Virus record (IMG/VR): IMGVR_UViG_3300031576_000145
Location: 1 to 40,459 of that record
DNA: 40,459 bases
Strand: one strand, 5' to 3'
Source: a virus
Shown here: one piece after another, positions 1-40,459 of the stretch
Numbering within the stretch: position 1 is the first letter of the stretch
Layout: each line of letters begins with the position of its first letter
Notes under the pieces: generated by a model
The model's database searches: none
The model's input: only the letters and a program-made list of their open reading frames with translations
What the model was told of the DNA's origin: nothing
Made by a program: the position numbers and the translations under genes

Positions 1-127
1 CGGATCCTGGATCCCCTTTCCCGCCTCGACGGCCTGGATCGTCTCTGCGGCCGTCAGGAACGCCTTCGGATCATCCGTCTGGGCCCCGATGGCCTTTCCG
101 AGCAGGAGCCCCGCCTCGACGACCCCC
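1..127. repeat. Left copy of 127-bp terminal direct repeat
   Basis: Identical to 40333-40459. It lies inside the coding frame of the protease-scaffold gene, and joining the ends keeps that frame open. This is best read as the overlap left when a circular or circularly permuted genome is assembled. A length of 127 also equals a common assembler k-mer size, so it is probably not a biological terminal repeat. Confidence 0.93.
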
Positions 128-1203
128 AGGCCCTTCTTGCTCCTGGCCGCCTTGACGAGATCGGCGAGCGTCTTCACTGCACCCGCAGCCTTCGCCGAAC
201 GCATGTCCAGGCTCTGCATGTGCGTCACGTGCCCGATGAGATCCCCCCGCGAGGCCATCGCATTGCCGAGCGCACTGGTCATCTGGTCGAGGGTCCAGGT
301 GGAGGGATCCCCCTCGACGGTCGCGTACTCCGCGATGAGCTTCCGGAGCGCCGCGACCGCGGCGTTAGCCGCTTCCAGCGCGCCGGAGATCACCTTCACG
401 ACCGGACCCCGCTCCTCCTTCTTGAGCGTCCCGTCCGTCTCGAGCTTCTCCATCACCTCGGGGTTGATCGAGAATGCCCGGTGACCGACGAACTTCCGCA
501 TCTCCGTCCCCCCCGCCGCCTTCGTGTGCTCGAACGTGGCTCCGTACATGCAGGGGTTGTCGACGAGCGAAACCTCCCGGATGATGGGGACGTAGCGCGT
601 GAGCGCAGGGTTCTGCGGGTCGGGGTAACGCTCCTTGTAGTCCCCGCCGATGCTGACCCCGGTGTAGCAGCCCTCCTCGACGTTCACTTTTTCGAGCGGG
701 TCGATCACCTGGATCGAGATCGGGAACTTCTTCGCGGCGTCGTCGCATCGGAGCTCGACGACCTTTCCCGCGACCTTCGGCGTGTGCATGACCCGGACGT
801 TTCCGAGCGATTTCCCGCCGCTCGCCTTCCGGATCGATTCGCTCCATGCGAGGACCTCCGGAACGGTCTTCTGGTAGTCGAGGATCTCCCTGACCTTGTC
901 GGGAGCCTCCTCGGCCATCGTCGCCTGCAGGATGCCCGTCGAGCTGTCGAACTTCTCGATGGGGATGAATCGAGTCCACGCCATCTTGTCCATTCCTTCT
1001 CCTCCGGCCTTTTGAGCCTTCCTGAGCCCCGCAGGGCCCGACGATTTGTCCTCGCTTCCAGGGGGTCCACCCGGCCCGTAGTTCTGGTGGGCCCAGTTGC
1101 AGAATCCCTCCGGGTTCGTCGACCAGGACGACACCCGGTTGACGCAGTCCCGGAACGTCTTCCCCCAGGGTCCGTAATGCCCATTCTTCCCGCGCTCGGG
1201 CAT
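1..1203 (-). CDS. Capsid maturation protease fused to scaffold, 5' part (401 of 564 aa)
   Basis: This is the N-terminal 401 residues; the gene continues at 40332 after circularisation and stops at 39841. The N-terminal 70 residues carry a Cys-Asn-Trp-Ala-His motif (residues 35-39) like the small domain often found at the front of XkdF-type phage proteins. A prohead protease domain follows (about 75-225), with a probable catalytic His140 (RVMH), Ser184 (GVSIGG) and Asp215 (SLVDNP). The remainder is helical and charged, as expected for a scaffold that is cleaved from the procapsid. The start chosen is ATG 1203, 12 nt after the previous stop. An internal ATG at 993 has a better ribosome site (GGAGGAGAAGG) and would give a protease without the N-terminal domain, so two products are possible. 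It lies between the portal-MuF gene and the major capsid gene, the usual order. The catalytic assignment is by motif only. Confidence 0.85.
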   Translation of the reverse strand, partial: MPERGKNGHYGPWGKTFRDCVNRVSSWSTNPEGFCNWAHQNYGPGGPPGSEDKSSGPAGLRKAQKAGGEGMDKMAWTRFIPIEKFDSSTGILQATMAEEAPDKVREILDYQKTVPEVLAWSESIRKASGGKSLGNVRVMHTPKVAGKVVELRCDDAAKKFPISIQVIDPLEKVNVEEGCYTGVSIGGDYKERYPDPQNPALTRYVPIIREVSLVDNPCMYGATFEHTKAAGGTEMRKFVGHRAFSINPEVMEKLETDGTLKKEERGPVVKVISGALEAANAAVAALRKLIAEYATVEGDPSTWTLDQMTSALGNAMASRGDLIGHVTHMQSLDMRSAKAAGAVKTLADLVKAARSKKGLGVVEAGLLLGKAIGAQTDDPKAFLTAAETIQAVEAGKGIQDP

Positions 1204-1215
1204 CGCCCCTCTCGC

Positions 1216-1626
1216 CTACTTGAGATCGAGCGTCGCCTCCGTGTCGAACCCCTCGCCGGCCGCGAACGTCCCGGAGATCACCCAGGCGAGCCGGACGTGC
1301 TTCGACGGAAGGTGCTTGTAGATGGCGACCCATTTCCCCGCCGCGATCATGCTCGAGGGACCGTTCACGTTCCGACTGTTCAGGAGTACCGGCTCCCCCG
1401 GGGCGCTAGCGTCCGTCTTGAGGATCTGATCGGCCGGGAGGTCGTACCAGATGGTCCCGTCGTCGTCGCTCCCCTGGAGGTAGGCATCCATCTTCGGGGT
1501 CGTGCCCGTCACGGTGATCTCTTCGAGCGAGAGAATCCCCATCGTCCCGGTCTGAACGGAGAAGCTCGCACCCACGGCCGTCGCGTTCTGCTTGCCGTCG
1601 AGGAGCACGATCCGCTTGAACGACAT
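1216..1626 (-). CDS. Hypothetical virion-locus protein (136 aa)
   Basis: A small, beta-rich, soluble protein with alternating hydrophobic stretches, no membrane segment and only a few charged clusters. It sits between the portal-MuF gene (3 nt gap to that stop) and the protease gene (12 nt downstream), so it is very likely made late and acts in head assembly. Head decoration or accessory head protein is possible from position, but no family was recognised. The start is ATG 1626, just after the portal-MuF stop. Confidence 0.7.
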   Translation of the reverse strand: MSFKRIVLLDGKQNATAVGASFSVQTGTMGILSLEEITVTGTTPKMDAYLQGSDDDGTIWYDLPADQILKTDASAPGEPVLLNSRNVNGPSSMIAAGKWVAIYKHLPSKHVRLAWVISGTFAAGEGFDTEATLDLK

Positions 1627-1629
1627 GCC

Positions 1630-4191
1630 TCAGTCCTCCTCCGGGATGAAGGCGATCGCCGCCCGCACGCACCGCGGATGCCCGGTCAGATTCGTTTGGT
1701 ACTGCTCGACGGTCCAGACCTGCCCGTTCGCCTCCCGGTCCGTCTGGATGATCCCAACGACGCCATCGGGCGAGGGGGCGCCGTCGAGATGTCCCTGGGG
1801 GAGGCATCCGTCCCCATCGAGGATCTCGACGTGCGCGACCTCGGACTCCTTGTAGAACTCCGCCGCGGCATTCCCGTAGGCGTGCGCGGTCTCCGTCCGG
1901 GCGACCGTCTCCGCACGGCTGAACCCGAGCAGGTCCGTGAGGTCCGCCCGGAGACGCTGGGGCGACCATCCCTGCTCGACCGCGGCCGTCACCTTCGCGT
2001 TGATGTCCGCGCGCATCACGTCGTCGATTGCGAACCGGGCATCGGGATTTTCGACCAGCGTCCCGTCATCGAGTCTCCGCATCCCGACCATTTCCGCGGC
2101 CCGGTCCCGCGCGTATTGGATCGCGCGCTCCGGTGGGGTCCCGAGAACTCCGCCGATCGAAGCGGCGGCATCCTCAAGGCCGGCCGTCGTCGCCTCGAGG
2201 AGCGATGCCTCGATCTCCTCCACGATGCCCGAGAAATCCAGCGGGGGACCCTCTCCTCGCTGCTTCCGGACCGTCCCGGAAGTCGACCTGACGACGACCT
2301 CCGATTCGAACCCGAGCTGCTCCTGCGCCCAGGTGAGGATCCCCGGGAGAAGTCCACTGAGAGCCGCCTGGAGGACGGCCGTCAAGCGCTCCTGCGCGGC
2401 GAGCTGCCCCGCGGGCGATGGATCGGCCTTCGCGAGCGTCACGAGCCTCCTGGCCGCAGCCCGGAACAGGGCCCGGAGTGCCGGAAGCGATCGGTCCCGG
2501 GTGAGCCCGCGCTCGATCTCGAATCGGATGGATGCCGGGATGAGCCCGGAGCGGAACTTCCGGACGTTCCTGCCTTCGCGGGTACGCCGCTCCGCCATGC
2601 GGCTCCACTTCACTAGATCCCGAGCCGCGGCCTGCATCCGCATGGAAGGCCCCTTGGGGGCGCCCCCGGGGCCCGCCTGTGCCCCGAATTCCTCCTGGCT
2701 GGACCCATCCCGAGCCTGCCGAGGACCCTGGAGGGGCCCCGCAGGGCCCACCGAGGCAGCCTGTGCGGCCTTCTCCCGAGCCCGGCGCTTCTCCTCCCGC
2801 TCGGCGATCAGGTCTTCCACGAACACCACGGTTCCGACCGCCGTGACGATGACGGGGGTGTCGAGACCGACTGGCTTCTCCCCGACCTCCTGGAGCACGG
2901 AATCGAACGTCCGAAGGCCCCCATGCGCGTAGGCGATGTTCCGCTCGTACACGACCGTCGGATCCTCGATCTCGTCCCGGCCCCAGGCGAATTCGACCTC
3001 CGGGATCCCCCATGCCCGCTCGATCCACCGGTTGAGCACGTCCGCGATGAAGTTCGCAACCGGACGGATCCCGGACTCCAGCGTCGATTCCTCGAGCTGC
3101 CGCGAGGTTGCCCGGTTCATCATCTTGGCGATCGGGATCGGGGAGACCCCGAACGCCCAGCAGATCACCCGGTCGAGGTACTCCCGGAACTCGTATTTGA
3201 ATTCCCTGGTCTTCGTGGGGATGTACTTGCCCCCTCCGGGCACGAACCGCATCCCACCGACCCGGCGGTCGTCGCGGCCCATCATCAGGTCGTCCCAGAC
3301 CTTCTGGTACTCGCGCAGCCCCTTGGGCGTGATCCCCGCGGGCATCTCGTAGAGGCTGTCGGGGATGGTCCCGTGGGTGTAGTAGGAGAGGTCGTGGAGC
3401 GCCGCCCGGAGTGCGAGGTTGATCGTGATGACAACCCGCTCGGTGCACGACATGCCGAACGGCGCGTCGCTCCTGCGGTTCATGGGGAGATACCAGAGCT
3501 CGCGCATCCGGAAGGCCGTCTCCGGCAGGCCATTCACGACCTGCCAGTACGCGTCCTCCTCTCCGGTAGGCATCCGCCCACGGTCATCGACCAGCGGTCG
3601 GATGGTTGATCCATCCACGAGCTCCAAGCTCGCCGGGTCGCCCCGGAGGGTGAACCGGGGAAGCACGGATAGGGCGTCGGTCACGAGGATTTCGTCCACC
3701 GCGCGGTCCACCCACGCCCGGAAGTCCAGGTCGGCCGACGGATCCGGATACCGAAGGACGGCCCGGATCAGGGCTACCTCGTCGGCCAGCGTGTCCTTCG
3801 AGTCCTTGAAATCCTCCCGGACCCGGACCTGCCAGGACATCCCCCGGATCTGCCCCTTGATGTCCGCCATGCACGCCTGGACCGGCTCGAATCCGGAGAG
3901 GGCCCGGAGGTCGTCAAAGGCCGTGAGGTACTTCCCTCGCCACTGCCGGACGTTCGAGCTCAGGTTGTGGGAGATGTCCGCCCACAGGCTCCGGGGGAGA
4001 ATCCCCCGGGGCAGGATCGGCTCCCGCGGCTTCACCGGGGCGAGGGGTCTACGCCCGCCGGCGATGGTCCGCAGGATGTCCGGGGCCGCGGACGCCGAGA
4101 GCAGTCTCCCGTCGGGCCCCAGGATCGTCGGCATCAGGTCCGCGACCGACGTTCTCTTCGTCGGCGTGACCTTCGTCGCCGCGTCTCTCAC
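1630..4191 (-). CDS. Portal protein fused to MuF-type minor head protein (853 aa)
   Basis: The first half is a phage portal, the dodecameric DNA gate at the head vertex. It contains the typical portal core with RVICWAFGVSPIPIAKMMN followed by ATSRQLEES. A Gly/Pro/Gln-rich linker leads to a helical region and then a C-terminal Mu gpF/SPP1 gp7-like domain from about residue 758. That domain has the AETVARTETAHAYGNAA helix, a DGDGC motif and a terminal HPRCVRAA motif. The two functions are usually separate neighbouring genes; here they are one polypeptide. The start chosen is GTG 4191, because AGGAGGAG precedes it closely. The frame stays open further upstream to a TTG at 4260, and ATG 4134 is another option. 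With GTG 4191 it overlaps the end of the terminase gene by 143 nt. Confidence 0.88.
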   Translation of the reverse strand: MRDAATKVTPTKRTSVADLMPTILGPDGRLLSASAAPDILRTIAGGRRPLAPVKPREPILPRGILPRSLWADISHNLSSNVRQWRGKYLTAFDDLRALSGFEPVQACMADIKGQIRGMSWQVRVREDFKDSKDTLADEVALIRAVLRYPDPSADLDFRAWVDRAVDEILVTDALSVLPRFTLRGDPASLELVDGSTIRPLVDDRGRMPTGEEDAYWQVVNGLPETAFRMRELWYLPMNRRSDAPFGMSCTERVVITINLALRAALHDLSYYTHGTIPDSLYEMPAGITPKGLREYQKVWDDLMMGRDDRRVGGMRFVPGGGKYIPTKTREFKYEFREYLDRVICWAFGVSPIPIAKMMNRATSRQLEESTLESGIRPVANFIADVLNRWIERAWGIPEVEFAWGRDEIEDPTVVYERNIAYAHGGLRTFDSVLQEVGEKPVGLDTPVIVTAVGTVVFVEDLIAEREEKRRAREKAAQAASVGPAGPLQGPRQARDGSSQEEFGAQAGPGGAPKGPSMRMQAAARDLVKWSRMAERRTREGRNVRKFRSGLIPASIRFEIERGLTRDRSLPALRALFRAAARRLVTLAKADPSPAGQLAAQERLTAVLQAALSGLLPGILTWAQEQLGFESEVVVRSTSGTVRKQRGEGPPLDFSGIVEEIEASLLEATTAGLEDAAASIGGVLGTPPERAIQYARDRAAEMVGMRRLDDGTLVENPDARFAIDDVMRADINAKVTAAVEQGWSPQRLRADLTDLLGFSRAETVARTETAHAYGNAAAEFYKESEVAHVEILDGDGCLPQGHLDGAPSPDGVVGIIQTDREANGQVWTVEQYQTNLTGHPRCVRAAIAFIPEED

Positions 4192-5500
4192 GCTCCTCCT
4201 CCTCGTACATCCGTGCCCGCTCTCCCTGCAGATAGGCGAGTTGCCCGGCGTGCCCGCCAAGTCCGGTCTGCTCGAGCCGGGCGTGGTTCCAGATCATGGC
4301 CGCCCAGGCGGCGTCGTCGTGCGATCCCTCCGGAGCCGCGTACCTCCACCTTCCGGACGGGAGCCGCTCGGCGTCGAGTGAGTCCAGCTCCTCGTCCAGG
4401 ACCTCCCATCCGGCGTGGGCGATCTGCTTTTTCTCGACCGCGAGCTGGAACTGCGAGACCATGACCTCCTTGAATTCGTTCGTGAAGGTGACGCCCCGGA
4501 CCGGCAGACCCTGCTCGCGCATGTAGTCGAGCACAACCTGCCCCCCCATGCCGGTCTCGTCCACCCACAGATCCGGATTCCCGTAGGGCTCGATGAGAGC
4601 CGCGGCACGCGCGACCGAGGCGGGCCATGCGATCTTCTGCCAGCGGTCGAAGAACACCATCTCCCCGCTCGCCACATCCCCGATGAGCAACGCGCAGTAG
4701 TCCCTGGCCTTGCCGAGGTCCATCGCCGCGAGATACTCCCGACCCGCCACGGGGTCCGGGCGGATCGGCCTCAGCAGGGCCGACCAGCCCGGAAACAGGT
4801 TCGCCGCCTCCTCGAAGAACTCGGCCTCGTAGAGCTCCCGATACTTCTGCAGCGGCAGCGTCCTGCGGGCGTCCTCGATCTCCTCGGGGGCGATGTGTGG
4901 ATTCTGCCGCGTGCGGATCTTGTGAAAGGAGTGCGCGGGGGTGCCGCGCTGCGCCGCCTTGCACCGCTGATAGAACCAGTTCTTTTTCCCCCTCGCGTTC
5001 GCGACGATCTTCGCGGGGCCGCGGGTCACGGTGAGGGTCGAACGGATCGCCGGCCACGCTTCGCCACGCATCCGGCTCGCCTCGTCCACGACCACCGCGC
5101 GATAGCTCGGCCCGTAGAGCAGTTCCGGCTTCTCGGTCGTCTTGAACTCCATTACAGATCCGTTCGCGAGCGTGATCGTGAGGTCCGATTCGTTCGCCCG
5201 CCGGCGCCGCTCCGGGAGGAGCGCCGCGCAGAGACGGAAACCGATCAGTGCCTGCCGGTACGAGGGCGCGAACCAGCCGAACAGCTGCCGCGGGTGCTCC
5301 CACGCCAAGGCCACGATCCATACCGCGCAGCCCAGCGTCTTCCCGGACTTCGTTCCGGCCACGCAGACCGACCACCGATCGCCTCCGAGGATGAATCCGC
5401 CCTGCGTGTTCGGAACGCGCCTCGATCCCCACAGCCTCGGAAGGTCCAGGACCTCCCGGCGGGGGGTGTCCGAACCGTAGAGAATCCCAGGCGAACTCAA
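4049..5500 (-). CDS. terL: Terminase large subunit (483 aa)
   Basis: This is the ATP-driven DNA packaging motor and headful nuclease. The ATPase domain has Walker A AGTKSGKT (residues 48-55) and Walker B VVVDE (136-140). The RNase H-like nuclease domain has the expected acidic residues Asp261 (AAMDLG), Asp314 (LWVDETG) and Asp395/396 (SHDDAAW). It begins with TTG 5500, because an in-frame TGA lies only two codons upstream. That TGA is also the stop of the small subunit, so terS and terL are in the same frame separated by one stop and one sense codon. The last 50 residues are low complexity, very charged, and overlap the portal gene in another frame, so that tail may be dispensable. Confidence 0.93.
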   Translation of the reverse strand: MSSPGILYGSDTPRREVLDLPRLWGSRRVPNTQGGFILGGDRWSVCVAGTKSGKTLGCAVWIVALAWEHPRQLFGWFAPSYRQALIGFRLCAALLPERRRRANESDLTITLANGSVMEFKTTEKPELLYGPSYRAVVVDEASRMRGEAWPAIRSTLTVTRGPAKIVANARGKKNWFYQRCKAAQRGTPAHSFHKIRTRQNPHIAPEEIEDARRTLPLQKYRELYEAEFFEEAANLFPGWSALLRPIRPDPVAGREYLAAMDLGKARDYCALLIGDVASGEMVFFDRWQKIAWPASVARAAALIEPYGNPDLWVDETGMGGQVVLDYMREQGLPVRGVTFTNEFKEVMVSQFQLAVEKKQIAHAGWEVLDEELDSLDAERLPSGRWRYAAPEGSHDDAAWAAMIWNHARLEQTGLGGHAGQLAYLQGERARMYEEEERERRGDEGHADEENVGRGPDADDPGARRETALGVRGPGHPADHRRRA

Positions 5501-5503
5501 GGA

Positions 5504-6001
5504 TCAATGCACCTGCTCCTGGTGTGAGACGATGTCGTCATCCCCGATCCGAGCGATCCACTCGACGTTCCGCACGGTCGCGTCGACCTCCTGGTGGACG
5601 CCATAGCCCCGGGATCGACCGCGCGTCTCCAGGACGTACCGGATGGCATCCCACGACCCTTGCCGAACGCGCTCGAACGCCTTCATCTCGGCGAGGTCGA
5701 CGATGTTGTCCTTCGCGCAGGTCATTTCCTCCGCGAACGACTTGTCGAGCTGGGCATCCTTGTAGACCGCGGCGCGGGAGACGCCCGCCTGTTTCGCCGC
5801 GGCCGACACCGACGCATTCATCGCGAGCGCACCCAGGATCTTCCCGCGGGTCAGCGCGTCGAGCTTCCGGAGATCGTCGCGCACCCGGCGCTTGAGACGA
5901 CAGTCGGGGCAGATCTGCTCGTCGGCACGCCGCGCCTTCGGACGTTCCCCCTTCTTCCGGATCACCTGAGGCCGAACTCCCATCCGCGTTTTCCGATCCA
6001 T
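5504..6001 (-). CDS. terS: Terminase small subunit candidate, HTH protein (165 aa)
   Basis: A basic N-terminus with a CPDC pair (possible zinc site) is followed by a helix-turn-helix around AMNASVSAAAKQAGVSRAAVYK, then a helical region. This is the typical layout of a small terminase that binds the packaging site and recruits the large subunit. Its position directly before terL supports the call. The start ATG 6001 has no clear ribosome site: the U-tract of a strong hairpin terminator ends 8 nt upstream. Expression may therefore depend on readthrough. It could alternatively start at a GTG a few codons later. Confidence 0.8.
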   Translation of the reverse strand: MDRKTRMGVRPQVIRKKGERPKARRADEQICPDCRLKRRVRDDLRKLDALTRGKILGALAMNASVSAAAKQAGVSRAAVYKDAQLDKSFAEEMTCAKDNIVDLAEMKAFERVRQGSWDAIRYVLETRGRSRGYGVHQEVDATVRNVEWIARIGDDDIVSHQEQVH

Positions 6002-6009
6002 TCGAGCCG

Positions 6010-6049
6010 AAAAAAAGGGGACCCGCGGGCGTGGGTCCCACGGGTCCCC
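6010..6049 (-). terminator. Rho-independent terminator or attenuator before terS
   Basis: Arms GGGGACCCG and CGGGTCCCC (6041-6049 and 6017-6025) form a 9-bp stem with a further internal GGG/CCC pairing. On the minus strand the stem is followed directly by seven T residues (6016-6010). It separates the methyltransferase gene from the packaging genes and lies just 8 nt before the terS start. Confidence 0.8.
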
Positions 6050-6068
6050 TCAATCTCGGTCTTCGAAG

Positions 6069-6095
6069 GCCGCCCGGCTAGCTAGGCCGGGCGGC
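6069..6095. other. Perfect 10-bp inverted repeat between methyltransferase and terS
   Basis: GCCGCCCGGC at 6069-6078 pairs with GCCGGGCGGC at 6086-6095 around the 7-nt loop TAGCTAG. There is no T-tract on either strand, so it is not a standard terminator. Its place in the non-coding DNA next to terS makes a packaging-site element conceivable. Confidence 0.6.
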
Positions 6096-6101
6096 GGCTT
6101 G

Positions 6102-6127
6102 GCCTATCGAGAATAGCCTATCGAGAA
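6102..6127. repeat. Tandem 12-bp direct repeat
   Basis: GCCTATCGAGAA occurs at 6102-6113 and again at 6116-6127, separated by TA. The centre-to-centre spacing of 14 bp puts the two copies on nearly the same face of the helix. It could be a protein-binding site, possibly for the small terminase. Confidence 0.6.
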
Positions 6128-6146
6128 CTCCTTCTGGCCGCATGCA

Positions 6147-7517
6147 TCACGCAGCCTTCTTCCGTTCCACGGTTCCGCCGGTGAGCTTCCGCCAGCGTTC
6201 CACGATCACGTCGCAGTAGGCTGGATCGATTTCCATGAGGCGCGCGCTGCGCTCCAACCGCTGGCAGGCAACGAGGGTCGAGCCGCTCCCTGCGAATAGA
6301 TCCAGGACGGTCTCGCCTTTGCGGCTCGAGTAGCAGATGGCCCTCTCGGCGAGCTCCACGGGTTTCTCCGTCAGGTGGATCATCTGCATGTGTGGGACCT
6401 TGGAGACCTCCCATACGTCGGGCACGTTCCTCGGTCCGAACCACCGATGCGCCGCGCCCTCCTTCCAGCCGTAGAAGCACAACTCGTGGGCACCCATGAA
6501 GTCCTTTCGGGTCAGGACCGGCTGATTCTTCACCCAGATGATCAGCAGCGAGAAGTAAAGCCCAGCCCCTTCGAGAGCGCCTGGATAGTTCTTGACGTTC
6601 GAGTAGCCTCCCCACAGGTAGAACGATCCACCAGGACGCAGCGCGGCTGCGATGTTCCCGAACCAGGAGCGAAGCCGAGCCCCGAACTCCTCCTCGGTCA
6701 GGAAATCGTTCTTGAGCGCCATGTCTTTGGGCCGCAGCTTCCGGCTCGTCGGCCGGACCTTGCTCGGCACGCGATGGAGGTCAAGGTTCTGATGGTGCTT
6801 CAGGTTCCCTCGTCGGCCAATCGGTCCACTGCCAGCCGCGAGCGCCGCGGCGATGGCGTTATTCGTCCGGGGTTCGACCGAGACGTTGTACGGGGGATCG
6901 GTGTTCACCAGATCGGCAACCTGACCGTCCATGAGCCGTGCCACGTGCTCGGCATCGCCGGCGTCACCGCAGAGTAGCCGATGGGGACCGAACAGGTACA
7001 GGTCCCCAGCCCGGGTTTCCGGTTTGTCCGGAGGCTCGGGAACCTCGTCGATGAGGCTGCCGGCCGAGGCGAGCTGCAACGCCGCGATGAGGGTGTCGAT
7101 CTCCTTCTCGGCGAACCCGGTAACGAGAAGGTCCGCCTTTTCCTTCTGCAGTTCGTCAACGAGGCGCGCGAGCATGAGCTCGTCCCATGCGCCTTCGCCG
7201 ATCCGGTTCAGCGCCAGGTTCAGGCGCTTCTCCGCAGTCTCGTCCAGATCCACCCACTCGACGGCCAGGCGCTCGATCCCGAGCTCCGATGCGGCCCGGA
7301 CGCGCTGGTGCCCGCCGACGATCCGATTGCTCCTCCGGTTGACAACGACGGTGCCCTTCGCACCGAACTCCTGGATGGACTGCTTGAGGGCCGCGAACTC
7401 GGCCTCTGGCAGGCTCCTGGGGTTGCCCTTCCAGAACATCCCCAGGAGTTGACTGACCGGGAGAGTGTCAACCTTGAGGGACCGATCGTTGGAGCGAACC
7501 GTCCGTCCCATCGCCAT
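6147..7517 (-). CDS. ParB-domain / beta-class DNA methyltransferase fusion (456 aa)
   Basis: The N-terminal third is a ParB/Srx-like domain (LKQSIQEFGAKGTVVVN, then GGHQRVRAA at about residues 68-76). The rest is an amino-methyltransferase with catalytic DPPY at 207-210 before the SAM-binding FAGSG at 408-412, which is the beta-class order. Such enzymes methylate adenine N6 or cytosine N4 in a specific DNA site; in phages they may protect the genome from host restriction. The frame is open to a TTG at 7571, but ATG 7517 (or 7511) is more credible. A promoter-like TTGACC-17-TACCCT lies just upstream. A terminator follows about 100 nt after the stop, so the gene could be its own unit. Confidence 0.87.
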   Translation of the reverse strand: MAMGRTVRSNDRSLKVDTLPVSQLLGMFWKGNPRSLPEAEFAALKQSIQEFGAKGTVVVNRRSNRIVGGHQRVRAASELGIERLAVEWVDLDETAEKRLNLALNRIGEGAWDELMLARLVDELQKEKADLLVTGFAEKEIDTLIAALQLASAGSLIDEVPEPPDKPETRAGDLYLFGPHRLLCGDAGDAEHVARLMDGQVADLVNTDPPYNVSVEPRTNNAIAAALAAGSGPIGRRGNLKHHQNLDLHRVPSKVRPTSRKLRPKDMALKNDFLTEEEFGARLRSWFGNIAAALRPGGSFYLWGGYSNVKNYPGALEGAGLYFSLLIIWVKNQPVLTRKDFMGAHELCFYGWKEGAAHRWFGPRNVPDVWEVSKVPHMQMIHLTEKPVELAERAICYSSRKGETVLDLFAGSGSTLVACQRLERSARLMEIDPAYCDVIVERWRKLTGGTVERKKAA

Positions 7518-7524
7518 GACTCTG

Positions 7525-7553
7525 AGGGTAGTCCCCGAAGTATCCCAGGTCAA
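7525..7553 (-). promoter_or_regulatory. Possible promoter for the methyltransferase gene
   Basis: Minus-strand TTGACC (7553-7548), a 17-bp spacer and TACCCT (7530-7525). The -10 is only a partial match. A start site 6-8 nt downstream would fall at the ATG 7517, giving a nearly leaderless message unless ATG 7511 is used. Confidence 0.35.
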
Positions 7554-7570
7554 GAGCGGCGATTCCCACA

Positions 7571-7626
7571 ACCCCCATACCCCCCCGAAGACCTCCCTTC
7601 CCCTCCCCCCCTATGATCCCCCCCGG
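7571..7626 (-). other. G-tract cluster upstream of the methyltransferase (G-quadruplex candidate)
   Basis: On the minus strand this stretch carries repeated runs of 3-7 G residues with short spacers (plus-strand runs of C at 7571-7626). Four or more G runs within 40 bases meet the usual G-quadruplex pattern. It lies in the non-coding gap between the 128-aa gene and the methyltransferase. Confidence 0.5.
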
Positions 7627-7649
7627 GTTCCCTCCGTCGATCGGCCAGA

Positions 7650-7690
7650 AGGAAGAAGGCCCGGAAGCTGGAGGAGATCAGCTCCGGGCC
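7650..7690 (-). terminator. Hairpin with T-rich tail after the 128-aa gene
   Basis: GGCCCGGAAGCTG (7658-7670) pairs with CAGCTCCGGGCC (7679-7690), with one bulged base and an 8-nt loop. On the minus strand the run TTCTTCCTTCT follows. It is placed 20 nt after the stop of the gene at 7711. Confidence 0.5.
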
Positions 7691-7710
7691 CGGGTGGTGG
7701 GATCATGCCC

Positions 7711-8097
7711 TCAGCGGGCGGTGGGATCGTGTGGTGGGACTTGTTCCAAGTTCAAAGCCAGGGGTCTCCACCCCTCGGCCGTGAACTCGAACAGCCGGAT
7801 GATGTGCGGCTTGCCCCGGGTGTAGTTCCCCGCGGCGAACAGAATCGCCCGGCGATAGGGCGAGAGCGCCCATTCCCGGATCGTGTCGTTCACCCGCTTT
7901 TGCCGGTTGGAGATATTGCTGAGGGTCGTCGCCTGGATGCCGACCACGCCGCAGCCCTCGTCCGGGTGGAAAGCCAGCAGGTCAAAGAACCCGAATCCGT
8001 CGCGCTTGATGAAGGTCTTGGGGATGACCATCTCCCAATCCGCCACGCGGTAGCCGAGGTCACGGTAGAACTTGGCGGCGCGGGCTTTGGGGCTCAT
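7711..8097 (-). CDS. Restriction-endonuclease-like phage protein (128 aa)
   Basis: The core contains KRDGFGFFDLLAFHP, then GVVGIQATT, then basic helices. The spaced Asp...Gln pattern after a beta hairpin resembles the PD-(D/E)XK fold found in small phage proteins, but the usual lysine is replaced (IQAT), so catalysis is uncertain. The start is ATG 8097, which overlaps the stop of the upstream Gp37/Gp68-family gene as ATGA and indicates translational coupling. Hairpin and T-rich sequence follow the stop. A role in DNA processing is inference only. Confidence 0.7.
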   Translation of the reverse strand: MSPKARAAKFYRDLGYRVADWEMVIPKTFIKRDGFGFFDLLAFHPDEGCGVVGIQATTLSNISNRQKRVNDTIREWALSPYRRAILFAAGNYTRGKPHIIRLFEFTAEGWRPLALNLEQVPPHDPTAR

Positions 8098-8864
8098 GGG
8101 AACTCCTCCCACGTTCGGCCGTCCAGGATGCGTCCACCCGCCTTCGGGCTCCTGCCGCCCCACTGCTTGAAGAAGAACGGCACGCCCGCTGCCTGACACT
8201 GATCCCGGATCGACCGTACCCAGTCGGGGTGCATCGGCCTCGCGCCGGGGCCGGACTCCCCTCCGACGATCACCCAGTCAATCTTATCCATCAGGTCTCG
8301 GAGGGCGACGGGTCCGAGTAGCGGTTCCACGCTCAGGAATCGGACCGCAGCCGGGGTCGCCAGGAGATCCGGGATGCGCTCCTCAGCACGTTGCTGGTCC
8401 TCGACTGAGACGCCCAGCCACACGTTCCGCGCCGGCGCGTCATCGAACCACAGGGTTTGCAGAGCCAGGACGTACGCTTCGTCTCCTTCGGAATACCGCT
8501 CAAGCCAGGAAAAGAACTGTCGCATCCTCACGGCCCGTTTTGTCAGGATCTGGTAGGTGTGGGCTGGCGGTGGCTTGTAATCGCATTCCCCAGTCATCGT
8601 GTGGAACACGGAGGCGATGAACTCAAAACTCACCTGCTCATGGAACAGGTCCGCCATCGAGCAGGTGAAAACTCGGCGTGGATTCTTCCAGCGCAGAGGT
8701 TGCATGAGACGTTCCGGCCGCTCACGAACCTCCGTGAACTCCTGGCCCCATCGCTCCGTGATCCTCTCCGCGTAGCAGTTCTTGCACCCCGGCGAGACCT
8801 TCGTACAGCCGGAGACCGGGTTCCACGTCGCGTCCGTCCATTCGATCTTCGAGATCGCCCCCAT
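8094..8864 (-). CDS. Phage Gp37/Gp68 family protein (DUF5131), 256 aa
   Basis: Begins GAISKIEWTDATWNP and carries Cys20-X6-Cys27-X2-Cys30 in GCTKVSPGCKNCYA, the hallmark of the Gp37/Gp68 (PF07505) family. The three-Cys motif and downstream WLGVS, FLSVEPLLG and VGGESGPGARP blocks are typical. The cysteines suggest an Fe-S, radical-SAM-like protein; the substrate is unknown. It is common in phages of high-GC bacteria. The start is ATG 8864, directly after the previous stop (TGAGATG), rather than the longer frame from 8921. It is coupled to the 128-aa gene downstream by an ATGA overlap. Confidence 0.88.
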   Translation of the reverse strand: MGAISKIEWTDATWNPVSGCTKVSPGCKNCYAERITERWGQEFTEVRERPERLMQPLRWKNPRRVFTCSMADLFHEQVSFEFIASVFHTMTGECDYKPPPAHTYQILTKRAVRMRQFFSWLERYSEGDEAYVLALQTLWFDDAPARNVWLGVSVEDQQRAEERIPDLLATPAAVRFLSVEPLLGPVALRDLMDKIDWVIVGGESGPGARPMHPDWVRSIRDQCQAAGVPFFFKQWGGRSPKAGGRILDGRTWEEFP

Positions 8865-8865
8865 C

Positions 8866-9117
8866 TCACTCGTCCAGTTTCCGCAGGGCGGCGGCGCGTT
8901 CCTCACAATAAGCCCGCACATCCTCGACCGTCCAGAGCGGACGAACCCTGTTCACACCTGCCGCAGCCAATATGTCACGAGCACTTTCCCACGCCTTCGC
9001 CTCCTCGTCGGCGCGGATGAGGGCCTTGCTATCCTTGCTTCGTGGTGCCCAAGGGAGCGAGACCCATTCAAAGTCGTCCACGAATGAGAGGTACGCTACT
9101 GATTTCGGTTCACTCAC
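8866..9117 (-). CDS. Hypothetical protein (83 aa)
   Basis: A small acidic/aromatic N-terminal half (VAYLSFVDDFEWVSLPW) is followed by a predicted helical half ending in basic residues. The start is GTG 9117, because AAGGAGG lies 6 nt upstream and the gene then overlaps the MazG-like stop by 8 nt, the same overlap seen at two neighbouring gene joints. No family was recognised. It belongs to a tight string of small leftward genes between the tRNAs and the methyltransferase. Confidence 0.7.
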   Translation of the reverse strand: MSEPKSVAYLSFVDDFEWVSLPWAPRSKDSKALIRADEEAKAWESARDILAAAGVNRVRPLWTVEDVRAYCEERAAALRKLDE

Positions 9118-9376
9118 GGTCGGCCTCCTTCCGCCTGCGGATGCACTCGATCCACGCGATAGCGACCGCAGCGACTTGAACGAGTTCTCGTTCGAGGTTC
9201 GGGCTTGGCCTTGCATCGGGAGGGACTGAAGATTCGACTACGACTTGGGCCGCCTCCCCGAACTCCTCGGCCAGGACCGCCAGCCAGGCTAGGTCGGAAT
9301 GGTTCTGGACGCCCCACTTCTCGTCCTGCTGTAGACGCTCATGCATCACCGATGCCAAGACCGGCCGTTGGGACAC
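9110..9376 (-). CDS. MazG-like nucleotide pyrophosphohydrolase (88 aa)
   Basis: Short all-alpha protein with HERLQQDEKWG, then LAEEFGEAAQ carrying the EExxE metal motif, then LERELVQVAAVAIAWIE as the second acidic helix. This is the layout of the small MazG-like family that hydrolyses NTPs or dNTPs; in phages it may change nucleotide pools or alarmone levels. The start chosen is GTG 9376, with AAGGAG 7 nt upstream; ATG 9346 is an alternative. It begins one base after the stop of the gene before it and overlaps the next gene by 8 nt. Confidence 0.8.
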   Translation of the reverse strand: MSQRPVLASVMHERLQQDEKWGVQNHSDLAWLAVLAEEFGEAAQVVVESSVPPDARPSPNLERELVQVAAVAIAWIECIRRRKEADRE

Positions 9377-9377
9377 T

Positions 9378-9536
9378 CTACTTCTCCTTCCTCCGCATCT
9401 CCCGTACCGCCTCCTCCACGCGGCTGGCGAGATGCGCTCCGCCTGGAGCATCGCACGTCTGGTCTGGGTACTTCTGATCGTGCAGCGGACACGCCCCATG
9501 CAGCGCCGCGATCAGGTCAGCCACGGTTTCAGCCAC
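9378..9536 (-). CDS. Small hypothetical protein with two cysteines (52 aa)
   Basis: A short helical protein with a Cys-Pro-Leu-His...Cys-Asp pattern in its middle (possible metal site) and a charged C-terminal helix ending EMRRKEK. The start is GTG 9536, preceded by AAGGAG at 7 nt. It overlaps the upstream gene by 8 nt and its stop TAG is one base before the next GTG start, so it is embedded in a coupled gene string. Function unknown. Confidence 0.65.
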   Translation of the reverse strand: MAETVADLIAALHGACPLHDQKYPDQTCDAPGGAHLASRVEEAVREMRRKEK

Positions 9537-9855
9537 GGCGCTTCTCCTTGCCCCAAATCCTGTCCATCGCGGCGGGGGCGTGCTCGATACGGAGGGAGTC
9601 CCACCAACGACCCGCAGGTTTGACACTTGGACGTAGCCTCAAAGGAAGCCCTGGAATTTGCTGGTAACAGAATGGCCCTGCATGTGCGCCAGGCAAAAGG
9701 CCCATAGGGCATCTGCCATAAGGCCTAAAGCGTAAACAATGCCGATAAATAGATATAGCCTCTAATGGCAACTCCTTCGGCCTCGGCACCCGCTCACGGA
9801 TGTACCTCAGCATCGGCAGCGCGGCTCTAGGCACCGGAGGCAGCCGTTTATTCAT
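9529..9855 (-). CDS. Hypothetical basic protein (108 aa)
   Basis: Basic, proline- and arginine-rich protein with no recognised domain. Its first residues (LPPVPRAALP) repeat a motif found at the start of the next gene upstream (PPPVPRAALP). Start ATG 9855, weak ribosome site AAGGA at some distance, 8-nt overlap with both neighbours. The regular overlaps argue that it is a real gene despite unusual composition. Confidence 0.55.
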   Translation of the reverse strand: MNKRLPPVPRAALPMLRYIRERVPRPKELPLEAISIYRHCLRFRPYGRCPMGLLPGAHAGPFCYQQIPGLPLRLRPSVKPAGRWWDSLRIEHAPAAMDRIWGKEKRRG

Positions 9856-10081
9856 AGCCGCCCCATCCTTTCTCGCGGCCATCATGCTCCCACTCACGAA
9901 GCCAGACCTCATAAACTCCAGGGCCGATGTGCTTCGAGACGATTCGATAGCCCTTTCCGTTGTAGAAAGTTGGCTGCGCGGTTTCAAGAAGCAGAACACG
10001 AAGATCCGCTGTCGTCATCGTACTCACCTGGCCTGGTATGGGCAGCGCGGCGCGGGGGACGGGGGGGGGCTTGCTAGGCAC
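9848..10081 (-). CDS. Small hypothetical protein (77 aa)
   Basis: The C-terminal 56 residues look like a compact alpha/beta domain (ADLRVLLLETA, then YRIVSKHIGPGVYEVWLREWEHD). GTG 10081 has AAGGA 6 nt upstream and shares a base with the previous stop (TAGTG). ATG 10018 with AGGTGAG upstream would give a 56-aa product and is a fair alternative. The N-terminal PPPVPRAALP motif is shared with the next gene. Function unknown. Confidence 0.6.
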   Translation of the reverse strand: MPSKPPPVPRAALPIPGQVSTMTTADLRVLLLETAQPTFYNGKGYRIVSKHIGPGVYEVWLREWEHDGREKGWGGYE

Positions 10082-10272
10082 TACCAGTCCTTCCCTTGTC
10101 TCGTTTCCGACCGCAAATCACTAGGGGCAAGCGCTACAATTCGGAGCATCCAGGATAGGCCAGCCAGTAGACCGCGCTCCCAGACAGAAAGCGGCCGATG
10201 GATGGCCTCGTCAACGAGTACAGCAAACTGCTCACGGATTTCCTTTACGGAGCGAAGAGTAGAGTCTGCCAT
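10081..10272 (-). CDS. Small hypothetical protein (63 aa)
   Basis: Predicted mostly helical: an N-terminal charged helix (LRSVKEIREQFAVLVDEA) and a hydrophobic C-terminal helix (LLAGLSWMLRIVALAP). Start ATG 10272 with AAGAGGT about 9 nt upstream. It is the first protein gene after the tRNA cluster, about 20 nt from the 3' end of tRNA-Pro. Function unknown. Confidence 0.6.
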   Translation of the reverse strand: MADSTLRSVKEIREQFAVLVDEAIHRPLSVWERGLLAGLSWMLRIVALAPSDLRSETRQGKDW

Positions 10273-10293
10273 TCTCTGTTTACCTCTTGATCA

Positions 10294-10368
10294 TGGTCGC
10301 GGGAACAGGATTTGAACCTACGTCGTCTCGCCCCCAAAGCGAGTGCCTCGCCTCTCGGCCATCCTGCG
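10294..10368 (-). tRNA. tRNA-Pro(TGG), with encoded CCA
   Basis: Cloverleaf on the minus strand: acceptor CGCAGGA with TCCCGCG (one A-C mismatch), D-arm GCC/GGC, anticodon stem CTCGC/GCGAG around the loop TTTGGGG (anticodon TGG, U33 present), a 5-nt variable loop, T-arm GTAGG-TTCAAAT-CCTGT, discriminator A and encoded CCA. Only 4 nt (CTTT) separate it from the next tRNA upstream. Confidence 0.85.
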
Positions 10369-10372
10369 AAAG

Positions 10373-10446
10373 TGGTAGCGGGGGCAGGAATCGAACCTGC
10401 GTCTCTCGGTGATCTGCCGAGCGCCGTTCCATTGGGCTACCCCGCG
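10373..10446 (-). tRNA. tRNA with encoded CCA; anticodon by position GAT, atypical loop
   Basis: Acceptor CGCGGGG with CCCCGCT (first pair C-T mismatched), D-arm GCC/GGC, anticodon stem CTCGG/CCGAG around the loop CAGATCA, T-arm GCAGG-TTCGATT-CCTGC, A plus CCA. Position gives anticodon GAT (Ile), but residue 33 is A instead of the near-universal U, so the identity or function is doubtful. The remaining features are canonical. Confidence 0.75.
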
Positions 10447-10450
10447 AAAC

Positions 10451-10573
10451 TGGAGCCGGGGAGGGCCGTCGAACATCACCTGGAAATCGACGGCTGGAAC
10501 GGATGCTCTCGTCGAGGACTTGGACAATCCGCGTGGCCTTAGTCCTACGCCAGGTTTCCATCTCCTCCCCGGC
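10451..10573 (-). ncRNA. 123-nt tRNA-like element ending in CCA
   Basis: On the minus strand a perfect 10-bp closing helix, GCCGGGGAGG (10573-10564) with CCTCCCCGGC (10464-10455), is followed by TCCA (10454-10451). GTTT then leads into the next tRNA, the same 4-nt spacing as between the two tRNAs. Inside are possible helices AGGACT/AGTCCT and a 7-bp hairpin CCGTCGA/TCGACGG. The loop of that hairpin (TTTCCAGGT) can pair with GGAAA or ACCTGG upstream, giving a possible pseudoknot. A normal T-arm was not found. It may be a tRNA-like RNA, an intron-bearing tRNA or a decayed tRNA. Confidence 0.45.
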
Positions 10574-10587
10574 AAATTGGATTCCTT

Positions 10588-10746
10588 TCAATAGCACTCG
10601 GCCTCATGAGGAGATCCAGGATGTTCGCCAGCGCCATCACAGCAAGGACAGCAACCTTCGCATGTCGTTTCTGCAAGTGGCGGCTCTGGACCCATGCAGC
10701 GATTGTCCGGATTGTGGCCGCTCCCTTGACACACAGAACAAGTCAT
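10588..10746 (-). CDS. Small Cys-rich zinc-binding protein, DnaJ-like (52 aa)
   Basis: Two CxxCxGxG-like units (CSVCQGSGH near the start and CPCCDGAGEH near the end) resemble the zinc centre of DnaJ. Other cysteines are in NRC, TTCEGC and the C-terminal AECY. It probably folds around one or two zinc ions and may bind protein or nucleic acid. Start ATG 10746, with GGGAG about 9 nt upstream; the frame is open further upstream but that part looks non-coding. It is transcribed with the tRNAs just downstream. Confidence 0.7.
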   Translation of the reverse strand: MTCSVCQGSGHNPDNRCMGPEPPLAETTCEGCCPCCDGAGEHPGSPHEAECY

Positions 10747-11140
10747 ATCTGTTGCTCCCTGGCAGAATGTGCCAGCGGGCCGGATTCCCCACCCGGCTCC
10801 TCGGCAGTACGATAGGCAGATCCTGCTCCCGTACCTCTGACGGAGTGGCTGTCTATGCAGTCCCCGCGTGTACGACCCAACCCAGCGCTGCCGCGCCGCC
10901 GCTGGCAAAAAGAGCCCCCTGACCGAGTTCGACATCGGCTCCCGTCAATATATCGGCTCTCGCCGCATCAGGTTCCGATTGCACGGGCTCCTCGGTTTCC
11001 GTAGGGCGCGTCCTTCCGCGCCGCAGGGGGCATAAACCTATGATTCCGCCCCGGGCCTGTATGAGCCGACAATCCCAAAGGCCGGCCCGGGGCTCCGCAT
11101 AGGTTCCGGGACTCTCTCACCCCCTTCCTTCCCATTCCGA
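10747..11140. other. 394-bp intergenic region with composite stem-loops
   Basis: No convincing gene. The main feature is a two-tier inverted repeat. The outer arms AACCTATG/CATAGGTT are at 11035-11042 and 11098-11105. The inner arms GCCCCGGGCC/GGCCCGGGGC are at 11048-11057 and 11084-11093, and they enclose a 26-nt loop. A smaller hairpin GGCGCG/CGCGCC lies at 11005-11022. No T-tract follows, so a plain terminator is unlikely. An untranslated RNA, an mRNA processing site or a replication element is possible. Confidence 0.5.
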
Positions 11141-11875
11141 TCAGCGAGTCCGCCCGGAAATTCCCGACTCCTCGAAGATGCGCACGCCGGGAACCTCGCG
11201 GATCCCCTGATCGATGTCCTTCTGCAGAGACCTGCCGTCGAGCGCAAGGTACTTCCTCGGGATCTCGTCCAGGTTCTCGACCGCGTAGGTCCACCGTTTC
11301 CTGACGGACACAGTTCCAGACCCGGTATAGATCGTCTTCTGAGGTTCCTCCGGGATCGGGGCGCGAGCCTCGATGCGCGACGCCGCAGCCTCACCGGCGA
11401 GTTCGATCTGTTCGGCGCTCCTGCCCGAGGCGGAGGCCTTCTCTTCCGCCCGTGCGCGCGCGGCCTGAGCTTTCGCCGCCACCTCCGCCTCGTCCTTTTT
11501 CCGCTTCGCCTCCTTCCCATCGAACCACCGAGTCATCCGTTCCTCCAGCCTCCCGGATGAGGCTTCGACCTGCGTCCGGATCGGACGGAAGCACCCGTCG
11601 ACCATCCTGGACGCCGTCTCGAACGGCCCCTTGATCTCCTTCCGATCGGCCTCGATCCCAGCGTGTGCCCGCCTGAGCTCGAGCGTGAGGGATCCGGCGA
11701 GCTCGAAATCTTCCTGGGTGAGTACGCGGATCGCATCCGAGCGTCGGCAGACGTCGGCGACGAGCTGGGCCCACTTTAGAACCCGAGCATCCTCAGCGGT
11801 GATTGGCTGGAGCCTTTGGAGCTCCCCCTCCCCCGTCTCTTCGGACAGTATCCTCGGTCGCTGAATCGGTTGCAT
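11141..11875 (-). CDS. Coiled-coil phage protein of the recombination/replication cassette (244 aa)
   Basis: The long central helix is rich in Lys, Glu and Ala (about residues 90-165) and is a clear coiled coil. The C-terminal 60 residues, with RKRWTYAVENLDEIPRKYL and GIREVPGVRIFEES, match a domain often seen in phage proteins encoded near single-strand annealing proteins. Start ATG 11875 has AAGGAGG 6 nt upstream. The first 83 nt overlap the end of the replication gene in a different frame. A role in genome replication or recombination is inferred from this context. Confidence 0.72.
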   Translation of the reverse strand: MQPIQRPRILSEETGEGELQRLQPITAEDARVLKWAQLVADVCRRSDAIRVLTQEDFELAGSLTLELRRAHAGIEADRKEIKGPFETASRMVDGCFRPIRTQVEASSGRLEERMTRWFDGKEAKRKKDEAEVAAKAQAARARAEEKASASGRSAEQIELAGEAAASRIEARAPIPEEPQKTIYTGSGTVSVRKRWTYAVENLDEIPRKYLALDGRSLQKDIDQGIREVPGVRIFEESGISGRTR

Positions 11876-13016
11876 GCGTTCCTCCTTCTCCTCCCCTCAG
11901 GGGAGGAAGAACCTTGTCCAGGTGGGCTTCGACTTCCGAAAGAGTTCTTCTGGTGTAGGTCGGATCCTCCGAAGTGTGTCTGGTCTCCTCCTCGAGGAGC
12001 ATCCTGCGAACCGAGACCCGTCGTTTCTCCCGGTACTCTGGAGTCTCCGGGGCTGCACGGCTCGTGGCAGCCGCGATCCGACCTATCTCTGCTCCCAGAA
12101 GGATCAGTCGCGGCCGGAGCACGTTTCCGGTGTGCTTCCAGAGATTGAGGATTGCCCGGCCTTCCTCCAGGCGGGCGTAACTCCGGAACCTCTCCAGATC
12201 GGCCCCGGTTCGAAGGATCAGATCGAGGTGGTCGAACCTGGTTGACCGATCATTCGCTCCCATGTGGTGGGGCGAGGAAGCACACCCGATGATCGCCATC
12301 AGCATATCCTCGTCCGTGTAGCCCTCCCTGCGACGAGCGTGGTACTTCGAGAGCCGCTTGGACTCCATCTGGAGAGCGCGTGGATAGCCCATCATGTCGC
12401 GCCAGAAACGGAAGACCAGCGGATACCCACCGGCGGGGGGGAGGGGGGGGTTAACTCCTGATCCAGGATCCTGATCCGGATCCGGATCCGGATCTGAACC
12501 ATCCTTAATGCCATGCGCCGCGATGCGCGGCGCTGCGCCGCCCTGCGCCGCGGTGCGCGGCGCTGCGCCGCCCTGCGCCGCGGTGCGCGGCGCTGCGCCG
12601 CGGTGCGCGGCGCTGCCCATATCTGAATCTTCAATAATGCCAATGTCCGGCGCGGCGGTGCGCGGCGCTGATCCGCCCTGTTCTCCTGCTGGCGCGGGGA
12701 ATTGCCCGACGCGCCCTCGGGTCCTCTGATATTTCCCCCAGGTCGGGAATGCACCGAACCTCTCCCCCGAGACCGTGTAGAGCTGGATGATCCCCTCGCG
12801 CTCGAGCTCGGCGAGGAGCGACACCATCTGCTCCTGGGGAAACTTCCCCTGGCGGCGCGGGTAACACGCGGCGATCGCGAGTTCGGGGTCGGCCTCGAAT
12901 CTCCCGTTGCAGTCGGCGGCACTCACGAGCCTCCAAAAGAGCCGCTCGCCGGCATCCGAGAGGGCATCGAGAGACCTGGACCGCCGAGCCTTCTCGTGGA
13001 TCAGACGCTTCGCCAT
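11793..13016 (-). CDS. Replication initiator-like protein with winged-helix N-terminus (407 aa)
   Basis: The N-terminal 115 residues form a winged-helix domain like that of phage replication initiation/replisome organiser proteins (LIHEKARRSRSLDAL, then LLAELEREGIIQLY and FPTWGKYQRTRG). The middle is a low-complexity linker of Ala/Pro/Arg/Gly repeats and alternating Asp-Pro, encoded by a 10-bp repeat array and a GATC cluster that resemble an origin. The C-terminal half is helical and carries YHARRREGYTDEDMLMAI, similar to the DnaD/phage O C-terminal helicase-loader region. Start ATG 13016 has AAAGGAGA upstream. The layout recalls lambda O, whose gene contains the origin. Confidence 0.75.
   Translation of the reverse strand: MAKRLIHEKARRSRSLDALSDAGERLFWRLVSAADCNGRFEADPELAIAACYPRRQGKFPQEQMVSLLAELEREGIIQLYTVSGERFGAFPTWGKYQRTRGRVGQFPAPAGEQGGSAPRTAAPDIGIIEDSDMGSAAHRGAAPRTAAQGGAAPRTAAQGGAAPRIAAHGIKDGSDPDPDPDQDPGSGVNPPLPPAGGYPLVFRFWRDMMGYPRALQMESKRLSKYHARRREGYTDEDMLMAIIGCASSPHHMGANDRSTRFDHLDLILRTGADLERFRSYARLEEGRAILNLWKHTGNVLRPRLILLGAEIGRIAAATSRAAPETPEYREKRRVSVRRMLLEEETRHTSEDPTYTRRTLSEVEAHLDKVLPPLRGGEGGTHATDSATEDTVRRDGGGGAPKAPANHR
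12460..12494. repeat. Cluster of six GATC sites (GGATCC-type short repeat)
   Basis: GATC at 12460, 12467, 12473, 12479, 12485 and 12491; the last four have an exact 6-bp period. It encodes the Asp-Pro run of the initiator linker. It adjoins a long G-run (12435-12450) on one side and the iteron array on the other. Confidence 0.85.
12514..12613. repeat. Ten tandem 10-bp iterons inside the initiator gene (putative origin)
   Basis: Units TGCGCCGCGA, TGCGCGGCGC, TGCGCCGCCC and TGCGCCGCGG repeat head to tail ten times, with an eleventh copy apart at 12659-12668. Ten bases equal one DNA turn and are not a codon multiple, so the repeat is kept at DNA level. Two similar AT-richer segments (12490-12513 and 12619-12645) flank the array and share ATCTGAA and TAATGCCA. 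This is a good origin-of-replication candidate. Confidence 0.7.
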
Positions 13017-13072
13017 TCCCTCTCCTTTGGGTTCGGTGAATGTCGGCGTGCCGACAGCGTTCATGGATCAGA

Positions 13073-13267
13073 TCATTTCTGAGGAGAACGATTTCTCTTT
13101 CGGCCCGGCCGTTTCGCCTTTCGGAACCAGCGGGTCGAGTGACACCGCGGACAGCTTTTCGGAGCCTCCGGGAATACCGGAGTCCATCGGTGTTCGCAGG
13201 CGAGGCAGGTGAGAATTGGGAGTTCAATCCGGTCGCCCGGGGATGGAGCGGCAATAGCCCTCGGCAT
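13073..13267 (-). CDS. Zinc-ribbon protein, first gene of the leftward unit (64 aa)
   Basis: Contains CLACEHRW and CPRCHSTRW, a four-Cys zinc ribbon, then a strongly basic C-terminus (FRKAKRPGRKRNRSPQK). This suggests a nucleic-acid-binding protein; being first behind the divergent promoter, it could be a regulator. Start ATG 13267 with CAGGAGG 6 nt upstream. Its message starts about 15 nt upstream if the predicted promoter is right. Confidence 0.8.
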   Translation of the reverse strand: MPRAIAAPSPGDRIELPILTCLACEHRWTPVFPEAPKSCPRCHSTRWFRKAKRPGRKRNRSPQK

Positions 13268-13289
13268 CGCTGGCCTCCTGTAAGGCGAA

Positions 13290-13326
13290 AATATATCTTG
13301 ACACGCGCCGGGTGTCAAGGTATTTG
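13290..13326. promoter_or_regulatory. Divergent overlapping promoters in a palindromic operator
   Basis: CTTGACAC (13297-13304) and GTGTCAAG (13312-13319) form a perfect 8-bp inverted repeat around 7 bp. Each arm supplies a TTGACA -35. Rightward: TTGACA 13298-13303, a 17-bp spacer, TATTTG 13321-13326. Leftward: TTGACA 13318-13313, a 17-bp spacer, TATATT 13295-13290. One dimeric regulator bound here would block both promoters, which drive the only two gene units of the genome. Confidence 0.8.
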
Positions 13327-13340
13327 TTTAGAGAAAAACA

Positions 13341-13362
13341 AGGGCCCCCGAGGGGGGGCCCT
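13341..13362. promoter_or_regulatory. Hairpin in the leader of the rightward unit
   Basis: AGGGCCCCC (13341-13349) pairs with GGGGGCCCT (13354-13362) around the loop GAGG. It ends 2 nt before the AAGGAGG ribosome site of the first rightward gene. On the minus strand it is followed by TTGTTTTTCTC and could stop leftward transcription. Confidence 0.65.
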
Positions 13363-13376
13363 GAAGGAGGAACGTC

Positions 13377-14480
13377 ATGCAAGACGAGAAGGTAGCAGGT
13401 TCATCTGGTTTTGTCAACACCGATCCCGATCCAGAGGCCGAGATCTTCCGACCGGAAATCATCCAGGAGGAGCGAGCCATCCTGAAGCGACGGATCGCGG
13501 CGCCGCCGACGCTCTTTCAGCTGGCACTGCGCGGCGCCAACGACCCGGAAGAGATTGCCAGGCGGCTCGAAACTTTCCTCGAATCATTCGACAAGGTCTG
13601 GCTGCGGCGCATCCAGCCCGAGTGGATGGTCGAGTTCGAGGGCATGGAAGGCGAGAGGGTCTACCGGCCGACGTTCGCGGCGGCGCTCCAGGCAGCGAAG
13701 GTCTATGGGATCTCGGTGGAGTCGTTCCGGCCAATGCACGATCATGGCGTCCACCGGGGAAACCCGAACCCGCTCCGGACGGTGCTCGATTCCGGAGCCG
13801 TGATGTACGAGCTCTGGGCGACCGGTTTCGTGGGAATCACGGGGGAGGAGATCCCGCCCGTCCGCGCGGCGCGGCATTCGAACGAGAAGTTCATCGGCCG
13901 GGCGACGAAGAAGCGCGACCGGATCGTCGATGGAGAAACCGTCGAGGGCGAGCGCGTCGATCCGGACGCCGCGGAGATGGACCTGGTCTCGAGCGTCATC
14001 ACGCTCGCGATGAAGAAGGTCTACCTGATCGGGGCAGGCAAGATCCTCATCACCCGCAGCCAACTCGAATCGATGCTCGCCCCGGAGCAGAGGGAGAGCT
14101 GGTTCCGGCGGGTCCGGAAGGGAGCCGGCCACGGGAAGGCCCAGGACCGGGAGGAGGGTCGTTCGACCGATGCGGACCAGCCGGCGACGGAACCGATGGC
14201 CAAGCGCACCTGGGCCCTGTTCATCGAATGGGGCACGGCGCACAAGGTCGGGGAAGCCCGGACGAAGGCGTACCTGCGGGAGTGCCTCAAGGAGCTGGGC
14301 GTCGAAAACCTGACCGAGAAGGAAGTCGACATCGATGGCAAGAAGAAGAAGCTCCCAGGCCTGAGCCGAGCTCAGATGCGCACGCTCTGGGCTCGCGTCG
14401 AGTCCGAGACGAAGGCCGCGAAGGAAGGGCATCCCGTCGCCGGCGTCGCGGAAGGGAAGGTCGCCAGTGTCGCATCCTGA
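13377..14480 (+). CDS. First rightward-unit protein, unknown; possible DNA-annealing protein (367 aa)
   Basis: Soluble protein with an acidic N-terminus, a helical middle (WLRRIQPEWMVEF, then YRPTFAAALQAAKVYGISVE) and a basic C-terminus with RTWALFIEWGTAHKVGEAR and LTEKEVDIDGKKKK. No family is certain. Its position just before a Cas4/RecB-like nuclease is where phages often encode a single-strand annealing protein, so that is one possibility, not a call. Start ATG 13377 with AAGGAGG 7 nt upstream. It is the first gene after the operator and so probably among the earliest expressed. Confidence 0.75.
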   Translation: MQDEKVAGSSGFVNTDPDPEAEIFRPEIIQEERAILKRRIAAPPTLFQLALRGANDPEEIARRLETFLESFDKVWLRRIQPEWMVEFEGMEGERVYRPTFAAALQAAKVYGISVESFRPMHDHGVHRGNPNPLRTVLDSGAVMYELWATGFVGITGEEIPPVRAARHSNEKFIGRATKKRDRIVDGETVEGERVDPDAAEMDLVSSVITLAMKKVYLIGAGKILITRSQLESMLAPEQRESWFRRVRKGAGHGKAQDREEGRSTDADQPATEPMAKRTWALFIEWGTAHKVGEARTKAYLRECLKELGVENLTEKEVDIDGKKKKLPGLSRAQMRTLWARVESETKAAKEGHPVAGVAEGKVASVAS

Positions 14481-14703
14481 ACGGGAGCCGGAGGCAGTCC
14501 GTATCCTCCGCGAGCTCTCCGAATGGATGTACGAGCACAGGACTCCCGATCCAGAGGATCGGAGACCCGATCACGGCGTCACGGTCTCCTGCGGGGGGGA
14601 ATTCCTCCTCTGTCAGACCTGCGACGAGACCTGGCCGAAGGAAGGATTGGAGAAGGTTCTCCGAAGACTCCGGAAGGGAGGGGTCGCGAATGCCTCAACT
14701 TGA
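14467..14703 (+). CDS. Small protein with CxxC motif (78 aa)
   Basis: The N-terminal helix (AVRILRELSEWMYEHR) is followed by a Cys...CQTC segment (CGGEFLLCQTCDETWP), a likely small metal site, and a basic helix. Start GTG 14467 gives a 14-nt overlap with the preceding gene and has AAGG-type sequence upstream. It overlaps the next gene start by 14 nt. Function unknown. Confidence 0.65.
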   Translation: MSHPEREPEAVRILRELSEWMYEHRTPDPEDRRPDHGVTVSCGGEFLLCQTCDETWPKEGLEKVLRRLRKGGVANAST

Positions 14704-14896
14704 GCCCGACATCGAGGTCACCTCTCAGCACCCGCGGACGGAGCGGATCGTATTTCGGAAGCATCTGCTGCTCAGCATCTGGCCCGATGGGTCCCAGGAA
14801 GCGTGCTACCACCGGGCACTCCCTGCCGGGACCGTCATCTGGATCTGGCCCCCGAGGCCGAAGGAGAGTCCCGATGCGGGAACCCAGGAACACTGA
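14690..14896 (+). CDS. Small hypothetical protein (68 aa)
   Basis: Beta-rich short protein with one Cys and a Trp/Pro-rich C-terminal half (GTVIWIWPPRP). Start ATG 14690 with AAGGGAGGGG upstream, overlapping the preceding gene by 14 nt and the following nuclease gene by 23 nt. The overlaps suggest a translationally coupled string of genes. No family recognised. Confidence 0.6.
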   Translation: MPQLEPDIEVTSQHPRTERIVFRKHLLLSIWPDGSQEACYHRALPAGTVIWIWPPRPKESPDAGTQEH

Positions 14897-15893
14897 CCTC
14901 GCCGGCCTCCACCGATCGATCTGGCGGGACATCCAGCACGACATCGACTCCGATGTCTACATCCCCAGGAATCCCATCGCCTCCGGCCTCCACATCCCCT
15001 GTCCTCGGAAGCTCTACCACGACGTCGTGGACGCCGCAATCCGGCCGAAGTTCGAGGTCCAGGAGAAGTTCCGGGCGAACCGCGGCAAGAGCCGGGAACG
15101 ATGGTGGACGTCGTATCTGACGGAGCTCGGGGGCCGGGCGCGGCCTCGGTTCGAGTTCGTGGCCGCGCAGGAGCGGGTCACGATCCCGGATCGGCGGGGA
15201 AGGATCATCCTCTCGGGGAAGATCGATGGACGGATCGTGTTCGGCCAGCGCCGGAGGCGCGAGATCCCGGTCGAGTTCAAGGCCCCACACGACGGGACCT
15301 GGGAGAGCATCGAGACGCTCGCCGATCTCTCCCGCATGCCGTGGAGGCAGGGCGACGTGTGGCAGATGTGCGCGTACCTCTACGGGCTCTCCCGCGAGGG
15401 GAAGGACTATCCCCTGGGAGCGCTCATCTACGACGGCCCGGGGTTCCCCAAGATCCTCGAGGTAGAGCTCGAGCGGCACCTGGAGGGAATGGAGCGCTGG
15501 CTCGCGATGTCGGAGGCCGCGATGGACGCGATCGAGAAGCGAGAGCCGCCGCAAGGAGTCGATTCCGCGCCCGCCTGCACGATGTGCTGGGCCCGGGACC
15601 GCGTGTGCTTTCCGAAGCTCCAGCACCCGCCGCATGAGGTGATCACCGGGGAGGAGGAGGAACGCAACGTCGCGCGGCTCGTGGAACTCCGCGAAGTCGG
15701 CGAGGAATACCAGCGTCTCCAGGAGTGGGCGAAGGAGAGATTCCGGGGGGTCCGGGAGGCTCTCTGCGGGCCGCATCTGATCCGGGGAAGCTACTCCCCG
15801 CTCACGAGATACATGGTTCCGGACCGGATCCGGGATCGATTTCGAGTCGTGGACCAGGAGGGACAGTTCAGGTTGCAGATCGAGAAACTCTAA
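14874..15893 (+). CDS. Cas4/RecB-like PD-(D/E)XK nuclease with Fe-S cysteines (339 aa)
   Basis: Nuclease core: Asp118 in GKIDGR, Glu134-X-Lys136 in VEFKAP, and Gln164/Tyr168 in VWQMCAYLY, the order of RecB-family exonucleases. One N-terminal cysteine (Cys43 in IPCPRKLY) plus Cys235, Cys238 and Cys245 in CTMCWARDRVC reproduce the four-Cys iron-sulfur site of Cas4 and AddB. It probably degrades DNA ends and may serve phage recombination. Start ATG 14874 with AAGGAG 8 nt upstream; the same frame is open further upstream but without a ribosome site. No cas1, cas2 or CRISPR array is present, so it is not part of CRISPR adaptation here. Confidence 0.87.
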   Translation: MREPRNTDLAGLHRSIWRDIQHDIDSDVYIPRNPIASGLHIPCPRKLYHDVVDAAIRPKFEVQEKFRANRGKSRERWWTSYLTELGGRARPRFEFVAAQERVTIPDRRGRIILSGKIDGRIVFGQRRRREIPVEFKAPHDGTWESIETLADLSRMPWRQGDVWQMCAYLYGLSREGKDYPLGALIYDGPGFPKILEVELERHLEGMERWLAMSEAAMDAIEKREPPQGVDSAPACTMCWARDRVCFPKLQHPPHEVITGEEEERNVARLVELREVGEEYQRLQEWAKERFRGVREALCGPHLIRGSYSPLTRYMVPDRIRDRFRVVDQEGQFRLQIEKL

Positions 15894-15924
15894 ACAGGGA
15901 CCCACACGGGGCAGGAGGCATGCC

Positions 15925-16596
15925 ATGCAACGGAAGGGTCAGACTTTGCTTCGCGCGTTGATCAAGCCCAAGAATCTCATCCGGGTGGCGATTCCCATCC
16001 GGGGCACGGCGCCGTTCGTGCAGCATCGGTTCGGCGCGAAGGCGCAGGAGTTGATGCGGAAGAAGCAGGAGGAGGGAGAGGCGGCGAAGTCGAAAAGGGA
16101 TCGAGCTCCGAAGGATTTCGAGGCCCTGTACCAGGACGCCATGTATCGGACGAAGGACGGGTGGCGCGGGATGCCTTGTTCGGCATTCCGGAACGCCATG
16201 ATCTCCGCGTGCCGGATCTGCAGCGTCGTGATGACCAGGGCGAAACTCGCGATCTTCGTCGATGCCGACGGATACGATGAAGTGGAAGGAACACCACTCG
16301 TCCGGATCACGAAGGGCGAACCGCATATGCACATCGCGCCGGTGAGGAACGACGACGGGAGCGCCGATCTGCGTGCCCGCGGCATGTGGGATCCGGGCTG
16401 GGAGGCCGTCCCAAGGATCGTCTTTGATGGGGACATGTTCAGGTTCGATGACATTGCAAACCTTCTGGATCGGGTCGGCCATCAGGTAGGTATCGCAGAG
16501 GGCCGGCACGACTCTCCGAACAGCGCGGGGATGGGCTGGGGAACCTTCGAGATTCTCATGGACGAGGCGGCAGGGAAGAAGGCCGTGAATGAGTAA
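15925..16596 (+). CDS. Conserved phage protein (223 aa)
   Basis: Contains IRVAIPIRGTAPFVQHRFGAKA, then GMPCSAFRNAMISACR, then VGIAEGRHDSPNSAGMGWGTFEI. This pattern of blocks is familiar from phages of proteobacteria but has no assigned function. The Gly-rich C-terminal segment is notable and could contact nucleic acid, which is speculation. Start ATG 15925 with AGGAGG 6 nt upstream. It overlaps the next gene by 8 nt, so the pair is likely co-translated. Confidence 0.78.
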   Translation: MQRKGQTLLRALIKPKNLIRVAIPIRGTAPFVQHRFGAKAQELMRKKQEEGEAAKSKRDRAPKDFEALYQDAMYRTKDGWRGMPCSAFRNAMISACRICSVVMTRAKLAIFVDADGYDEVEGTPLVRITKGEPHMHIAPVRNDDGSADLRARGMWDPGWEAVPRIVFDGDMFRFDDIANLLDRVGHQVGIAEGRHDSPNSAGMGWGTFEILMDEAAGKKAVNE

Positions 16597-17137
16597 GGCT
16601 GCAATTTCCACCCGCCTTCGGATCGAGATTGAGACCAACCCCGGGACTCCGGCTCCGCTTCGGAGGATGCGGCCCGCGCAGGTTTACTCGGAACTCGAAA
16701 GGATCCGATCCGAGTCCGGCGGCGGCGTCCTGGAGGAGCGGGCGGTCTGGCTTGCCTCGCGGAAGAAAACGGATCTTCTCTATTCCTGCTTCACTTGGGA
16801 TGATCGGCAAGCCGCGGCGCAATGGCGAGATCAGGAAGCGCGGTGCATCGTGGAGGCCGTGGTGTTCGTGGATGCGAACGAAGGAACTTCCGTCCGGGCA
16901 TGGTCGCACGTCACGATCAAGGATCGAAGCGGCTACATCCTGACGACGGAGGCCGTGGCCGAGCCGGAGCTGAAGTCGCAGGTCATGCAGGAGATCCTCC
17001 GGTATCTCGCGGGCGCGAAGTCGAGGCTGCAGAGATTCCAGGGATTCGCGCGCGAGGTCTCGGCGGTGGATCGGGTGATCCGGATCGTCGCCAGGCGCGC
17101 GAAAAAACAGACGGACCCAGAAGGTCCCGCGACTTGA
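16589..17137 (+). CDS. Conserved phage protein (182 aa)
   Basis: Central block LLYSCFTWDDRQAAAQWRDQEARCIV resembles a family common in phage early regions (aromatic-Trp-Asp-Asp...Ala-Ala...Arg pattern). The C-terminal part is helical and basic. No catalytic motif is visible. Start ATG 16589 lies 8 nt inside the previous gene. Downstream comes the GGCNN pentamer array instead of another gene, so this is the last gene of the first rightward block. Confidence 0.75.
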   Translation: MSKAAISTRLRIEIETNPGTPAPLRRMRPAQVYSELERIRSESGGGVLEERAVWLASRKKTDLLYSCFTWDDRQAAAQWRDQEARCIVEAVVFVDANEGTSVRAWSHVTIKDRSGYILTTEAVAEPELKSQVMQEILRYLAGAKSRLQRFQGFAREVSAVDRVIRIVARRAKKQTDPEGPAT

Positions 17138-17378
17138 CGGGTTCGTCAGGGCATGGCGTGGCGTGTCTGGGCAGGCCCGGCGCGGAGAGGAGAGGATGGC
17201 GCGACGCGGCCAGGCCTGGCATGGCAGGCGCGGCTGGGCCGGACGTGGCCAAGTGAGGCATGGCACGGTAGGCGGGGCGGGGCTTGGCAGGCGAGGCAAG
17301 GCCCGGCGATGCGCGGCGAGGCTGGGCATGGCGTGGCAGGCGGGGTGGGCATCGAGCCCTGGCCTGCGAGGAGGATAG
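17138..17378. repeat. Degenerate GGCNN pentamer array
   Basis: From about 17150 to 17345 the DNA advances in 5-base steps, most starting with GGC, with a few one-base phase slips. The clearest stretch is 17290-17339: GGCGA, GGCAA, GGCCC, GGCGA, TGCGC, GGCGA, GGCTG, GGCAT, GGCGT, GGCAG. Other runs are at 17150-17164 and 17213-17227. Frames through it read as Trp/Arg/Gly/Ala repeats without a good ribosome site, so it is treated as non-coding. It sits between two rightward genes; its role is unknown. Confidence 0.8.
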
Positions 17379-17759
17379 ATGCCGAAATCGGGACAGGGGG
17401 AGCTCTTCTGCATGGAGGCGGAAGGAGTGGAGAGCTTCCCCGTCCCGACCTCCCCGCTCGCGCGCCGGGATCATCCGGCGACCTCGCACGAATCCGCGGC
17501 GGCGCTCCGAGGCTCCTGGGAGCTCGGTCGCCTCCAGGCGGAGGCCCTCCAGATGGTCCGGGAGCATCCCGGATCGACCACCCACGAGCTCGCCGCATTC
17601 TGCGGGCTCCACGACGAACGGATCCTCGGTCGGCGTCTCTCGGAACTCGGCGCCCCCGGCGTGGGCCTGGTAGTCGTGAACGGATCCAGGATCGATCCCA
17701 TGACGGGGCGCCGCTGCCAGACCTGGGCCCCGGCCCGTGGGGGACCCTCCGGCCCGTAG
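17379..17759 (+). CDS. Winged-helix DNA-binding protein (126 aa)
   Basis: After a short linker with DHPATSHESAAAL, a helix-turn-helix follows (AEALQMVREHPGSTTHELAAFCG, LHDERILGRRLSELGAPG). A wing with VVVNGSRIDPMTGRRCQTWA comes next. This ends like the winged-helix proteins widely found in phages (RxxTGRxCxxW). It probably binds DNA and may be a regulator of the unit. Start ATG 17379 with GAGGAGG 4 nt upstream, directly behind the pentamer array. Confidence 0.78.
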   Translation: MPKSGQGELFCMEAEGVESFPVPTSPLARRDHPATSHESAAALRGSWELGRLQAEALQMVREHPGSTTHELAAFCGLHDERILGRRLSELGAPGVGLVVVNGSRIDPMTGRRCQTWAPARGGPSGP

Positions 17760-17849
17760 ACCCCCCTGGGTGTCCCCCCGCGCCTGGTTCGACATGGGGC
17801 CGGTGGCAGGATACCTCGTAAACCATAGCAAACTTTAGAGATAGAGTCC

Positions 17850-17878
17850 TTGACTTCCGTGGTACATGGGGGTACATT
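17850..17878 (+). promoter_or_regulatory. Secondary rightward promoter
   Basis: TTGACT (17850-17855), an exact 17-bp spacer and TACATT (17873-17878). GGTACAT occurs twice, 10 bp apart (17861 and 17871), inside the promoter and could be an operator. It lies in the 142-bp gap before the gene at 17902. Confidence 0.65.
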
Positions 17879-17901
17879 GTCCCACAGAAGGAGGACGGAA
17901 C

Positions 17902-18198
17902 ATGGAAACCAGGATGCAGTATTTCGGATACGCGCTCAAGGCCGGAAGGTTGGAGCTGCTTCTCGTGACCAGGACCGGCGGGCGGCAGACCGGACAGGAG
18001 TGGACCGGAGAGCGGTTCCCGAAGGTCGACGACGCATACGAGGGGACCGGCCGGAGGAACCTGGCCATCGAGCGCTTCCGTCGGGATCGGTTCGATGGGA
18101 TGCGCCATCGGTCCGGGTGGTGCGTCCCTGGTATCGACCTCCACGATCGGTGCGTGGACGCGTCCTGCGACTGCGTCTGTCACGACGGAAGTAGGTGA
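17902..18198 (+). CDS. Hypothetical Cys-rich-tail protein (98 aa)
   Basis: N-terminal beta-rich segment (MQYFGYALKAGRLELLLVTRTG), then an Arg-rich middle and a C-terminal tail with five cysteines and a Cys-Val-Cys-His end, perhaps a metal site. Start ATG 17902 with AAGGAGG 7 nt upstream. Its leader is identical over 19 bases to that of the gene at 18673. It is the first gene after the secondary promoter. Confidence 0.65.
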   Translation: METRMQYFGYALKAGRLELLLVTRTGGRQTGQEWTGERFPKVDDAYEGTGRRNLAIERFRRDRFDGMRHRSGWCVPGIDLHDRCVDASCDCVCHDGSR

Positions 18199-18201
18199 GC
18201 C

Positions 18202-18252
18202 CGGGGGCGGCCCCCGCCCCCGTAAACCACATCCCCGGGTGGCAACACCCGG
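18202..18252 (+). other. Two leader hairpins before the 49-aa gene
   Basis: CGGGGGCGG/CCGCCCCCG (18202-18210, 18214-18222) with a 3-nt loop, and CCGGGTG/CACCCGG (18235-18241, 18246-18252) with a GCAA tetraloop. The second ends 7 nt before the AAGGAGG site. Neither has a T-tract. Confidence 0.6.
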
Positions 18253-18273
18253 TCTGTAGAAGGAGGTTGAACG

Positions 18274-18423
18274 ATGACCACCTACACGCTGCGGTACGAG
18301 ACCAGGTGCAACGATTGTGAGCGAGTCTGGAAGAGCGACGGCACGATTGAGGTCTGTTACTACTGTGACGGCAACAACTTGACGCACACTAAGCTGCCGA
18401 AGAACGGGAAGGAGAAACCATGA
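18274..18423 (+). CDS. Tiny zinc-ribbon protein (49 aa)
   Basis: Two CxxC pairs, CNDC (near residue 12) and CYYC (near residue 28), form a complete small zinc ribbon, followed by a basic tail (KLPKNGKEKP). Start ATG 18274 has a near-perfect AAGGAGGTTG site. Its stop overlaps the next start as ATGA. Likely a nucleic-acid- or protein-binding adaptor; the target is unknown. Confidence 0.75.
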   Translation: MTTYTLRYETRCNDCERVWKSDGTIEVCYYCDGNNLTHTKLPKNGKEKP

Positions 18424-18632
18424 CCCTTTCGACCTTGAACCTACCGCTCTCCGACAAACTGGAAACCAGCCCGGCGATTCTCCAGGCGATCCGCGAACTC
18501 GTCGGCGAGGACGAGGCGGCGATAATCCGGGAGTGGCAGGACCCCACGGACGACGCGGCGATAATCCGCCGCGCCCGCGAGATCGAACCGGACGAGCCGC
18601 TCTACTGGGGAGCCTCGGGACGGGTCGCGTAG
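18420..18632 (+). CDS. Small hypothetical protein (70 aa)
   Basis: Acidic helical protein with a repeated Ala-Ile-Ile-Arg element (EAAIIREWQDPTDDAAIIRRAREIEP), suggesting an internal duplication of a short helix. Start ATG 18420, AAGGAG 6 nt upstream, coupled by ATGA to the zinc-ribbon gene. No family recognised. Confidence 0.65.
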   Translation: MTLSTLNLPLSDKLETSPAILQAIRELVGEDEAAIIREWQDPTDDAAIIRRAREIEPDEPLYWGASGRVA

Positions 18633-18672
18633 GCAGCCGAAACTGGCCGGTAGGCCCGAAGGAGGACGGAAC

Positions 18673-18999
18673 ATGGCAAGCCGAAAGGATCGGATGGACT
18701 ACGAGGTGACCCGGACCCGGAACGACATGGCGGAGACCGTGAGGACCCTGCAGGCCCGGATCGACTCATTGCGGGACACGCTGCACCGCGAGAGCGTTCG
18801 CTGCTCCGAGCTGATCGCGTCGATGCAGCAGGGTGGTGACGAGTGGTGGGCAGGATTCCTGAAGGAACTGACCACCGGGGTTCCCTCGCTCGGGATCATC
18901 CAGGGCCAGGGAGCGGACGTCGATCGGCTCTGCATCCTGCTGAACGAGCGGTTCCACACCGCGCAGACGGTGAGTCGGATCACCCGTGAGGAGTCGTAA
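18673..18999 (+). CDS. Hypothetical coiled-coil protein (108 aa)
   Basis: The N-terminal half is a long amphipathic helix (DYEVTRTRNDMAETVRTLQARIDSL), followed by a Gly-containing turn and a second helical part. Start ATG 18673, AAGGAGG 7 nt upstream, with the same 19-base leader as the gene at 17902. Function unknown; it lies between the small acidic gene and the RAMA-type gene. Confidence 0.65.
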   Translation: MASRKDRMDYEVTRTRNDMAETVRTLQARIDSLRDTLHRESVRCSELIASMQQGGDEWWAGFLKELTTGVPSLGIIQGQGADVDRLCILLNERFHTAQTVSRITREES

Positions 19000-19029
19000 C
19001 CGAGCGGGCCACGCCCGCGGGAGGTGAAC

Positions 19030-19620
19030 GTGATCAATGAACAACCGGCCGATGTCGGCATGCCGACCGAGAAGAAACCGCAGGTCCCGGCAGGGTTCCA
19101 GACCCTGATGGCCCTCGCGGCCGACGCCCCGAAGATCGAGGAGAGGTTCCAGGCGGCCGTCGCCGCCGAGCAGATGGCCCGGGTGCTCGGACGGGACGAC
19201 CTCTGGAGGAAGGCAAACATCCGGGCCTGTCTGAATGCCCTCGGCGCTCCGGAATACGCCGAGCGGCGGAGGGAGGATCTCATGGCGCTCAAGAAACTCA
19301 AGGACCGGAAGGGGAAGGAGAAGGCGGCGAGGCCGCCGCGCACGAAGGCGGAGCGGCCTCCGCTGGCGGAGCGGAAGCCGCGGACTCCCGGAACCCCGGA
19401 CCCCCGGATCCCGGGTGTCGGCTCGACCCTGCACGCGAGCTACAGGGGGAAGGACTACACGGCGAAGGTCGTCGCGGACGGGATCGAGTACCACGGCAAG
19501 GTCTACGGGACGCTCTCGGCCGCCGGCCGGGTGATCACGGGCACGAAGACGCTGAACGGGTTCCTGTTCTTCGGCCTCAACCCGAAGAAGGCCCCCGCGA
19601 AGCCGGCGACCGCCAGCTGA
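19030..19620 (+). CDS. RAMA/DUF2924-like domain protein (196 aa)
   Basis: The N-terminal half is helical (FQTLMALAADAPKIEERF; LWRKANIRACLNALG), then a basic Pro-rich linker. The C-terminal 55 residues, with GSTLHASYRGKDYTAKV and VYGTLSAAGRVITG, match the RAMA/DUF2924 pattern. That domain is known from proteins linked to adenine methylases and restriction systems. It may read methylated DNA; a partner could be the ParB-methyltransferase at 6147. Start GTG 19030 with GGGAGG 5 nt upstream; GTG 19024 is an alternative. Confidence 0.72.
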   Translation: MINEQPADVGMPTEKKPQVPAGFQTLMALAADAPKIEERFQAAVAAEQMARVLGRDDLWRKANIRACLNALGAPEYAERRREDLMALKKLKDRKGKEKAARPPRTKAERPPLAERKPRTPGTPDPRIPGVGSTLHASYRGKDYTAKVVADGIEYHGKVYGTLSAAGRVITGTKTLNGFLFFGLNPKKAPAKPATAS

Positions 19621-19631
19621 CGGGAGGGACT

Positions 19632-19658
19632 GCCGGGGCCCCGCCAGAGGGCCCCGGC
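19632..19658 (+). other. 10-bp perfect hairpin before the AAA+ gene
   Basis: GCCGGGGCCC (19632-19641) pairs with GGGCCCCGGC (19649-19658), loop CGCCAGA. No T-tract. It lies 12 nt after the RAMA-type stop, in the leader of the AAA+ gene. Confidence 0.65.
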
Positions 19659-19702
19659 GCATCCCGGGGTGGCCCCCAGCGCCCCGGAAAGAGGGAGGGA
19701 CG

Positions 19703-21208
19703 ATGAGGACTTGGATCGACAGACTTAAGGCCGCCAGGGGGGTTTCTACGCCCCTCCTGGCGGTGGAAACCGTGGACCCCGGGGCGACGGCGCGGGCCAT
19801 CGGGGAGGCCTCGGAGGCCCCGGTCGTGTGGTGGGACTGCGCCGCGGGACCCCGTCCGGTGAACGACGCGGGCAGGGAGGTCTGCTCGCAGACGTGGTCG
19901 GACCCGTATCAGGCCCTGAACCTGGTCGAGGTTCTGAAGGCGGCCGAGCGCATGCCAGTGCGGGCGATGCTGCTCATCGCGAACGCCCACCGGTTCCTCG
20001 ACGAGACCGCGGTTCTCCAGGCGGTGGGGAATCTCCGGGACCCGTTCCGGAACGGGCGGAGCCTGATCCTCCTGGTGGTCCCGGGCGCGCGCCTTCCCCA
20101 GGAGCTCGCGCAGGACGTCCTGGTCCTCGAGCGACCCCTGCCAGGGGCGGAGGAACTCCGGCCGATCGTGGACGAGATCGTGAATGCGGCGGCGGAGCAG
20201 ATCCAGGGCTTCAAGCCCCCCCCGGAGAAGGCTCGGGCGCGTGCCGCGGAGGCCCTGGTGGGCCTCGGGGAGTTCGCCGCGGAGAGCGCGCTCTCGCTCT
20301 CGATCAACGACGGAGGCCTTGCCCCGGAGAATCTCTGGGCGAGGAAGCGGGGGATGATCAACCAGACCCCAGGCCTCACGCTGGTCCCGGCCGGCGCGGA
20401 GACATTCTCCGGGATGGGTGGCCTCCAGGCGATCCGGGAGTTCGGGAGCCGACTTTTCCAGTCCGAGAACCCCCCGCGCCTGATCGTGTGGGTCGACGAG
20501 CTGGAGAAGGCCATCGCGGGCGCCGGCGGGGGAGGCCTCGGGGACTCGAGCGGGACGTCCCAGGATCAGCTTGGGGTGCTCCTCCGCTACCAGGAGGAGA
20601 ACGGCTGGTCCGGGATTCTCCTCGTCGGGCCCCCTGGGTCGGGGAAGAGCATGGTCGCGAAGGCCCTCGGGGCGACCCACGCGACGCCGACCCTGCTCCT
20701 GGACCTCGGGGCCATGAAGGGTTCCCTCGTCGGCCAGTCCGAGCAGAGGATCCGCGCGGCGATGCGGGTGATCCAGGCTCTGGCGGGTTCCGAGGCGCTC
20801 TTCGTTGCGACCTGCAACCGGCTCGAGGCGATCCCCCCGGAGCTCCGCCGCCGCTACCGGTACGGGATCTGGTTCACGGACCTCCCGGACGCCGACGAGC
20901 GTGAGGCGATCTGGAAGATCCACCTGGAGGCTGCTGGCATCGGGCCGGCCGAATTGAGGCCTGGGGACCCAATCTGGACCGGGGCCGAGATCCGGAACTG
21001 CTGTGAGCTGGCGAAGCGCCTGGACATCTCGCCACAGGAGGCCGCGGCGTACATCGTGCCCGTGTCGCAGTCGGATCCGGAGGGGATCGAGCGCCTGCGG
21101 AAGGCCGCGGACGGGCGGTTCCTATCCGCTTCCCGGACGGGGCCCTACCGGGCCCAGGCCGGCGCGCAGGGGGCTCGCGGGGCCCGGAGGTTCGGCGATG
21201 CCGTGTGA
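19703..21208 (+). CDS. AAA+ ATPase with Walker B ahead of Walker A (Ycf46-like, apparently permuted), 501 aa
   Basis: The N-terminal 170 residues resemble the front domain of Ycf46-type ATPases (LLAVETVDPG near residue 19). The AAA+ core is in an unusual order. The Walker B-like block IVWVDE (261-266), with the DSSGTSQDQLGVLL helix, comes first. Walker A GPPGSGKS (309-316) and VGQSEQRIR (343-351) follow. Sensor 1 VATCN (368-372) and PPELRRRY come after that. In normal Ycf46/FtsH-like proteins Walker B lies between GESE and sensor 1. All elements are present, so the enzyme is probably active. The C-terminus has WTGAEIRNCC and FLSASRTGPY. Start ATG 19703 with AGGGAGGG upstream. It is followed by DUF1257- and DUF2997-like genes. 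Likely a remodelling ATPase; target unknown. Confidence 0.87.
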   Translation: MRTWIDRLKAARGVSTPLLAVETVDPGATARAIGEASEAPVVWWDCAAGPRPVNDAGREVCSQTWSDPYQALNLVEVLKAAERMPVRAMLLIANAHRFLDETAVLQAVGNLRDPFRNGRSLILLVVPGARLPQELAQDVLVLERPLPGAEELRPIVDEIVNAAAEQIQGFKPPPEKARARAAEALVGLGEFAAESALSLSINDGGLAPENLWARKRGMINQTPGLTLVPAGAETFSGMGGLQAIREFGSRLFQSENPPRLIVWVDELEKAIAGAGGGGLGDSSGTSQDQLGVLLRYQEENGWSGILLVGPPGSGKSMVAKALGATHATPTLLLDLGAMKGSLVGQSEQRIRAAMRVIQALAGSEALFVATCNRLEAIPPELRRRYRYGIWFTDLPDADEREAIWKIHLEAAGIGPAELRPGDPIWTGAEIRNCCELAKRLDISPQEAAAYIVPVSQSDPEGIERLRKAADGRFLSASRTGPYRAQAGAQGARGARRFGDAV

Positions 21209-21527
21209 CAGCCGGATCTCGATTCCTCTGGAGCTCGATGGTGCCCGCCTCGAGGTCCTGGTGGAGGCGATGCGGCGCCTGGGGTTCCAGCGCAGCGGAG
21301 AGCAGATGACCTGGTACAAGGGCGGGACGCTCACCGTTGCCGCCATCGCCGGGCACCTGACGGTCGTGACTCGGAGCCTGCAGGAGGCCGAGGCGTTGAA
21401 GGCGCAGATCCGTCGGGAGACGTCGAAGGTCATCGTCGAGCAGGCCGCGCGGAAGCAGGGCTGGGCCCTGAAGTGGACTGCGGAGAACCGGGCGGAGGTC
21501 GCCCGGCAGACCTACGGGGGGAGGTAG
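21198..21527 (+). CDS. DUF1257/Ycf35-like protein (109 aa)
   Basis: Begins with a predicted beta strand and helix (SRISIPLELDGARLEVLVEAMRRLGF), then a strand-rich middle and a C-terminal helix leading to KQGWALKW and a basic end. This matches the general layout of the small DUF1257 (Ycf35) family. The neighbouring AAA+ (Ycf46-like) and DUF2997-like genes support the call, since such genes occur together elsewhere. Start ATG 21198 with CGGAGG 7 nt upstream, overlapping the ATPase gene by 11 nt. Probably a partner or substrate adaptor of the ATPase. Confidence 0.65.
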   Translation: MPCDSRISIPLELDGARLEVLVEAMRRLGFQRSGEQMTWYKGGTLTVAAIAGHLTVVTRSLQEAEALKAQIRRETSKVIVEQAARKQGWALKWTAENRAEVARQTYGGR

Positions 21528-21530
21528 CCG

Positions 21531-21746
21531 ATGGACAAGCTCGCGATCACGATCCTCGAGGATGGCACCATCAAGGTCGACGTCGACCGGGTGTCGATGC
21601 CGAATCACGCCTCGGCCGAGGAGTTCCTGCGTCTCATGGCCGAGCTCGCGAACGGAGGACGGCAGGAGCGGACGCGGAAGGGACAGGCGGAGCATCATCA
21701 CCACGCCCACGCGCCGGCGGAGGCCGGGGGGCATCACCACGACTGA
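21531..21746 (+). CDS. DUF2997-like small protein with His-rich tail (71 aa)
   Basis: Starts with ITILEDGTIKVDVDRVSMP, similar to the DUF2997 opening (strand, Asp-Gly turn, strand), then a helix and a tail containing four consecutive His and a terminal HHHD. The histidines could bind metal. Start ATG 21531, GGGAGG upstream, 3 nt after the DUF1257-like stop. Assignment rests on pattern and context. Confidence 0.62.
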   Translation: MDKLAITILEDGTIKVDVDRVSMPNHASAEEFLRLMAELANGGRQERTRKGQAEHHHHAHAPAEAGGHHHD

Positions 21747-21760
21747 GGGCCCCGGGGCCC
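21747..21760. other. 14-bp perfect palindrome GGGCCCCGGGGCCC
   Basis: A self-complementary sequence immediately after the DUF2997-like stop and 5 nt before the next ribosome site. It belongs to the set of GC-rich boundary hairpins of this unit. Confidence 0.65.
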
Positions 21761-21773
21761 GGAGGAGGAAGCC

Positions 21774-22682
21774 ATGACCACGAAGATCACGAAGGAGAAT
21801 CCGAAAAACCTGCTCGAGCGCACCATCGCCTACTCGCTCACCCTGCGCGGGATCGGAACGAGCCGCAAGGTCCCGACGGATGCCGTGCAGACCGACGCGC
21901 AGCCGGATCGGATCCGGATCTCGAAACGGATCCTCGAGGGGGACGAGATGAAGGGGATCCGGAAGCTCGACCTGGGCCTCCGGGTGTTCCTCCACACTCG
22001 CTCGGTCCCCTACCCGCTCAAGGCCGGGATCTACCTGATCCCGGTCGATCTGCTCGAGGAAGTGGACGCGGAGGTCGAGCGCGTGCGGCCGCTCCGGGAT
22101 GCGCTGGTTCGGAAGCTCGCGGACCGCATCGATGAGCTCAGGGAGCTGGATCGGGAGGCACTGGCATCGCTCTTCGACGAGGAGGACTACCCCTCGGCCG
22201 AGCGGATCTGCGCGGAGTACGGGATCGAGACCCGCTACATCACGCTGGATCTGCCGGGGAACCTGCGGGCGGTCTCGCGCGCGGTGTTCGACCGGGAGGC
22301 GAAACGGATGCGATCCGAGCTCGAGTCTGCGGGCGAGGCGGTGCGGCAGATCCAGAGGGCGCAGCTCAAGGGACTCGTGGACGGCCTGGTTGCGCGCCTC
22401 ACTCCGAAGGATGGCGGGAGGAAGCGCGTCCTCCGTTCCGGGGGACCACTCGATCAGATGGCCGAATTCCTGGGGCGCTGGGGGCAGCTCAACGTCACCG
22501 AGGACGGAGAGCTCGCGAAGATCGTCTCGCAGGCCAAGAGCATCCTGAAGGGCGTCGACGTCGAGGCGCTCCGGAAGGAGGAAACCCTGGTGATCGGGGT
22601 GAAGCAGGGGATGGAGAAGATCCAGGCCGCACTCGAGCCGCTGATCCAGGACGCGCCGCGGCGGCGGTTCTTCAGCAACTGA
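21774..22682 (+). CDS. Hypothetical helical protein of the AAA+ module (302 aa)
   Basis: Mostly helical: a central region with VRPLRDALVRKLADRIDELRELD and a second long helix (EAKRMRSELESAGEAVRQIQRAQL), so a coiled-coil partner protein is likely. No catalytic motif or membrane segment. It follows the AAA+/DUF1257/DUF2997 genes with its own AGGAGGA site and may complete that complex. A weak resemblance to DUF3150-type phage proteins was considered but is not secure. Start ATG 21774. Confidence 0.7.
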   Translation: MTTKITKENPKNLLERTIAYSLTLRGIGTSRKVPTDAVQTDAQPDRIRISKRILEGDEMKGIRKLDLGLRVFLHTRSVPYPLKAGIYLIPVDLLEEVDAEVERVRPLRDALVRKLADRIDELRELDREALASLFDEEDYPSAERICAEYGIETRYITLDLPGNLRAVSRAVFDREAKRMRSELESAGEAVRQIQRAQLKGLVDGLVARLTPKDGGRKRVLRSGGPLDQMAEFLGRWGQLNVTEDGELAKIVSQAKSILKGVDVEALRKEETLVIGVKQGMEKIQAALEPLIQDAPRRRFFSN

Positions 22683-22693
22683 AACGACTGGAT

Positions 22694-22717
22694 GGGGCGG
22701 GGCACCGGCCCCGCCCC
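22694..22717 (+). other. 10-bp perfect hairpin after the 302-aa gene
   Basis: GGGGCGGGGC (22694-22703) pairs with GCCCCGCCCC (22708-22717) around ACCG. No T-tract follows; the next ribosome site starts 4 nt after the stem. Confidence 0.65.
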
Positions 22718-22732
22718 TCCCTGGAGGATCTC

Positions 22733-22936
22733 ATGACGAAGGAAAGAATCTGGCGGCTCCGGGTGAAAGAGAGCCTCCACCAGGAGACCATGAGCGAGAT
22801 CCGCCGCCTGGGGCTCGATGACGGGCGCGCGCTCTCGGCGTACATCCGGGCGGCGGTGCAGGAACAGAACGCCCGCCGGAACCGGGCCCGGAGGCGCCGC
22901 CCGGCGCCGCTACGAGCCGGGACTCTCGTCGGCTAG
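22733..22936 (+). CDS. Ribbon-helix-helix candidate, last rightward gene (67 aa)
   Basis: Short strand (WRLRVKESL) followed by two helices (QETMSEIRRLGLDDGRALSAYIRAAVQEQN) and a very basic tail, fitting a CopG-like ribbon-helix-helix DNA-binding protein. A regulator of the divergent operator would be a sensible role, but nothing links them directly. Start ATG 22733 with TGGAGG 6 nt upstream. Its 3' end overlaps the convergent lipoprotein gene by 27 nt, with no bidirectional terminator between the two units. Confidence 0.65.
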   Translation: MTKERIWRLRVKESLHQETMSEIRRLGLDDGRALSAYIRAAVQEQNARRNRARRRRPAPLRAGTLVG

Positions 22937-23230
22937 GGCATCCACCTCGGCGTCGATCTGGGCCTCGAGATCGTTCAGCGCGGCCTTGATCTCCCTCCTG
23001 GTGGAGTCCACTGCGCCGAGGACCCGATAGATGGCCTGGAGATACTCCCAGGCCTTATCGAGCCTCGCGCAGATCTCCGTGCCGAGCTCCCCGGTCCCGC
23101 ATTTCGCGACCCGCGCCGCGTGGATGGCCTCGGCCTGGGCGACTCGGGCCTGGAGCTCTTCCCGGCTCGGGCAGCCGGTCGCGGTCAGGACCAGCAGAGC
23201 GGCGAGGCAGAAAACCAGGATCGTTCTCAC
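22910..23230 (-). CDS. Lipoprotein, outer-membrane spanin candidate (106 aa)
   Basis: Type II signal peptide: MRT, a hydrophobic stretch and the lipobox-like TATGC (Cys20). The mature part is helical (ELQARVAQAEAIHAARVAKC; REIKAALNDLEAQIDAEVDAL). Being the last gene of the late unit, near the amidase and small membrane proteins, it may act as an o-spanin-like protein in outer membrane disruption. The -3 residue Ala is permitted but not typical of lipoboxes. Start GTG 23230 with GGGAGG 6 nt upstream, overlapping the previous stop as GTGA. Confidence 0.75.
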   Translation of the reverse strand: MRTILVFCLAALLVLTATGCPSREELQARVAQAEAIHAARVAKCGTGELGTEICARLDKAWEYLQAIYRVLGAVDSTRREIKAALNDLEAQIDAEVDALADESPGS

Positions 23231-23649
23231 GTTCGACCTCCCTTCGCATGCCGCCCGGCAAAGAGCCGGACGGATCGGTAGACGAACCAGGCCCGGACGG
23301 CGTTCATGCCGTCCTCCCGGCAGATCCGGCGGAGGATCCTGTCTGCGGCCTCCCTTGCCTTCGCGGGCAGGACCCCCAGCCGGATCAACTGGTAGAGGGC
23401 GTCGTGGATTGCGGACGCCCTCAGAAAATTGGCGGTGTCGAGCGCCGGCCCGGAGGCACCGTCCCAGGCGTATCCAGCCCGGAGCCTCAGGACTCCGAAC
23501 TGGTTCAGGGCGAGCACGCCGCAGATCACCGCAGGCTCCACGGGCGTGAGGCCGACCGCAAGGCTGTAATGCTCCGTCACCTGGTACTTGTATTCCCGGC
23601 CGGACGCGCCCTTGATCGGAGGCCGGAGGATCTCGCAGGAGAAGGGCAT
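23227..23649 (-). CDS. DUF1353 phage protein (140 aa)
   Basis: Contains LRAGYAWDGASGPALDT, then RASAIHDALYQLIRLG, then GMNAVRAWFVYRSVRLF: the DUF1353 signature blocks, including a His-Asp pair. This family lies near phage lysis genes; its reaction is unknown, though the conserved His/Asp suggests a metal or catalytic site. Start ATG 23649 (or 23652) lies in the ATGATG at the end of the sigma-like gene and is coupled to it. Confidence 0.83.
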   Translation of the reverse strand: MPFSCEILRPPIKGASGREYKYQVTEHYSLAVGLTPVEPAVICGVLALNQFGVLRLRAGYAWDGASGPALDTANFLRASAIHDALYQLIRLGVLPAKAREAADRILRRICREDGMNAVRAWFVYRSVRLFAGRHAKGGRT

Positions 23650-24005
23650 CATGCCTCCCGCCGGAGGAGGATGCGCCGGAGGTCGCGCCTCGCCGCCAGG
23701 ATCCTCTGACGGACCCCCTCCCTCGTCACCCCGGTCCGGTCCGCGATCCCCTGGAGCGTCATCGGATCGCGCCCCCCGAGGCCGAACCGGAGCCGGAGAG
23801 CGACGGCCTCCCGGCGCGGGATCCTCCGGAGCGCGCACAGCAGGAGGGCCGTCCGCTCCCGTGCGAAGGCAACCTCATCCGGCATGGGGCCAGGATCCAC
23901 GAGGCGATCCTTGAACCGCTCCCCATCCCGGTCGCATCCGTCAATGGGCCAGGTCTCAAACGGCAGGCCGATGTCGGCATCTGGGCGGAGGCGGACGTGA
24001 GGCAT
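23649..24005 (-). CDS. Stand-alone sigma-70 region 4-like protein (118 aa)
   Basis: Residues about 55-112 have ALRRIPRREAVALRLRFGLGG, then MTLQGIADRTGVTREGVRQRI, the exact layout of sigma-70 region 4 that reads the -35 box and binds the RNA polymerase flap. Regions 2 and 3 are absent. It could redirect host polymerase to phage promoters or act as a late activator or anti-sigma-like factor. It is placed between lysis genes. Start ATG 24005 overlaps the previous stop (TGATG). Confidence 0.75.
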   Translation of the reverse strand: MPHVRLRPDADIGLPFETWPIDGCDRDGERFKDRLVDPGPMPDEVAFARERTALLLCALRRIPRREAVALRLRFGLGGRDPMTLQGIADRTGVTREGVRQRILAARRDLRRILLRREA

Positions 24006-24172
24006 CAGCGTTTCCGGGTCATGTAGTAGCGGAGGGCGTTTTCGATTTCGGAGCGTGTCGCACGGAAATCCTCGGCGATGTCCTCGATGCTCTCACCAGC
24101 CTTGAACAGAGCGGCAATCGCGACGGGACGGAGGGGCTTGCGGCTGGGCGGGGCAGGCTGAGGGGATGGCAT
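24005..24172 (-). CDS. Small HTH protein (55 aa)
   Basis: A Pro-rich start is followed by VAIAALFKAGESIEDIAEDFRATRSEIENALRYY, a compact helix-turn-helix like the DUF433-type domain of small antitoxins. No toxin partner is adjacent. Start ATG 24172 with AGTAGGA about 9 nt upstream. The coupling TGATG to the sigma region 4 gene suggests the pair may work together in transcription control. Confidence 0.65.
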   Translation of the reverse strand: MPSPQPAPPSRKPLRPVAIAALFKAGESIEDIAEDFRATRSEIENALRYYMTRKR

Positions 24173-24182
24173 CGGGCCGATC

Positions 24183-24380
24183 CTACTCGCAGGCGTGCAT
24201 GAGAACAAGCACCACCACGACTCCAATCAGAACGAGGTTTGACAGAAATAGTCGAGCAAACAGCCGCTTCCAGTCGCCCGCCCGCATGGGTTTCTCGCCC
24301 GGCACGAGCATTTCCCTGGGCAGGCAACGGAAGGCGTTCAGCTCGTCTGCGGACCAGCCGGAGAGCGGACAGTCCTTCAC
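24183..24380 (-). CDS. Small single-pass membrane protein (65 aa)
   Basis: A soluble N-terminal part with two Cys, basic residues KRLFARLF, and one C-terminal hydrophobic segment (LSNLVLIGVVVVLVLM). Size, single membrane span and place after the amidase fit a holin or accessory lysis protein. Start GTG 24380 overlaps the preceding stop as GTGA. Confidence 0.68.
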   Translation of the reverse strand: MKDCPLSGWSADELNAFRCLPREMLVPGEKPMRAGDWKRLFARLFLSNLVLIGVVVVLVLMHACE

Positions 24381-24667
24381 GGCTTTTCCCGCCCGGCGAG
24401 ACGATCCACGGCCCGGGCCATCTCCGCGACGTGCATCGAGCCCTCCTTCTGCGCGACCGCCACGTCCCGGAGGCATTCGGAGATCCTCTCGCTCGCTTTC
24501 TCCTGGGCGTCGTTGACTTCGCGGAGCGCTCCGGCTTGCTCCTTCGAGATGTCCCGAAGGGTCTGCCCATTCCACTTGGCGAGCAGGAGCAGCGCGAACA
24601 GGAGCGCCCCGGAGATGCCGAGGCCCGTGAATTCCTTGATCATGCCGAGATCCAATCCCTCCATCAT
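24377..24667 (-). CDS. Membrane-anchored coiled-coil protein, holin/i-spanin candidate (96 aa)
   Basis: N-terminal membrane segment (ISGALLFALLLLA) followed by a long charged coiled coil (RDISKEQAGALREVNDAQEKA to RAVDRLAGREKP). This N-in, single-span, coiled-coil layout fits an inner-membrane spanin or a BhlA-like holin. It directly follows the amidase. Start ATG 24667 or 24664, with GGGAGGGG just upstream. Confidence 0.72.
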   Translation of the reverse strand: MMEGLDLGMIKEFTGLGISGALLFALLLLAKWNGQTLRDISKEQAGALREVNDAQEKASERISECLRDVAVAQKEGSMHVAEMARAVDRLAGREKP

Positions 24668-25230
24668 CCCCTCCCGTGAATCTGCGCGAGCGCCCGGGCG
24701 ATGCCCTGCGCGGCGCGTTTCCGTCCTTCAGGCGAGCAGGTTTTCTCCCGATCCCCGATGTCGCTCAGGAAGCCGATCTCCAGGAGCATGGAATGGGCGT
24801 TGATGTGGCGGCAGAACCCGGACCGACCCCGGGCGCTCTGAGTATCGTTCCGGATGCCGCGATTGCGGGTTCCGCATGCGGCCAGGACCTCGTGGAGCAG
24901 GATTTCGGCGAGCGCGCGCGTGTCCGATGCCGCACCCTCGGCGACGATGATCTCGGTCCCCGAAGCCTCGCCATCGAAGGCGTTATAGTGGAGTTCGACG
25001 GCCAATGCGACCTCCGGGTCGTAGGCGTTCACGAACCGGATTACGCGCCGGAGGGATTCCGTCTGCGGGCCGGGAAACTCCGGCACCCGCAGGATGGGGA
25101 GCCTGGAAGGGGCCAGGATCTCCTGGACGAGATCCGCGACGCCAGAGGCAAGCCGCCACTCGGAGAGGTCGCCGAAGCGGAATCCAGGCTCGTCGGGATT
25201 GTGGCCGGCGGAGAGAGCGAGAAATTTCAT
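24664..25230 (-). CDS. N-acetylmuramoyl-L-alanine amidase, endolysin (188 aa)
   Basis: Amidase_3-type zinc hydrolase that cuts the bond between muramic acid and the peptide stem. Zinc and catalytic residues visible: His10 in SAGHNP, probable Glu24, His81 in VELHYNA, Glu151 in LLEIGF. Length is that of a catalytic domain without a binding module and no signal peptide, so release probably needs a holin. Start ATG 25230 overlaps the previous stop (TGATG). Confidence 0.9.
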   Translation of the reverse strand: MKFLALSAGHNPDEPGFRFGDLSEWRLASGVADLVQEILAPSRLPILRVPEFPGPQTESLRRVIRFVNAYDPEVALAVELHYNAFDGEASGTEIIVAEGAASDTRALAEILLHEVLAACGTRNRGIRNDTQSARGRSGFCRHINAHSMLLEIGFLSDIGDREKTCSPEGRKRAAQGIARALAQIHGRG

Positions 25231-25937
25231 CAGTTCACCACCATGACTCGGCGGGAAGTTGCCTGGAATGTGATCGTGTTTGCGAACTCGATCCATCCCC
25301 GGAAGGTGGTCCCGGTCTCGGTGTCGTCCACTGGAAGATCGCCGCCGGACGCGCTGTTGCCCCATCGGATGTCGCCGTTGTGTCCCTGGACGCCGCCGGC
25401 TCCTGTTGGCGTCCCTCCCTGCCCGATTTCCAGCACGATTCGATCTCCATCCTCCACGTTCGCGGAAGTCGTCGTCCCTCCGCTCCAGGTCCGATTCGTG
25501 AGCGCAGTGGCGGATTCCGTCGCGTCCCTCGTGATCGCGAGCAGCGTCTCCTTGATCGTCGCCCCATCGTTCGAGACGACGAAAAGCTTGACGGTGATCG
25601 AGATGTTGTTCGCTGCGTTGTTCTCGATGGTCTGAAACTGCCCGGTCACGCTCTGCGCGCCGATGGTCTGCACGGCCACTGGATCGCTGACGTATTGACG
25701 GAACAGCGCATCCCCATCGACCAGATGATCCGCCGCGTCCGGCGAGTAGTCCTCTGTGATCAGGGCGCTCGCGTCCGGCGTCGTGACGGCCCGGCGGGCA
25801 ATTCCTGCAGTATGTTCCCATTCCGCGCTGTCCGTTGGGTTCACGGCAGCCGCGGCATTGGCCGGGAAATAGAATCGAGTTGCGGCCTCTGCCGACAGGG
25901 TCCAGGAAAGAAGCAGGAGCAGGAGAAGCTGTCGCAT
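25230..25937 (-). CDS. Exported protein of the tail-fibre locus (235 aa)
   Basis: Clear Sec signal peptide: Arg, a run of seven Leu, then SWTLSAEA-A cleavage region. The mature part is beta-rich with Asn/Thr/Gly-rich loops (NAANNISITVKLFVV; GIRWGN-like and TFRGWIEF motifs) and no cysteines, like an extracellular or periplasmic beta-sandwich. It is coupled (TAATG) to the large exported protein upstream and to the endolysin downstream. It could act at the cell surface during lysis or be a tail tip accessory. Function unknown. Confidence 0.72.
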   Translation of the reverse strand: MRQLLLLLLLSWTLSAEAATRFYFPANAAAAVNPTDSAEWEHTAGIARRAVTTPDASALITEDYSPDAADHLVDGDALFRQYVSDPVAVQTIGAQSVTGQFQTIENNAANNISITVKLFVVSNDGATIKETLLAITRDATESATALTNRTWSGGTTTSANVEDGDRIVLEIGQGGTPTGAGGVQGHNGDIRWGNSASGGDLPVDDTETGTTFRGWIEFANTITFQATSRRVMVVN

Positions 25938-28900
25938 TAGTCGTTCACCGTGAAGGTCATGCAGAGGGTCGCCTGAGCCGGGCTTCCCGTCACAGTCCCC
26001 CTAAGCACCCGCAGCCAGTCTCCAGCGTCCACGGCCGCGTCGTCGATTCCTGCGGCCTCCGTCGTGTTCGTCGTCGCGCAGGTGATCGCGGCCTCCGTCG
26101 CCACGCAGGTTCCGCCGTTCGCATCGCACTCCCGAAGCGTCATCACTACGGAGGTCGCGGCGTCCACGATGCAATCGATCCCCGTGACCGTGATCGCCGT
26201 CTCCGCCCGGAAGAAGAACCAGTCCGTTGTCGTCGCGGCGGGGTCGATGTTGACGCATTTCGTGTCGGTGAACAGTTCCGCGTCCGCCGCCACGTCGTCC
26301 CCGGTCAAGGTGAGGGAGCGGCCTGCGGTGAGGTTCGTATCGGCGCTCACGTCCACGGTTGCACATGTCGGAGCCGCGTTGTCGTTCAGCGTCCGGGGAA
26401 ACTGGTTCGTGCAGGCCCCGATCCCGGAGTAGTTCGACGCGAGTTCCGCGTCCTCGATGGTCTGTCCGAGGGCCGTGATCTCCAAAGTCGTATCCACACC
26501 GTCAGCCGAAGGGAACAGGTACAACTGCTCGTTCGTGTTCGCGGTCGTCCCTTCGCAGAGGAAGCCACCCGAACCCGCACCGTCCTTCGTGAACACGCAC
26601 TCCTCAATCCCCAGGGCCGGGTTTCCCGCCAGGGTGTCGTCCGTCTTGAGGGCCAGTGTCAGGGCAACCGCCTCCGAGCCCCCATCCCCTCCGGTGATTC
26701 CGAGGCCGTTCGTGACCGAGGCGACGAAGTTCCCCGTGGTATCACCAGGCAGGGCCACGGAGTTCACCCCCACGGTGAGACCGACGCTGAAACTCCCGGT
26801 GATGTCGGCCGCCGCCGGGCTCTCAGTATCCAGGACGAACGTCGCGTCTGCCTCAGCCGAGGAGACACAAGCGGCGGAACAGGCGAGGCCAGTTGCGTTC
26901 CCGGAATCGTCCGCGAAAGCCGCCGTCCTACGAACCGGAGTCGCGGCACCGTCGCAGTATTGCACGGGGTCCACATCGTTCACCGCCAATTTCCCGGCGG
27001 TCCCCGCCCCGCAGGTGAGGTCGCCGACGCCGAGGTCCTCCAGAAACCCGGTTTCATCGGACTGGGTAGCAACCGTTCCCGTGGGGGAGTTCACGATCCC
27101 GTCTCCCCCTGTCAAGGCCGTGTAGTCCCCGGCCTCCGGCACATCGTCGTCCGCGGTGCAGGTAATCGCCCCGGTTGAGCCGAGGGCCGAAACCTTGTCC
27201 GTTCCGGAGCAGGTGAGCGGCTGGATGGGATTCGAGTTCGCATCCGGGATCGTAAAGGCCGAGGCGGTTGCGGGATTGGCCGGCGCGAGGATCTGGATCT
27301 GGTTCGCATCGATCCCGGTCCCCTCCCAGACGGCCATGATGGCGCCGGTAGTCGCCTTGCCGTCCGTGAGGCACTCCCCGTCGGCGCAACCCGGACCCAC
27401 CGCGGTCACGTCGCCGCCGGAAGTCGGGACTGCCGTGCAGGCGATTCCGCTTCCATCGGCAATCTCGAACGCCCCGTCGGCGTCCGCCTGGGCGTCACAG
27501 GCGCAGAGGCGCGGCTGCCCTCCGGGAGCCCTCCACCACAGCCGATCCCCATCCTCGCATTTCGTCGGTAGGGTGTCGCGCCAGAAGGCTCCCGTGTACG
27601 GCCTCTGCCAGTCGATGCCCTTGCCCTTCCACTTGAAGGCATCTTTCTTCCCGGTGATCGCTGGGCAGAGTTCGCAGTACGTCTGGGGAGCCGGACAGGG
27701 ACTCGGAGGATTGTCCCTAGTGTTGTCGAAAGTTTCCTTCTTGTCGATGACGAAATCATCCTCGAACTCGCGCGAGTACTCCTGGTCGTAAACGTAGGCC
27801 GGAGGTCCCGGGCTGTCCACGAGCACGCACTCGGCCGCGAGGGCGTTGTTGATGATTTCCGTTCTGGCCGTTCGGTCAATTCCGCTGCCCAGGACCTCGT
27901 TGCGGCATTCCCCGGTGTAGCTCATCCACAATTCTTCCGTTCCCCATTCCATGTGAAACTTGTCGTCTCCGACGGCACCTCCGGTGACCGGACCATTCTC
28001 CAGGATTCGGTACACGGTTTTCTGTAGCTCTGGACAGACTTCACCTCCGGCAACATCGTTCTCCAGGCAATTCCGGGTGAGTTGAATGCAGACTCCTCCG
28101 GCCGTGTACGTTGCACAACCGAAGGTAATGCTCGCATCCGCGTTCGACGGCGCGGCGCGGTCCGTCAAGACCTCGAATTGTCCGATCCCTGTGACGCCGA
28201 AGACTCCGAGGATGTCGCCCGTGTCCCGATCGTGGACTGCGTACTGCGCGTGGGCCTCCGAATTCTCTCCATCGATCAGGAACTCAATCTGGACGTTTTC
28301 GCTCGTCGCGCCTACGGGTTTGCCGACGAACGTCCTTGAGGAAGTGAAATTTCCGAGGTCCGTTCCGGTATATCCAGGAGGCGGGTTCTTGGAAGACTCC
28401 ACGAGGATCGAGCGCCACCCCTGCGTGGAATCGAGACAGGCATATCCCGAAAACAGGGAGAGAGCCGTGTCACAGAGGAACAACACGCCTTCCTCGATTT
28501 CCGAGTCACAGTTGGCGGCAAGCGGGGGGCAGGTTCCCCGCTGGAATCGCAGCTTGCCGCCGACGAAATCCCATGTCCCCGTCGGCGTGTTCGAGTCCGC
28601 GGTTCCGAGCGCGAGCCCGCAGGACCATGCGGAGGAGACGCATTCGCAGAGCCGGTTCGTGTTCTGGGCGAACGTGGGGACATCCGCCCCGGTGCAGGCC
28701 CCGGACGGTTCCGTCGCGACGTATTTCACGAACGAGCCGACGGTGATTCCAGGCGCGACCTCCAGGCGCGTGATCGCGCCGATGTTGACTGGATCGGGGG
28801 AGGTCGTGACGGACCATTTCTCGACCCAGTAAGCCCGCACGGGACCGGTGGTGGTCAAGACCACGTCGTAAAAGGTTCCGGAGGGGGTGATCGCGTCATT

Positions 28901-29185
28901 TGGGATGATGGGAAAGGAGACGGATCCATCCGCCGCAACCGTCGCCGTCTGCCGGCCCCCGACGGCCTGCTGCTGTCCGGTCCCGGTATCCGGAGTCGAT
29001 CCGGACTGGCTGAGGGAGTAGGCGATCGCCCCCCCGGTAGCCGTCGCACCGTTCGGGATGACGACCTTGCCCTGGACCGTGGTCGTCTCAACGGCGCCGA
29101 ATGCGACCGCGGAGAACATCCCGGCACACGCAAGCCACCCGATCAAGACCAGGATCGCGGAGCCGTACTTCGATCGCATTCGCAT
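25937..29185 (-). CDS. Large exported Cys-rich protein, tail-fibre-like (1082 aa)
   Basis: Signal peptide (MRMRSKYG, hydrophobic stretch, AVAFGA) then a long beta-rich chain. Many cysteine pairs (for example CECVSSAWSC, CPAPQTYCELC, CACDA) suggest disulfides formed outside the cytoplasm. The C-terminal half has repeating Gly/Asn/Thr-rich strands typical of fibres (TGGDGIVNSPTG; GLGITGGDGGSEA). The position after the tail tip genes fits a receptor-binding or tail-associated protein, but a Sec signal on such a protein is odd. Start ATG 29185 with AGGAG 5 nt upstream; the open frame upstream to 29629 is a shadow of the next gene. Confidence 0.8.
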   Translation of the reverse strand: MRMRSKYGSAILVLIGWLACAGMFSAVAFGAVETTTVQGKVVIPNGATATGGAIAYSLSQSGSTPDTGTGQQQAVGGRQTATVAADGSVSFPIIPNDAITPSGTFYDVVLTTTGPVRAYWVEKWSVTTSPDPVNIGAITRLEVAPGITVGSFVKYVATEPSGACTGADVPTFAQNTNRLCECVSSAWSCGLALGTADSNTPTGTWDFVGGKLRFQRGTCPPLAANCDSEIEEGVLFLCDTALSLFSGYACLDSTQGWRSILVESSKNPPPGYTGTDLGNFTSSRTFVGKPVGATSENVQIEFLIDGENSEAHAQYAVHDRDTGDILGVFGVTGIGQFEVLTDRAAPSNADASITFGCATYTAGGVCIQLTRNCLENDVAGGEVCPELQKTVYRILENGPVTGGAVGDDKFHMEWGTEELWMSYTGECRNEVLGSGIDRTARTEIINNALAAECVLVDSPGPPAYVYDQEYSREFEDDFVIDKKETFDNTRDNPPSPCPAPQTYCELCPAITGKKDAFKWKGKGIDWQRPYTGAFWRDTLPTKCEDGDRLWWRAPGGQPRLCACDAQADADGAFEIADGSGIACTAVPTSGGDVTAVGPGCADGECLTDGKATTGAIMAVWEGTGIDANQIQILAPANPATASAFTIPDANSNPIQPLTCSGTDKVSALGSTGAITCTADDDVPEAGDYTALTGGDGIVNSPTGTVATQSDETGFLEDLGVGDLTCGAGTAGKLAVNDVDPVQYCDGAATPVRRTAAFADDSGNATGLACSAACVSSAEADATFVLDTESPAAADITGSFSVGLTVGVNSVALPGDTTGNFVASVTNGLGITGGDGGSEAVALTLALKTDDTLAGNPALGIEECVFTKDGAGSGGFLCEGTTANTNEQLYLFPSADGVDTTLEITALGQTIEDAELASNYSGIGACTNQFPRTLNDNAAPTCATVDVSADTNLTAGRSLTLTGDDVAADAELFTDTKCVNIDPAATTTDWFFFRAETAITVTGIDCIVDAATSVVMTLRECDANGGTCVATEAAITCATTNTTEAAGIDDAAVDAGDWLRVLRGTVTGSPAQATLCMTFTVND

Positions 29186-29193
29186 GGATTCTC

Positions 29194-29643
29194 CTACCAC
29201 GCTCCCGAGGCGAGCGATGCCCGCTCGGTGAGCAAATCTACGGCGGCAAGGCGGATCCGGAACTCCGCCCCGGCAACGGTCTTTCCCTCGATCGGGACCG
29301 GGCCCTGCCGGGACTGGAGTACGACCTTCCGTTCCGTCGTTCCGGAGTCCAGGGAGAGGTACACGTCGGTCCTGTCGTCGGCCAGGGCGCGCTCGATCTT
29401 GACGATCTGATTGTCGTCGGCGAGGTCGTACACCTGGAAGATGAGGGTCGCCACGGGCCTGTAGCCCAGGACCCGCGGAGCGAGTCGGCGATTCACGTCC
29501 TGGCGGTCGTCGATCACCGGTTCGTACTCGAGCTCCGTCCTCACCGGATTCGGCTGCGTCATCGCCGTCGCGATCACGATCGTCTCCCCCGCCCCGTCGA
29601 TCGGGTCGAGCCGAATCCGGTGCTGCCACTTGTAGCCCGCCAT
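29194..29643 (-). CDS. Tail-associated protein (149 aa)
   Basis: Beta-rich soluble protein (YKWQHRIRLDPIDG; RPVATLIFQVYDL; VYLSLDSGTTERKVVLQ) with no membrane segment. Between the large tail tip protein and the fibre-like gene it is likely a tail tip or baseplate component. Start ATG 29643, 1 nt after the upstream stop. No named family recognised. Confidence 0.72.
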   Translation of the reverse strand: MAGYKWQHRIRLDPIDGAGETIVIATAMTQPNPVRTELEYEPVIDDRQDVNRRLAPRVLGYRPVATLIFQVYDLADDNQIVKIERALADDRTDVYLSLDSGTTERKVVLQSRQGPVPIEGKTVAGAEFRIRLAAVDLLTERASLASGAW

Positions 29644-29644
29644 C

Positions 29645-32005
29645 TCAGGCCTCGACTGCGAACAGCCGGAGTGTCGCCTCGCCGCGGATCAGATCCCTCC
29701 GGGCGTTGATCACGAGGTGCTCGACGCCGGCGAGCTCGACCCGATCGAGGGCATGAACCGCCCTTCCCGCGTCCGGCACGGTCACGAGCTCCTCGGAGCG
29801 CTCCTTCCCCAGGTAGCCGAGGTACTGGTGCGCGATCCCGGCGGCGAGCGCCTCGCTGGTCACGAACTTCGAGGAGAACGACTCCCTGCGCGCGCTGGCC
29901 CCGGCGTCTCCGGCGATCGCCGAAACCTCGGATCCGGAAGCATCCTCCCCGCGCACCTCGACGCTCGTCCGATAGAACTCCCAGAGCTGACTTCTGGTCC
30001 TTTGGAGCGGCGCGGGGAGTTGCTGGACCTCCTCACGCTTCGAGAGGAGATCGAGGGCCCGGCCCGAAAAGCGGCCCTCGCGGCCGGAGTCGACCGTGAC
30101 GTGCGACATCGTCATGAGGGCCAGCTCCCGGAGCGCCGCGGCGACCGACATCCCGGAGAAGTCGGCATAGGGCACGACTCCGATGAACTGCGTCGAAACG
30201 ACGAACAGGTGCGGGACCTTCCCGCCCCCGGCGGCAGGATTGCGAACCGAGACGAGAAACACCGGTTCGCTGTCATCGGGGTCGGTCCTGGCATGGTCGA
30301 AAACCGTGATCCAGTTGCCGTCGTTCGCGCCAAAGGCCTGGTTCGTATCCTCGCCAACCAGCGTGAAGTCCGCGACCTGGATCCAGGAGACGGGCCCGTC
30401 GATTCTCCAGACCCGCATCTTCGTCGCCTCCGGCGTGTAGTAGATGCCGGCGACGAGCTTTCCGAGCTTGGGGTGGATCATCGCGCGCATGGAGACCACC
30501 CGGAGGCGTCTCGGCACCTCGACCTTTCCGAGGAGCGTGGGCGGGCTCGCGTCCATCGGATGGGAGTAGATGTGCAGCTGGTCCTCGAATGCGTTCTGGA
30601 AGGAGACGGAGCCGTCGCCCCCGAAGTGAGGTTTGAAGACGGTGAGCCCGACCGGGAGGAGCGCCTGGATCTGGCCGAACCACTCCGACGTCCCCGCCCC
30701 GCTTCCGACGGTGACGATGTCGTTGGGGCCGATGCGGTGGTACTTGAGGGCTTTCGAGCCGTCGTCCTTCTTGAAGCTGTACCAGATCCGATCCTCGGAG
30801 TCCGTGAGCGCACCGAGCGTCGCGCCGGTCCCAGCGGCGTCAATCGTGAATGCGGATTCGAGTCGTCGAAAGTCCGCGCCGTCCCTCCGGAGCCAGAGCT
30901 CATCGACGGCCGGGTAATAGATGAGGCTGTAATAGTGCCGATCGGCGGCGAGGGCTCCGACCTGATCCGCCGGACCGTCAAACGAGGAATTCCCCGCGTG
31001 ATCCACGAAGTTCACGGGTTCGGAGAGAAGATTGATGCGCCAGTCGATGTACCTCTGCGCCCCGCTGCCGTCCGTGATCCATCCCGAGGATGGCGAGGTC
31101 GCGCTCCAGATCTGAGTGTCGCCCGTGCGTTTGACCTGGATCTTCCCGGCTCTGTCCAGGAGGTAGTCGAACAGCCCGGATTTCAGACCTCGGCGGGCCA
31201 TCGGCGACGGGAAGGGCCGGCCGTTCAGCGGATTCCGGATGTCGATCTCGTAGGTCGCGATCCCGGCCTTGCGGAACAGCTCCCCGACGAGGAATTCGAT
31301 CGAGCGGTCGCGGTGGTACGGCGTCTCGACGGTCAGCGTTTGCGCGGTGAACCCGTTCGTCCAGTTCGCCTCGGTGACTACGACCGAGGAGGAGTTGAGC
31401 TGGAGGACGGTCTGCTTCTCCCGGATTTCGCCGTCATCCAAACGGATCTCGTCGCCCGGTTCGATTCCGGAAGTCGTGCCCGTCGTGAGCGTCACGGTCT
31501 GCGTTCCTGCCGAGACCGTCGCCTTGAGGGTCCCGAAAGTCCGTCGAACGGATTCCGCCGAGGCGTTCTCCAAGAGCTTCGAATACGAGAAGATCCGAAG
31601 GCGGACAATCCGGTCCATCTCCTCGAGCTGGTAGCTCCAGGGGAGGTCGAGCACCCCGGCGAACACGGTCTCCCATTTCGGCCGGCGTTCTCCCGTCTCC
31701 CTCAGGATCTCGAGGGTCCACTGATCACCGGGCTTCGAGCCGGAAAGGAATCGGCTCACCTCTCCGTCTCGGTCGTCAACGCTCACGTCGGCGTCCCCGT
31801 GGGCGAGCTCCAGGAGGTCGATTTCGACCGCTTCCTCGACCTCCCCGAAGTCGTCGAGCCAGCGCGGCGTGAGGTCGAACTCAAGGCCGTCCGGGGATCG
31901 GAGAAGCAGCATCAGCTCCAGGAATTCCTGTCCGCCCCGGACCTCGGCGTAGGTCGGGGGGAGCTCCCTTCGTGGAACGATGCTGCCGCGGTAGGTGGAT
32001 CCCAT
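29645..32005 (-). CDS. Tail tip / hub-like protein (786 aa)
   Basis: Large soluble protein with mixed alpha/beta N-terminus (LMLLLRSPDGLEFDLTPRW), a middle with carbohydrate-module-like strands, and a C-terminal part that starts FSGMSVAAALRELALM, reminiscent of hub domains at the tail tip of siphoviruses. It follows the tape measure gene after one small gene, the usual place for the distal tail/hub protein. Start ATG 32005, coupled by TGATG. A precise family name is not possible without searches. Confidence 0.75.
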   Translation of the reverse strand: MGSTYRGSIVPRRELPPTYAEVRGGQEFLELMLLLRSPDGLEFDLTPRWLDDFGEVEEAVEIDLLELAHGDADVSVDDRDGEVSRFLSGSKPGDQWTLEILRETGERRPKWETVFAGVLDLPWSYQLEEMDRIVRLRIFSYSKLLENASAESVRRTFGTLKATVSAGTQTVTLTTGTTSGIEPGDEIRLDDGEIREKQTVLQLNSSSVVVTEANWTNGFTAQTLTVETPYHRDRSIEFLVGELFRKAGIATYEIDIRNPLNGRPFPSPMARRGLKSGLFDYLLDRAGKIQVKRTGDTQIWSATSPSSGWITDGSGAQRYIDWRINLLSEPVNFVDHAGNSSFDGPADQVGALAADRHYYSLIYYPAVDELWLRRDGADFRRLESAFTIDAAGTGATLGALTDSEDRIWYSFKKDDGSKALKYHRIGPNDIVTVGSGAGTSEWFGQIQALLPVGLTVFKPHFGGDGSVSFQNAFEDQLHIYSHPMDASPPTLLGKVEVPRRLRVVSMRAMIHPKLGKLVAGIYYTPEATKMRVWRIDGPVSWIQVADFTLVGEDTNQAFGANDGNWITVFDHARTDPDDSEPVFLVSVRNPAAGGGKVPHLFVVSTQFIGVVPYADFSGMSVAAALRELALMTMSHVTVDSGREGRFSGRALDLLSKREEVQQLPAPLQRTRSQLWEFYRTSVEVRGEDASGSEVSAIAGDAGASARRESFSSKFVTSEALAAGIAHQYLGYLGKERSEELVTVPDAGRAVHALDRVELAGVEHLVINARRDLIRGEATLRLFAVEA

Positions 32006-32205
32006 CAGGCCGAATCCTTCCTCGGAGCGATGCCGGCTTCCCGGATCTCGTCCACGGTCGCCTTGGAGATCGCAACGAGCACGGAGTCGTCCAGCTTCCC
32101 GGCCCGCGCCCGGTCGACCGCGACTCGGAGCGGGAGTAGCAGGACCTCCCTGGCGAGCTCGGAATCGGAGAGGTCCGAGAGCCGGGTGGGACGACCCGAC
32201 GTCAT
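32005..32205 (-). CDS. Small protein between tape measure and tail tip genes (66 aa)
   Basis: Short helical protein (LSDLSDSELAREVLLLPLRVAVDRARAG; VLVAISKATVDEIREAG). Start ATG 32205 with GAGGAGG 5 nt upstream, overlapping the tape measure stop as ATGA and the next start as TGATG. Strong ribosome site and double coupling make it a real gene. Possible tail assembly factor. Confidence 0.72.
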   Translation of the reverse strand: MTSGRPTRLSDLSDSELAREVLLLPLRVAVDRARAGKLDDSVLVAISKATVDEIREAGIAPRKDSA

Positions 32206-34262
32206 CCGATCCTCCTCGGGCGCTCGGATCGGTCGATGCGTTCCAGCCGGCGTTTCAGATCGCGGAGCCCGGGTTCCCCCCCGACGAGGACCCCGATGCG
32301 CCAGTTGTGCACCGTGGTCGCTCCCACGGCCGCTGCGGCCGGCGCGGGCGGGGAGAAGGCCCCCACGCCTCGGGTGAAGTCCTGGATGCCGAGACCTACC
32401 TGCCGCACAAAATCCCCGGCCCAACGTCGGGTCATCACGCGTGCGAGGCGATCATTCTCCGGATCGTCGAAGCCGAGACCCTCCCCGGGTTCGGTCTGCT
32501 GGATCTTCCTCACCTGGGCGAGGCCGGTTGCGATGATGATCGCAGCCATCGCCTGCCCAAAGAATCCCCCCTGGGCGAGAGCCTTCGTCGCCCCCTCGTA
32601 AGTGTTGATGATCGCCTGGGCGATCGCCAGCGCCTTGTTCTCCCCGAACAGCGTCGACAGAAGTCCGAGGGTCGCCTGCGCGAGCCCTCGTTCCCTCGTC
32701 AACCTCTCCTCGTCGAGTTCCTTCTTGTCCTCGTCCAGCTGCCGTTCGATGGCTCCCCGGCGGGCTGCGAACTTCACCTCAATCTCCTCGATTCGCAGCC
32801 CGGTTTCCTCCGCGTGCTGGATCTCCGCGTCTCGTTCGAGTTCCAGCCTTCGGAGGAGAAGCTCGCGGCGCCGCTCGTCTCCCTTCTCGAGCTCCCCGAG
32901 CTGAATGTCGATCGTCTCCTCCTCGATGCGGCGCCTGGCCTCCCGGAGCTGATCCGCGGCCTTTTCCTCGTCCTCGAGACGGCGCTCGTCGAACTCCTGG
33001 AGGAGCAGGAGGCGGGCCTCGTGGAAGGTCCTTTCGACCGCTTCGACATCTGCACCGAGCCGTTTCGCCTCCTCGACGGCCCGCTGTCGGAGACGTTCGA
33101 GTCGGATCTGCTCCATCGCGAGCCGGCGGATCCCGCCCTCCTCCTCCCGCTTGACCTGAATGTCGACGAGTTCATCAACGGTGCTGGCCTCGAACTCCTT
33201 CCGCTTCTCGGCCTCCTCGGCCAGCTGCTTCCGTTTCTTCTCCGCCGACTCCGCCCTGGCCTCGGCATCCTTTCTCGCCGCCTGCTCGAGAAGCGCCGTC
33301 TGTCCCTTGAGCTCGACCTCGTTGCGGTCCACGACCCCACGCTCCGCCTCCGCTTTCCGTTGAGCCATGTGGCGCTTGCGGAACTCCGCGCCGATGCGCT
33401 CGAGGTTCAGGGCGTGCAGCCCCGCCTTCCCACCCCCCGCCTCCTCGAACACAGCCCGCCCCGCGGCGGCGAACTCCCTCCAGAATTCCGCGCCCGCGCG
33501 CAGGGATTTCGCGAGGTCCGCGAACAGAGGTCCCCCCAGGGTCGCGATTCCCGAGGAGATTTCCCCGAGCAGAAGTTTCATGTCGTTGAGGCCGGCTCGG
33601 AAATCGTCCAGAGCGTCGTCCGTGTCGCGCGTCGAGGCGGTCCATCCCTCGTTCCCCGCGATGATTTCCTGCATGAGTTCTGCGGCGGTCTTTGTCTCCC
33701 CATTCACCTTTTTGATCGCGATGCCGAAACTGCTCGCGGCTTCGACCGCCCGACCCTGGAGGATCGCGATGAGCCCCTGGGCGGTCGAGGCGACGTCTCC
33801 GAACCCGCGTTCCGAGAGAAACGCCGCCTGTCGGGTTGCCTCCATCGCGCCCTCGACGGAGCCGAGGATTCCGAACAGGCGCTGGAAGACGGGGAGCGTG
33901 TCGCGCCGCAGGGCGCCCGTACCGGATTCGAGCTCCGCGAGGAAACCCCGCGTCCGGTCAAGAGCGAGGTCCGAATCGAGTCCCACGCGGCGGTATTCGT
34001 CGCGCAGGGCCCGGAGGCCTCGTTCGTACTGCGAGAAGGCGACGATGCTCGTCCGGACAAGCCGAGTGATGGCCGCAACCCCGAGGAACTGGACGAGTCT
34101 CGTCCCGAGACGGCTCACCGTGCTGTCCATGACGGACAGGCTCCGCTCGGCCGCCCGGCCCGACCGCTCGATCCCACCGAGGGACTGAACGGCGTCCCGG
34201 AAGCCCTTGTCCTTGAGGATGGCCTCGACGATCGCCCGGATCTTGAGGTCTTCGCCCGGCAT
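32202..34262 (-). CDS. Tape measure protein (686 aa)
   Basis: Sets tail length and fills the tail tube until DNA ejection. It has an N-terminal globular part, then a very long Glu/Arg/Lys/Ala coiled coil (about residues 300-530). A C-terminal hydrophobic segment with NKALAIAQAIINTYEGATKAL and AMAAIIIATGLAQVRKI is the classic tape measure C-terminal motif. At roughly 0.15 nm per residue it predicts a tail near 100 nm. Start ATG 34262 is coupled to the preceding stop (TGATG). Confidence 0.9.
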   Translation of the reverse strand: MPGEDLKIRAIVEAILKDKGFRDAVQSLGGIERSGRAAERSLSVMDSTVSRLGTRLVQFLGVAAITRLVRTSIVAFSQYERGLRALRDEYRRVGLDSDLALDRTRGFLAELESGTGALRRDTLPVFQRLFGILGSVEGAMEATRQAAFLSERGFGDVASTAQGLIAILQGRAVEAASSFGIAIKKVNGETKTAAELMQEIIAGNEGWTASTRDTDDALDDFRAGLNDMKLLLGEISSGIATLGGPLFADLAKSLRAGAEFWREFAAAGRAVFEEAGGGKAGLHALNLERIGAEFRKRHMAQRKAEAERGVVDRNEVELKGQTALLEQAARKDAEARAESAEKKRKQLAEEAEKRKEFEASTVDELVDIQVKREEEGGIRRLAMEQIRLERLRQRAVEEAKRLGADVEAVERTFHEARLLLLQEFDERRLEDEEKAADQLREARRRIEEETIDIQLGELEKGDERRRELLLRRLELERDAEIQHAEETGLRIEEIEVKFAARRGAIERQLDEDKKELDEERLTRERGLAQATLGLLSTLFGENKALAIAQAIINTYEGATKALAQGGFFGQAMAAIIIATGLAQVRKIQQTEPGEGLGFDDPENDRLARVMTRRWAGDFVRQVGLGIQDFTRGVGAFSPPAPAAAAVGATTVHNWRIGVLVGGEPGLRDLKRRLERIDRSERPRRIG

Positions 34263-34900
34263 CAGTGCACCCGGTTCATCGCGTTCAGGACTTCGGCCGA
34301 CATCGAGGAGGCGTCGATCCCGTCCTCCTGGGTTCGATGCTCGGAAGGCCTCGGCTCCAGCAGGTATGGGACCGCCTCGGCGAGCTCCAGGATTTCCTCG
34401 TAGGGCCAACCGAGGACCTCATGGGGTGGGACCGAGAACGTCTTGGCGAGGACGCAGGCGCCCAGAGCGTGGACCGGGTCCGGGGCCGCGGCGCCGTCCT
34501 CCGGAGCCTTCCGTTCGAGGATCTCGTCCACGGCGGCATCGAGATTCAGGCTGCGGACGATCCGCTCAGGGTCGCAGAGCCGCAGAACCTCCCCGCACAG
34601 GATCGAGGCGAGCCCGGGGTCGGAGGACACGCACTCCTCCAGGTCGCCCGGGCGGCCTCCGACGATCTCGACGCAGGTGGGCAGGATGGCCGCCATGCGC
34701 CGGTCGACGAAGAGCGGCAGGACCTCCTGGACCTTCGGGCGTCGCTCGATCCCGCGGAATCCCTTGGCGAGCGCGAGGATCTCCGCCGGGTAGAGCTCCA
34801 GGACGAGCCGCACGGTCGACCACGCCGGCGGCCGGCAGAGGTAGCGCCGGCCGCCAACGTCGACGAACCGGCGCTTGGGGATGAGGTCCCGCAGGGGCAT
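34262..34900 (-). CDS. Tail assembly chaperone candidate (212 aa)
   Basis: Between the tail tube and tape measure genes, the position of lambda G/T-type chaperones. Mostly helical with LVLELYPAEILALAKGF and a C-terminal helical region (GWPYEEILELAEAVPYLLE). No separate second chaperone ORF or clear slippery heptamer was seen, so a programmed frameshift is not supported. Start ATG 34900 coupled to the tail tube stop (TGATG). Confidence 0.72.
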   Translation of the reverse strand: MPLRDLIPKRRFVDVGGRRYLCRPPAWSTVRLVLELYPAEILALAKGFRGIERRPKVQEVLPLFVDRRMAAILPTCVEIVGGRPGDLEECVSSDPGLASILCGEVLRLCDPERIVRSLNLDAAVDEILERKAPEDGAAAPDPVHALGACVLAKTFSVPPHEVLGWPYEEILELAEAVPYLLEPRPSEHRTQEDGIDASSMSAEVLNAMNRVH

Positions 34901-35433
34901 CAGCTGTCGACGACCTTGAAATGCTTGTCGGCCGTGGTCACCGACTCGTCATACAGCGCATCGAACGTCACGTTGATGATCTGCGGCGTCGGCCCCTTCG
35001 AGTAGGCGATGTCCTCCGGGTTCTCGGCGAACAGCTTCCACAGGGTGATCGTCCGGGTCGACGTCGTTCCCGGGCCCTTGGCGACGAGCTGGCCCTGGTG
35101 GTACTGCTCCGCCGGGGTCCCGACGCGCAGGGTCTGATCCGGGGCGACGCCCGTCAGGTTCGCGGCCGGCTGGAGGAGCGCGACTCGCAACCGCTCGAGC
35201 TCCGCCTGCTTCATCGGGACCTTCAGCTTGAAGGTTCTCCCGGTCGGGACCCGGCGCATCGTCCCGATGACCTGCTCGGATCCGACATCGACGGTCTCGG
35301 TCGTCGTCGCCAGGGTCACCGGACCCTCGGTGTGCCCCACGTCGGTGAGCGTCCCCGCCCCGCCCGCCGCGACGTAGGCACCGATCGAGAAGGTCCCGGC
35401 TCCGAAGATGATCTTGGCTACATCTGCGGGCAT
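34900..35433 (-). CDS. Major tail tube protein (177 aa)
   Basis: Beta-rich protein beginning ADVAKIIFGAGTFSIGAY, with GHTEGPVTLATTTETVDVGSEQ and a C-terminal NVTFDALYDESV. This is the usual tail tube layout of siphoviruses that build a non-contractile tube of stacked hexamers. The adjacent tail chaperone and tape measure genes support it. Start ATG 35433 with a GGAGGAT site upstream. Confidence 0.85.
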   Translation of the reverse strand: MPADVAKIIFGAGTFSIGAYVAAGGAGTLTDVGHTEGPVTLATTTETVDVGSEQVIGTMRRVPTGRTFKLKVPMKQAELERLRVALLQPAANLTGVAPDQTLRVGTPAEQYHQGQLVAKGPGTTSTRTITLWKLFAENPEDIAYSKGPTPQIINVTFDALYDESVTTADKHFKVVDS

Positions 35434-35465
35434 CCTATCCTCCGTTTCTCCCGATTCGATTCAGG

Positions 35466-35485
35466 GACCGGACCCGAGTCCGGTC
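35466..35485 (-). other. 8-bp hairpin between the 65-aa and tail tube genes
   Basis: GACCGGAC (35466-35473) pairs with GTCCGGTC (35478-35485), four-base loop. No T-tract on the minus strand, so it is a possible mRNA processing or stability element rather than a terminator. Confidence 0.55.
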
Positions 35486-35487
35486 GG

Positions 35488-35685
35488 TTACTCCTCGTCC
35501 TCGTAGTGCGCGAGCTCCTTGTCGATGAGCTCCTTTTCGTTCTGGGCCTGGCCGGCCGGAAGCCGCAGTCCGAAGGGCGCGGTGATCCCGCCGCCGTCCT
35601 TCCGCGTCCAGAACGTCCTCTGCCCCTCGATCAGACTTCCACCGCCGATGACCAGGACCCTTCGCTTCGACTTTCCCTCCGGCAT
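35488..35685 (-). CDS. Small hypothetical protein (65 aa)
   Basis: Basic N-terminus with KRRVLVIGGGSLIEG, an acidic C-terminus (LIDKELAHYEDEE). Start ATG 35685 with GGGGGAGGTGAAGG upstream. It lies between the tail completion and tail tube genes and is probably structural or an assembly factor. Confidence 0.65.
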   Translation of the reverse strand: MPEGKSKRRVLVIGGGSLIEGQRTFWTRKDGGGITAPFGLRLPAGQAQNEKELIDKELAHYEDEE

Positions 35686-35710
35686 CCTTCACCTCCCCCG
35701 GGGCCGGCGT

Positions 35711-36193
35711 TCAGGCCAGGCTCCCGGCGTCATGGAGAATCAGGAGATCCGCCCACATGAGGAATTCCGCCCAGCGGTCCTCCGGGTCGACTCCGGCGAT
35801 GGCCCCCCCGCCGGCGCCGATCGTGATCTCCTTCGCGGCGCCCCCGAGCTCCCGGTCCTTCAGGATCGATTCGATGACGTCCTCCATCAGGTCTTCGACG
35901 AGCTTCGGCGATTTCGAGTTCCGGTCGTCGGTCGCCTCCTCGGGAACGAATCCGTGGATCGGCTGGCGCCATCGGATTTCGACGTGCCGGTCGTACCAGG
36001 CGTAGGTCGGGCCGTCCTCGTATTTCGGCAGACAGAGGTAGGGCTTGTCCTCGCCCGCGCCTGCGTCCTCCGGCAGGACGAGCCGGGTGTAGACCCGCCC
36101 GCCGAGGTTCGTCTTGTGCCCGCTCGCCGCGCCCTGGATCGCCTTGAGCTTCGTGATCAGCGCGGCGGTGGCTCCCGAGATCGTCTGTGGCAT
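35711..36193 (-). CDS. Tail completion / neck protein (160 aa)
   Basis: The helix-strand layout (ALITKLKAIQGAAS; VYTRLVLPED; RHVEIRWRQPIHGF; DLMEDVIESILKDRELG) and position before the tail tube gene fit a tail terminator or head-tail joining protein. No membrane segment. Start ATG 36193. A terminator-like hairpin lies just upstream. Confidence 0.75.
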   Translation of the reverse strand: MPQTISGATAALITKLKAIQGAASGHKTNLGGRVYTRLVLPEDAGAGEDKPYLCLPKYEDGPTYAWYDRHVEIRWRQPIHGFVPEEATDDRNSKSPKLVEDLMEDVIESILKDRELGGAAKEITIGAGGGAIAGVDPEDRWAEFLMWADLLILHDAGSLA

Positions 36194-36210
36194 CGGTCAT
36201 CGTCCCCGTC

Positions 36211-36267
36211 CCCGAAAAGCAAAGGGGCCGCCGTGAAGGTCGTGGCCCCCACGACGGCCCCTTGCTT
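36211..36267 (-). terminator. Terminator-like hairpin inside the late unit
   Basis: AGCAAGGGGCCGTCGTG and CACGGCGGCCCCTTTGCT (minus strand, 36267-36250 and 36235-36218) form a long stem with few mismatches. The tail is TTTTCGG. Lying between the HK97 gp10-like and tail completion genes, it may reduce readthrough and set a head/tail expression ratio. Confidence 0.6.
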
Positions 36268-36329
36268 CTCTCCTTGCGGAGCGGCCCCGGGGCGTCCCCC
36301 GGTTCCGCGGGTCTCTCGCTACTCGCTCC

Positions 36330-36884
36330 TCACCCTCGGATGAGCTCTCCGGGGGTCGGAATCCTCCGGGTCCGGAACCAGATTCGCAGCGCCTTTGCGA
36401 GCCTCCGAGCGGTCGGTTCCCTCGCCTCCCGCACGGTGTCCCGGATGTAGTGCCGGGCCCGGATCCGCATCTGGCGACTGTGCTGCCGGACGCGGATCAC
36501 GCCTTCCTCTCGCACCCGCTTCCGGAGCCTCTTTCCGGTCTTGCTGCGGAAGCGGAACCGCCTCCGGGTGTGCTCCGGGACCGTGACCGTTCCCACGAAT
36601 CCGATCTCGTGCGCCATGCCGTATCCGAGATGCGTTCCCCAGGCCCCTCGGATTCGCTGTCGCGAGACCTCATCGATCCTGGGGCTCGCTTCGACGGAAC
36701 GGATCAGGGTGCCGGTCCGTCGACGCAGGTATTGCCCCAGGAGACGGTTCTTGGCGACGTCTCTCGTCATGTAGAGGATCGATGCCCGGACGCCGGCCTC
36801 GATGACCTCCGGGAAGCGTGGATCCCCGGCGAGGGCCAGAATGGCGGCACGTTTCGTCCGCGGGTCGAGGAAGATCCGGATCAT
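36330..36884 (-). CDS. HK97 gp10-like head-tail connector (184 aa)
   Basis: Contains RRRTGTLIRSVEASP, then GTHLGYGMAHEIGF, the pattern of HK97 gp10-like connector proteins (Gly-Thr...Tyr-Ala...Glu-X-Gly). The C-terminal half is extremely Arg-rich (RFRFRSKTGKRLRKRVREE), which may contact DNA. It sits in the neck gene order: gp6-like, then gp10-like, then tail completion. Start ATG 36884 overlaps the previous stop by 4 nt. Confidence 0.82.
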   Translation of the reverse strand: MIRIFLDPRTKRAAILALAGDPRFPEVIEAGVRASILYMTRDVAKNRLLGQYLRRRTGTLIRSVEASPRIDEVSRQRIRGAWGTHLGYGMAHEIGFVGTVTVPEHTRRRFRFRSKTGKRLRKRVREEGVIRVRQHSRQMRIRARHYIRDTVREAREPTARRLAKALRIWFRTRRIPTPGELIRG

Positions 36885-37546
36885 GGTCTGAATCTCCTCC
36901 GGCGATCCAGAATCGCCTTCACGTCCTCCGGGATGTCGTCCCGGAACCCCGTCGTCCCCGCGGCCGATGATCGGCTCCGGATCCCGACCCAGTTCCTGCG
37001 CTCGAACCAGTACCAGGCGAGCATGACGCAGGCGCGCTTGAAGTCCCTCGGGACAGGGTCCGCGGCATCGCCTTTCCAGCCAGGGAGGAACGTGACCTCC
37101 ACGTTCTGGATGCCGGGATACCAGCCCCCGACGACCCCGCGACGCTGGGAGACGAGCACCGCCCCGCCTCCCGTAACCGGCACGGTCCTTCGAAGAAGCT
37201 GTCCGAGCACGCCATCCACGTTTCTCGCGACGACGTCGGCCGTGGTCGTGTACCCGGTCGCGACCGTGAGCGTCTTCGCGTTCTCCTTGACGGTCAGGGT
37301 CGCAAGATCCTGGATGCGGTCTCCGAGGTACAAGAGCTCGCCGCTCCCGCCTCCGACCTGCTCCCCGTCGCCGTCATAGATCCGAGTCACGGCCGTCGAG
37401 GGGGACCGTATGAGGTAGCCGACGTCCTCCTCGATGTACTCCGAGGCCGCGAGCGCGAGCTCGTCAATCACGGCCTGCTTCGAGAGGTCGATCTTCGGAG
37501 CCCAGTCCAGGAGCTCCTGGATGCTATCGAGGATCAGCTCGCCCAC
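36881..37546 (-). CDS. Head-tail connector, gp6-like (221 aa)
   Basis: N-terminal helices (ELILDSIQELLDWAP; QAVIDELALAASEYIEEDVG) and a strand-rich C-terminal half with CVMLAWYWFERRNWVG, a common pattern of phage adaptor proteins joining the portal to the tail. It precedes the gp10-like gene with an ATGA overlap. Start ATG 37546, 15 nt after the preceding stop. Confidence 0.78.
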   Translation of the reverse strand: MGELILDSIQELLDWAPKIDLSKQAVIDELALAASEYIEEDVGYLIRSPSTAVTRIYDGDGEQVGGGSGELLYLGDRIQDLATLTVKENAKTLTVATGYTTTADVVARNVDGVLGQLLRRTVPVTGGGAVLVSQRRGVVGGWYPGIQNVEVTFLPGWKGDAADPVPRDFKRACVMLAWYWFERRNWVGIRSRSSAAGTTGFRDDIPEDVKAILDRRRRFRP

Positions 37547-37561
37547 CTGGCCTCCGTCAGC

Positions 37562-37765
37562 TTACTCCGCGACCTGCCATCCGGACCGCACGCAGTCCGC
37601 GACGTCGACGGGAGCGACCTGCACCTTGCCGTTCCCATCCGCCTCGTACTCGTTCCCGCTCGCGCATACGACCCGGGCGTGCGCGAAGCTCGCGTCCTTC
37701 CCCTTCAGGAGGACCTTGCCGCCGCTCGGCGCATCCTCCGGCTCCGGCCCATTCTTCTTCCGCAT
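37562..37765 (-). CDS. Small capsid-locus protein (67 aa)
   Basis: Ends in GKVQVAPVDVADCVRSGWQV, a pattern often seen in small proteins next to phage capsid genes. Two cysteines. Start ATG 37765 with GGGAGGAG 5 nt upstream; longer upstream frame is a shadow. Possible minor head component. Confidence 0.7.
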   Translation of the reverse strand: MRKKNGPEPEDAPSGGKVLLKGKDASFAHARVVCASGNEYEADGNGKVQVAPVDVADCVRSGWQVAE

Positions 37766-37776
37766 CGTCTCCTCCC

Positions 37777-37795
37777 GCCCCGGAATTCCCGGGGC
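37777..37795 (-). other. 7-bp hairpin upstream of the 67-aa gene
   Basis: GCCCCGG (37777-37783) pairs with CCGGGGC (37789-37795) across the loop AATTC. On the minus strand it ends just before the ribosome site of the 67-aa gene. No T-tract. Confidence 0.5.
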
Positions 37796-37800
37796 CGAAC

Positions 37801-38250
37801 CTACCTCGTCGCCCCGTCTCGCTTCGCGCAGCTGAAGGCCAGATCCGCGGTCGCCGTGGCCGGCGCCCCGGTCGTCACCCAGCTCACGCGCAGGAAGCGG
37901 TGGAGCGACCGTTTCGTGAAATCGCTCCTGTCGCACGCCGCGGAGCAGCTCGCCGGGTCGTAAAAGATCGCCCAGTTCGCGTTGTCCGTGCTCGTCTCCG
38001 CCTTGAAGTCGACCGCGGGGGCCGCTCCCCCGGAGAGCGCCGTGAGCTCGATCTCCAGCCCGCATTCGGCGTGCCCCTCGGTGTCGAAGCTTGCACTCGA
38101 TCCGCTCGCCGCGGTGACCGATTTCGCGTAGTCGGTCCACACCTTGAGTTGCGCCCGGTAGTCGAAGCTGTCGACGGCACCGAGCGTGATCACGGCCACG
38201 ATGGCTGAGATGATGGCGATCGCCACGATCCCGAGCCTCATTTGCCTCAT
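37801..38250 (-). CDS. Membrane-anchored or exported capsid-locus protein (149 aa)
   Basis: Starts with a basic MRQMR and a hydrophobic segment (LGIVAIAIISAIVAVITLGAV), a signal peptide or anchor. The mature part is beta-rich with four cysteines (AECGLEI; ASCSAACD), probably disulfide-bonded. Start ATG 38250 with AAGGAG about 7 nt upstream. Its location right after the major capsid gene is unusual for an exported protein. It could be a secreted or virion-surface protein; no family recognised. Confidence 0.7.
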   Translation of the reverse strand: MRQMRLGIVAIAIISAIVAVITLGAVDSFDYRAQLKVWTDYAKSVTAASGSSASFDTEGHAECGLEIELTALSGGAAPAVDFKAETSTDNANWAIFYDPASCSAACDRSDFTKRSLHRFLRVSWVTTGAPATATADLAFSCAKRDGATR

Positions 38251-38270
38251 CTTCCGCTCCTTCCCATCCC

Positions 38271-38311
38271 CCGGGGCGGGGAGCGACGATTCCTGCCGTC
38301 CCCCGCCCCGG
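38271..38311 (-). other. 11-bp perfect hairpin after the major capsid gene
   Basis: CCGGGGCGGGG (38271-38281) pairs with CCCCGCCCCGG (38301-38311), 19-nt loop. There is no T-tract. Placed right behind the most strongly expressed gene, it may stabilise the capsid mRNA or limit readthrough. Confidence 0.65.
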
Positions 38312-38325
38312 ATGACTGGTCCTCC

Positions 38326-39810
38326 TCAGCCCTTGAAGATGTCGTAGAGGAGGGCGCAGCCGGCCGGCAGGCGCGACCGCAGGGCCCCCATCTCCCGGAT
38401 CTCGAAGGGGAAAATGGGACCGGTCGAGGTCGTCGACGCGTAGTCCCACCGCTCGGGCCCGTAGGACACCGCGTAGTCGAACGCGGAGTCCAGGTCCTCG
38501 CCCGGGGCCGCCCAGGGGATCGACCTCGGGAGCATCAGGATCATCCCGCCGGGGAGGTTCGGCTGCGTCTCGACCGGGCAGCGCTCGCCCGTGACCGAGT
38601 TCAGGATCTCCCCGACGTGGAAGCCCTGCACCATTGAGCTCCGGTTCTCACCGACACCCACGATCACCCGCACGGAGTCCTGCGAGATGCCGAGCCGGGT
38701 GAGGATGCGTCCATCCTGGCCGCTTACGAGGAGTCGCAGGTCGCCGAGCTTCGCGTTGTCGTAGATCGCCGCGAAGGCATCCTGGATCTGCGTGACCTCC
38801 CCGCTCGCCCCGCTCAGCTTCCCGCTGATCGCCTTGACGTGTGCGCCGGATCCCGAGGCCGCGAGCAGCGGGACCATCCCGTCGAACGTCAGGCTGTCCG
38901 CGGAGCTCTCCGTCGCGACCACGGTCGCGGCATCTCCGGTCGTGTTGAGCGACTTCACCGAGATGCTCGACTGGGTGACGATCGCCTCGCACTTGAGGGC
39001 GGGGTTGCCGGTCGCCGTTCCGATGAAGACCGCGTAGGCCGCGGCCGTCGCCTTGGGCGTCCAGGTGATCTTGAGCGCATCGCCTCCGCCCGCGATCGCG
39101 AGCGACACCTCGGTCGAGAGCGCACCCCATCCGTCCGCCTCCGGGTTGATCCCCGTGTGCGCCTTCCCGTCGATGAACGCATCGGTGCCGTCGTAGTCGA
39201 CGGCGCGATCGATGGTCTCCCGGTTCGCCGCCGAGAGCGTCAACGCCGCGACCTTCACGAAGTAGGTCGCCGCCGCGAGGGCGCCGAGACCGTTCCGCTC
39301 GGCGAGGGTCACGCCGGCGACGGCGCCGAGGGCCGTGACGTTCGCACCGAGGTAGAGGATCTCCATCCCCCGCATCTGGGTTTCGAGCACGATCCGCGTC
39401 TCGCGCGCGAGCGCCTCATCGAAGCCCACCCCCATCGCAACCGCCTTCCTCGTGACCTTCCCGCCGATCGCGCTCTCCGCCATCGCCACGGTCTTCGAGG
39501 CGGTCGTGAGCGCGACGGTCTTTCCCGCCGCCTCCTCGCCGACCGACATCTTCGGCAGCGTCACCTTCGTGATCTGCTTCCAGCGCGTCGAGTCGTCCCC
39601 GGGCCTCGGCTTCCTGGCGATCGAGGCGTGGAACGGCGAAAGGATCGGGACGATGAGCTGTGCCGGTTGATCGAGGTTGATCCCCCCGAGCGCGGTCGCC
39701 GCCGTGATCGCCTTGTGCAGTTCGAGTCCGGGAGGCAAACCCTGGCGCGAGGCCTGGATGGCCTTCTCCGCCAGGGCCCTGGTCTGGGCCGTGATTTCTC
39801 CGAGATTCAT
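38326..39810 (-). CDS. Major capsid protein with inserted FN3/Ig-like domain (494 aa)
   Basis: Forms the icosahedral shell. The N-terminal part has KPRPGDDSTRWKQITKVTLPK; the C-terminal part has VRVIVGVGENRSSMVQGFHVGEIL and a final GCALLYDIFKG. Residues about 171-292 look like an inserted beta-sandwich (AAATYFVKVAALTLS; ALKITWTPKATAAAYAVFIGT), a fibronectin-III-like pattern in which an outer sugar- or partner-binding domain projects from the capsid. Start ATG 39810 with AAGGA 5 nt upstream. It follows the protease-scaffold gene by 30 nt, the usual order. Confidence 0.85.
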   Translation of the reverse strand: MNLGEITAQTRALAEKAIQASRQGLPPGLELHKAITAATALGGINLDQPAQLIVPILSPFHASIARKPRPGDDSTRWKQITKVTLPKMSVGEEAAGKTVALTTASKTVAMAESAIGGKVTRKAVAMGVGFDEALARETRIVLETQMRGMEILYLGANVTALGAVAGVTLAERNGLGALAAATYFVKVAALTLSAANRETIDRAVDYDGTDAFIDGKAHTGINPEADGWGALSTEVSLAIAGGGDALKITWTPKATAAAYAVFIGTATGNPALKCEAIVTQSSISVKSLNTTGDAATVVATESSADSLTFDGMVPLLAASGSGAHVKAISGKLSGASGEVTQIQDAFAAIYDNAKLGDLRLLVSGQDGRILTRLGISQDSVRVIVGVGENRSSMVQGFHVGEILNSVTGERCPVETQPNLPGGMILMLPRSIPWAAPGEDLDSAFDYAVSYGPERWDYASTTSTGPIFPFEIREMGALRSRLPAGCALLYDIFKG

Positions 39811-39840
39811 TCGAGTCCTTCCTTTTCCGAGTCCGGGGGG

Positions 39841-40459
39841 CTATCTCCCGAGACCCATGATGCTGGCTTCCGTGAGCTTCCTCCGGACCTCCAGCTCCTG
39901 CGCCCTGCTGATCGTGCCGCCCTCCGCAAGCGCCGAGAGCGCCTTCGAGAGCCGCGCGACCTCCGTGTTCTTCCCCGCGTCCGCCGGATCCGTTCCGAGG
40001 GCCTTCTCGGCGGGCCCGACCGGTCGACCGACCGGAAGGAGCGCCGACTCCGCCTTCTGGACCCGCTCCTCCAGCGTGCTCAGGGACTTCTGGAACTCCT
40101 GCTTTGCCTTCGTGATCTGGTCGCTGACGACCTTTTCGACCTTGTCGCCGAGGCCTTTTTCGAGCGCCGATACCAGGACCTCGTTCGCGCCCTTGAGGCC
40201 TTCGACGAACTTCCTCAGGTCCTCGGGCTCGAGGCCCTTTTCCGGAACGCTCGGAAGGGGCGCGGTCTTGAGCGCCTCGGCGACCTCGGCCGGGTCGAGT
40301 TCCAGGGCCCTGGTGAGCCCGTCGACCAGTGCCGGATCCTGGATCCCCTTTCCCGCCTCGACGGCCTGGATCGTCTCTGCGGCCGTCAGGAACGCCTTCG
40401 GATCATCCGTCTGGGCCCCGATGGCCTTTCCGAGCAGGAGCCCCGCCTCGACGACCCCC
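39841..40459 (-). CDS. Capsid maturation protease-scaffold, 3' part
   Basis: C-terminal part of the gene that starts at 1203. Counting the circle once, it adds 163 residues from 40332 down to a TAG at 39843-39841. The sequence is rich in Glu, Lys, Ala and Leu heptads (for example around KVEKVVSDQ and STLEERVQK), predicting a coiled coil. This matches a scaffold domain that works inside the procapsid and is then removed by the protease domain of the same polypeptide. The major capsid gene begins 30 nt downstream with its own ribosome site. Confidence 0.85.
   Translation of the reverse strand, partial: GVVEAGLLLGKAIGAQTDDPKAFLTAAETIQAVEAGKGIQDPALVDGLTRALELDPAEVAEALKTAPLPSVPEKGLEPEDLRKFVEGLKGANEVLVSALEKGLGDKVEKVVSDQITKAKQEFQKSLSTLEERVQKAESALLPVGRPVGPAEKALGTDPADAGKNTEVARLSKALSALAEGGTISRAQELEVRRKLTEASIMGLGR
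40333..40459. repeat. Right copy of 127-bp terminal direct repeat
   Basis: Exact copy of window positions 1-127. Removing one copy gives a 40,332 bp circle. No extra gene is created or lost by the join. Confidence 0.93.

Follow-up and report, generated by a model that had tools for sequence, protein, structure and literature searches.

The DNA analysed here (the window, 40,459 nucleotides) is the whole of IMG/VR virus record IMGVR_UViG_3300031576_000145. Its first and last 127 b are identical and form a direct terminal repeat, from which we take the genome to be circular with a length of 40,332 b. Two genes diverge from a gap of 109 bp at 13268-13376, as a preliminary description of this DNA had stated: the leftward one has its ATG at 13267 with an AGGAGG, the rightward one its ATG at 13377 with an AAGGAGG, both of them good ribosome-binding sites. 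The 8-bp inverted repeat claimed for the gap is likewise present, at 13297-13319, with TTGACA inside both arms. The features in and around the gap are as follows.

13073 to 13267, minus strand: first leftward gene, 64 aa, zinc-ribbon-like, with an Arg/Lys-rich tail
13288 to 13328, no strand: extended symmetric region, 41 bp, 16 of 20 positions pair
13290 to 13318, minus strand: predicted leftward promoter PL, -35 TTGACA at 13318-13313, 17-bp spacer, -10 TATATT at 13295-13290, score 14.55
13297 to 13319, no strand: inverted repeat CTTGACAC-N7-GTGTCAAG, axis 13308, centre GCGCCGG, candidate operator
13298 to 13326, plus strand: candidate rightward promoter PR, -35 TTGACA at 13298-13303, 17-bp spacer, weak -10 TATTTG at 13321-13326, score 8.17
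13341 to 13362, minus strand: T1, GC hairpin of 9 pairs with TGTTTTTCT after it, resembling a terminator on the minus strand alone
13377 to 14480, plus strand: first rightward gene, 367 aa, no detectable relatives
13389 to 13417, minus strand: candidate for another leftward promoter, TTGACA-17-TACCTT, its -10 preceded by TGC, score 9.87

Promoters were sought with a sigma70-type weight-matrix scan of both strands and, in addition, of 55 gene-upstream regions. PL has the best score both in the genome and among the 55 regions, compared with a maximum of 12.1 in 20 one-strand shuffles, and no other host-type (sigma70) promoter of the genome is strong; PR ranks fifth. The preliminary description had placed each TTGACA box 17 bp from a -10 element; both spacers are indeed of this length and the leftward TATATT agrees with the consensus at five of six positions, but the rightward TATTTG agrees at just three of six, is without the important final T and reaches 0.37 bits in the -10 matrix. 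The -35 of PR lies inside the PL spacer (13296-13312) and the -35 of PL inside the PR spacer (13304-13320), the symmetry axis coinciding with both spacers, and the gap therefore presents the sequence pattern of overlapping divergent sigma70 promoters, namely opposite -35/-10 pairs in one gap with mutually overlapping elements. From this placement it follows that two polymerases should not bind simultaneously, the exclusion of the second being deduced from footprint size and geometry, and PL and PR probably work as a strong and a weak host-type promoter of which only one can be in use at a time; their predicted starts lie about 50 bp apart. The possible further leftward promoter at 13389-13417 is inside the 5' end of gene 13377 and points into T1; its score is within the genome-wide chance range. 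On the plus strand T1 would present a 5'-UTR hairpin just upstream of the Shine-Dalgarno sequence of gene 13377. T1 scores 24, equal to the best of 12 one-strand shuffles (borderline genome-wide), and folds at a z of about -4.

Arms of 8 bp carry little weight by themselves, as 299 pairs of 8-bp inverted repeats within 40 nt are found in the genome. It is the extension of the symmetry, together with its location, that makes the inverted repeat at 13297-13319 unusual. Around the axis, 10 of 11 positions pair as far as the arm ends and 16 of 20 over the full 41 bp; dinucleotide shuffles of the 109-bp gap reached the former value in 0.2% of cases and the latter in none of 2000. When the two -35 and two -10 hexamers are excluded, six of eight positions still pair (P about 0.004), so that the symmetry exceeds what two promoters need. 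This near-perfect symmetry past the promoter hexamers suggests that the promoter pair is also an operator. Axes with 16 of 20 pairs number four in the whole genome, where shuffles give 0.22; besides the one described here, all are located within a repeat of the replication gene. Against the operator reading stands the spacing of the half-site centres, which at 15 bp (about 1.5 turns) departs from the one or two turns usual for a simple dimer. The search for further copies proposed with the preliminary description found the full palindrome exactly once in the record, while CTTGACAC alone has one extra exact copy, at 10725, which is within chance. TTGACA is not enriched in the genome (9 copies, 7.3 expected), and CTTGACA occurs four times against about 2.5 expected from base composition, the two palindrome arms being the only copies mutually close.

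The replication initiator gene itself (11793-13064) contains dense GC palindromes and direct repeats (GCGCCGCG..., GATCCGGATC...) at 12467-12613, which are possibly iterons or an origin as in lambda O, or merely a repetitive linker. An RNA family scan returned two tRNAs only, tRNA-Pro(tgg) and tRNA-Ile(gat), at 10294-10446 on the minus strand, where they overlap a predicted small ORF at 10280-10597.

Three further features bear on how far the two transcription units depend on the gap.

6015 to 6051, minus strand: T2, 15-pair intrinsic terminator between the methyltransferase gene and the gene for TerS (small terminase subunit; start 6001)
17850 to 17878, plus strand: second-best promoter of the genome, TTGACT-17-TACATT, score 10.44, in the gap before rightward gene 17902
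36222 to 36263, minus strand: T3, 18-pair intrinsic terminator within the structural genes, just before gene 36193

Upstream of the structural genes the gene-upstream scan found no sigma70-like promoter scoring above 4.5, against 14.55 at PL; from the methyltransferase gene (7511, 8.23) to the end of the leftward unit the scores are at most 4.5, with the exception of 6.6 at 24172. As the structural genes are without a sigma70-like promoter of their own, the leftward unit plausibly begins at PL. The assertion that all leftward genes leave from the gap is borne out to this extent, but two strong terminators would have to be read through. T2 and T3 both score far above shuffles, and the T-tract of T2 reaches to within a few bases of the TerS gene (5504-6001, a phrog_4044 match), leaving no room for a promoter between them; the large terminase subunit is encoded by the minus-strand frame 4049-5500, and not by the overlapping frame 4188-5507. 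Transcription from PL would accordingly meet a strong stop at T2 before every late gene, which implies read-through, antitermination or another promoter class. T2 is preceded by an exact direct repeat (TTCTCGATAGGC, twice) and by a second hairpin of 10 pairs, and this whole segment (6015-6146) may serve as a point of antitermination or attenuation between the early and the late genes. A nut- or put-like role of the TTCTCGATAGGC repeat is conceivable; the repeat was sought near PL and not found. The parallel assertion that all rightward genes leave from the gap is doubtful, since some of these genes would be served by the better-scoring promoter at 17850-17878, whose -10 ends 23 bases before gene 17902, rather than from 13.3 kb. 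At the convergence of the two units (22910-22936) the gene ends overlap and there is no convincing terminator. Leftward transcripts running on round the circle would meet their first strong stop at T1, which lies upstream of PL.

Several known arrangements resemble the site in part. As in lambda-type OL/PL and OR/PR regions, a compact gap separates diverging early genes and palindromic sequence covers promoter hexamers; unlike those regions, there is one palindrome in place of several operators and no repressor gene at the site. A lambda-type immunity region is rejected, as no lysogeny repressor, integrase or resolvase family was found among the 53 proteins scanned. In mycobacteriophage L5-type systems, stoperators occur as many genome-wide copies of an asymmetric site containing TGTCAAG; such a system is rejected here on the copy number of CTTGACA. 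A closer parallel is offered by plasmid pLS20. Overlapping divergent promoters of unequal strength are known to act as switches (PMC4207663), and the Pc and Pr promoters of pLS20, with their regulator RcoLS20, are likewise a stronger and a weaker sigma70-type promoter that overlap and face opposite ways within a single intergenic region, one of them feeding a long operon, with an exclusive occupancy that follows from geometry (PMC4207663). They differ in that each pLS20 promoter has its -10 where the other has its -35, and its -35 where the other has its -10 (PMC4207663), whereas in the phage each -35 lies in the spacer of the other promoter, and in that pLS20 has an adjacent regulator gene, many sites and looping (PMC4207663), in contrast to the single palindrome and no known adjacent regulator in the phage. 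At bidirectional promoters opposing polymerases exclude each other sterically, and compete when one direction is strong (PMC12825309). The phage site resembles the E. coli bidirectional sigma70 promoters (Warman et al., PMC12825309) in being pseudo-symmetric DNA on which polymerase can load in two ways, one excluding the other. Those promoters however have a common -10 and starts 10-23 bp apart (PMC12825309), while the phage has separate -10s, a shared -35 region and predicted starts about 50 bp apart, and for this reason the site is not assigned to that class.

With the activity of the promoters, their mutual exclusion, the role as operator and the identity of the regulator all inferred from sequence, we give a probability of roughly 0.58 to the reading that early expression of a circular tailed-phage genome is controlled at this site, where a strong PL and a weak PR overlap and exclude each other and where the symmetry would also provide an operator. 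Host RNA polymerase would occupy PL/PR in one orientation at a time, and a symmetric regulator on the operator would block both promoters together. PL would drive the replication and early leftward genes as far as T2, with the late genes beyond it depending on read-through, antitermination or another promoter class; PR would drive the first rightward genes and the promoter at 17850 would serve the remainder. The site is not the sole control point of the genome. The preliminary description had proposed that a single dimer bound here could switch the whole genome, a proposal that finds no support, mainly because of the terminators T2, before the late genes, and T3, within the structural genes, and further on account of the 17850 promoter and the weakness of PR. 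The palindrome does however cover the strongest promoter of the genome and the sole candidate promoter of the first rightward genes, so that the earlier observation was mostly right and its interpretation partly so. If the reading proposed here is true, an uncultivated phage launches its program at two closely packed host-type promoters that exclude each other, an arrangement for which plasmids provide precedents.

The regulators that had been named fare less well: neither the winged-helix protein at 17379 nor the RHH-like protein at 22733 has a Pfam match, and the zinc ribbon at 13073 has a sub-threshold match only. By its position as the first leftward gene and its Arg/Lys-rich tail the zinc ribbon (13073-13267) would suit an antiterminator. 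Two other genes, lying among the lysis genes, deserve attention, the first of them having been overlooked earlier.

23649 to 24005, minus strand: free-standing sigma70 region 3.2-4 protein, 118 aa
24005 to 24172, minus strand: DUF433 (helix-turn-helix) protein, 55 aa, its stop overlapping the start of the sigma region 4 gene in TGATG

The DUF433 gene precedes the sigma region 4 gene and the two are translationally coupled (23649-24172). The sequence of the 118-aa protein matches Pfam Sigma70_r4 (1e-8), the phrog_351 sigma factor (5e-11) and RpoD region 4 PDB chains. Its predicted fold, a model of moderate confidence (pLDDT 65), resembles SigA region 4 structures at 40% identity and about 2 A, with the -35 DNA complex 1ku7 among the matches, although none of the Foldseek E-values is below 0.001. 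Residues V93, T94, R95, E96, R99 and Q100 are identical to the -35 contact residues VTRE..RQ of what we take to be the E. coli RpoD sequence. Sigma70_r2 has no match in the six frames of the genome, controls being positive in 11 of 14 cases; with the -35 recognition helix but without region 2, the protein is a fragment and not a full sigma factor. No relatives of it were found in annotated phages or viral contigs.

Since a region 4 recognition helix should read TTGACA, this protein is the most economical candidate for one that sees both arms, and thereby the best candidate for the regulator, its binding at the palindrome being presumed from these resemblances; it or its DUF433 partner would be considered first for that role. 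An explanation that makes it the regulator outright would have it bind both TTGACA arms and shut off PL and PR late in infection, or replace host sigma region 4 on host polymerase. Besides the domain matches and the identical contact residues, it has in its favour that its presumed target is exactly the half-site and that the genome has no sigma region 2. Yet TTGACA is not enriched in the genome, the gene is placed among the lysis genes and is absent from a relative with an identical PL, and isolated sigma region 4 usually binds DNA weakly; moreover TTGACA is the generic host -35, so that its coincidence with the half-site is expected anyway. We regard this explanation as rather unlikely, and still a little more doubtful is the general principle that would follow from it, in which regions 3.2-4 of a primary sigma factor, encoded by the phage as a free-standing piece, act as a promoter-specific regulator through their own -35 helix, with a mirrored -35 pair as operator, and turn off the host-type promoters that began the infection. 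The occurrence of the sigma region 4 gene beside that of the DUF433 protein nevertheless makes it possible to test whether a virus can employ a piece of a sigma factor as a regulator in its own right.

Other readings change the role of the palindrome itself. It could be an operator of PL only, the left TTGACA being a mirror half-site rather than a -35, with the rightward unit starting at 17850 or at a phage-specific promoter. The poor -10 of PR (TATTTG, 0.37 bits) and the position of the only good rightward promoter, at 17850, speak for such an arrangement, which we hold to be improbable but worth serious consideration, as the left TTGACA stands at exactly 17 bp from a partial -10 and PR is the sole candidate for the opening genes of the rightward unit (13377-17759), before which rightward scores otherwise reach 2.8 at most; with no other rightward candidate in the gap, these genes would be left promoterless. 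That one strong leftward promoter has acquired a mirror TTGACA by accident would agree with the unremarkable TTGACA count (9 against 7.3 expected) and with the absence of the repeat from relatives, and is made very unlikely by the shuffles (0.2% for 10 of 11 pairs, 0 of 2000 for 16 of 20) and by the six of eight pairs outside the hexamers (P about 0.004). Slighter still are the chances that the inverted repeat acts as RNA, as a bidirectional intrinsic terminator or a leader hairpin halting transcripts that run round the circle. The scan does list it as terminator-like on both strands, a 12-pair hairpin folds stably and the converging units end at 22910-22936 with no convincing intrinsic terminator, but the tails (GTATTTGTTTAG / ATATATTTTC) are interrupted, the stem has only four G-C pairs, the better dedicated minus-strand terminator T1 is 22 bp away, the arms are the exact -35 consensus and PL is near-consensus.

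A search for relatives through portal protein and AAA ATPase alignments yielded 117 IMG/VR loci. The nearest relatives in the structural genes show 31-44% identity (portal/MCP) and are either fragments or almost complete genomes. G001 (38.9 kb), the nearest of the larger relatives that were found, also has a leftward TTGACA-17-TATATT as its best promoter, near or upstream of the first early-region leftward gene; G001 has no palindrome, no sigma-4 gene and no apparent divergent unit. The palindrome and the zinc-ribbon gene are absent in 14 related records, and the sigma-4 gene is absent from the structural relatives. Searches of viral contigs with single proteins (the 13377 gene product, Rep, TerL and sigma-4) confirmed no close relatives, and the gap DNA had no match in annotated phages. 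Across all viral contigs a single unrelated copy of the exact palindrome turned up, in an AT-rich contig of 91 kb where it stands at the end of a gene, indicating that it is not a widespread operator.

The fully consensus symmetric promoter, TATA-N2-TTGACA-N9-TGTCAA-N2-TATA, was not found in IMG/VR viral contigs. In about 85,000 species genomes it occurs in 13 stretches (13 bacterial contigs), most of which adjoin one conserved gene in Sedimentibacter-type bacteria, recognised by eye as what is presumably nusB. The complete symmetric geometry thus exists in nature and is rare. The Sedimentibacter-type promoter has the same geometry as the phage site, TTGACA-N9-TGTCAA with -10s at 17-bp spacing on both sides; it differs in that both -10s are consensus-like, in that the arms are longer and conserved between species, and in being cellular and not of a phage. 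In this set (L138-L150) a perfectly symmetric promoter, TATAGATTGACA-N9-TGTCAATCTATA, stands by the putative nusB in many Sedimentibacter-type genomes, with conserved arms and a variable centre.

The rightward module (the ATPase and the 21774 protein, once with the 15925 protein) is present in other phages, and may on this ground have been joined to a PL-type backbone; the palindrome could be a product of the step that set PR back-to-back against PL. Long terminator hairpins very similar to T3 (GGGGCC...GGCCCCT) are seen in relatives G001 (35434), G002 (13625) and G004 (5799), downstream of the portal gene, T3 being located elsewhere in the structural genes. A phage contig with the ATPase module in common (L013) carries three near-identical rightward promoters at 8391, 9794 and 12184 (CTTGACAC, GTACCAG, TAGTAT), as well as a repeated operator-like sequence, CTTGACACNGTACCAG.

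What the first reader, a model, noticed from the sequence alone, without database searches (positions are those of the whole stretch)
17138..17378. GGCNN pentamer array between two early genes
About 200 bases advance in 5-base steps with GGC at the first three positions of most units, clearest at 17290-17339. A 5-bp period is not a codon multiple and is half a helical turn, so all GGC sites lie on two faces of the DNA. It follows one gene and precedes a winged-helix protein gene. It could be a binding array, a recombination or replication element, or a structured RNA.
Basis: seen in the sequence. Interest (0 to 1): 0.75.

Follow-up and report, generated by a model that had tools for sequence, protein, structure and literature searches.

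The report
Phage guide-RNA array (VIPR system)
The strange five-letter repeat in this virus of bacteria looks like the guide-RNA part of VIPR, a very recently described CRISPR-like weapon that viruses appear to use against one another.

Summary
The period-5 signal is real: 19 GGC pairs five bases apart, against 1.4 on average in shuffles (maximum 7 of 2000). The array runs from 17140 to 17348, with near-random NN bases and register slips of one base. It is most likely not a DNA-binding array but a vrRNA (guide RNA) tract of a VIPR locus, a system described in a 2026 preprint (PMC13142463): an ancestral CRISPR-RAMP protein (Vipr) reads GGY/NN repeats as a gapped guide against competing phages.

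Evidence was reached from the array. One protein family sits beside such arrays; the window member is 15925-16596. Its family profile matches the solved SUSP1 Vipr and its predicted fold matches Csm/Cas7. Conversely, 14 of 15 loci fetched by Vipr similarity alone carry such an array, always on the Vipr strand. The gene 16589-17137 is the likely accessory gene (vap).

Not found in the paper's main text: one-base-short units, mostly GGCA, cut long arrays into modules of about 10 units, and related mycobacteriophages gain or lose whole modules. This suggests a punctuated, cassette-like guide array. No target of the window's guides could be established.

The parts
17140..17348 (+). vrRNA-like GGY/NN array: 43 units, 34 beginning GGY, six units one base short
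17140..17173 (+). module M0 (7 units, ends GGCA)
   Evidence: module boundaries inferred from the one-base-short units
17174..17226 (+). module M1/M2 (11 units, ends GGCA; holds an irregular GGAT unit at 17194-17197 and degenerate units)
17227..17270 (+). module M3 (9 units, ends GGTA)
17271..17289 (+). short module M4 (4 units, ends GGCA)
17290..17338 (+). module M5 (10 units, 9 of them GGY, ends GGCA); the cleanest candidate guide
17339..17378 (+). last two units, then a possible 3' hairpin (GCAGGC...GCCTGC) and the Shine-Dalgarno-like GGAGG of the next gene; the hairpin is no more stable than shuffles
   Evidence: z -0.60, 57 of 200 shuffles as stable
15925..16596 (+). vipr gene: 223-aa RAMP-family protein (phrog_4652)
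16589..17137 (+). probable vap (Vipr-accessory) gene: 182-aa protein of the phrog_15946 family, overlapping the vipr stop and ending 2 bases before the array; model pLDDT 91.1, resemblance to DNA-binding proteins only very weak

Best explanation
The window carries a VIPR locus: vipr (15925-16596), a probable vap (16589-17137), then the vrRNA tract (17140-17348), all on one strand. Inferred from the paper's SUSP1 and P. fulva experiments: the array is transcribed with the operon; Vipr subunits line up along the RNA, one per five nucleotides, each gripping GGY and presenting NN; the NN pairs read a DNA target as NNxNNxNN, skipping one base; binding blocks transcription of a competing phage or satellite. 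My further inference is that the one-base-short GGCA units are commas between consecutive guides, so the tract holds several guides, of which M5 is the cleanest. Shown here by computation: the repeat pattern, the protein family and fold, the array-Vipr link in both directions, strand, and comma statistics in relatives. Not shown: expression, processing, complex formation, target and biological role in this phage.
For: Array statistics. In an all-against-all blastp of genes near 120 array loci plus the window, with array codons masked, the largest family has 70 members in 70 loci, median 33 bp from an array, 69 of 70 within 700 bp, 67 of 70 on the array strand; the window member is 15925-16596. 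A profile finds the family in 83 of 120 array loci, 80 of 83 on the same strand and 80 of 83 within 1 kb; arrays with at least 5 different NN have it in 81 of 107, simple repeats in 2 of 13. Reverse test: 14 of 15 loci fetched by Vipr protein similarity alone hold GGYNN arrays, 18 of 18 arrays on the Vipr strand. The family profile hits PDB 36pp_D 'SUSP1 Vipr protein' at E 1.5e-46; a profile of 18 window-like members alone still hits it at 1.7e-12, next best 0.98. A profile of 39 members under 26% identical to the window finds the window gene at 3.3e-19. AlphaFold model pLDDT 90.7; the 50 listed Foldseek rows are all CRISPR type III or VII complexes, best E 1.6e-6; VIA-align Z 11.4 to Csm chains 9g9f_D and 8do6_E. 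The published definition fits: GGY/NN repeats, RAMP gene, second small gene, phage genome.
Against: The window Vipr alone finds no PDB chain by phmmer; the link needs a profile. 9 of 43 units lack GGY and one 4-mer is GGAT, so the array may be partly decayed. No target was established: M5 has one 18-of-18 match in IMG/VR, but chance gives matches of that length; M3 gave four mixed 16-base hits; no excess over shuffles in 2.3 Mb of fetched DNA at any skip length. 23 of 107 NN-diverse arrays have no Vipr hit in their held record. L135 has Vipr but no array in the held stretch, and L132 and L136 only short ones. The 3' end shows no clear conserved tail.
Confidence: 0.9

Rival explanations
1. A decaying or dead VIPR array: the locus was VIPR, but the guides no longer work.
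For: 9 of 43 units lack GGY, one 4-mer is GGAT, modules M0 and M4 are short; no target found.
Against: The vipr and vap reading frames are intact, modules M3 and M5 are fairly regular, and other arrays next to Vipr hold degenerate units too (L036, L118, L048).
Confidence: 0.2
2. A DNA-level binding array (operator or replication iterons), for instance for the product of 17379-17759.
For: The array lies directly upstream of that gene; tandem sites are typical of iterons and operators (general knowledge).
Against: Near-random NN and one-base slips; strong sense-strand bias; the family tied to arrays is the RAMP protein, not a winged-helix protein; 17379-17759 had no blastp relative in the array loci (absent from the window hits, run before masking).
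Confidence: 0.04
3. A structured or G-rich RNA (two-layer quadruplex, R-loop former, antiterminator) whose fold, not its NN sequence, matters.
For: The 241-base RNA folds better than all 200 shuffles (z -2.67); G 121 against C 60.
Against: No Rfam match at E up to 1 in 16000-18500; the association with one RAMP family would be unexplained; modules turn over as whole units.
Confidence: 0.04
4. A coding repeat or a chance low-complexity tract.
For: Long stop-free frames cross it on both strands.
Against: 19 against 1.4 +/- 1.2 in shuffles; 59- and 113-nt module indels in relatives are not multiples of three; simple GGCNN repeats with few NN are rarely near Vipr, 2 of 13, while diverse ones are, 81 of 107.
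Confidence: 0.02

Closest known systems
VIPR (Viral Interference Programmable Repeat), preprint PMC13142463
   Same: GGY/NN tandem repeats; a RAMP-family protein gene about 540 bp away; a second small gene beside it; phage genome; profile match to SUSP1 Vipr.
   Different: One continuous array cut by one-base-short units, not isolated ~100-nt vrRNAs with a conserved tail as in SUSP1. [quoted passage not shown] S18, not seen), which may be this layout. The type could not be assigned.
Class 1 CRISPR-Cas (Cas7/Csm3 backbone)
   Same: Predicted fold of the window Vipr aligns to Csm complex chains, Z 11.4, 154-158 residues.
   Different: No CRISPR repeat-spacer array; target reading is gapped, not contiguous (from the paper).
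TRAP RNA-binding sites ((G/U)AG triplets with short spacers; recalled, not looked up)
   Same: Triplet plus two-base spacer in RNA, period five.
   Different: TRAP spacers carry no information and the protein is an unrelated ring (recalled); here the neighbour is a RAMP.

Membership tests
VIPR | Vipr protein homologous to known Viprs | tested here: met
   Family profile against PDB 36pp_D E 1.5e-46; window-like subset profile 1.7e-12. Single-sequence phmmer found nothing.
VIPR | RAMP fold | tested here: met
   Model pLDDT 90.7; Foldseek and VIA-align hits to Csm/Cas7 chains. Glycine-loop and thumb were not mapped residue by residue.
VIPR | vrRNA of alternating GGY and hypervariable NN in an intergenic stretch beside vipr | tested here: met
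   34 of 43 units GGY; entropy 0.36-0.70 bits at GGY, 1.76-2.00 at NN; between genes ending 17137 and starting 17379.
VIPR | 9-16 repeats per vrRNA followed by an invariable 3' tail | tested here: inconclusive
   M1/M2, M3 and M5 hold 11, 9 and 10 units, M0 7 and M4 4; no conserved tail recognised.
VIPR | vap accessory gene beside vipr | tested here: inconclusive
   16589-17137 belongs to a family beside arrays in 16 other loci by blastp and in 27 of 120 array loci by profile; which vap it is needs the unseen supplement.
VIPR | targets follow the 1-nt skip rule | tested here: inconclusive
   One 18/18 match for M5 is within chance; no excess in 2.3 Mb.
VIPR | vrRNA is expressed and co-purifies with Vipr | not testable with these tools
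   Needs RNA sequencing and pull-down.
Class 1 CRISPR-Cas | CRISPR array of identical repeats and unique spacers beside cas genes | tested here: not met
   Tandem Repeats Finder lists no repeat-spacer array beside these genes (spaced repeats were not searched separately); the nine genes tested in 13377-21208 give no confident Cas family in Pfam, best Cas4 E 0.033.

The most novel reading that the evidence does not exclude
In this branch, long guide arrays are written without spacers or repeats and punctuated by a frame slip: a repeat unit one base short, usually GGCA, ends one guide and starts the next. Whole guides are gained and lost between closely related phages, so these phages keep a CRISPR-like guide memory written in a continuous pentamer tract. 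If true, phages have some way of writing or swapping such modules.
Probability: 0.45. Interest if true: 0.8.

Novelty: new member of a known kind. Interest (0 to 1): 0.65.

Why it matters
VIPR is proposed as a forerunner of CRISPR. This locus adds a member from an uncultivated, 66% G+C phage record. The survey ties phrog_4652, 'unknown function' in PHROGs, to Vipr, and places the system in well-studied laboratory phages: 27 Mycobacterium records and 5 Gordonia records match by protein. Those have genetics and hosts in hand. If the GGCA comma is right, guides can be read off raw sequence and their turnover followed among sequenced relatives, which makes the question of how phages acquire guides testable.

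Tried and rejected
TRAP-like ring binding site: my first idea, dropped when the neighbour family proved to be a RAMP. Winged-helix operator, coding repeat and quadruplex/R-loop readings: see rivals.

Target searches. M5 of the window as NNxNN (18 fixed bases) gave 1 hit in IMG/VR (L128, G+C 0.66, codon-aligned, in a 120-aa gene matching phrog_9046). A shuffled-order control gave 0. A Gordonia UmaThurman module (18 bases) gave 2 hits, both codon-aligned but in unrelated genes and both failing at the next pair, so codon alignment and 18-base matches arise by chance, and I do not claim L128 as the target. M3 with an extra base in a doubtful register: 1 hit; M3 alone, 16 bases: 4 hits in records of mixed G+C. 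M3 in the whole L128 record with up to 3 mismatches: 0. One cluster F mycobacteriophage module (m3): 20 bases, 0 hits in viral contigs; 22 bases, 0 hits in genome contigs. No self-target in the window: best M5 match 13 of 18 for every skip length. Cross-targeting of 410 unique modules over 2.3 Mb of fetched DNA showed no excess for any skip length over shuffled modules.

The RNA tail of the window is not more stable than shuffles. tRNA-like text beside arrays in L029 and L006 was checked: ARAGORN found no tRNA. The vap fold search gave nothing significant (best Foldseek E 0.24, an archaeal DNA-binding protein); VIA-align rows cover only the C-terminal helices. SUSP1 Vipr (36pp) does not appear in the fold search, whose library ends 8 April 2026.

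Literature: (listing) had no relevant paper; (listing) none; some searches found PMC13142463, read whole in the main text (word check). One search (listing) found no report of these repeats in cluster F mycobacteriophages; its terms were narrow. The supplement was not available to me, so types I-VII, vap1-6 and figs S18-S19 are unseen.

Full report
OBSERVATION. The 5-base signal is real. GGC pairs at distance 5 number 19 in 17138-17378 against 1.42 +/- 1.17 in 2000 dinucleotide-preserving shuffles, maximum 7; apart from windows overlapping the array, no window exceeds 3. The tract parses exactly from 17140 to 17348 into 43 units, 34 starting with GGC or GGT; the first three positions are conserved and the last two nearly random; six units are one base short. 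The gene before it ends at 17137 and the next begins at 17379. The record is an IMG/VR virus of 40,459 bases.

RELATIVES OF THE ARRAY. NN is diverse: all 16 dinucleotides occur among GGC-to-GGC units. With a simple gene caller, 207 arrays of at least 8 GGC were placed: 120 intergenic, 65 inside a called frame of the same strand, 22 inside an opposed frame; arrays have few stops, so many 'inside' calls are probably over-extended frames. Of the intergenic ones 82 have both neighbours in the array's direction, 5 both opposed, 18 mixed and 15 only one neighbour called. Named phages with array similarity are mostly Mycobacterium cluster F (Cheoctovirus; the cluster letter is recalled) phages; four Helicobacter prophage records matched over 23 bases only.

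THE PROTEIN. An all-against-all comparison with array codons masked gave one dominant family: 70 members in 70 loci (the window included), median 33 bp from an array, 69 of 70 within 700 bp, 67 of 70 on the array's strand. The window member is 15925-16596; all 68 aligned members match phrog_4652, of unknown function. A profile finds the family in 83 of the 120 array loci, 80 of 83 on the same strand and 80 of 83 within 1 kb; the profile was built from these loci, so most of these match by construction. Among arrays with at least five different NN it is in 81 of 107, among simple repeats in 2 of 13. I then searched the whole records of the 26 NN-diverse negatives (the 11 simple-repeat negatives were not searched): 3 of 26 hold a match. 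So 84 of 107 have it and 23 do not.

REVERSE TEST. Ten loci fetched by similarity to the window Vipr alone (8 from IMG/VR; 2 from genome contigs) and 5 named phage records (of 6 non-Mycobacterium among 33 matching records; one duplicate UmaThurman record left out) were examined. 14 of 15 hold GGYNN arrays, 18 arrays in all, each on the Vipr strand. L135 has none in the held stretch, which has only 90 bases upstream of the match; L132 and L136 have short arrays. In the five cluster F phages examined, the gene after the array matches the Vipr profile (E 1.4e-59 or lower) and the next matches the second family (E 1.3e-35 or lower).

WHAT THE PROTEIN IS. The family profile matches one PDB sequence, 36pp_D, 'SUSP1 Vipr protein', at E 1.5e-46. 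A profile of the 18 most window-like members alone matches it at 1.7e-12, the next entry at 0.98. A profile of the 39 members below 26% identity to the window finds the window gene at 3.3e-19. The window protein alone finds nothing by phmmer. The AlphaFold model (pLDDT 90.7, pTM 0.85) resembles CRISPR backbone proteins: best Foldseek E 1.6e-6 to a Csm complex chain, VIA-align Z 11.4, rmsd 3.9, 154 aligned residues to 9g9f_D.

THE PUBLISHED SYSTEM. PMC13142463 (main text read whole) describes VIPR: a RAMP-like Vipr, a vap gene, and vrRNAs of 9-16 GGY/NN repeats in which NN specifies a DNA target with one skipped base, used between phages. The window fits in gene content, repeat and genome type. 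The main text does not contain words beginning Mycobacter, Gordonia or GGCA. It mentions staggered arrays with overlapping vrRNAs in a supplementary figure that I could not see.

THE SECOND GENE. 16589-17137 (phrog_15946) belongs to a family in 17 loci by blastp, window included, median 11 bp from an array, and by profile in 27 of 120 array loci, always with Vipr. Its model is confident (pLDDT 91.1) but no solved structure matches well (best E 0.24). I take it as a vap by position.

PUNCTUATION. In relatives, long arrays are broken by one-base-short units, 257 of 341 of them GGCA. Distances between successive short units (n = 235) have median 10 units; 80% lie at 7-15 against 35% when the same number of breaks is placed at random (one draw per array), and of 150 arrays with no break most are 8-16 units long. 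My parser penalises breaks, so small offsets may be misread. In cluster F phages, Mattes and ByChance differ in the array by exactly one 59-nt module, and Donkeykong has two more whole modules (113 nt) than Brocalys, besides a one-unit change; Quico's array is more different. In a vrRNA reading these are guides gained or lost whole. In the window the modules hold 7, 11, 9, 4 and 10 units (the 11 include an irregular GGAT).

TARGETS. None is established. One exact 18-base gapped match for M5 (L128) is not beyond chance, since a module from a Gordonia phage gave two false ones of equal length. Empty or contrary results are listed under Tried and rejected.

VERDICT. A VIPR locus, new member of a very recently described kind, with a continuous, comma-punctuated array whose logic I propose from relatives. 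Whether this particular array is active is open.

Noticed in passing
L017, L058 and 21 other array loci (records searched): NN-diverse GGCNN arrays in records with no Vipr profile match in the whole held record, including records of 105 and 108 kb: orphan guide arrays, or Viprs too divergent for the profile.
   Followed up: partly
window 12510-12616: A 10/30-base tandem repeat (TGCGCCGCGC type, score 172) beside a GGATCC-like repeat at 12456-12494; not of the GGYNN kind.
   Followed up: no
L029 near 6931-7168, L006 near 3722-3766: Sequence after the arrays contains a tRNA T-arm-like motif (GGTTCGACTCC) although ARAGORN finds no tRNA. It could be a tRNA-mimic tail used for processing.
   Followed up: partly
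L003, L092, L030, L103: Arrays alternate with a short conserved spacer, in L003 hairpin-like by eye, repeated several times, unlike the continuous arrays; probably another VIPR array layout.
   Followed up: no
window 14523-15893: Upstream neighbour with a weak Cas4-like nuclease match (PF01930, E 0.033, below cut-off).
   Followed up: no
L141-L144: Gordonia phages ODay and Ecliptus carry Vipr and the array between tail assembly chaperone and tape measure genes; Pipp and UmaThurman near the integrase. Guides differ between related phages.
   Followed up: partly

What the first reader, a model, noticed from the sequence alone, without database searches (positions are those of the whole stretch)
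19703..21208. AAA+ ATPase with Walker B placed before Walker A
Seen: IVWVDE with the DSSGTSQDQLGVLL helix is at residues 261-294, Walker A GPPGSGKS at 309-316, VGQSEQRIR at 343-351, sensor 1 VATCN at 368-372. Known: in Ycf46 and FtsH-type AAA+ domains the order is Walker A, GESE, Walker B, sensor 1. The whole Walker B strand and helix appear moved in front of the P-loop, with all other segments intact. This looks like a segment-swapped AAA+ fold that could still make one active site.
Basis: partly seen in the sequence, partly recalled or inferred. Interest (0 to 1): 0.85.

Follow-up and report, generated by a model that had tools for sequence, protein, structure and literature searches.

The report
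Phage AAA+ ATPase with transposed core
A large group of uncultured phages encodes an ATP-driven ring-motor protein in which one piece of the catalytic core has moved to a different place in the chain, yet every catalytic residue is kept, so nature seems to have rewired one of the most conserved motor folds without breaking it.

Summary
In the 501-aa ORF (19703-21208 +) the Walker B strand with its helix (residues ~257-302) lies before the P-loop (309-316), and nothing Walker B-like follows. It is not an artefact. All 52 distinct relatives in its clade, down to ~34-40% identity, have the same order, including gp103 of the cultured phage Tunturi_3. A profile built from normal-order relatives matches the protein as four pieces in the order N - WalkerB - WalkerA - C, with the seam at profile positions 330/331. 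Swapped proteins form one side of a single branch against 35 normal-order relatives. Catalytic residues are kept in at least 51 of 52. AlphaFold2 folds it at pLDDT 93. It matches the p97 D2 domain at 2.3 Å with about 39 fewer aligned residues than a normal-order control, roughly the size of the moved segment. The gene sits in the AAA-Ycf35(DUF1257)-DUF2997-DUF3150 module of Ycf46-like ATPases. Most likely it is an ordinary D1/D2-type AAA+ remodeller whose core was rewired once by transposition of β3-α3. Atomic distances could not be measured and nothing biochemical is known. I found no published precedent for a natural AAA+ core with this order.

The parts
19703..21208 (+). Swapped-core AAA+ ATPase gene, 501 aa (Ycf46-like, segment-transposed)
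19703..20302 (+). Residues ~1-200: degenerate D1-like AAA+ domain, no Walker A, normal element order
   Evidence: AF2 elements; whole model aligns to p97 D1-D2, Z 17.8, 392 residues, model 2-473
20471..20608 (+). Residues 257-302: transposed beta3-alpha3 segment, Walker B IVWVDE at 261-266
   Evidence: canonical-profile positions 331-371 match residues 259-300, ahead of 273-330; DSSP strand 260-264 and helix 285-300
20483..20500 (+). Walker B IVWVDE (D265, E266)
   Evidence: D 51/52, E 51/52 in swapped clade
20627..20650 (+). Walker A GPPGSGKS (309-316)
   Evidence: K315 52/52; Pfam PF00004 305-359, E 4e-12
20729..20755 (+). VGQSEQRIR (343-351), start of alpha2, which runs directly into beta4
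20804..20818 (+). Sensor 1 VATCN (368-372)
   Evidence: N372 52/52
20840..20854 (+). ELRRR (380-384), arginine-finger region
   Evidence: R383 and R384 52/52
20975..20989 (+). WTGAE (425-429), conserved lid motif in the position of classic-AAA sensor 2 G-A
   Evidence: W425, G427, E429 52/52
21198..21527 (+). Ycf35/DUF1257-like protein (MPC type), overlaps the ATPase stop
   Evidence: iterated profiles from this ORF and from a DUF1257 relative converge; found next to 48/52 swapped genes
21531..21746 (+). DUF2997-like protein with His-rich tail
   Evidence: iterated profiles converge with a Pfam DUF2997 member; 48/52
21774..22682 (+). DUF3150-like helical protein, fourth gene of the module
   Evidence: family next to 48/52 swapped genes; member in L108 passes the DUF3150 gathering score

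Best explanation
This is a genuine AAA+ ATPase of the two-domain (degenerate D1, active D2) Ycf46-like kind. Once, in an ancestor of a broad phage clade, the beta3-alpha3 unit carrying Walker B was transposed to just before beta1, replacing the usual linker. The chain now runs alpha0-beta3(Walker B)-alpha3-beta1(Walker A)-alpha1-beta2-alpha2-beta4(sensor 1)-alpha4-beta5-lid. Most likely the sheet keeps the standard 5-1-4-3-2 layout. Every strand still starts on the bottom of the sheet and every catalytic loop still sits on top, so only three bottom connections were rewired: linker to beta3, alpha3 to beta1, alpha2 to beta4. One normal ATP site then forms in cis, with the neighbour's arginine finger in a ring. 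The protein probably acts as a phage-encoded protein-remodelling ring working with its operon partners (Ycf35/DUF1257, DUF2997 and DUF3150 proteins). Shown here: order, homology of the moved block, single branch, conservation, operon, confident AAA+-like model. Inferred: beta3 in its standard slot, ATPase activity, ring formation, remodelling role and substrate.
For: Seven first-found relatives at 36-43% identity are all swapped. In total 52 distinct swapped versus 35 normal-order proteins need one change on the tree, SH-aLRT 97, and still one change without the moved block (93) or from the moved block alone (99). The canonical profile matches P0001 as 17-253 | 331-371 | 273-330 | 374-515, all significant. 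AF2 gives pLDDT 93.0, pTM 0.89, with strand 260-264 and helices 267-270 and 285-300. The normal-order control L054 shows the same pattern for its in-place beta3-alpha3 (E315-319, H322-325, H336-352). Against the same solved AAA+ chains, swapped versus control align 194 versus 233 residues on 6g2x (2.3/2.4 A), 203 versus 248 on 3cf0 and 202 versus 239 on 4d82. The deficit of 37-45 matches the 46-residue moved segment, which a sequential aligner cannot place. Catalytic residues 51-52/52. Module Ycf35+DUF2997+DUF3150-like complete at 46/52 loci, and the same module stands beside a normal-order ATPase on a Ca. Manganitrophus plasmid. An intein-like insert sits exactly in sensor 1 of one relative.
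Against: No coordinates could be read, so the D265/E266 to P-loop distance is not measured. AF2 was run on a monomer. No biochemical data exist for any member as far as I found. In 15 of 52 swapped proteins the Walker A glycine before the lysine is A or S (0 of 35 in normal-order relatives), so some members may hydrolyse slowly or differently. The substrate is unknown.
Confidence: 0.88

Rival explanations
1. The moved segment no longer sits in the active site: the domain lost beta3 and is a dead or ATP-binding-only protein, and the upstream DE motif is an unrelated or vestigial acidic patch.
For: Walker A glycine relaxed in 15/52; geometry not measured.
Against: D, E and the following K are each kept in 51/52, with N372, K315, R383 and R384 in 52/52; the segment is homologous to the normal Walker B block; it folds as a paired strand with high confidence; the rest of the domain superposes at 2.3 A.
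Confidence: 0.06
2. 3D domain swap: beta3-alpha3 of one subunit completes the sheet of the neighbouring subunit in the ring, so the site forms in trans.
For: Not excluded by sequence; the ring context was not modelled.
Against: Only two residues join alpha3 to beta1 (300 to 303) and three join alpha2 to beta4 in the model, so trans insertion would be strained; the monomer already folds with high confidence.
Confidence: 0.05
3. Assembly error, misjoined read or recombination artefact in this contig.
For: The window is a metagenomic virus contig.
Against: The same order occurs in 52 distinct proteins from many contigs and in an isolated phage genome, PP885686.
Confidence: 0.005
4. Chance resemblance: a normal Walker B exists elsewhere in the protein and the upstream motif is incidental.
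For: None found.
Against: No credible Walker B-block hit after the P-loop in any of the 52; no space between alpha2 and beta4.
Confidence: 0.005

Closest known systems
Ycf46-like AAA+ ATPases (plastid/cyanobacterial ycf46 and phage homologues, e.g. Rhizobium phage RHph_I4, mycobacteriophage SchoolBus gp95)
   Same: Degenerate N-terminal AAA+ domain plus active C-terminal one, same motifs, same DUF1257/DUF2997 neighbours
   Different: Normal order Walker A - Walker B - sensor 1
p97/Cdc48 (classic AAA, D1-D2)
   Same: Best solved-structure match; whole model on D1-D2, active domain on D2 at 2.3 A
   Different: Normal order; both Cdc48 domains bind ATP (own knowledge), whereas here D1 lacks Walker A
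Circularly permuted GTPases (YjeQ/RsgA, YlqF/RbgA; own knowledge)
   Same: Natural P-loop NTPases with the G1/P-loop displaced in the chain
   Different: GTPase fold; a true circular permutation (G4-G5-G1-G2-G3). Here one internal unit moved and the ends of the domain stay where they were
Mg-chelatase BchI/ChlI and MoxR-type AAA+ (own knowledge)
   Same: AAA+ modules with rearranged parts (lid placed differently)
   Different: Walker A to Walker B order in the core is normal

Membership tests
AAA+ superfamily | Walker A with a conserved lysine | tested here: met
   PF00004 47.1 bits (cut-off 21.2), residues 305-359; K 52/52
AAA+ superfamily | Walker B DE, sensor 1 N and an arginine pair | tested here: met
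   D 51/52, E 51/52, N 52/52, R383 and R384 52/52
[quoted passage not shown]
   Confident model superposes on p97 D2 at 2.3 A over 194 residues including the lid; position of beta3 in the sheet not measured directly
AAA+ superfamily | Chain order Walker A - Walker B - sensor 1 | tested here: not met
   Walker B - Walker A - sensor 1
Ycf46-like family | Sequence homology along the whole protein | tested here: met
   Canonical-relative profile, E 8.9e-82 summed over four pieces (single-sequence search); top BFVD matches are named ycf46, E down to 9e-24
Ycf46-like family | Gene neighbours DUF1257 (Ycf35) and DUF2997 | tested here: met
   48/52 each by iterated profiles; Pfam hits in L042: DUF2997 E 1.5e-14; DUF1257 E 4e-4, just under its cut-off. 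The window's own two ORFs do not reach Pfam by themselves
Ycf46-like family | Colinear core | tested here: not met
   Order of profile pieces; filed as a derived, segment-swapped sister lineage, not as a regular member
AAA+ superfamily | ATP hydrolysis by an oligomeric ring | not testable with these tools
   No biochemical data
Circularly permuted P-loop NTPase | Old N and C termini of the domain joined, new termini inside the domain | tested here: not met
   N-terminal helix and C-terminal lid keep their places; only an internal segment moved

The most novel reading that the evidence does not exclude
The rearrangement is functional, not merely tolerated: the hinge from the degenerate D1 domain now feeds straight into the Walker B strand instead of into the P-loop strand, so movement of D1 or its operon partners could act directly on the catalytic DE. 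This would be a natural AAA+ motor with a different allosteric wiring.
Probability: 0.2. Interest if true: 0.88.

Novelty: new variant of a known kind. Interest (0 to 1): 0.72.

Why it matters
AAA+ cores are among the most conserved folds, and annotation pipelines and motif searches assume Walker A precedes Walker B. A large natural clade with the order reversed is a ready-made experiment on which connections in the fold matter. It gives a clean test of whether chain topology affects allostery in ring motors, and shows that a family profile sees only part of such a domain (Pfam AAA matches 55 of its 131 positions). It also gives an entry point to the poorly understood Ycf46-Ycf35-DUF2997-DUF3150 module.

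Tried and rejected
Chance or artefact: rejected. A second Walker B after the P-loop: none. Intermediates with two copies of beta3-alpha3 (expected if the swap came by duplication then deletion): none credible among swapped proteins or normal-order proteins. Mycobacteriophage, Manganitrophus and Geminocystis homologues checked as possible swapped cases: all normal order. Swapped form in cellular genomes: the pattern scan of 84,980 species genomes returned one relative, L054, of normal order; the scan is motif-limited and would miss many. Papers: no held paper describes a permuted AAA+ core; 'circularly permuted' in PMC7824862 and PMC10853773 refers to methylases; subscription journals are not covered. 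Distances in the AF2 model could not be measured because coordinates are not exposed. Re-ordering the phage sequence in silico to score or fold an 'un-swapped' version was not done, because it would be a changed virus sequence; profile pieces were used instead.

Full report
WHAT IS THERE. Pfam recognises only residues 305-359 as AAA, covering positions 1-55 of a 131-position model. That is what one expects if the chain after the P-loop does not continue in the usual order.

IT IS INHERITED. Relatives at 36-43% identity over the full length, six from IMG/VR contigs and gp103 of the isolated phage Tunturi_3 (PP885686; host Tunturiibacter psychrotolerans, PMC11924767), have the same order. Wider searches gave, after removal of duplicates, 52 swapped and 35 normal-order proteins. 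The Walker B to Walker A offset is -38 to -49 in one group and +58/+59 in the other. An assembly error or chance is excluded.

THE MOVED PIECE IS THE NORMAL WALKER B BLOCK. A profile built from 29 normal-order relatives (A4) matches P0001 in four significant pieces. In protein order these are profile positions 17-253, 331-371, 273-330 and 374-515 (26 to 86 bits). The cut falls between positions 330 and 331, at the alpha2/beta3 boundary. The linker of the normal proteins (254-272) has no match and appears replaced. A profile of the Walker B block alone hits all 52 swapped proteins upstream of the P-loop and none credibly downstream.

ONE ORIGIN. On a tree of the separately aligned blocks the two orders are separated by one branch (SH-aLRT 97), also without the moved block (93) and from the moved block alone (99). 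These are quick trees without bootstrap. The order is normal in the other AAA+ groups compared here (p97, Vps4, spastin), so the swapped state is the derived one. Three normal-order proteins (L054 from a bacterial MAG, L089 and L090) carry similar Walker A-side motifs and a WTGAE-type lid and are possible close sisters, but their exact place is not firmly resolved. No double-copy intermediate was found.

STRUCTURE. AF2 with 36 swapped sequences gives pLDDT 93.0 and pTM 0.89. Strand 260-264, helix 267-270 and helix 285-300 form the moved unit. Beta1 is 303-308, beta2 330-333, beta4 365-371 and beta5 389-391. Helix alpha2 (345-361) enters beta4 after three residues and alpha3 enters beta1 after two. 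The normal-order control L054 (pLDDT 85.9) shows the same pattern for its in-place beta3-alpha3 (E315-319, H322-325, H336-352). Against the same solved chains the swapped model aligns 194, 203 and 202 residues (6g2x, 3cf0, 4d82) and the control 233, 248 and 239 at similar rmsd. The deficit of 37-45 is about the length of the moved unit, the part a sequential aligner must leave out. If beta2 and beta4 stay where they are in p97, as the 2.3 A superposition suggests, the slot between them has to be filled, and 260-264 is the only strand left.

HOW IT PROBABLY WORKS. In the AAA+ sheet 5-1-4-3-2 (PMC5039278) the catalytic loops follow strands on one edge, and the helices return to the other edge. 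Moving a whole strand-helix unit therefore changes only connections on the edge away from ATP. This explains how the site can survive: K315 in 52/52, D265 51/52, E266 51/52, N372 52/52, R383 and R384 52/52. An intein-like insert lies precisely in sensor 1 of the relative L127, a place typical of inteins in live catalytic sites (own knowledge). The N-terminal ~200 residues look like a degenerate first AAA+ ring domain: the whole model aligns to p97 D1-D2 (Z 17.8, 392 residues) but there is no Walker A. I conclude a D1/D2-type ring remodeller. Activity and substrate are not shown.

CONTEXT. Three small genes follow at once: Ycf35/DUF1257-like 21198-21527, DUF2997-like 21531-21746 with a His-rich tail, and DUF3150-like 21774-22682. 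Each kind occurs beside 48 of 52 swapped ATPases and all three beside 46. A Manganitrophus plasmid has the same set next to a normal-order ATPase. The swap therefore probably happened inside an existing module, and the module kept the swapped ATPase. Among 50,697 phage records the only swapped match found was Tunturi_3 (representatives of the weaker matches were read, not all). The others are environmental contigs.

NOVELTY. It is a new variant of a known kind. By homology it is a derived lineage of Ycf46-like AAA+ ATPases. By the test of chain order it is not a regular member. It is not a circular permutation, since the domain ends stay in place. No held paper reports such a core, which is not proof of absence. 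Interest is held below the top because activity and geometry are still inferred.

Noticed in passing
L127:3635-5593 (IMGVR_UViG_3300031772_000003): Intein-like insert exactly in sensor 1 (AIAT|C...HN|CNNLT) of a swapped ATPase; Pfam Intein_splicing E 5e-6, below its curated cut-off.
   Followed up: partly
21198-21746 and 18 other swapped loci: Tight pairing: Ycf35-like proteins starting MPC go with DUF2997-like proteins with His-rich tails (19 of 19), while those starting MS go with His-poor ones (0 of 26 with 4 or more H). Suggests a metal-linked subtype of the module.
   Followed up: partly
Swapped ATPases such as L014, L016, L018, L024, L036: Walker A glycine before the lysine is A or S (GPPGAAKS, GPPGSAKS, GVPGVSKS) in 15 of 52 swapped proteins and in none of 35 normal-order ones.
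   Followed up: no
19024-19620 +: Upstream ORF with DUF2924 (E 3e-14) and a weak RAMA-like C-terminus; not conserved beside other swapped ATPases.
   Followed up: no
24664-25821 -: Endolysin-like protein (PHROG 435, E 5e-24).
   Followed up: no
38326-39810 -: Full-length match to PHROG 13692 of unknown function (E 1.5e-42).
   Followed up: no
L054 (WGMU01000044.1), L089, L090: Normal-order ATPases that share WTGAE-type lids and Walker A-side motifs with the swapped clade; candidates for the closest unswapped sisters.
   Followed up: partly
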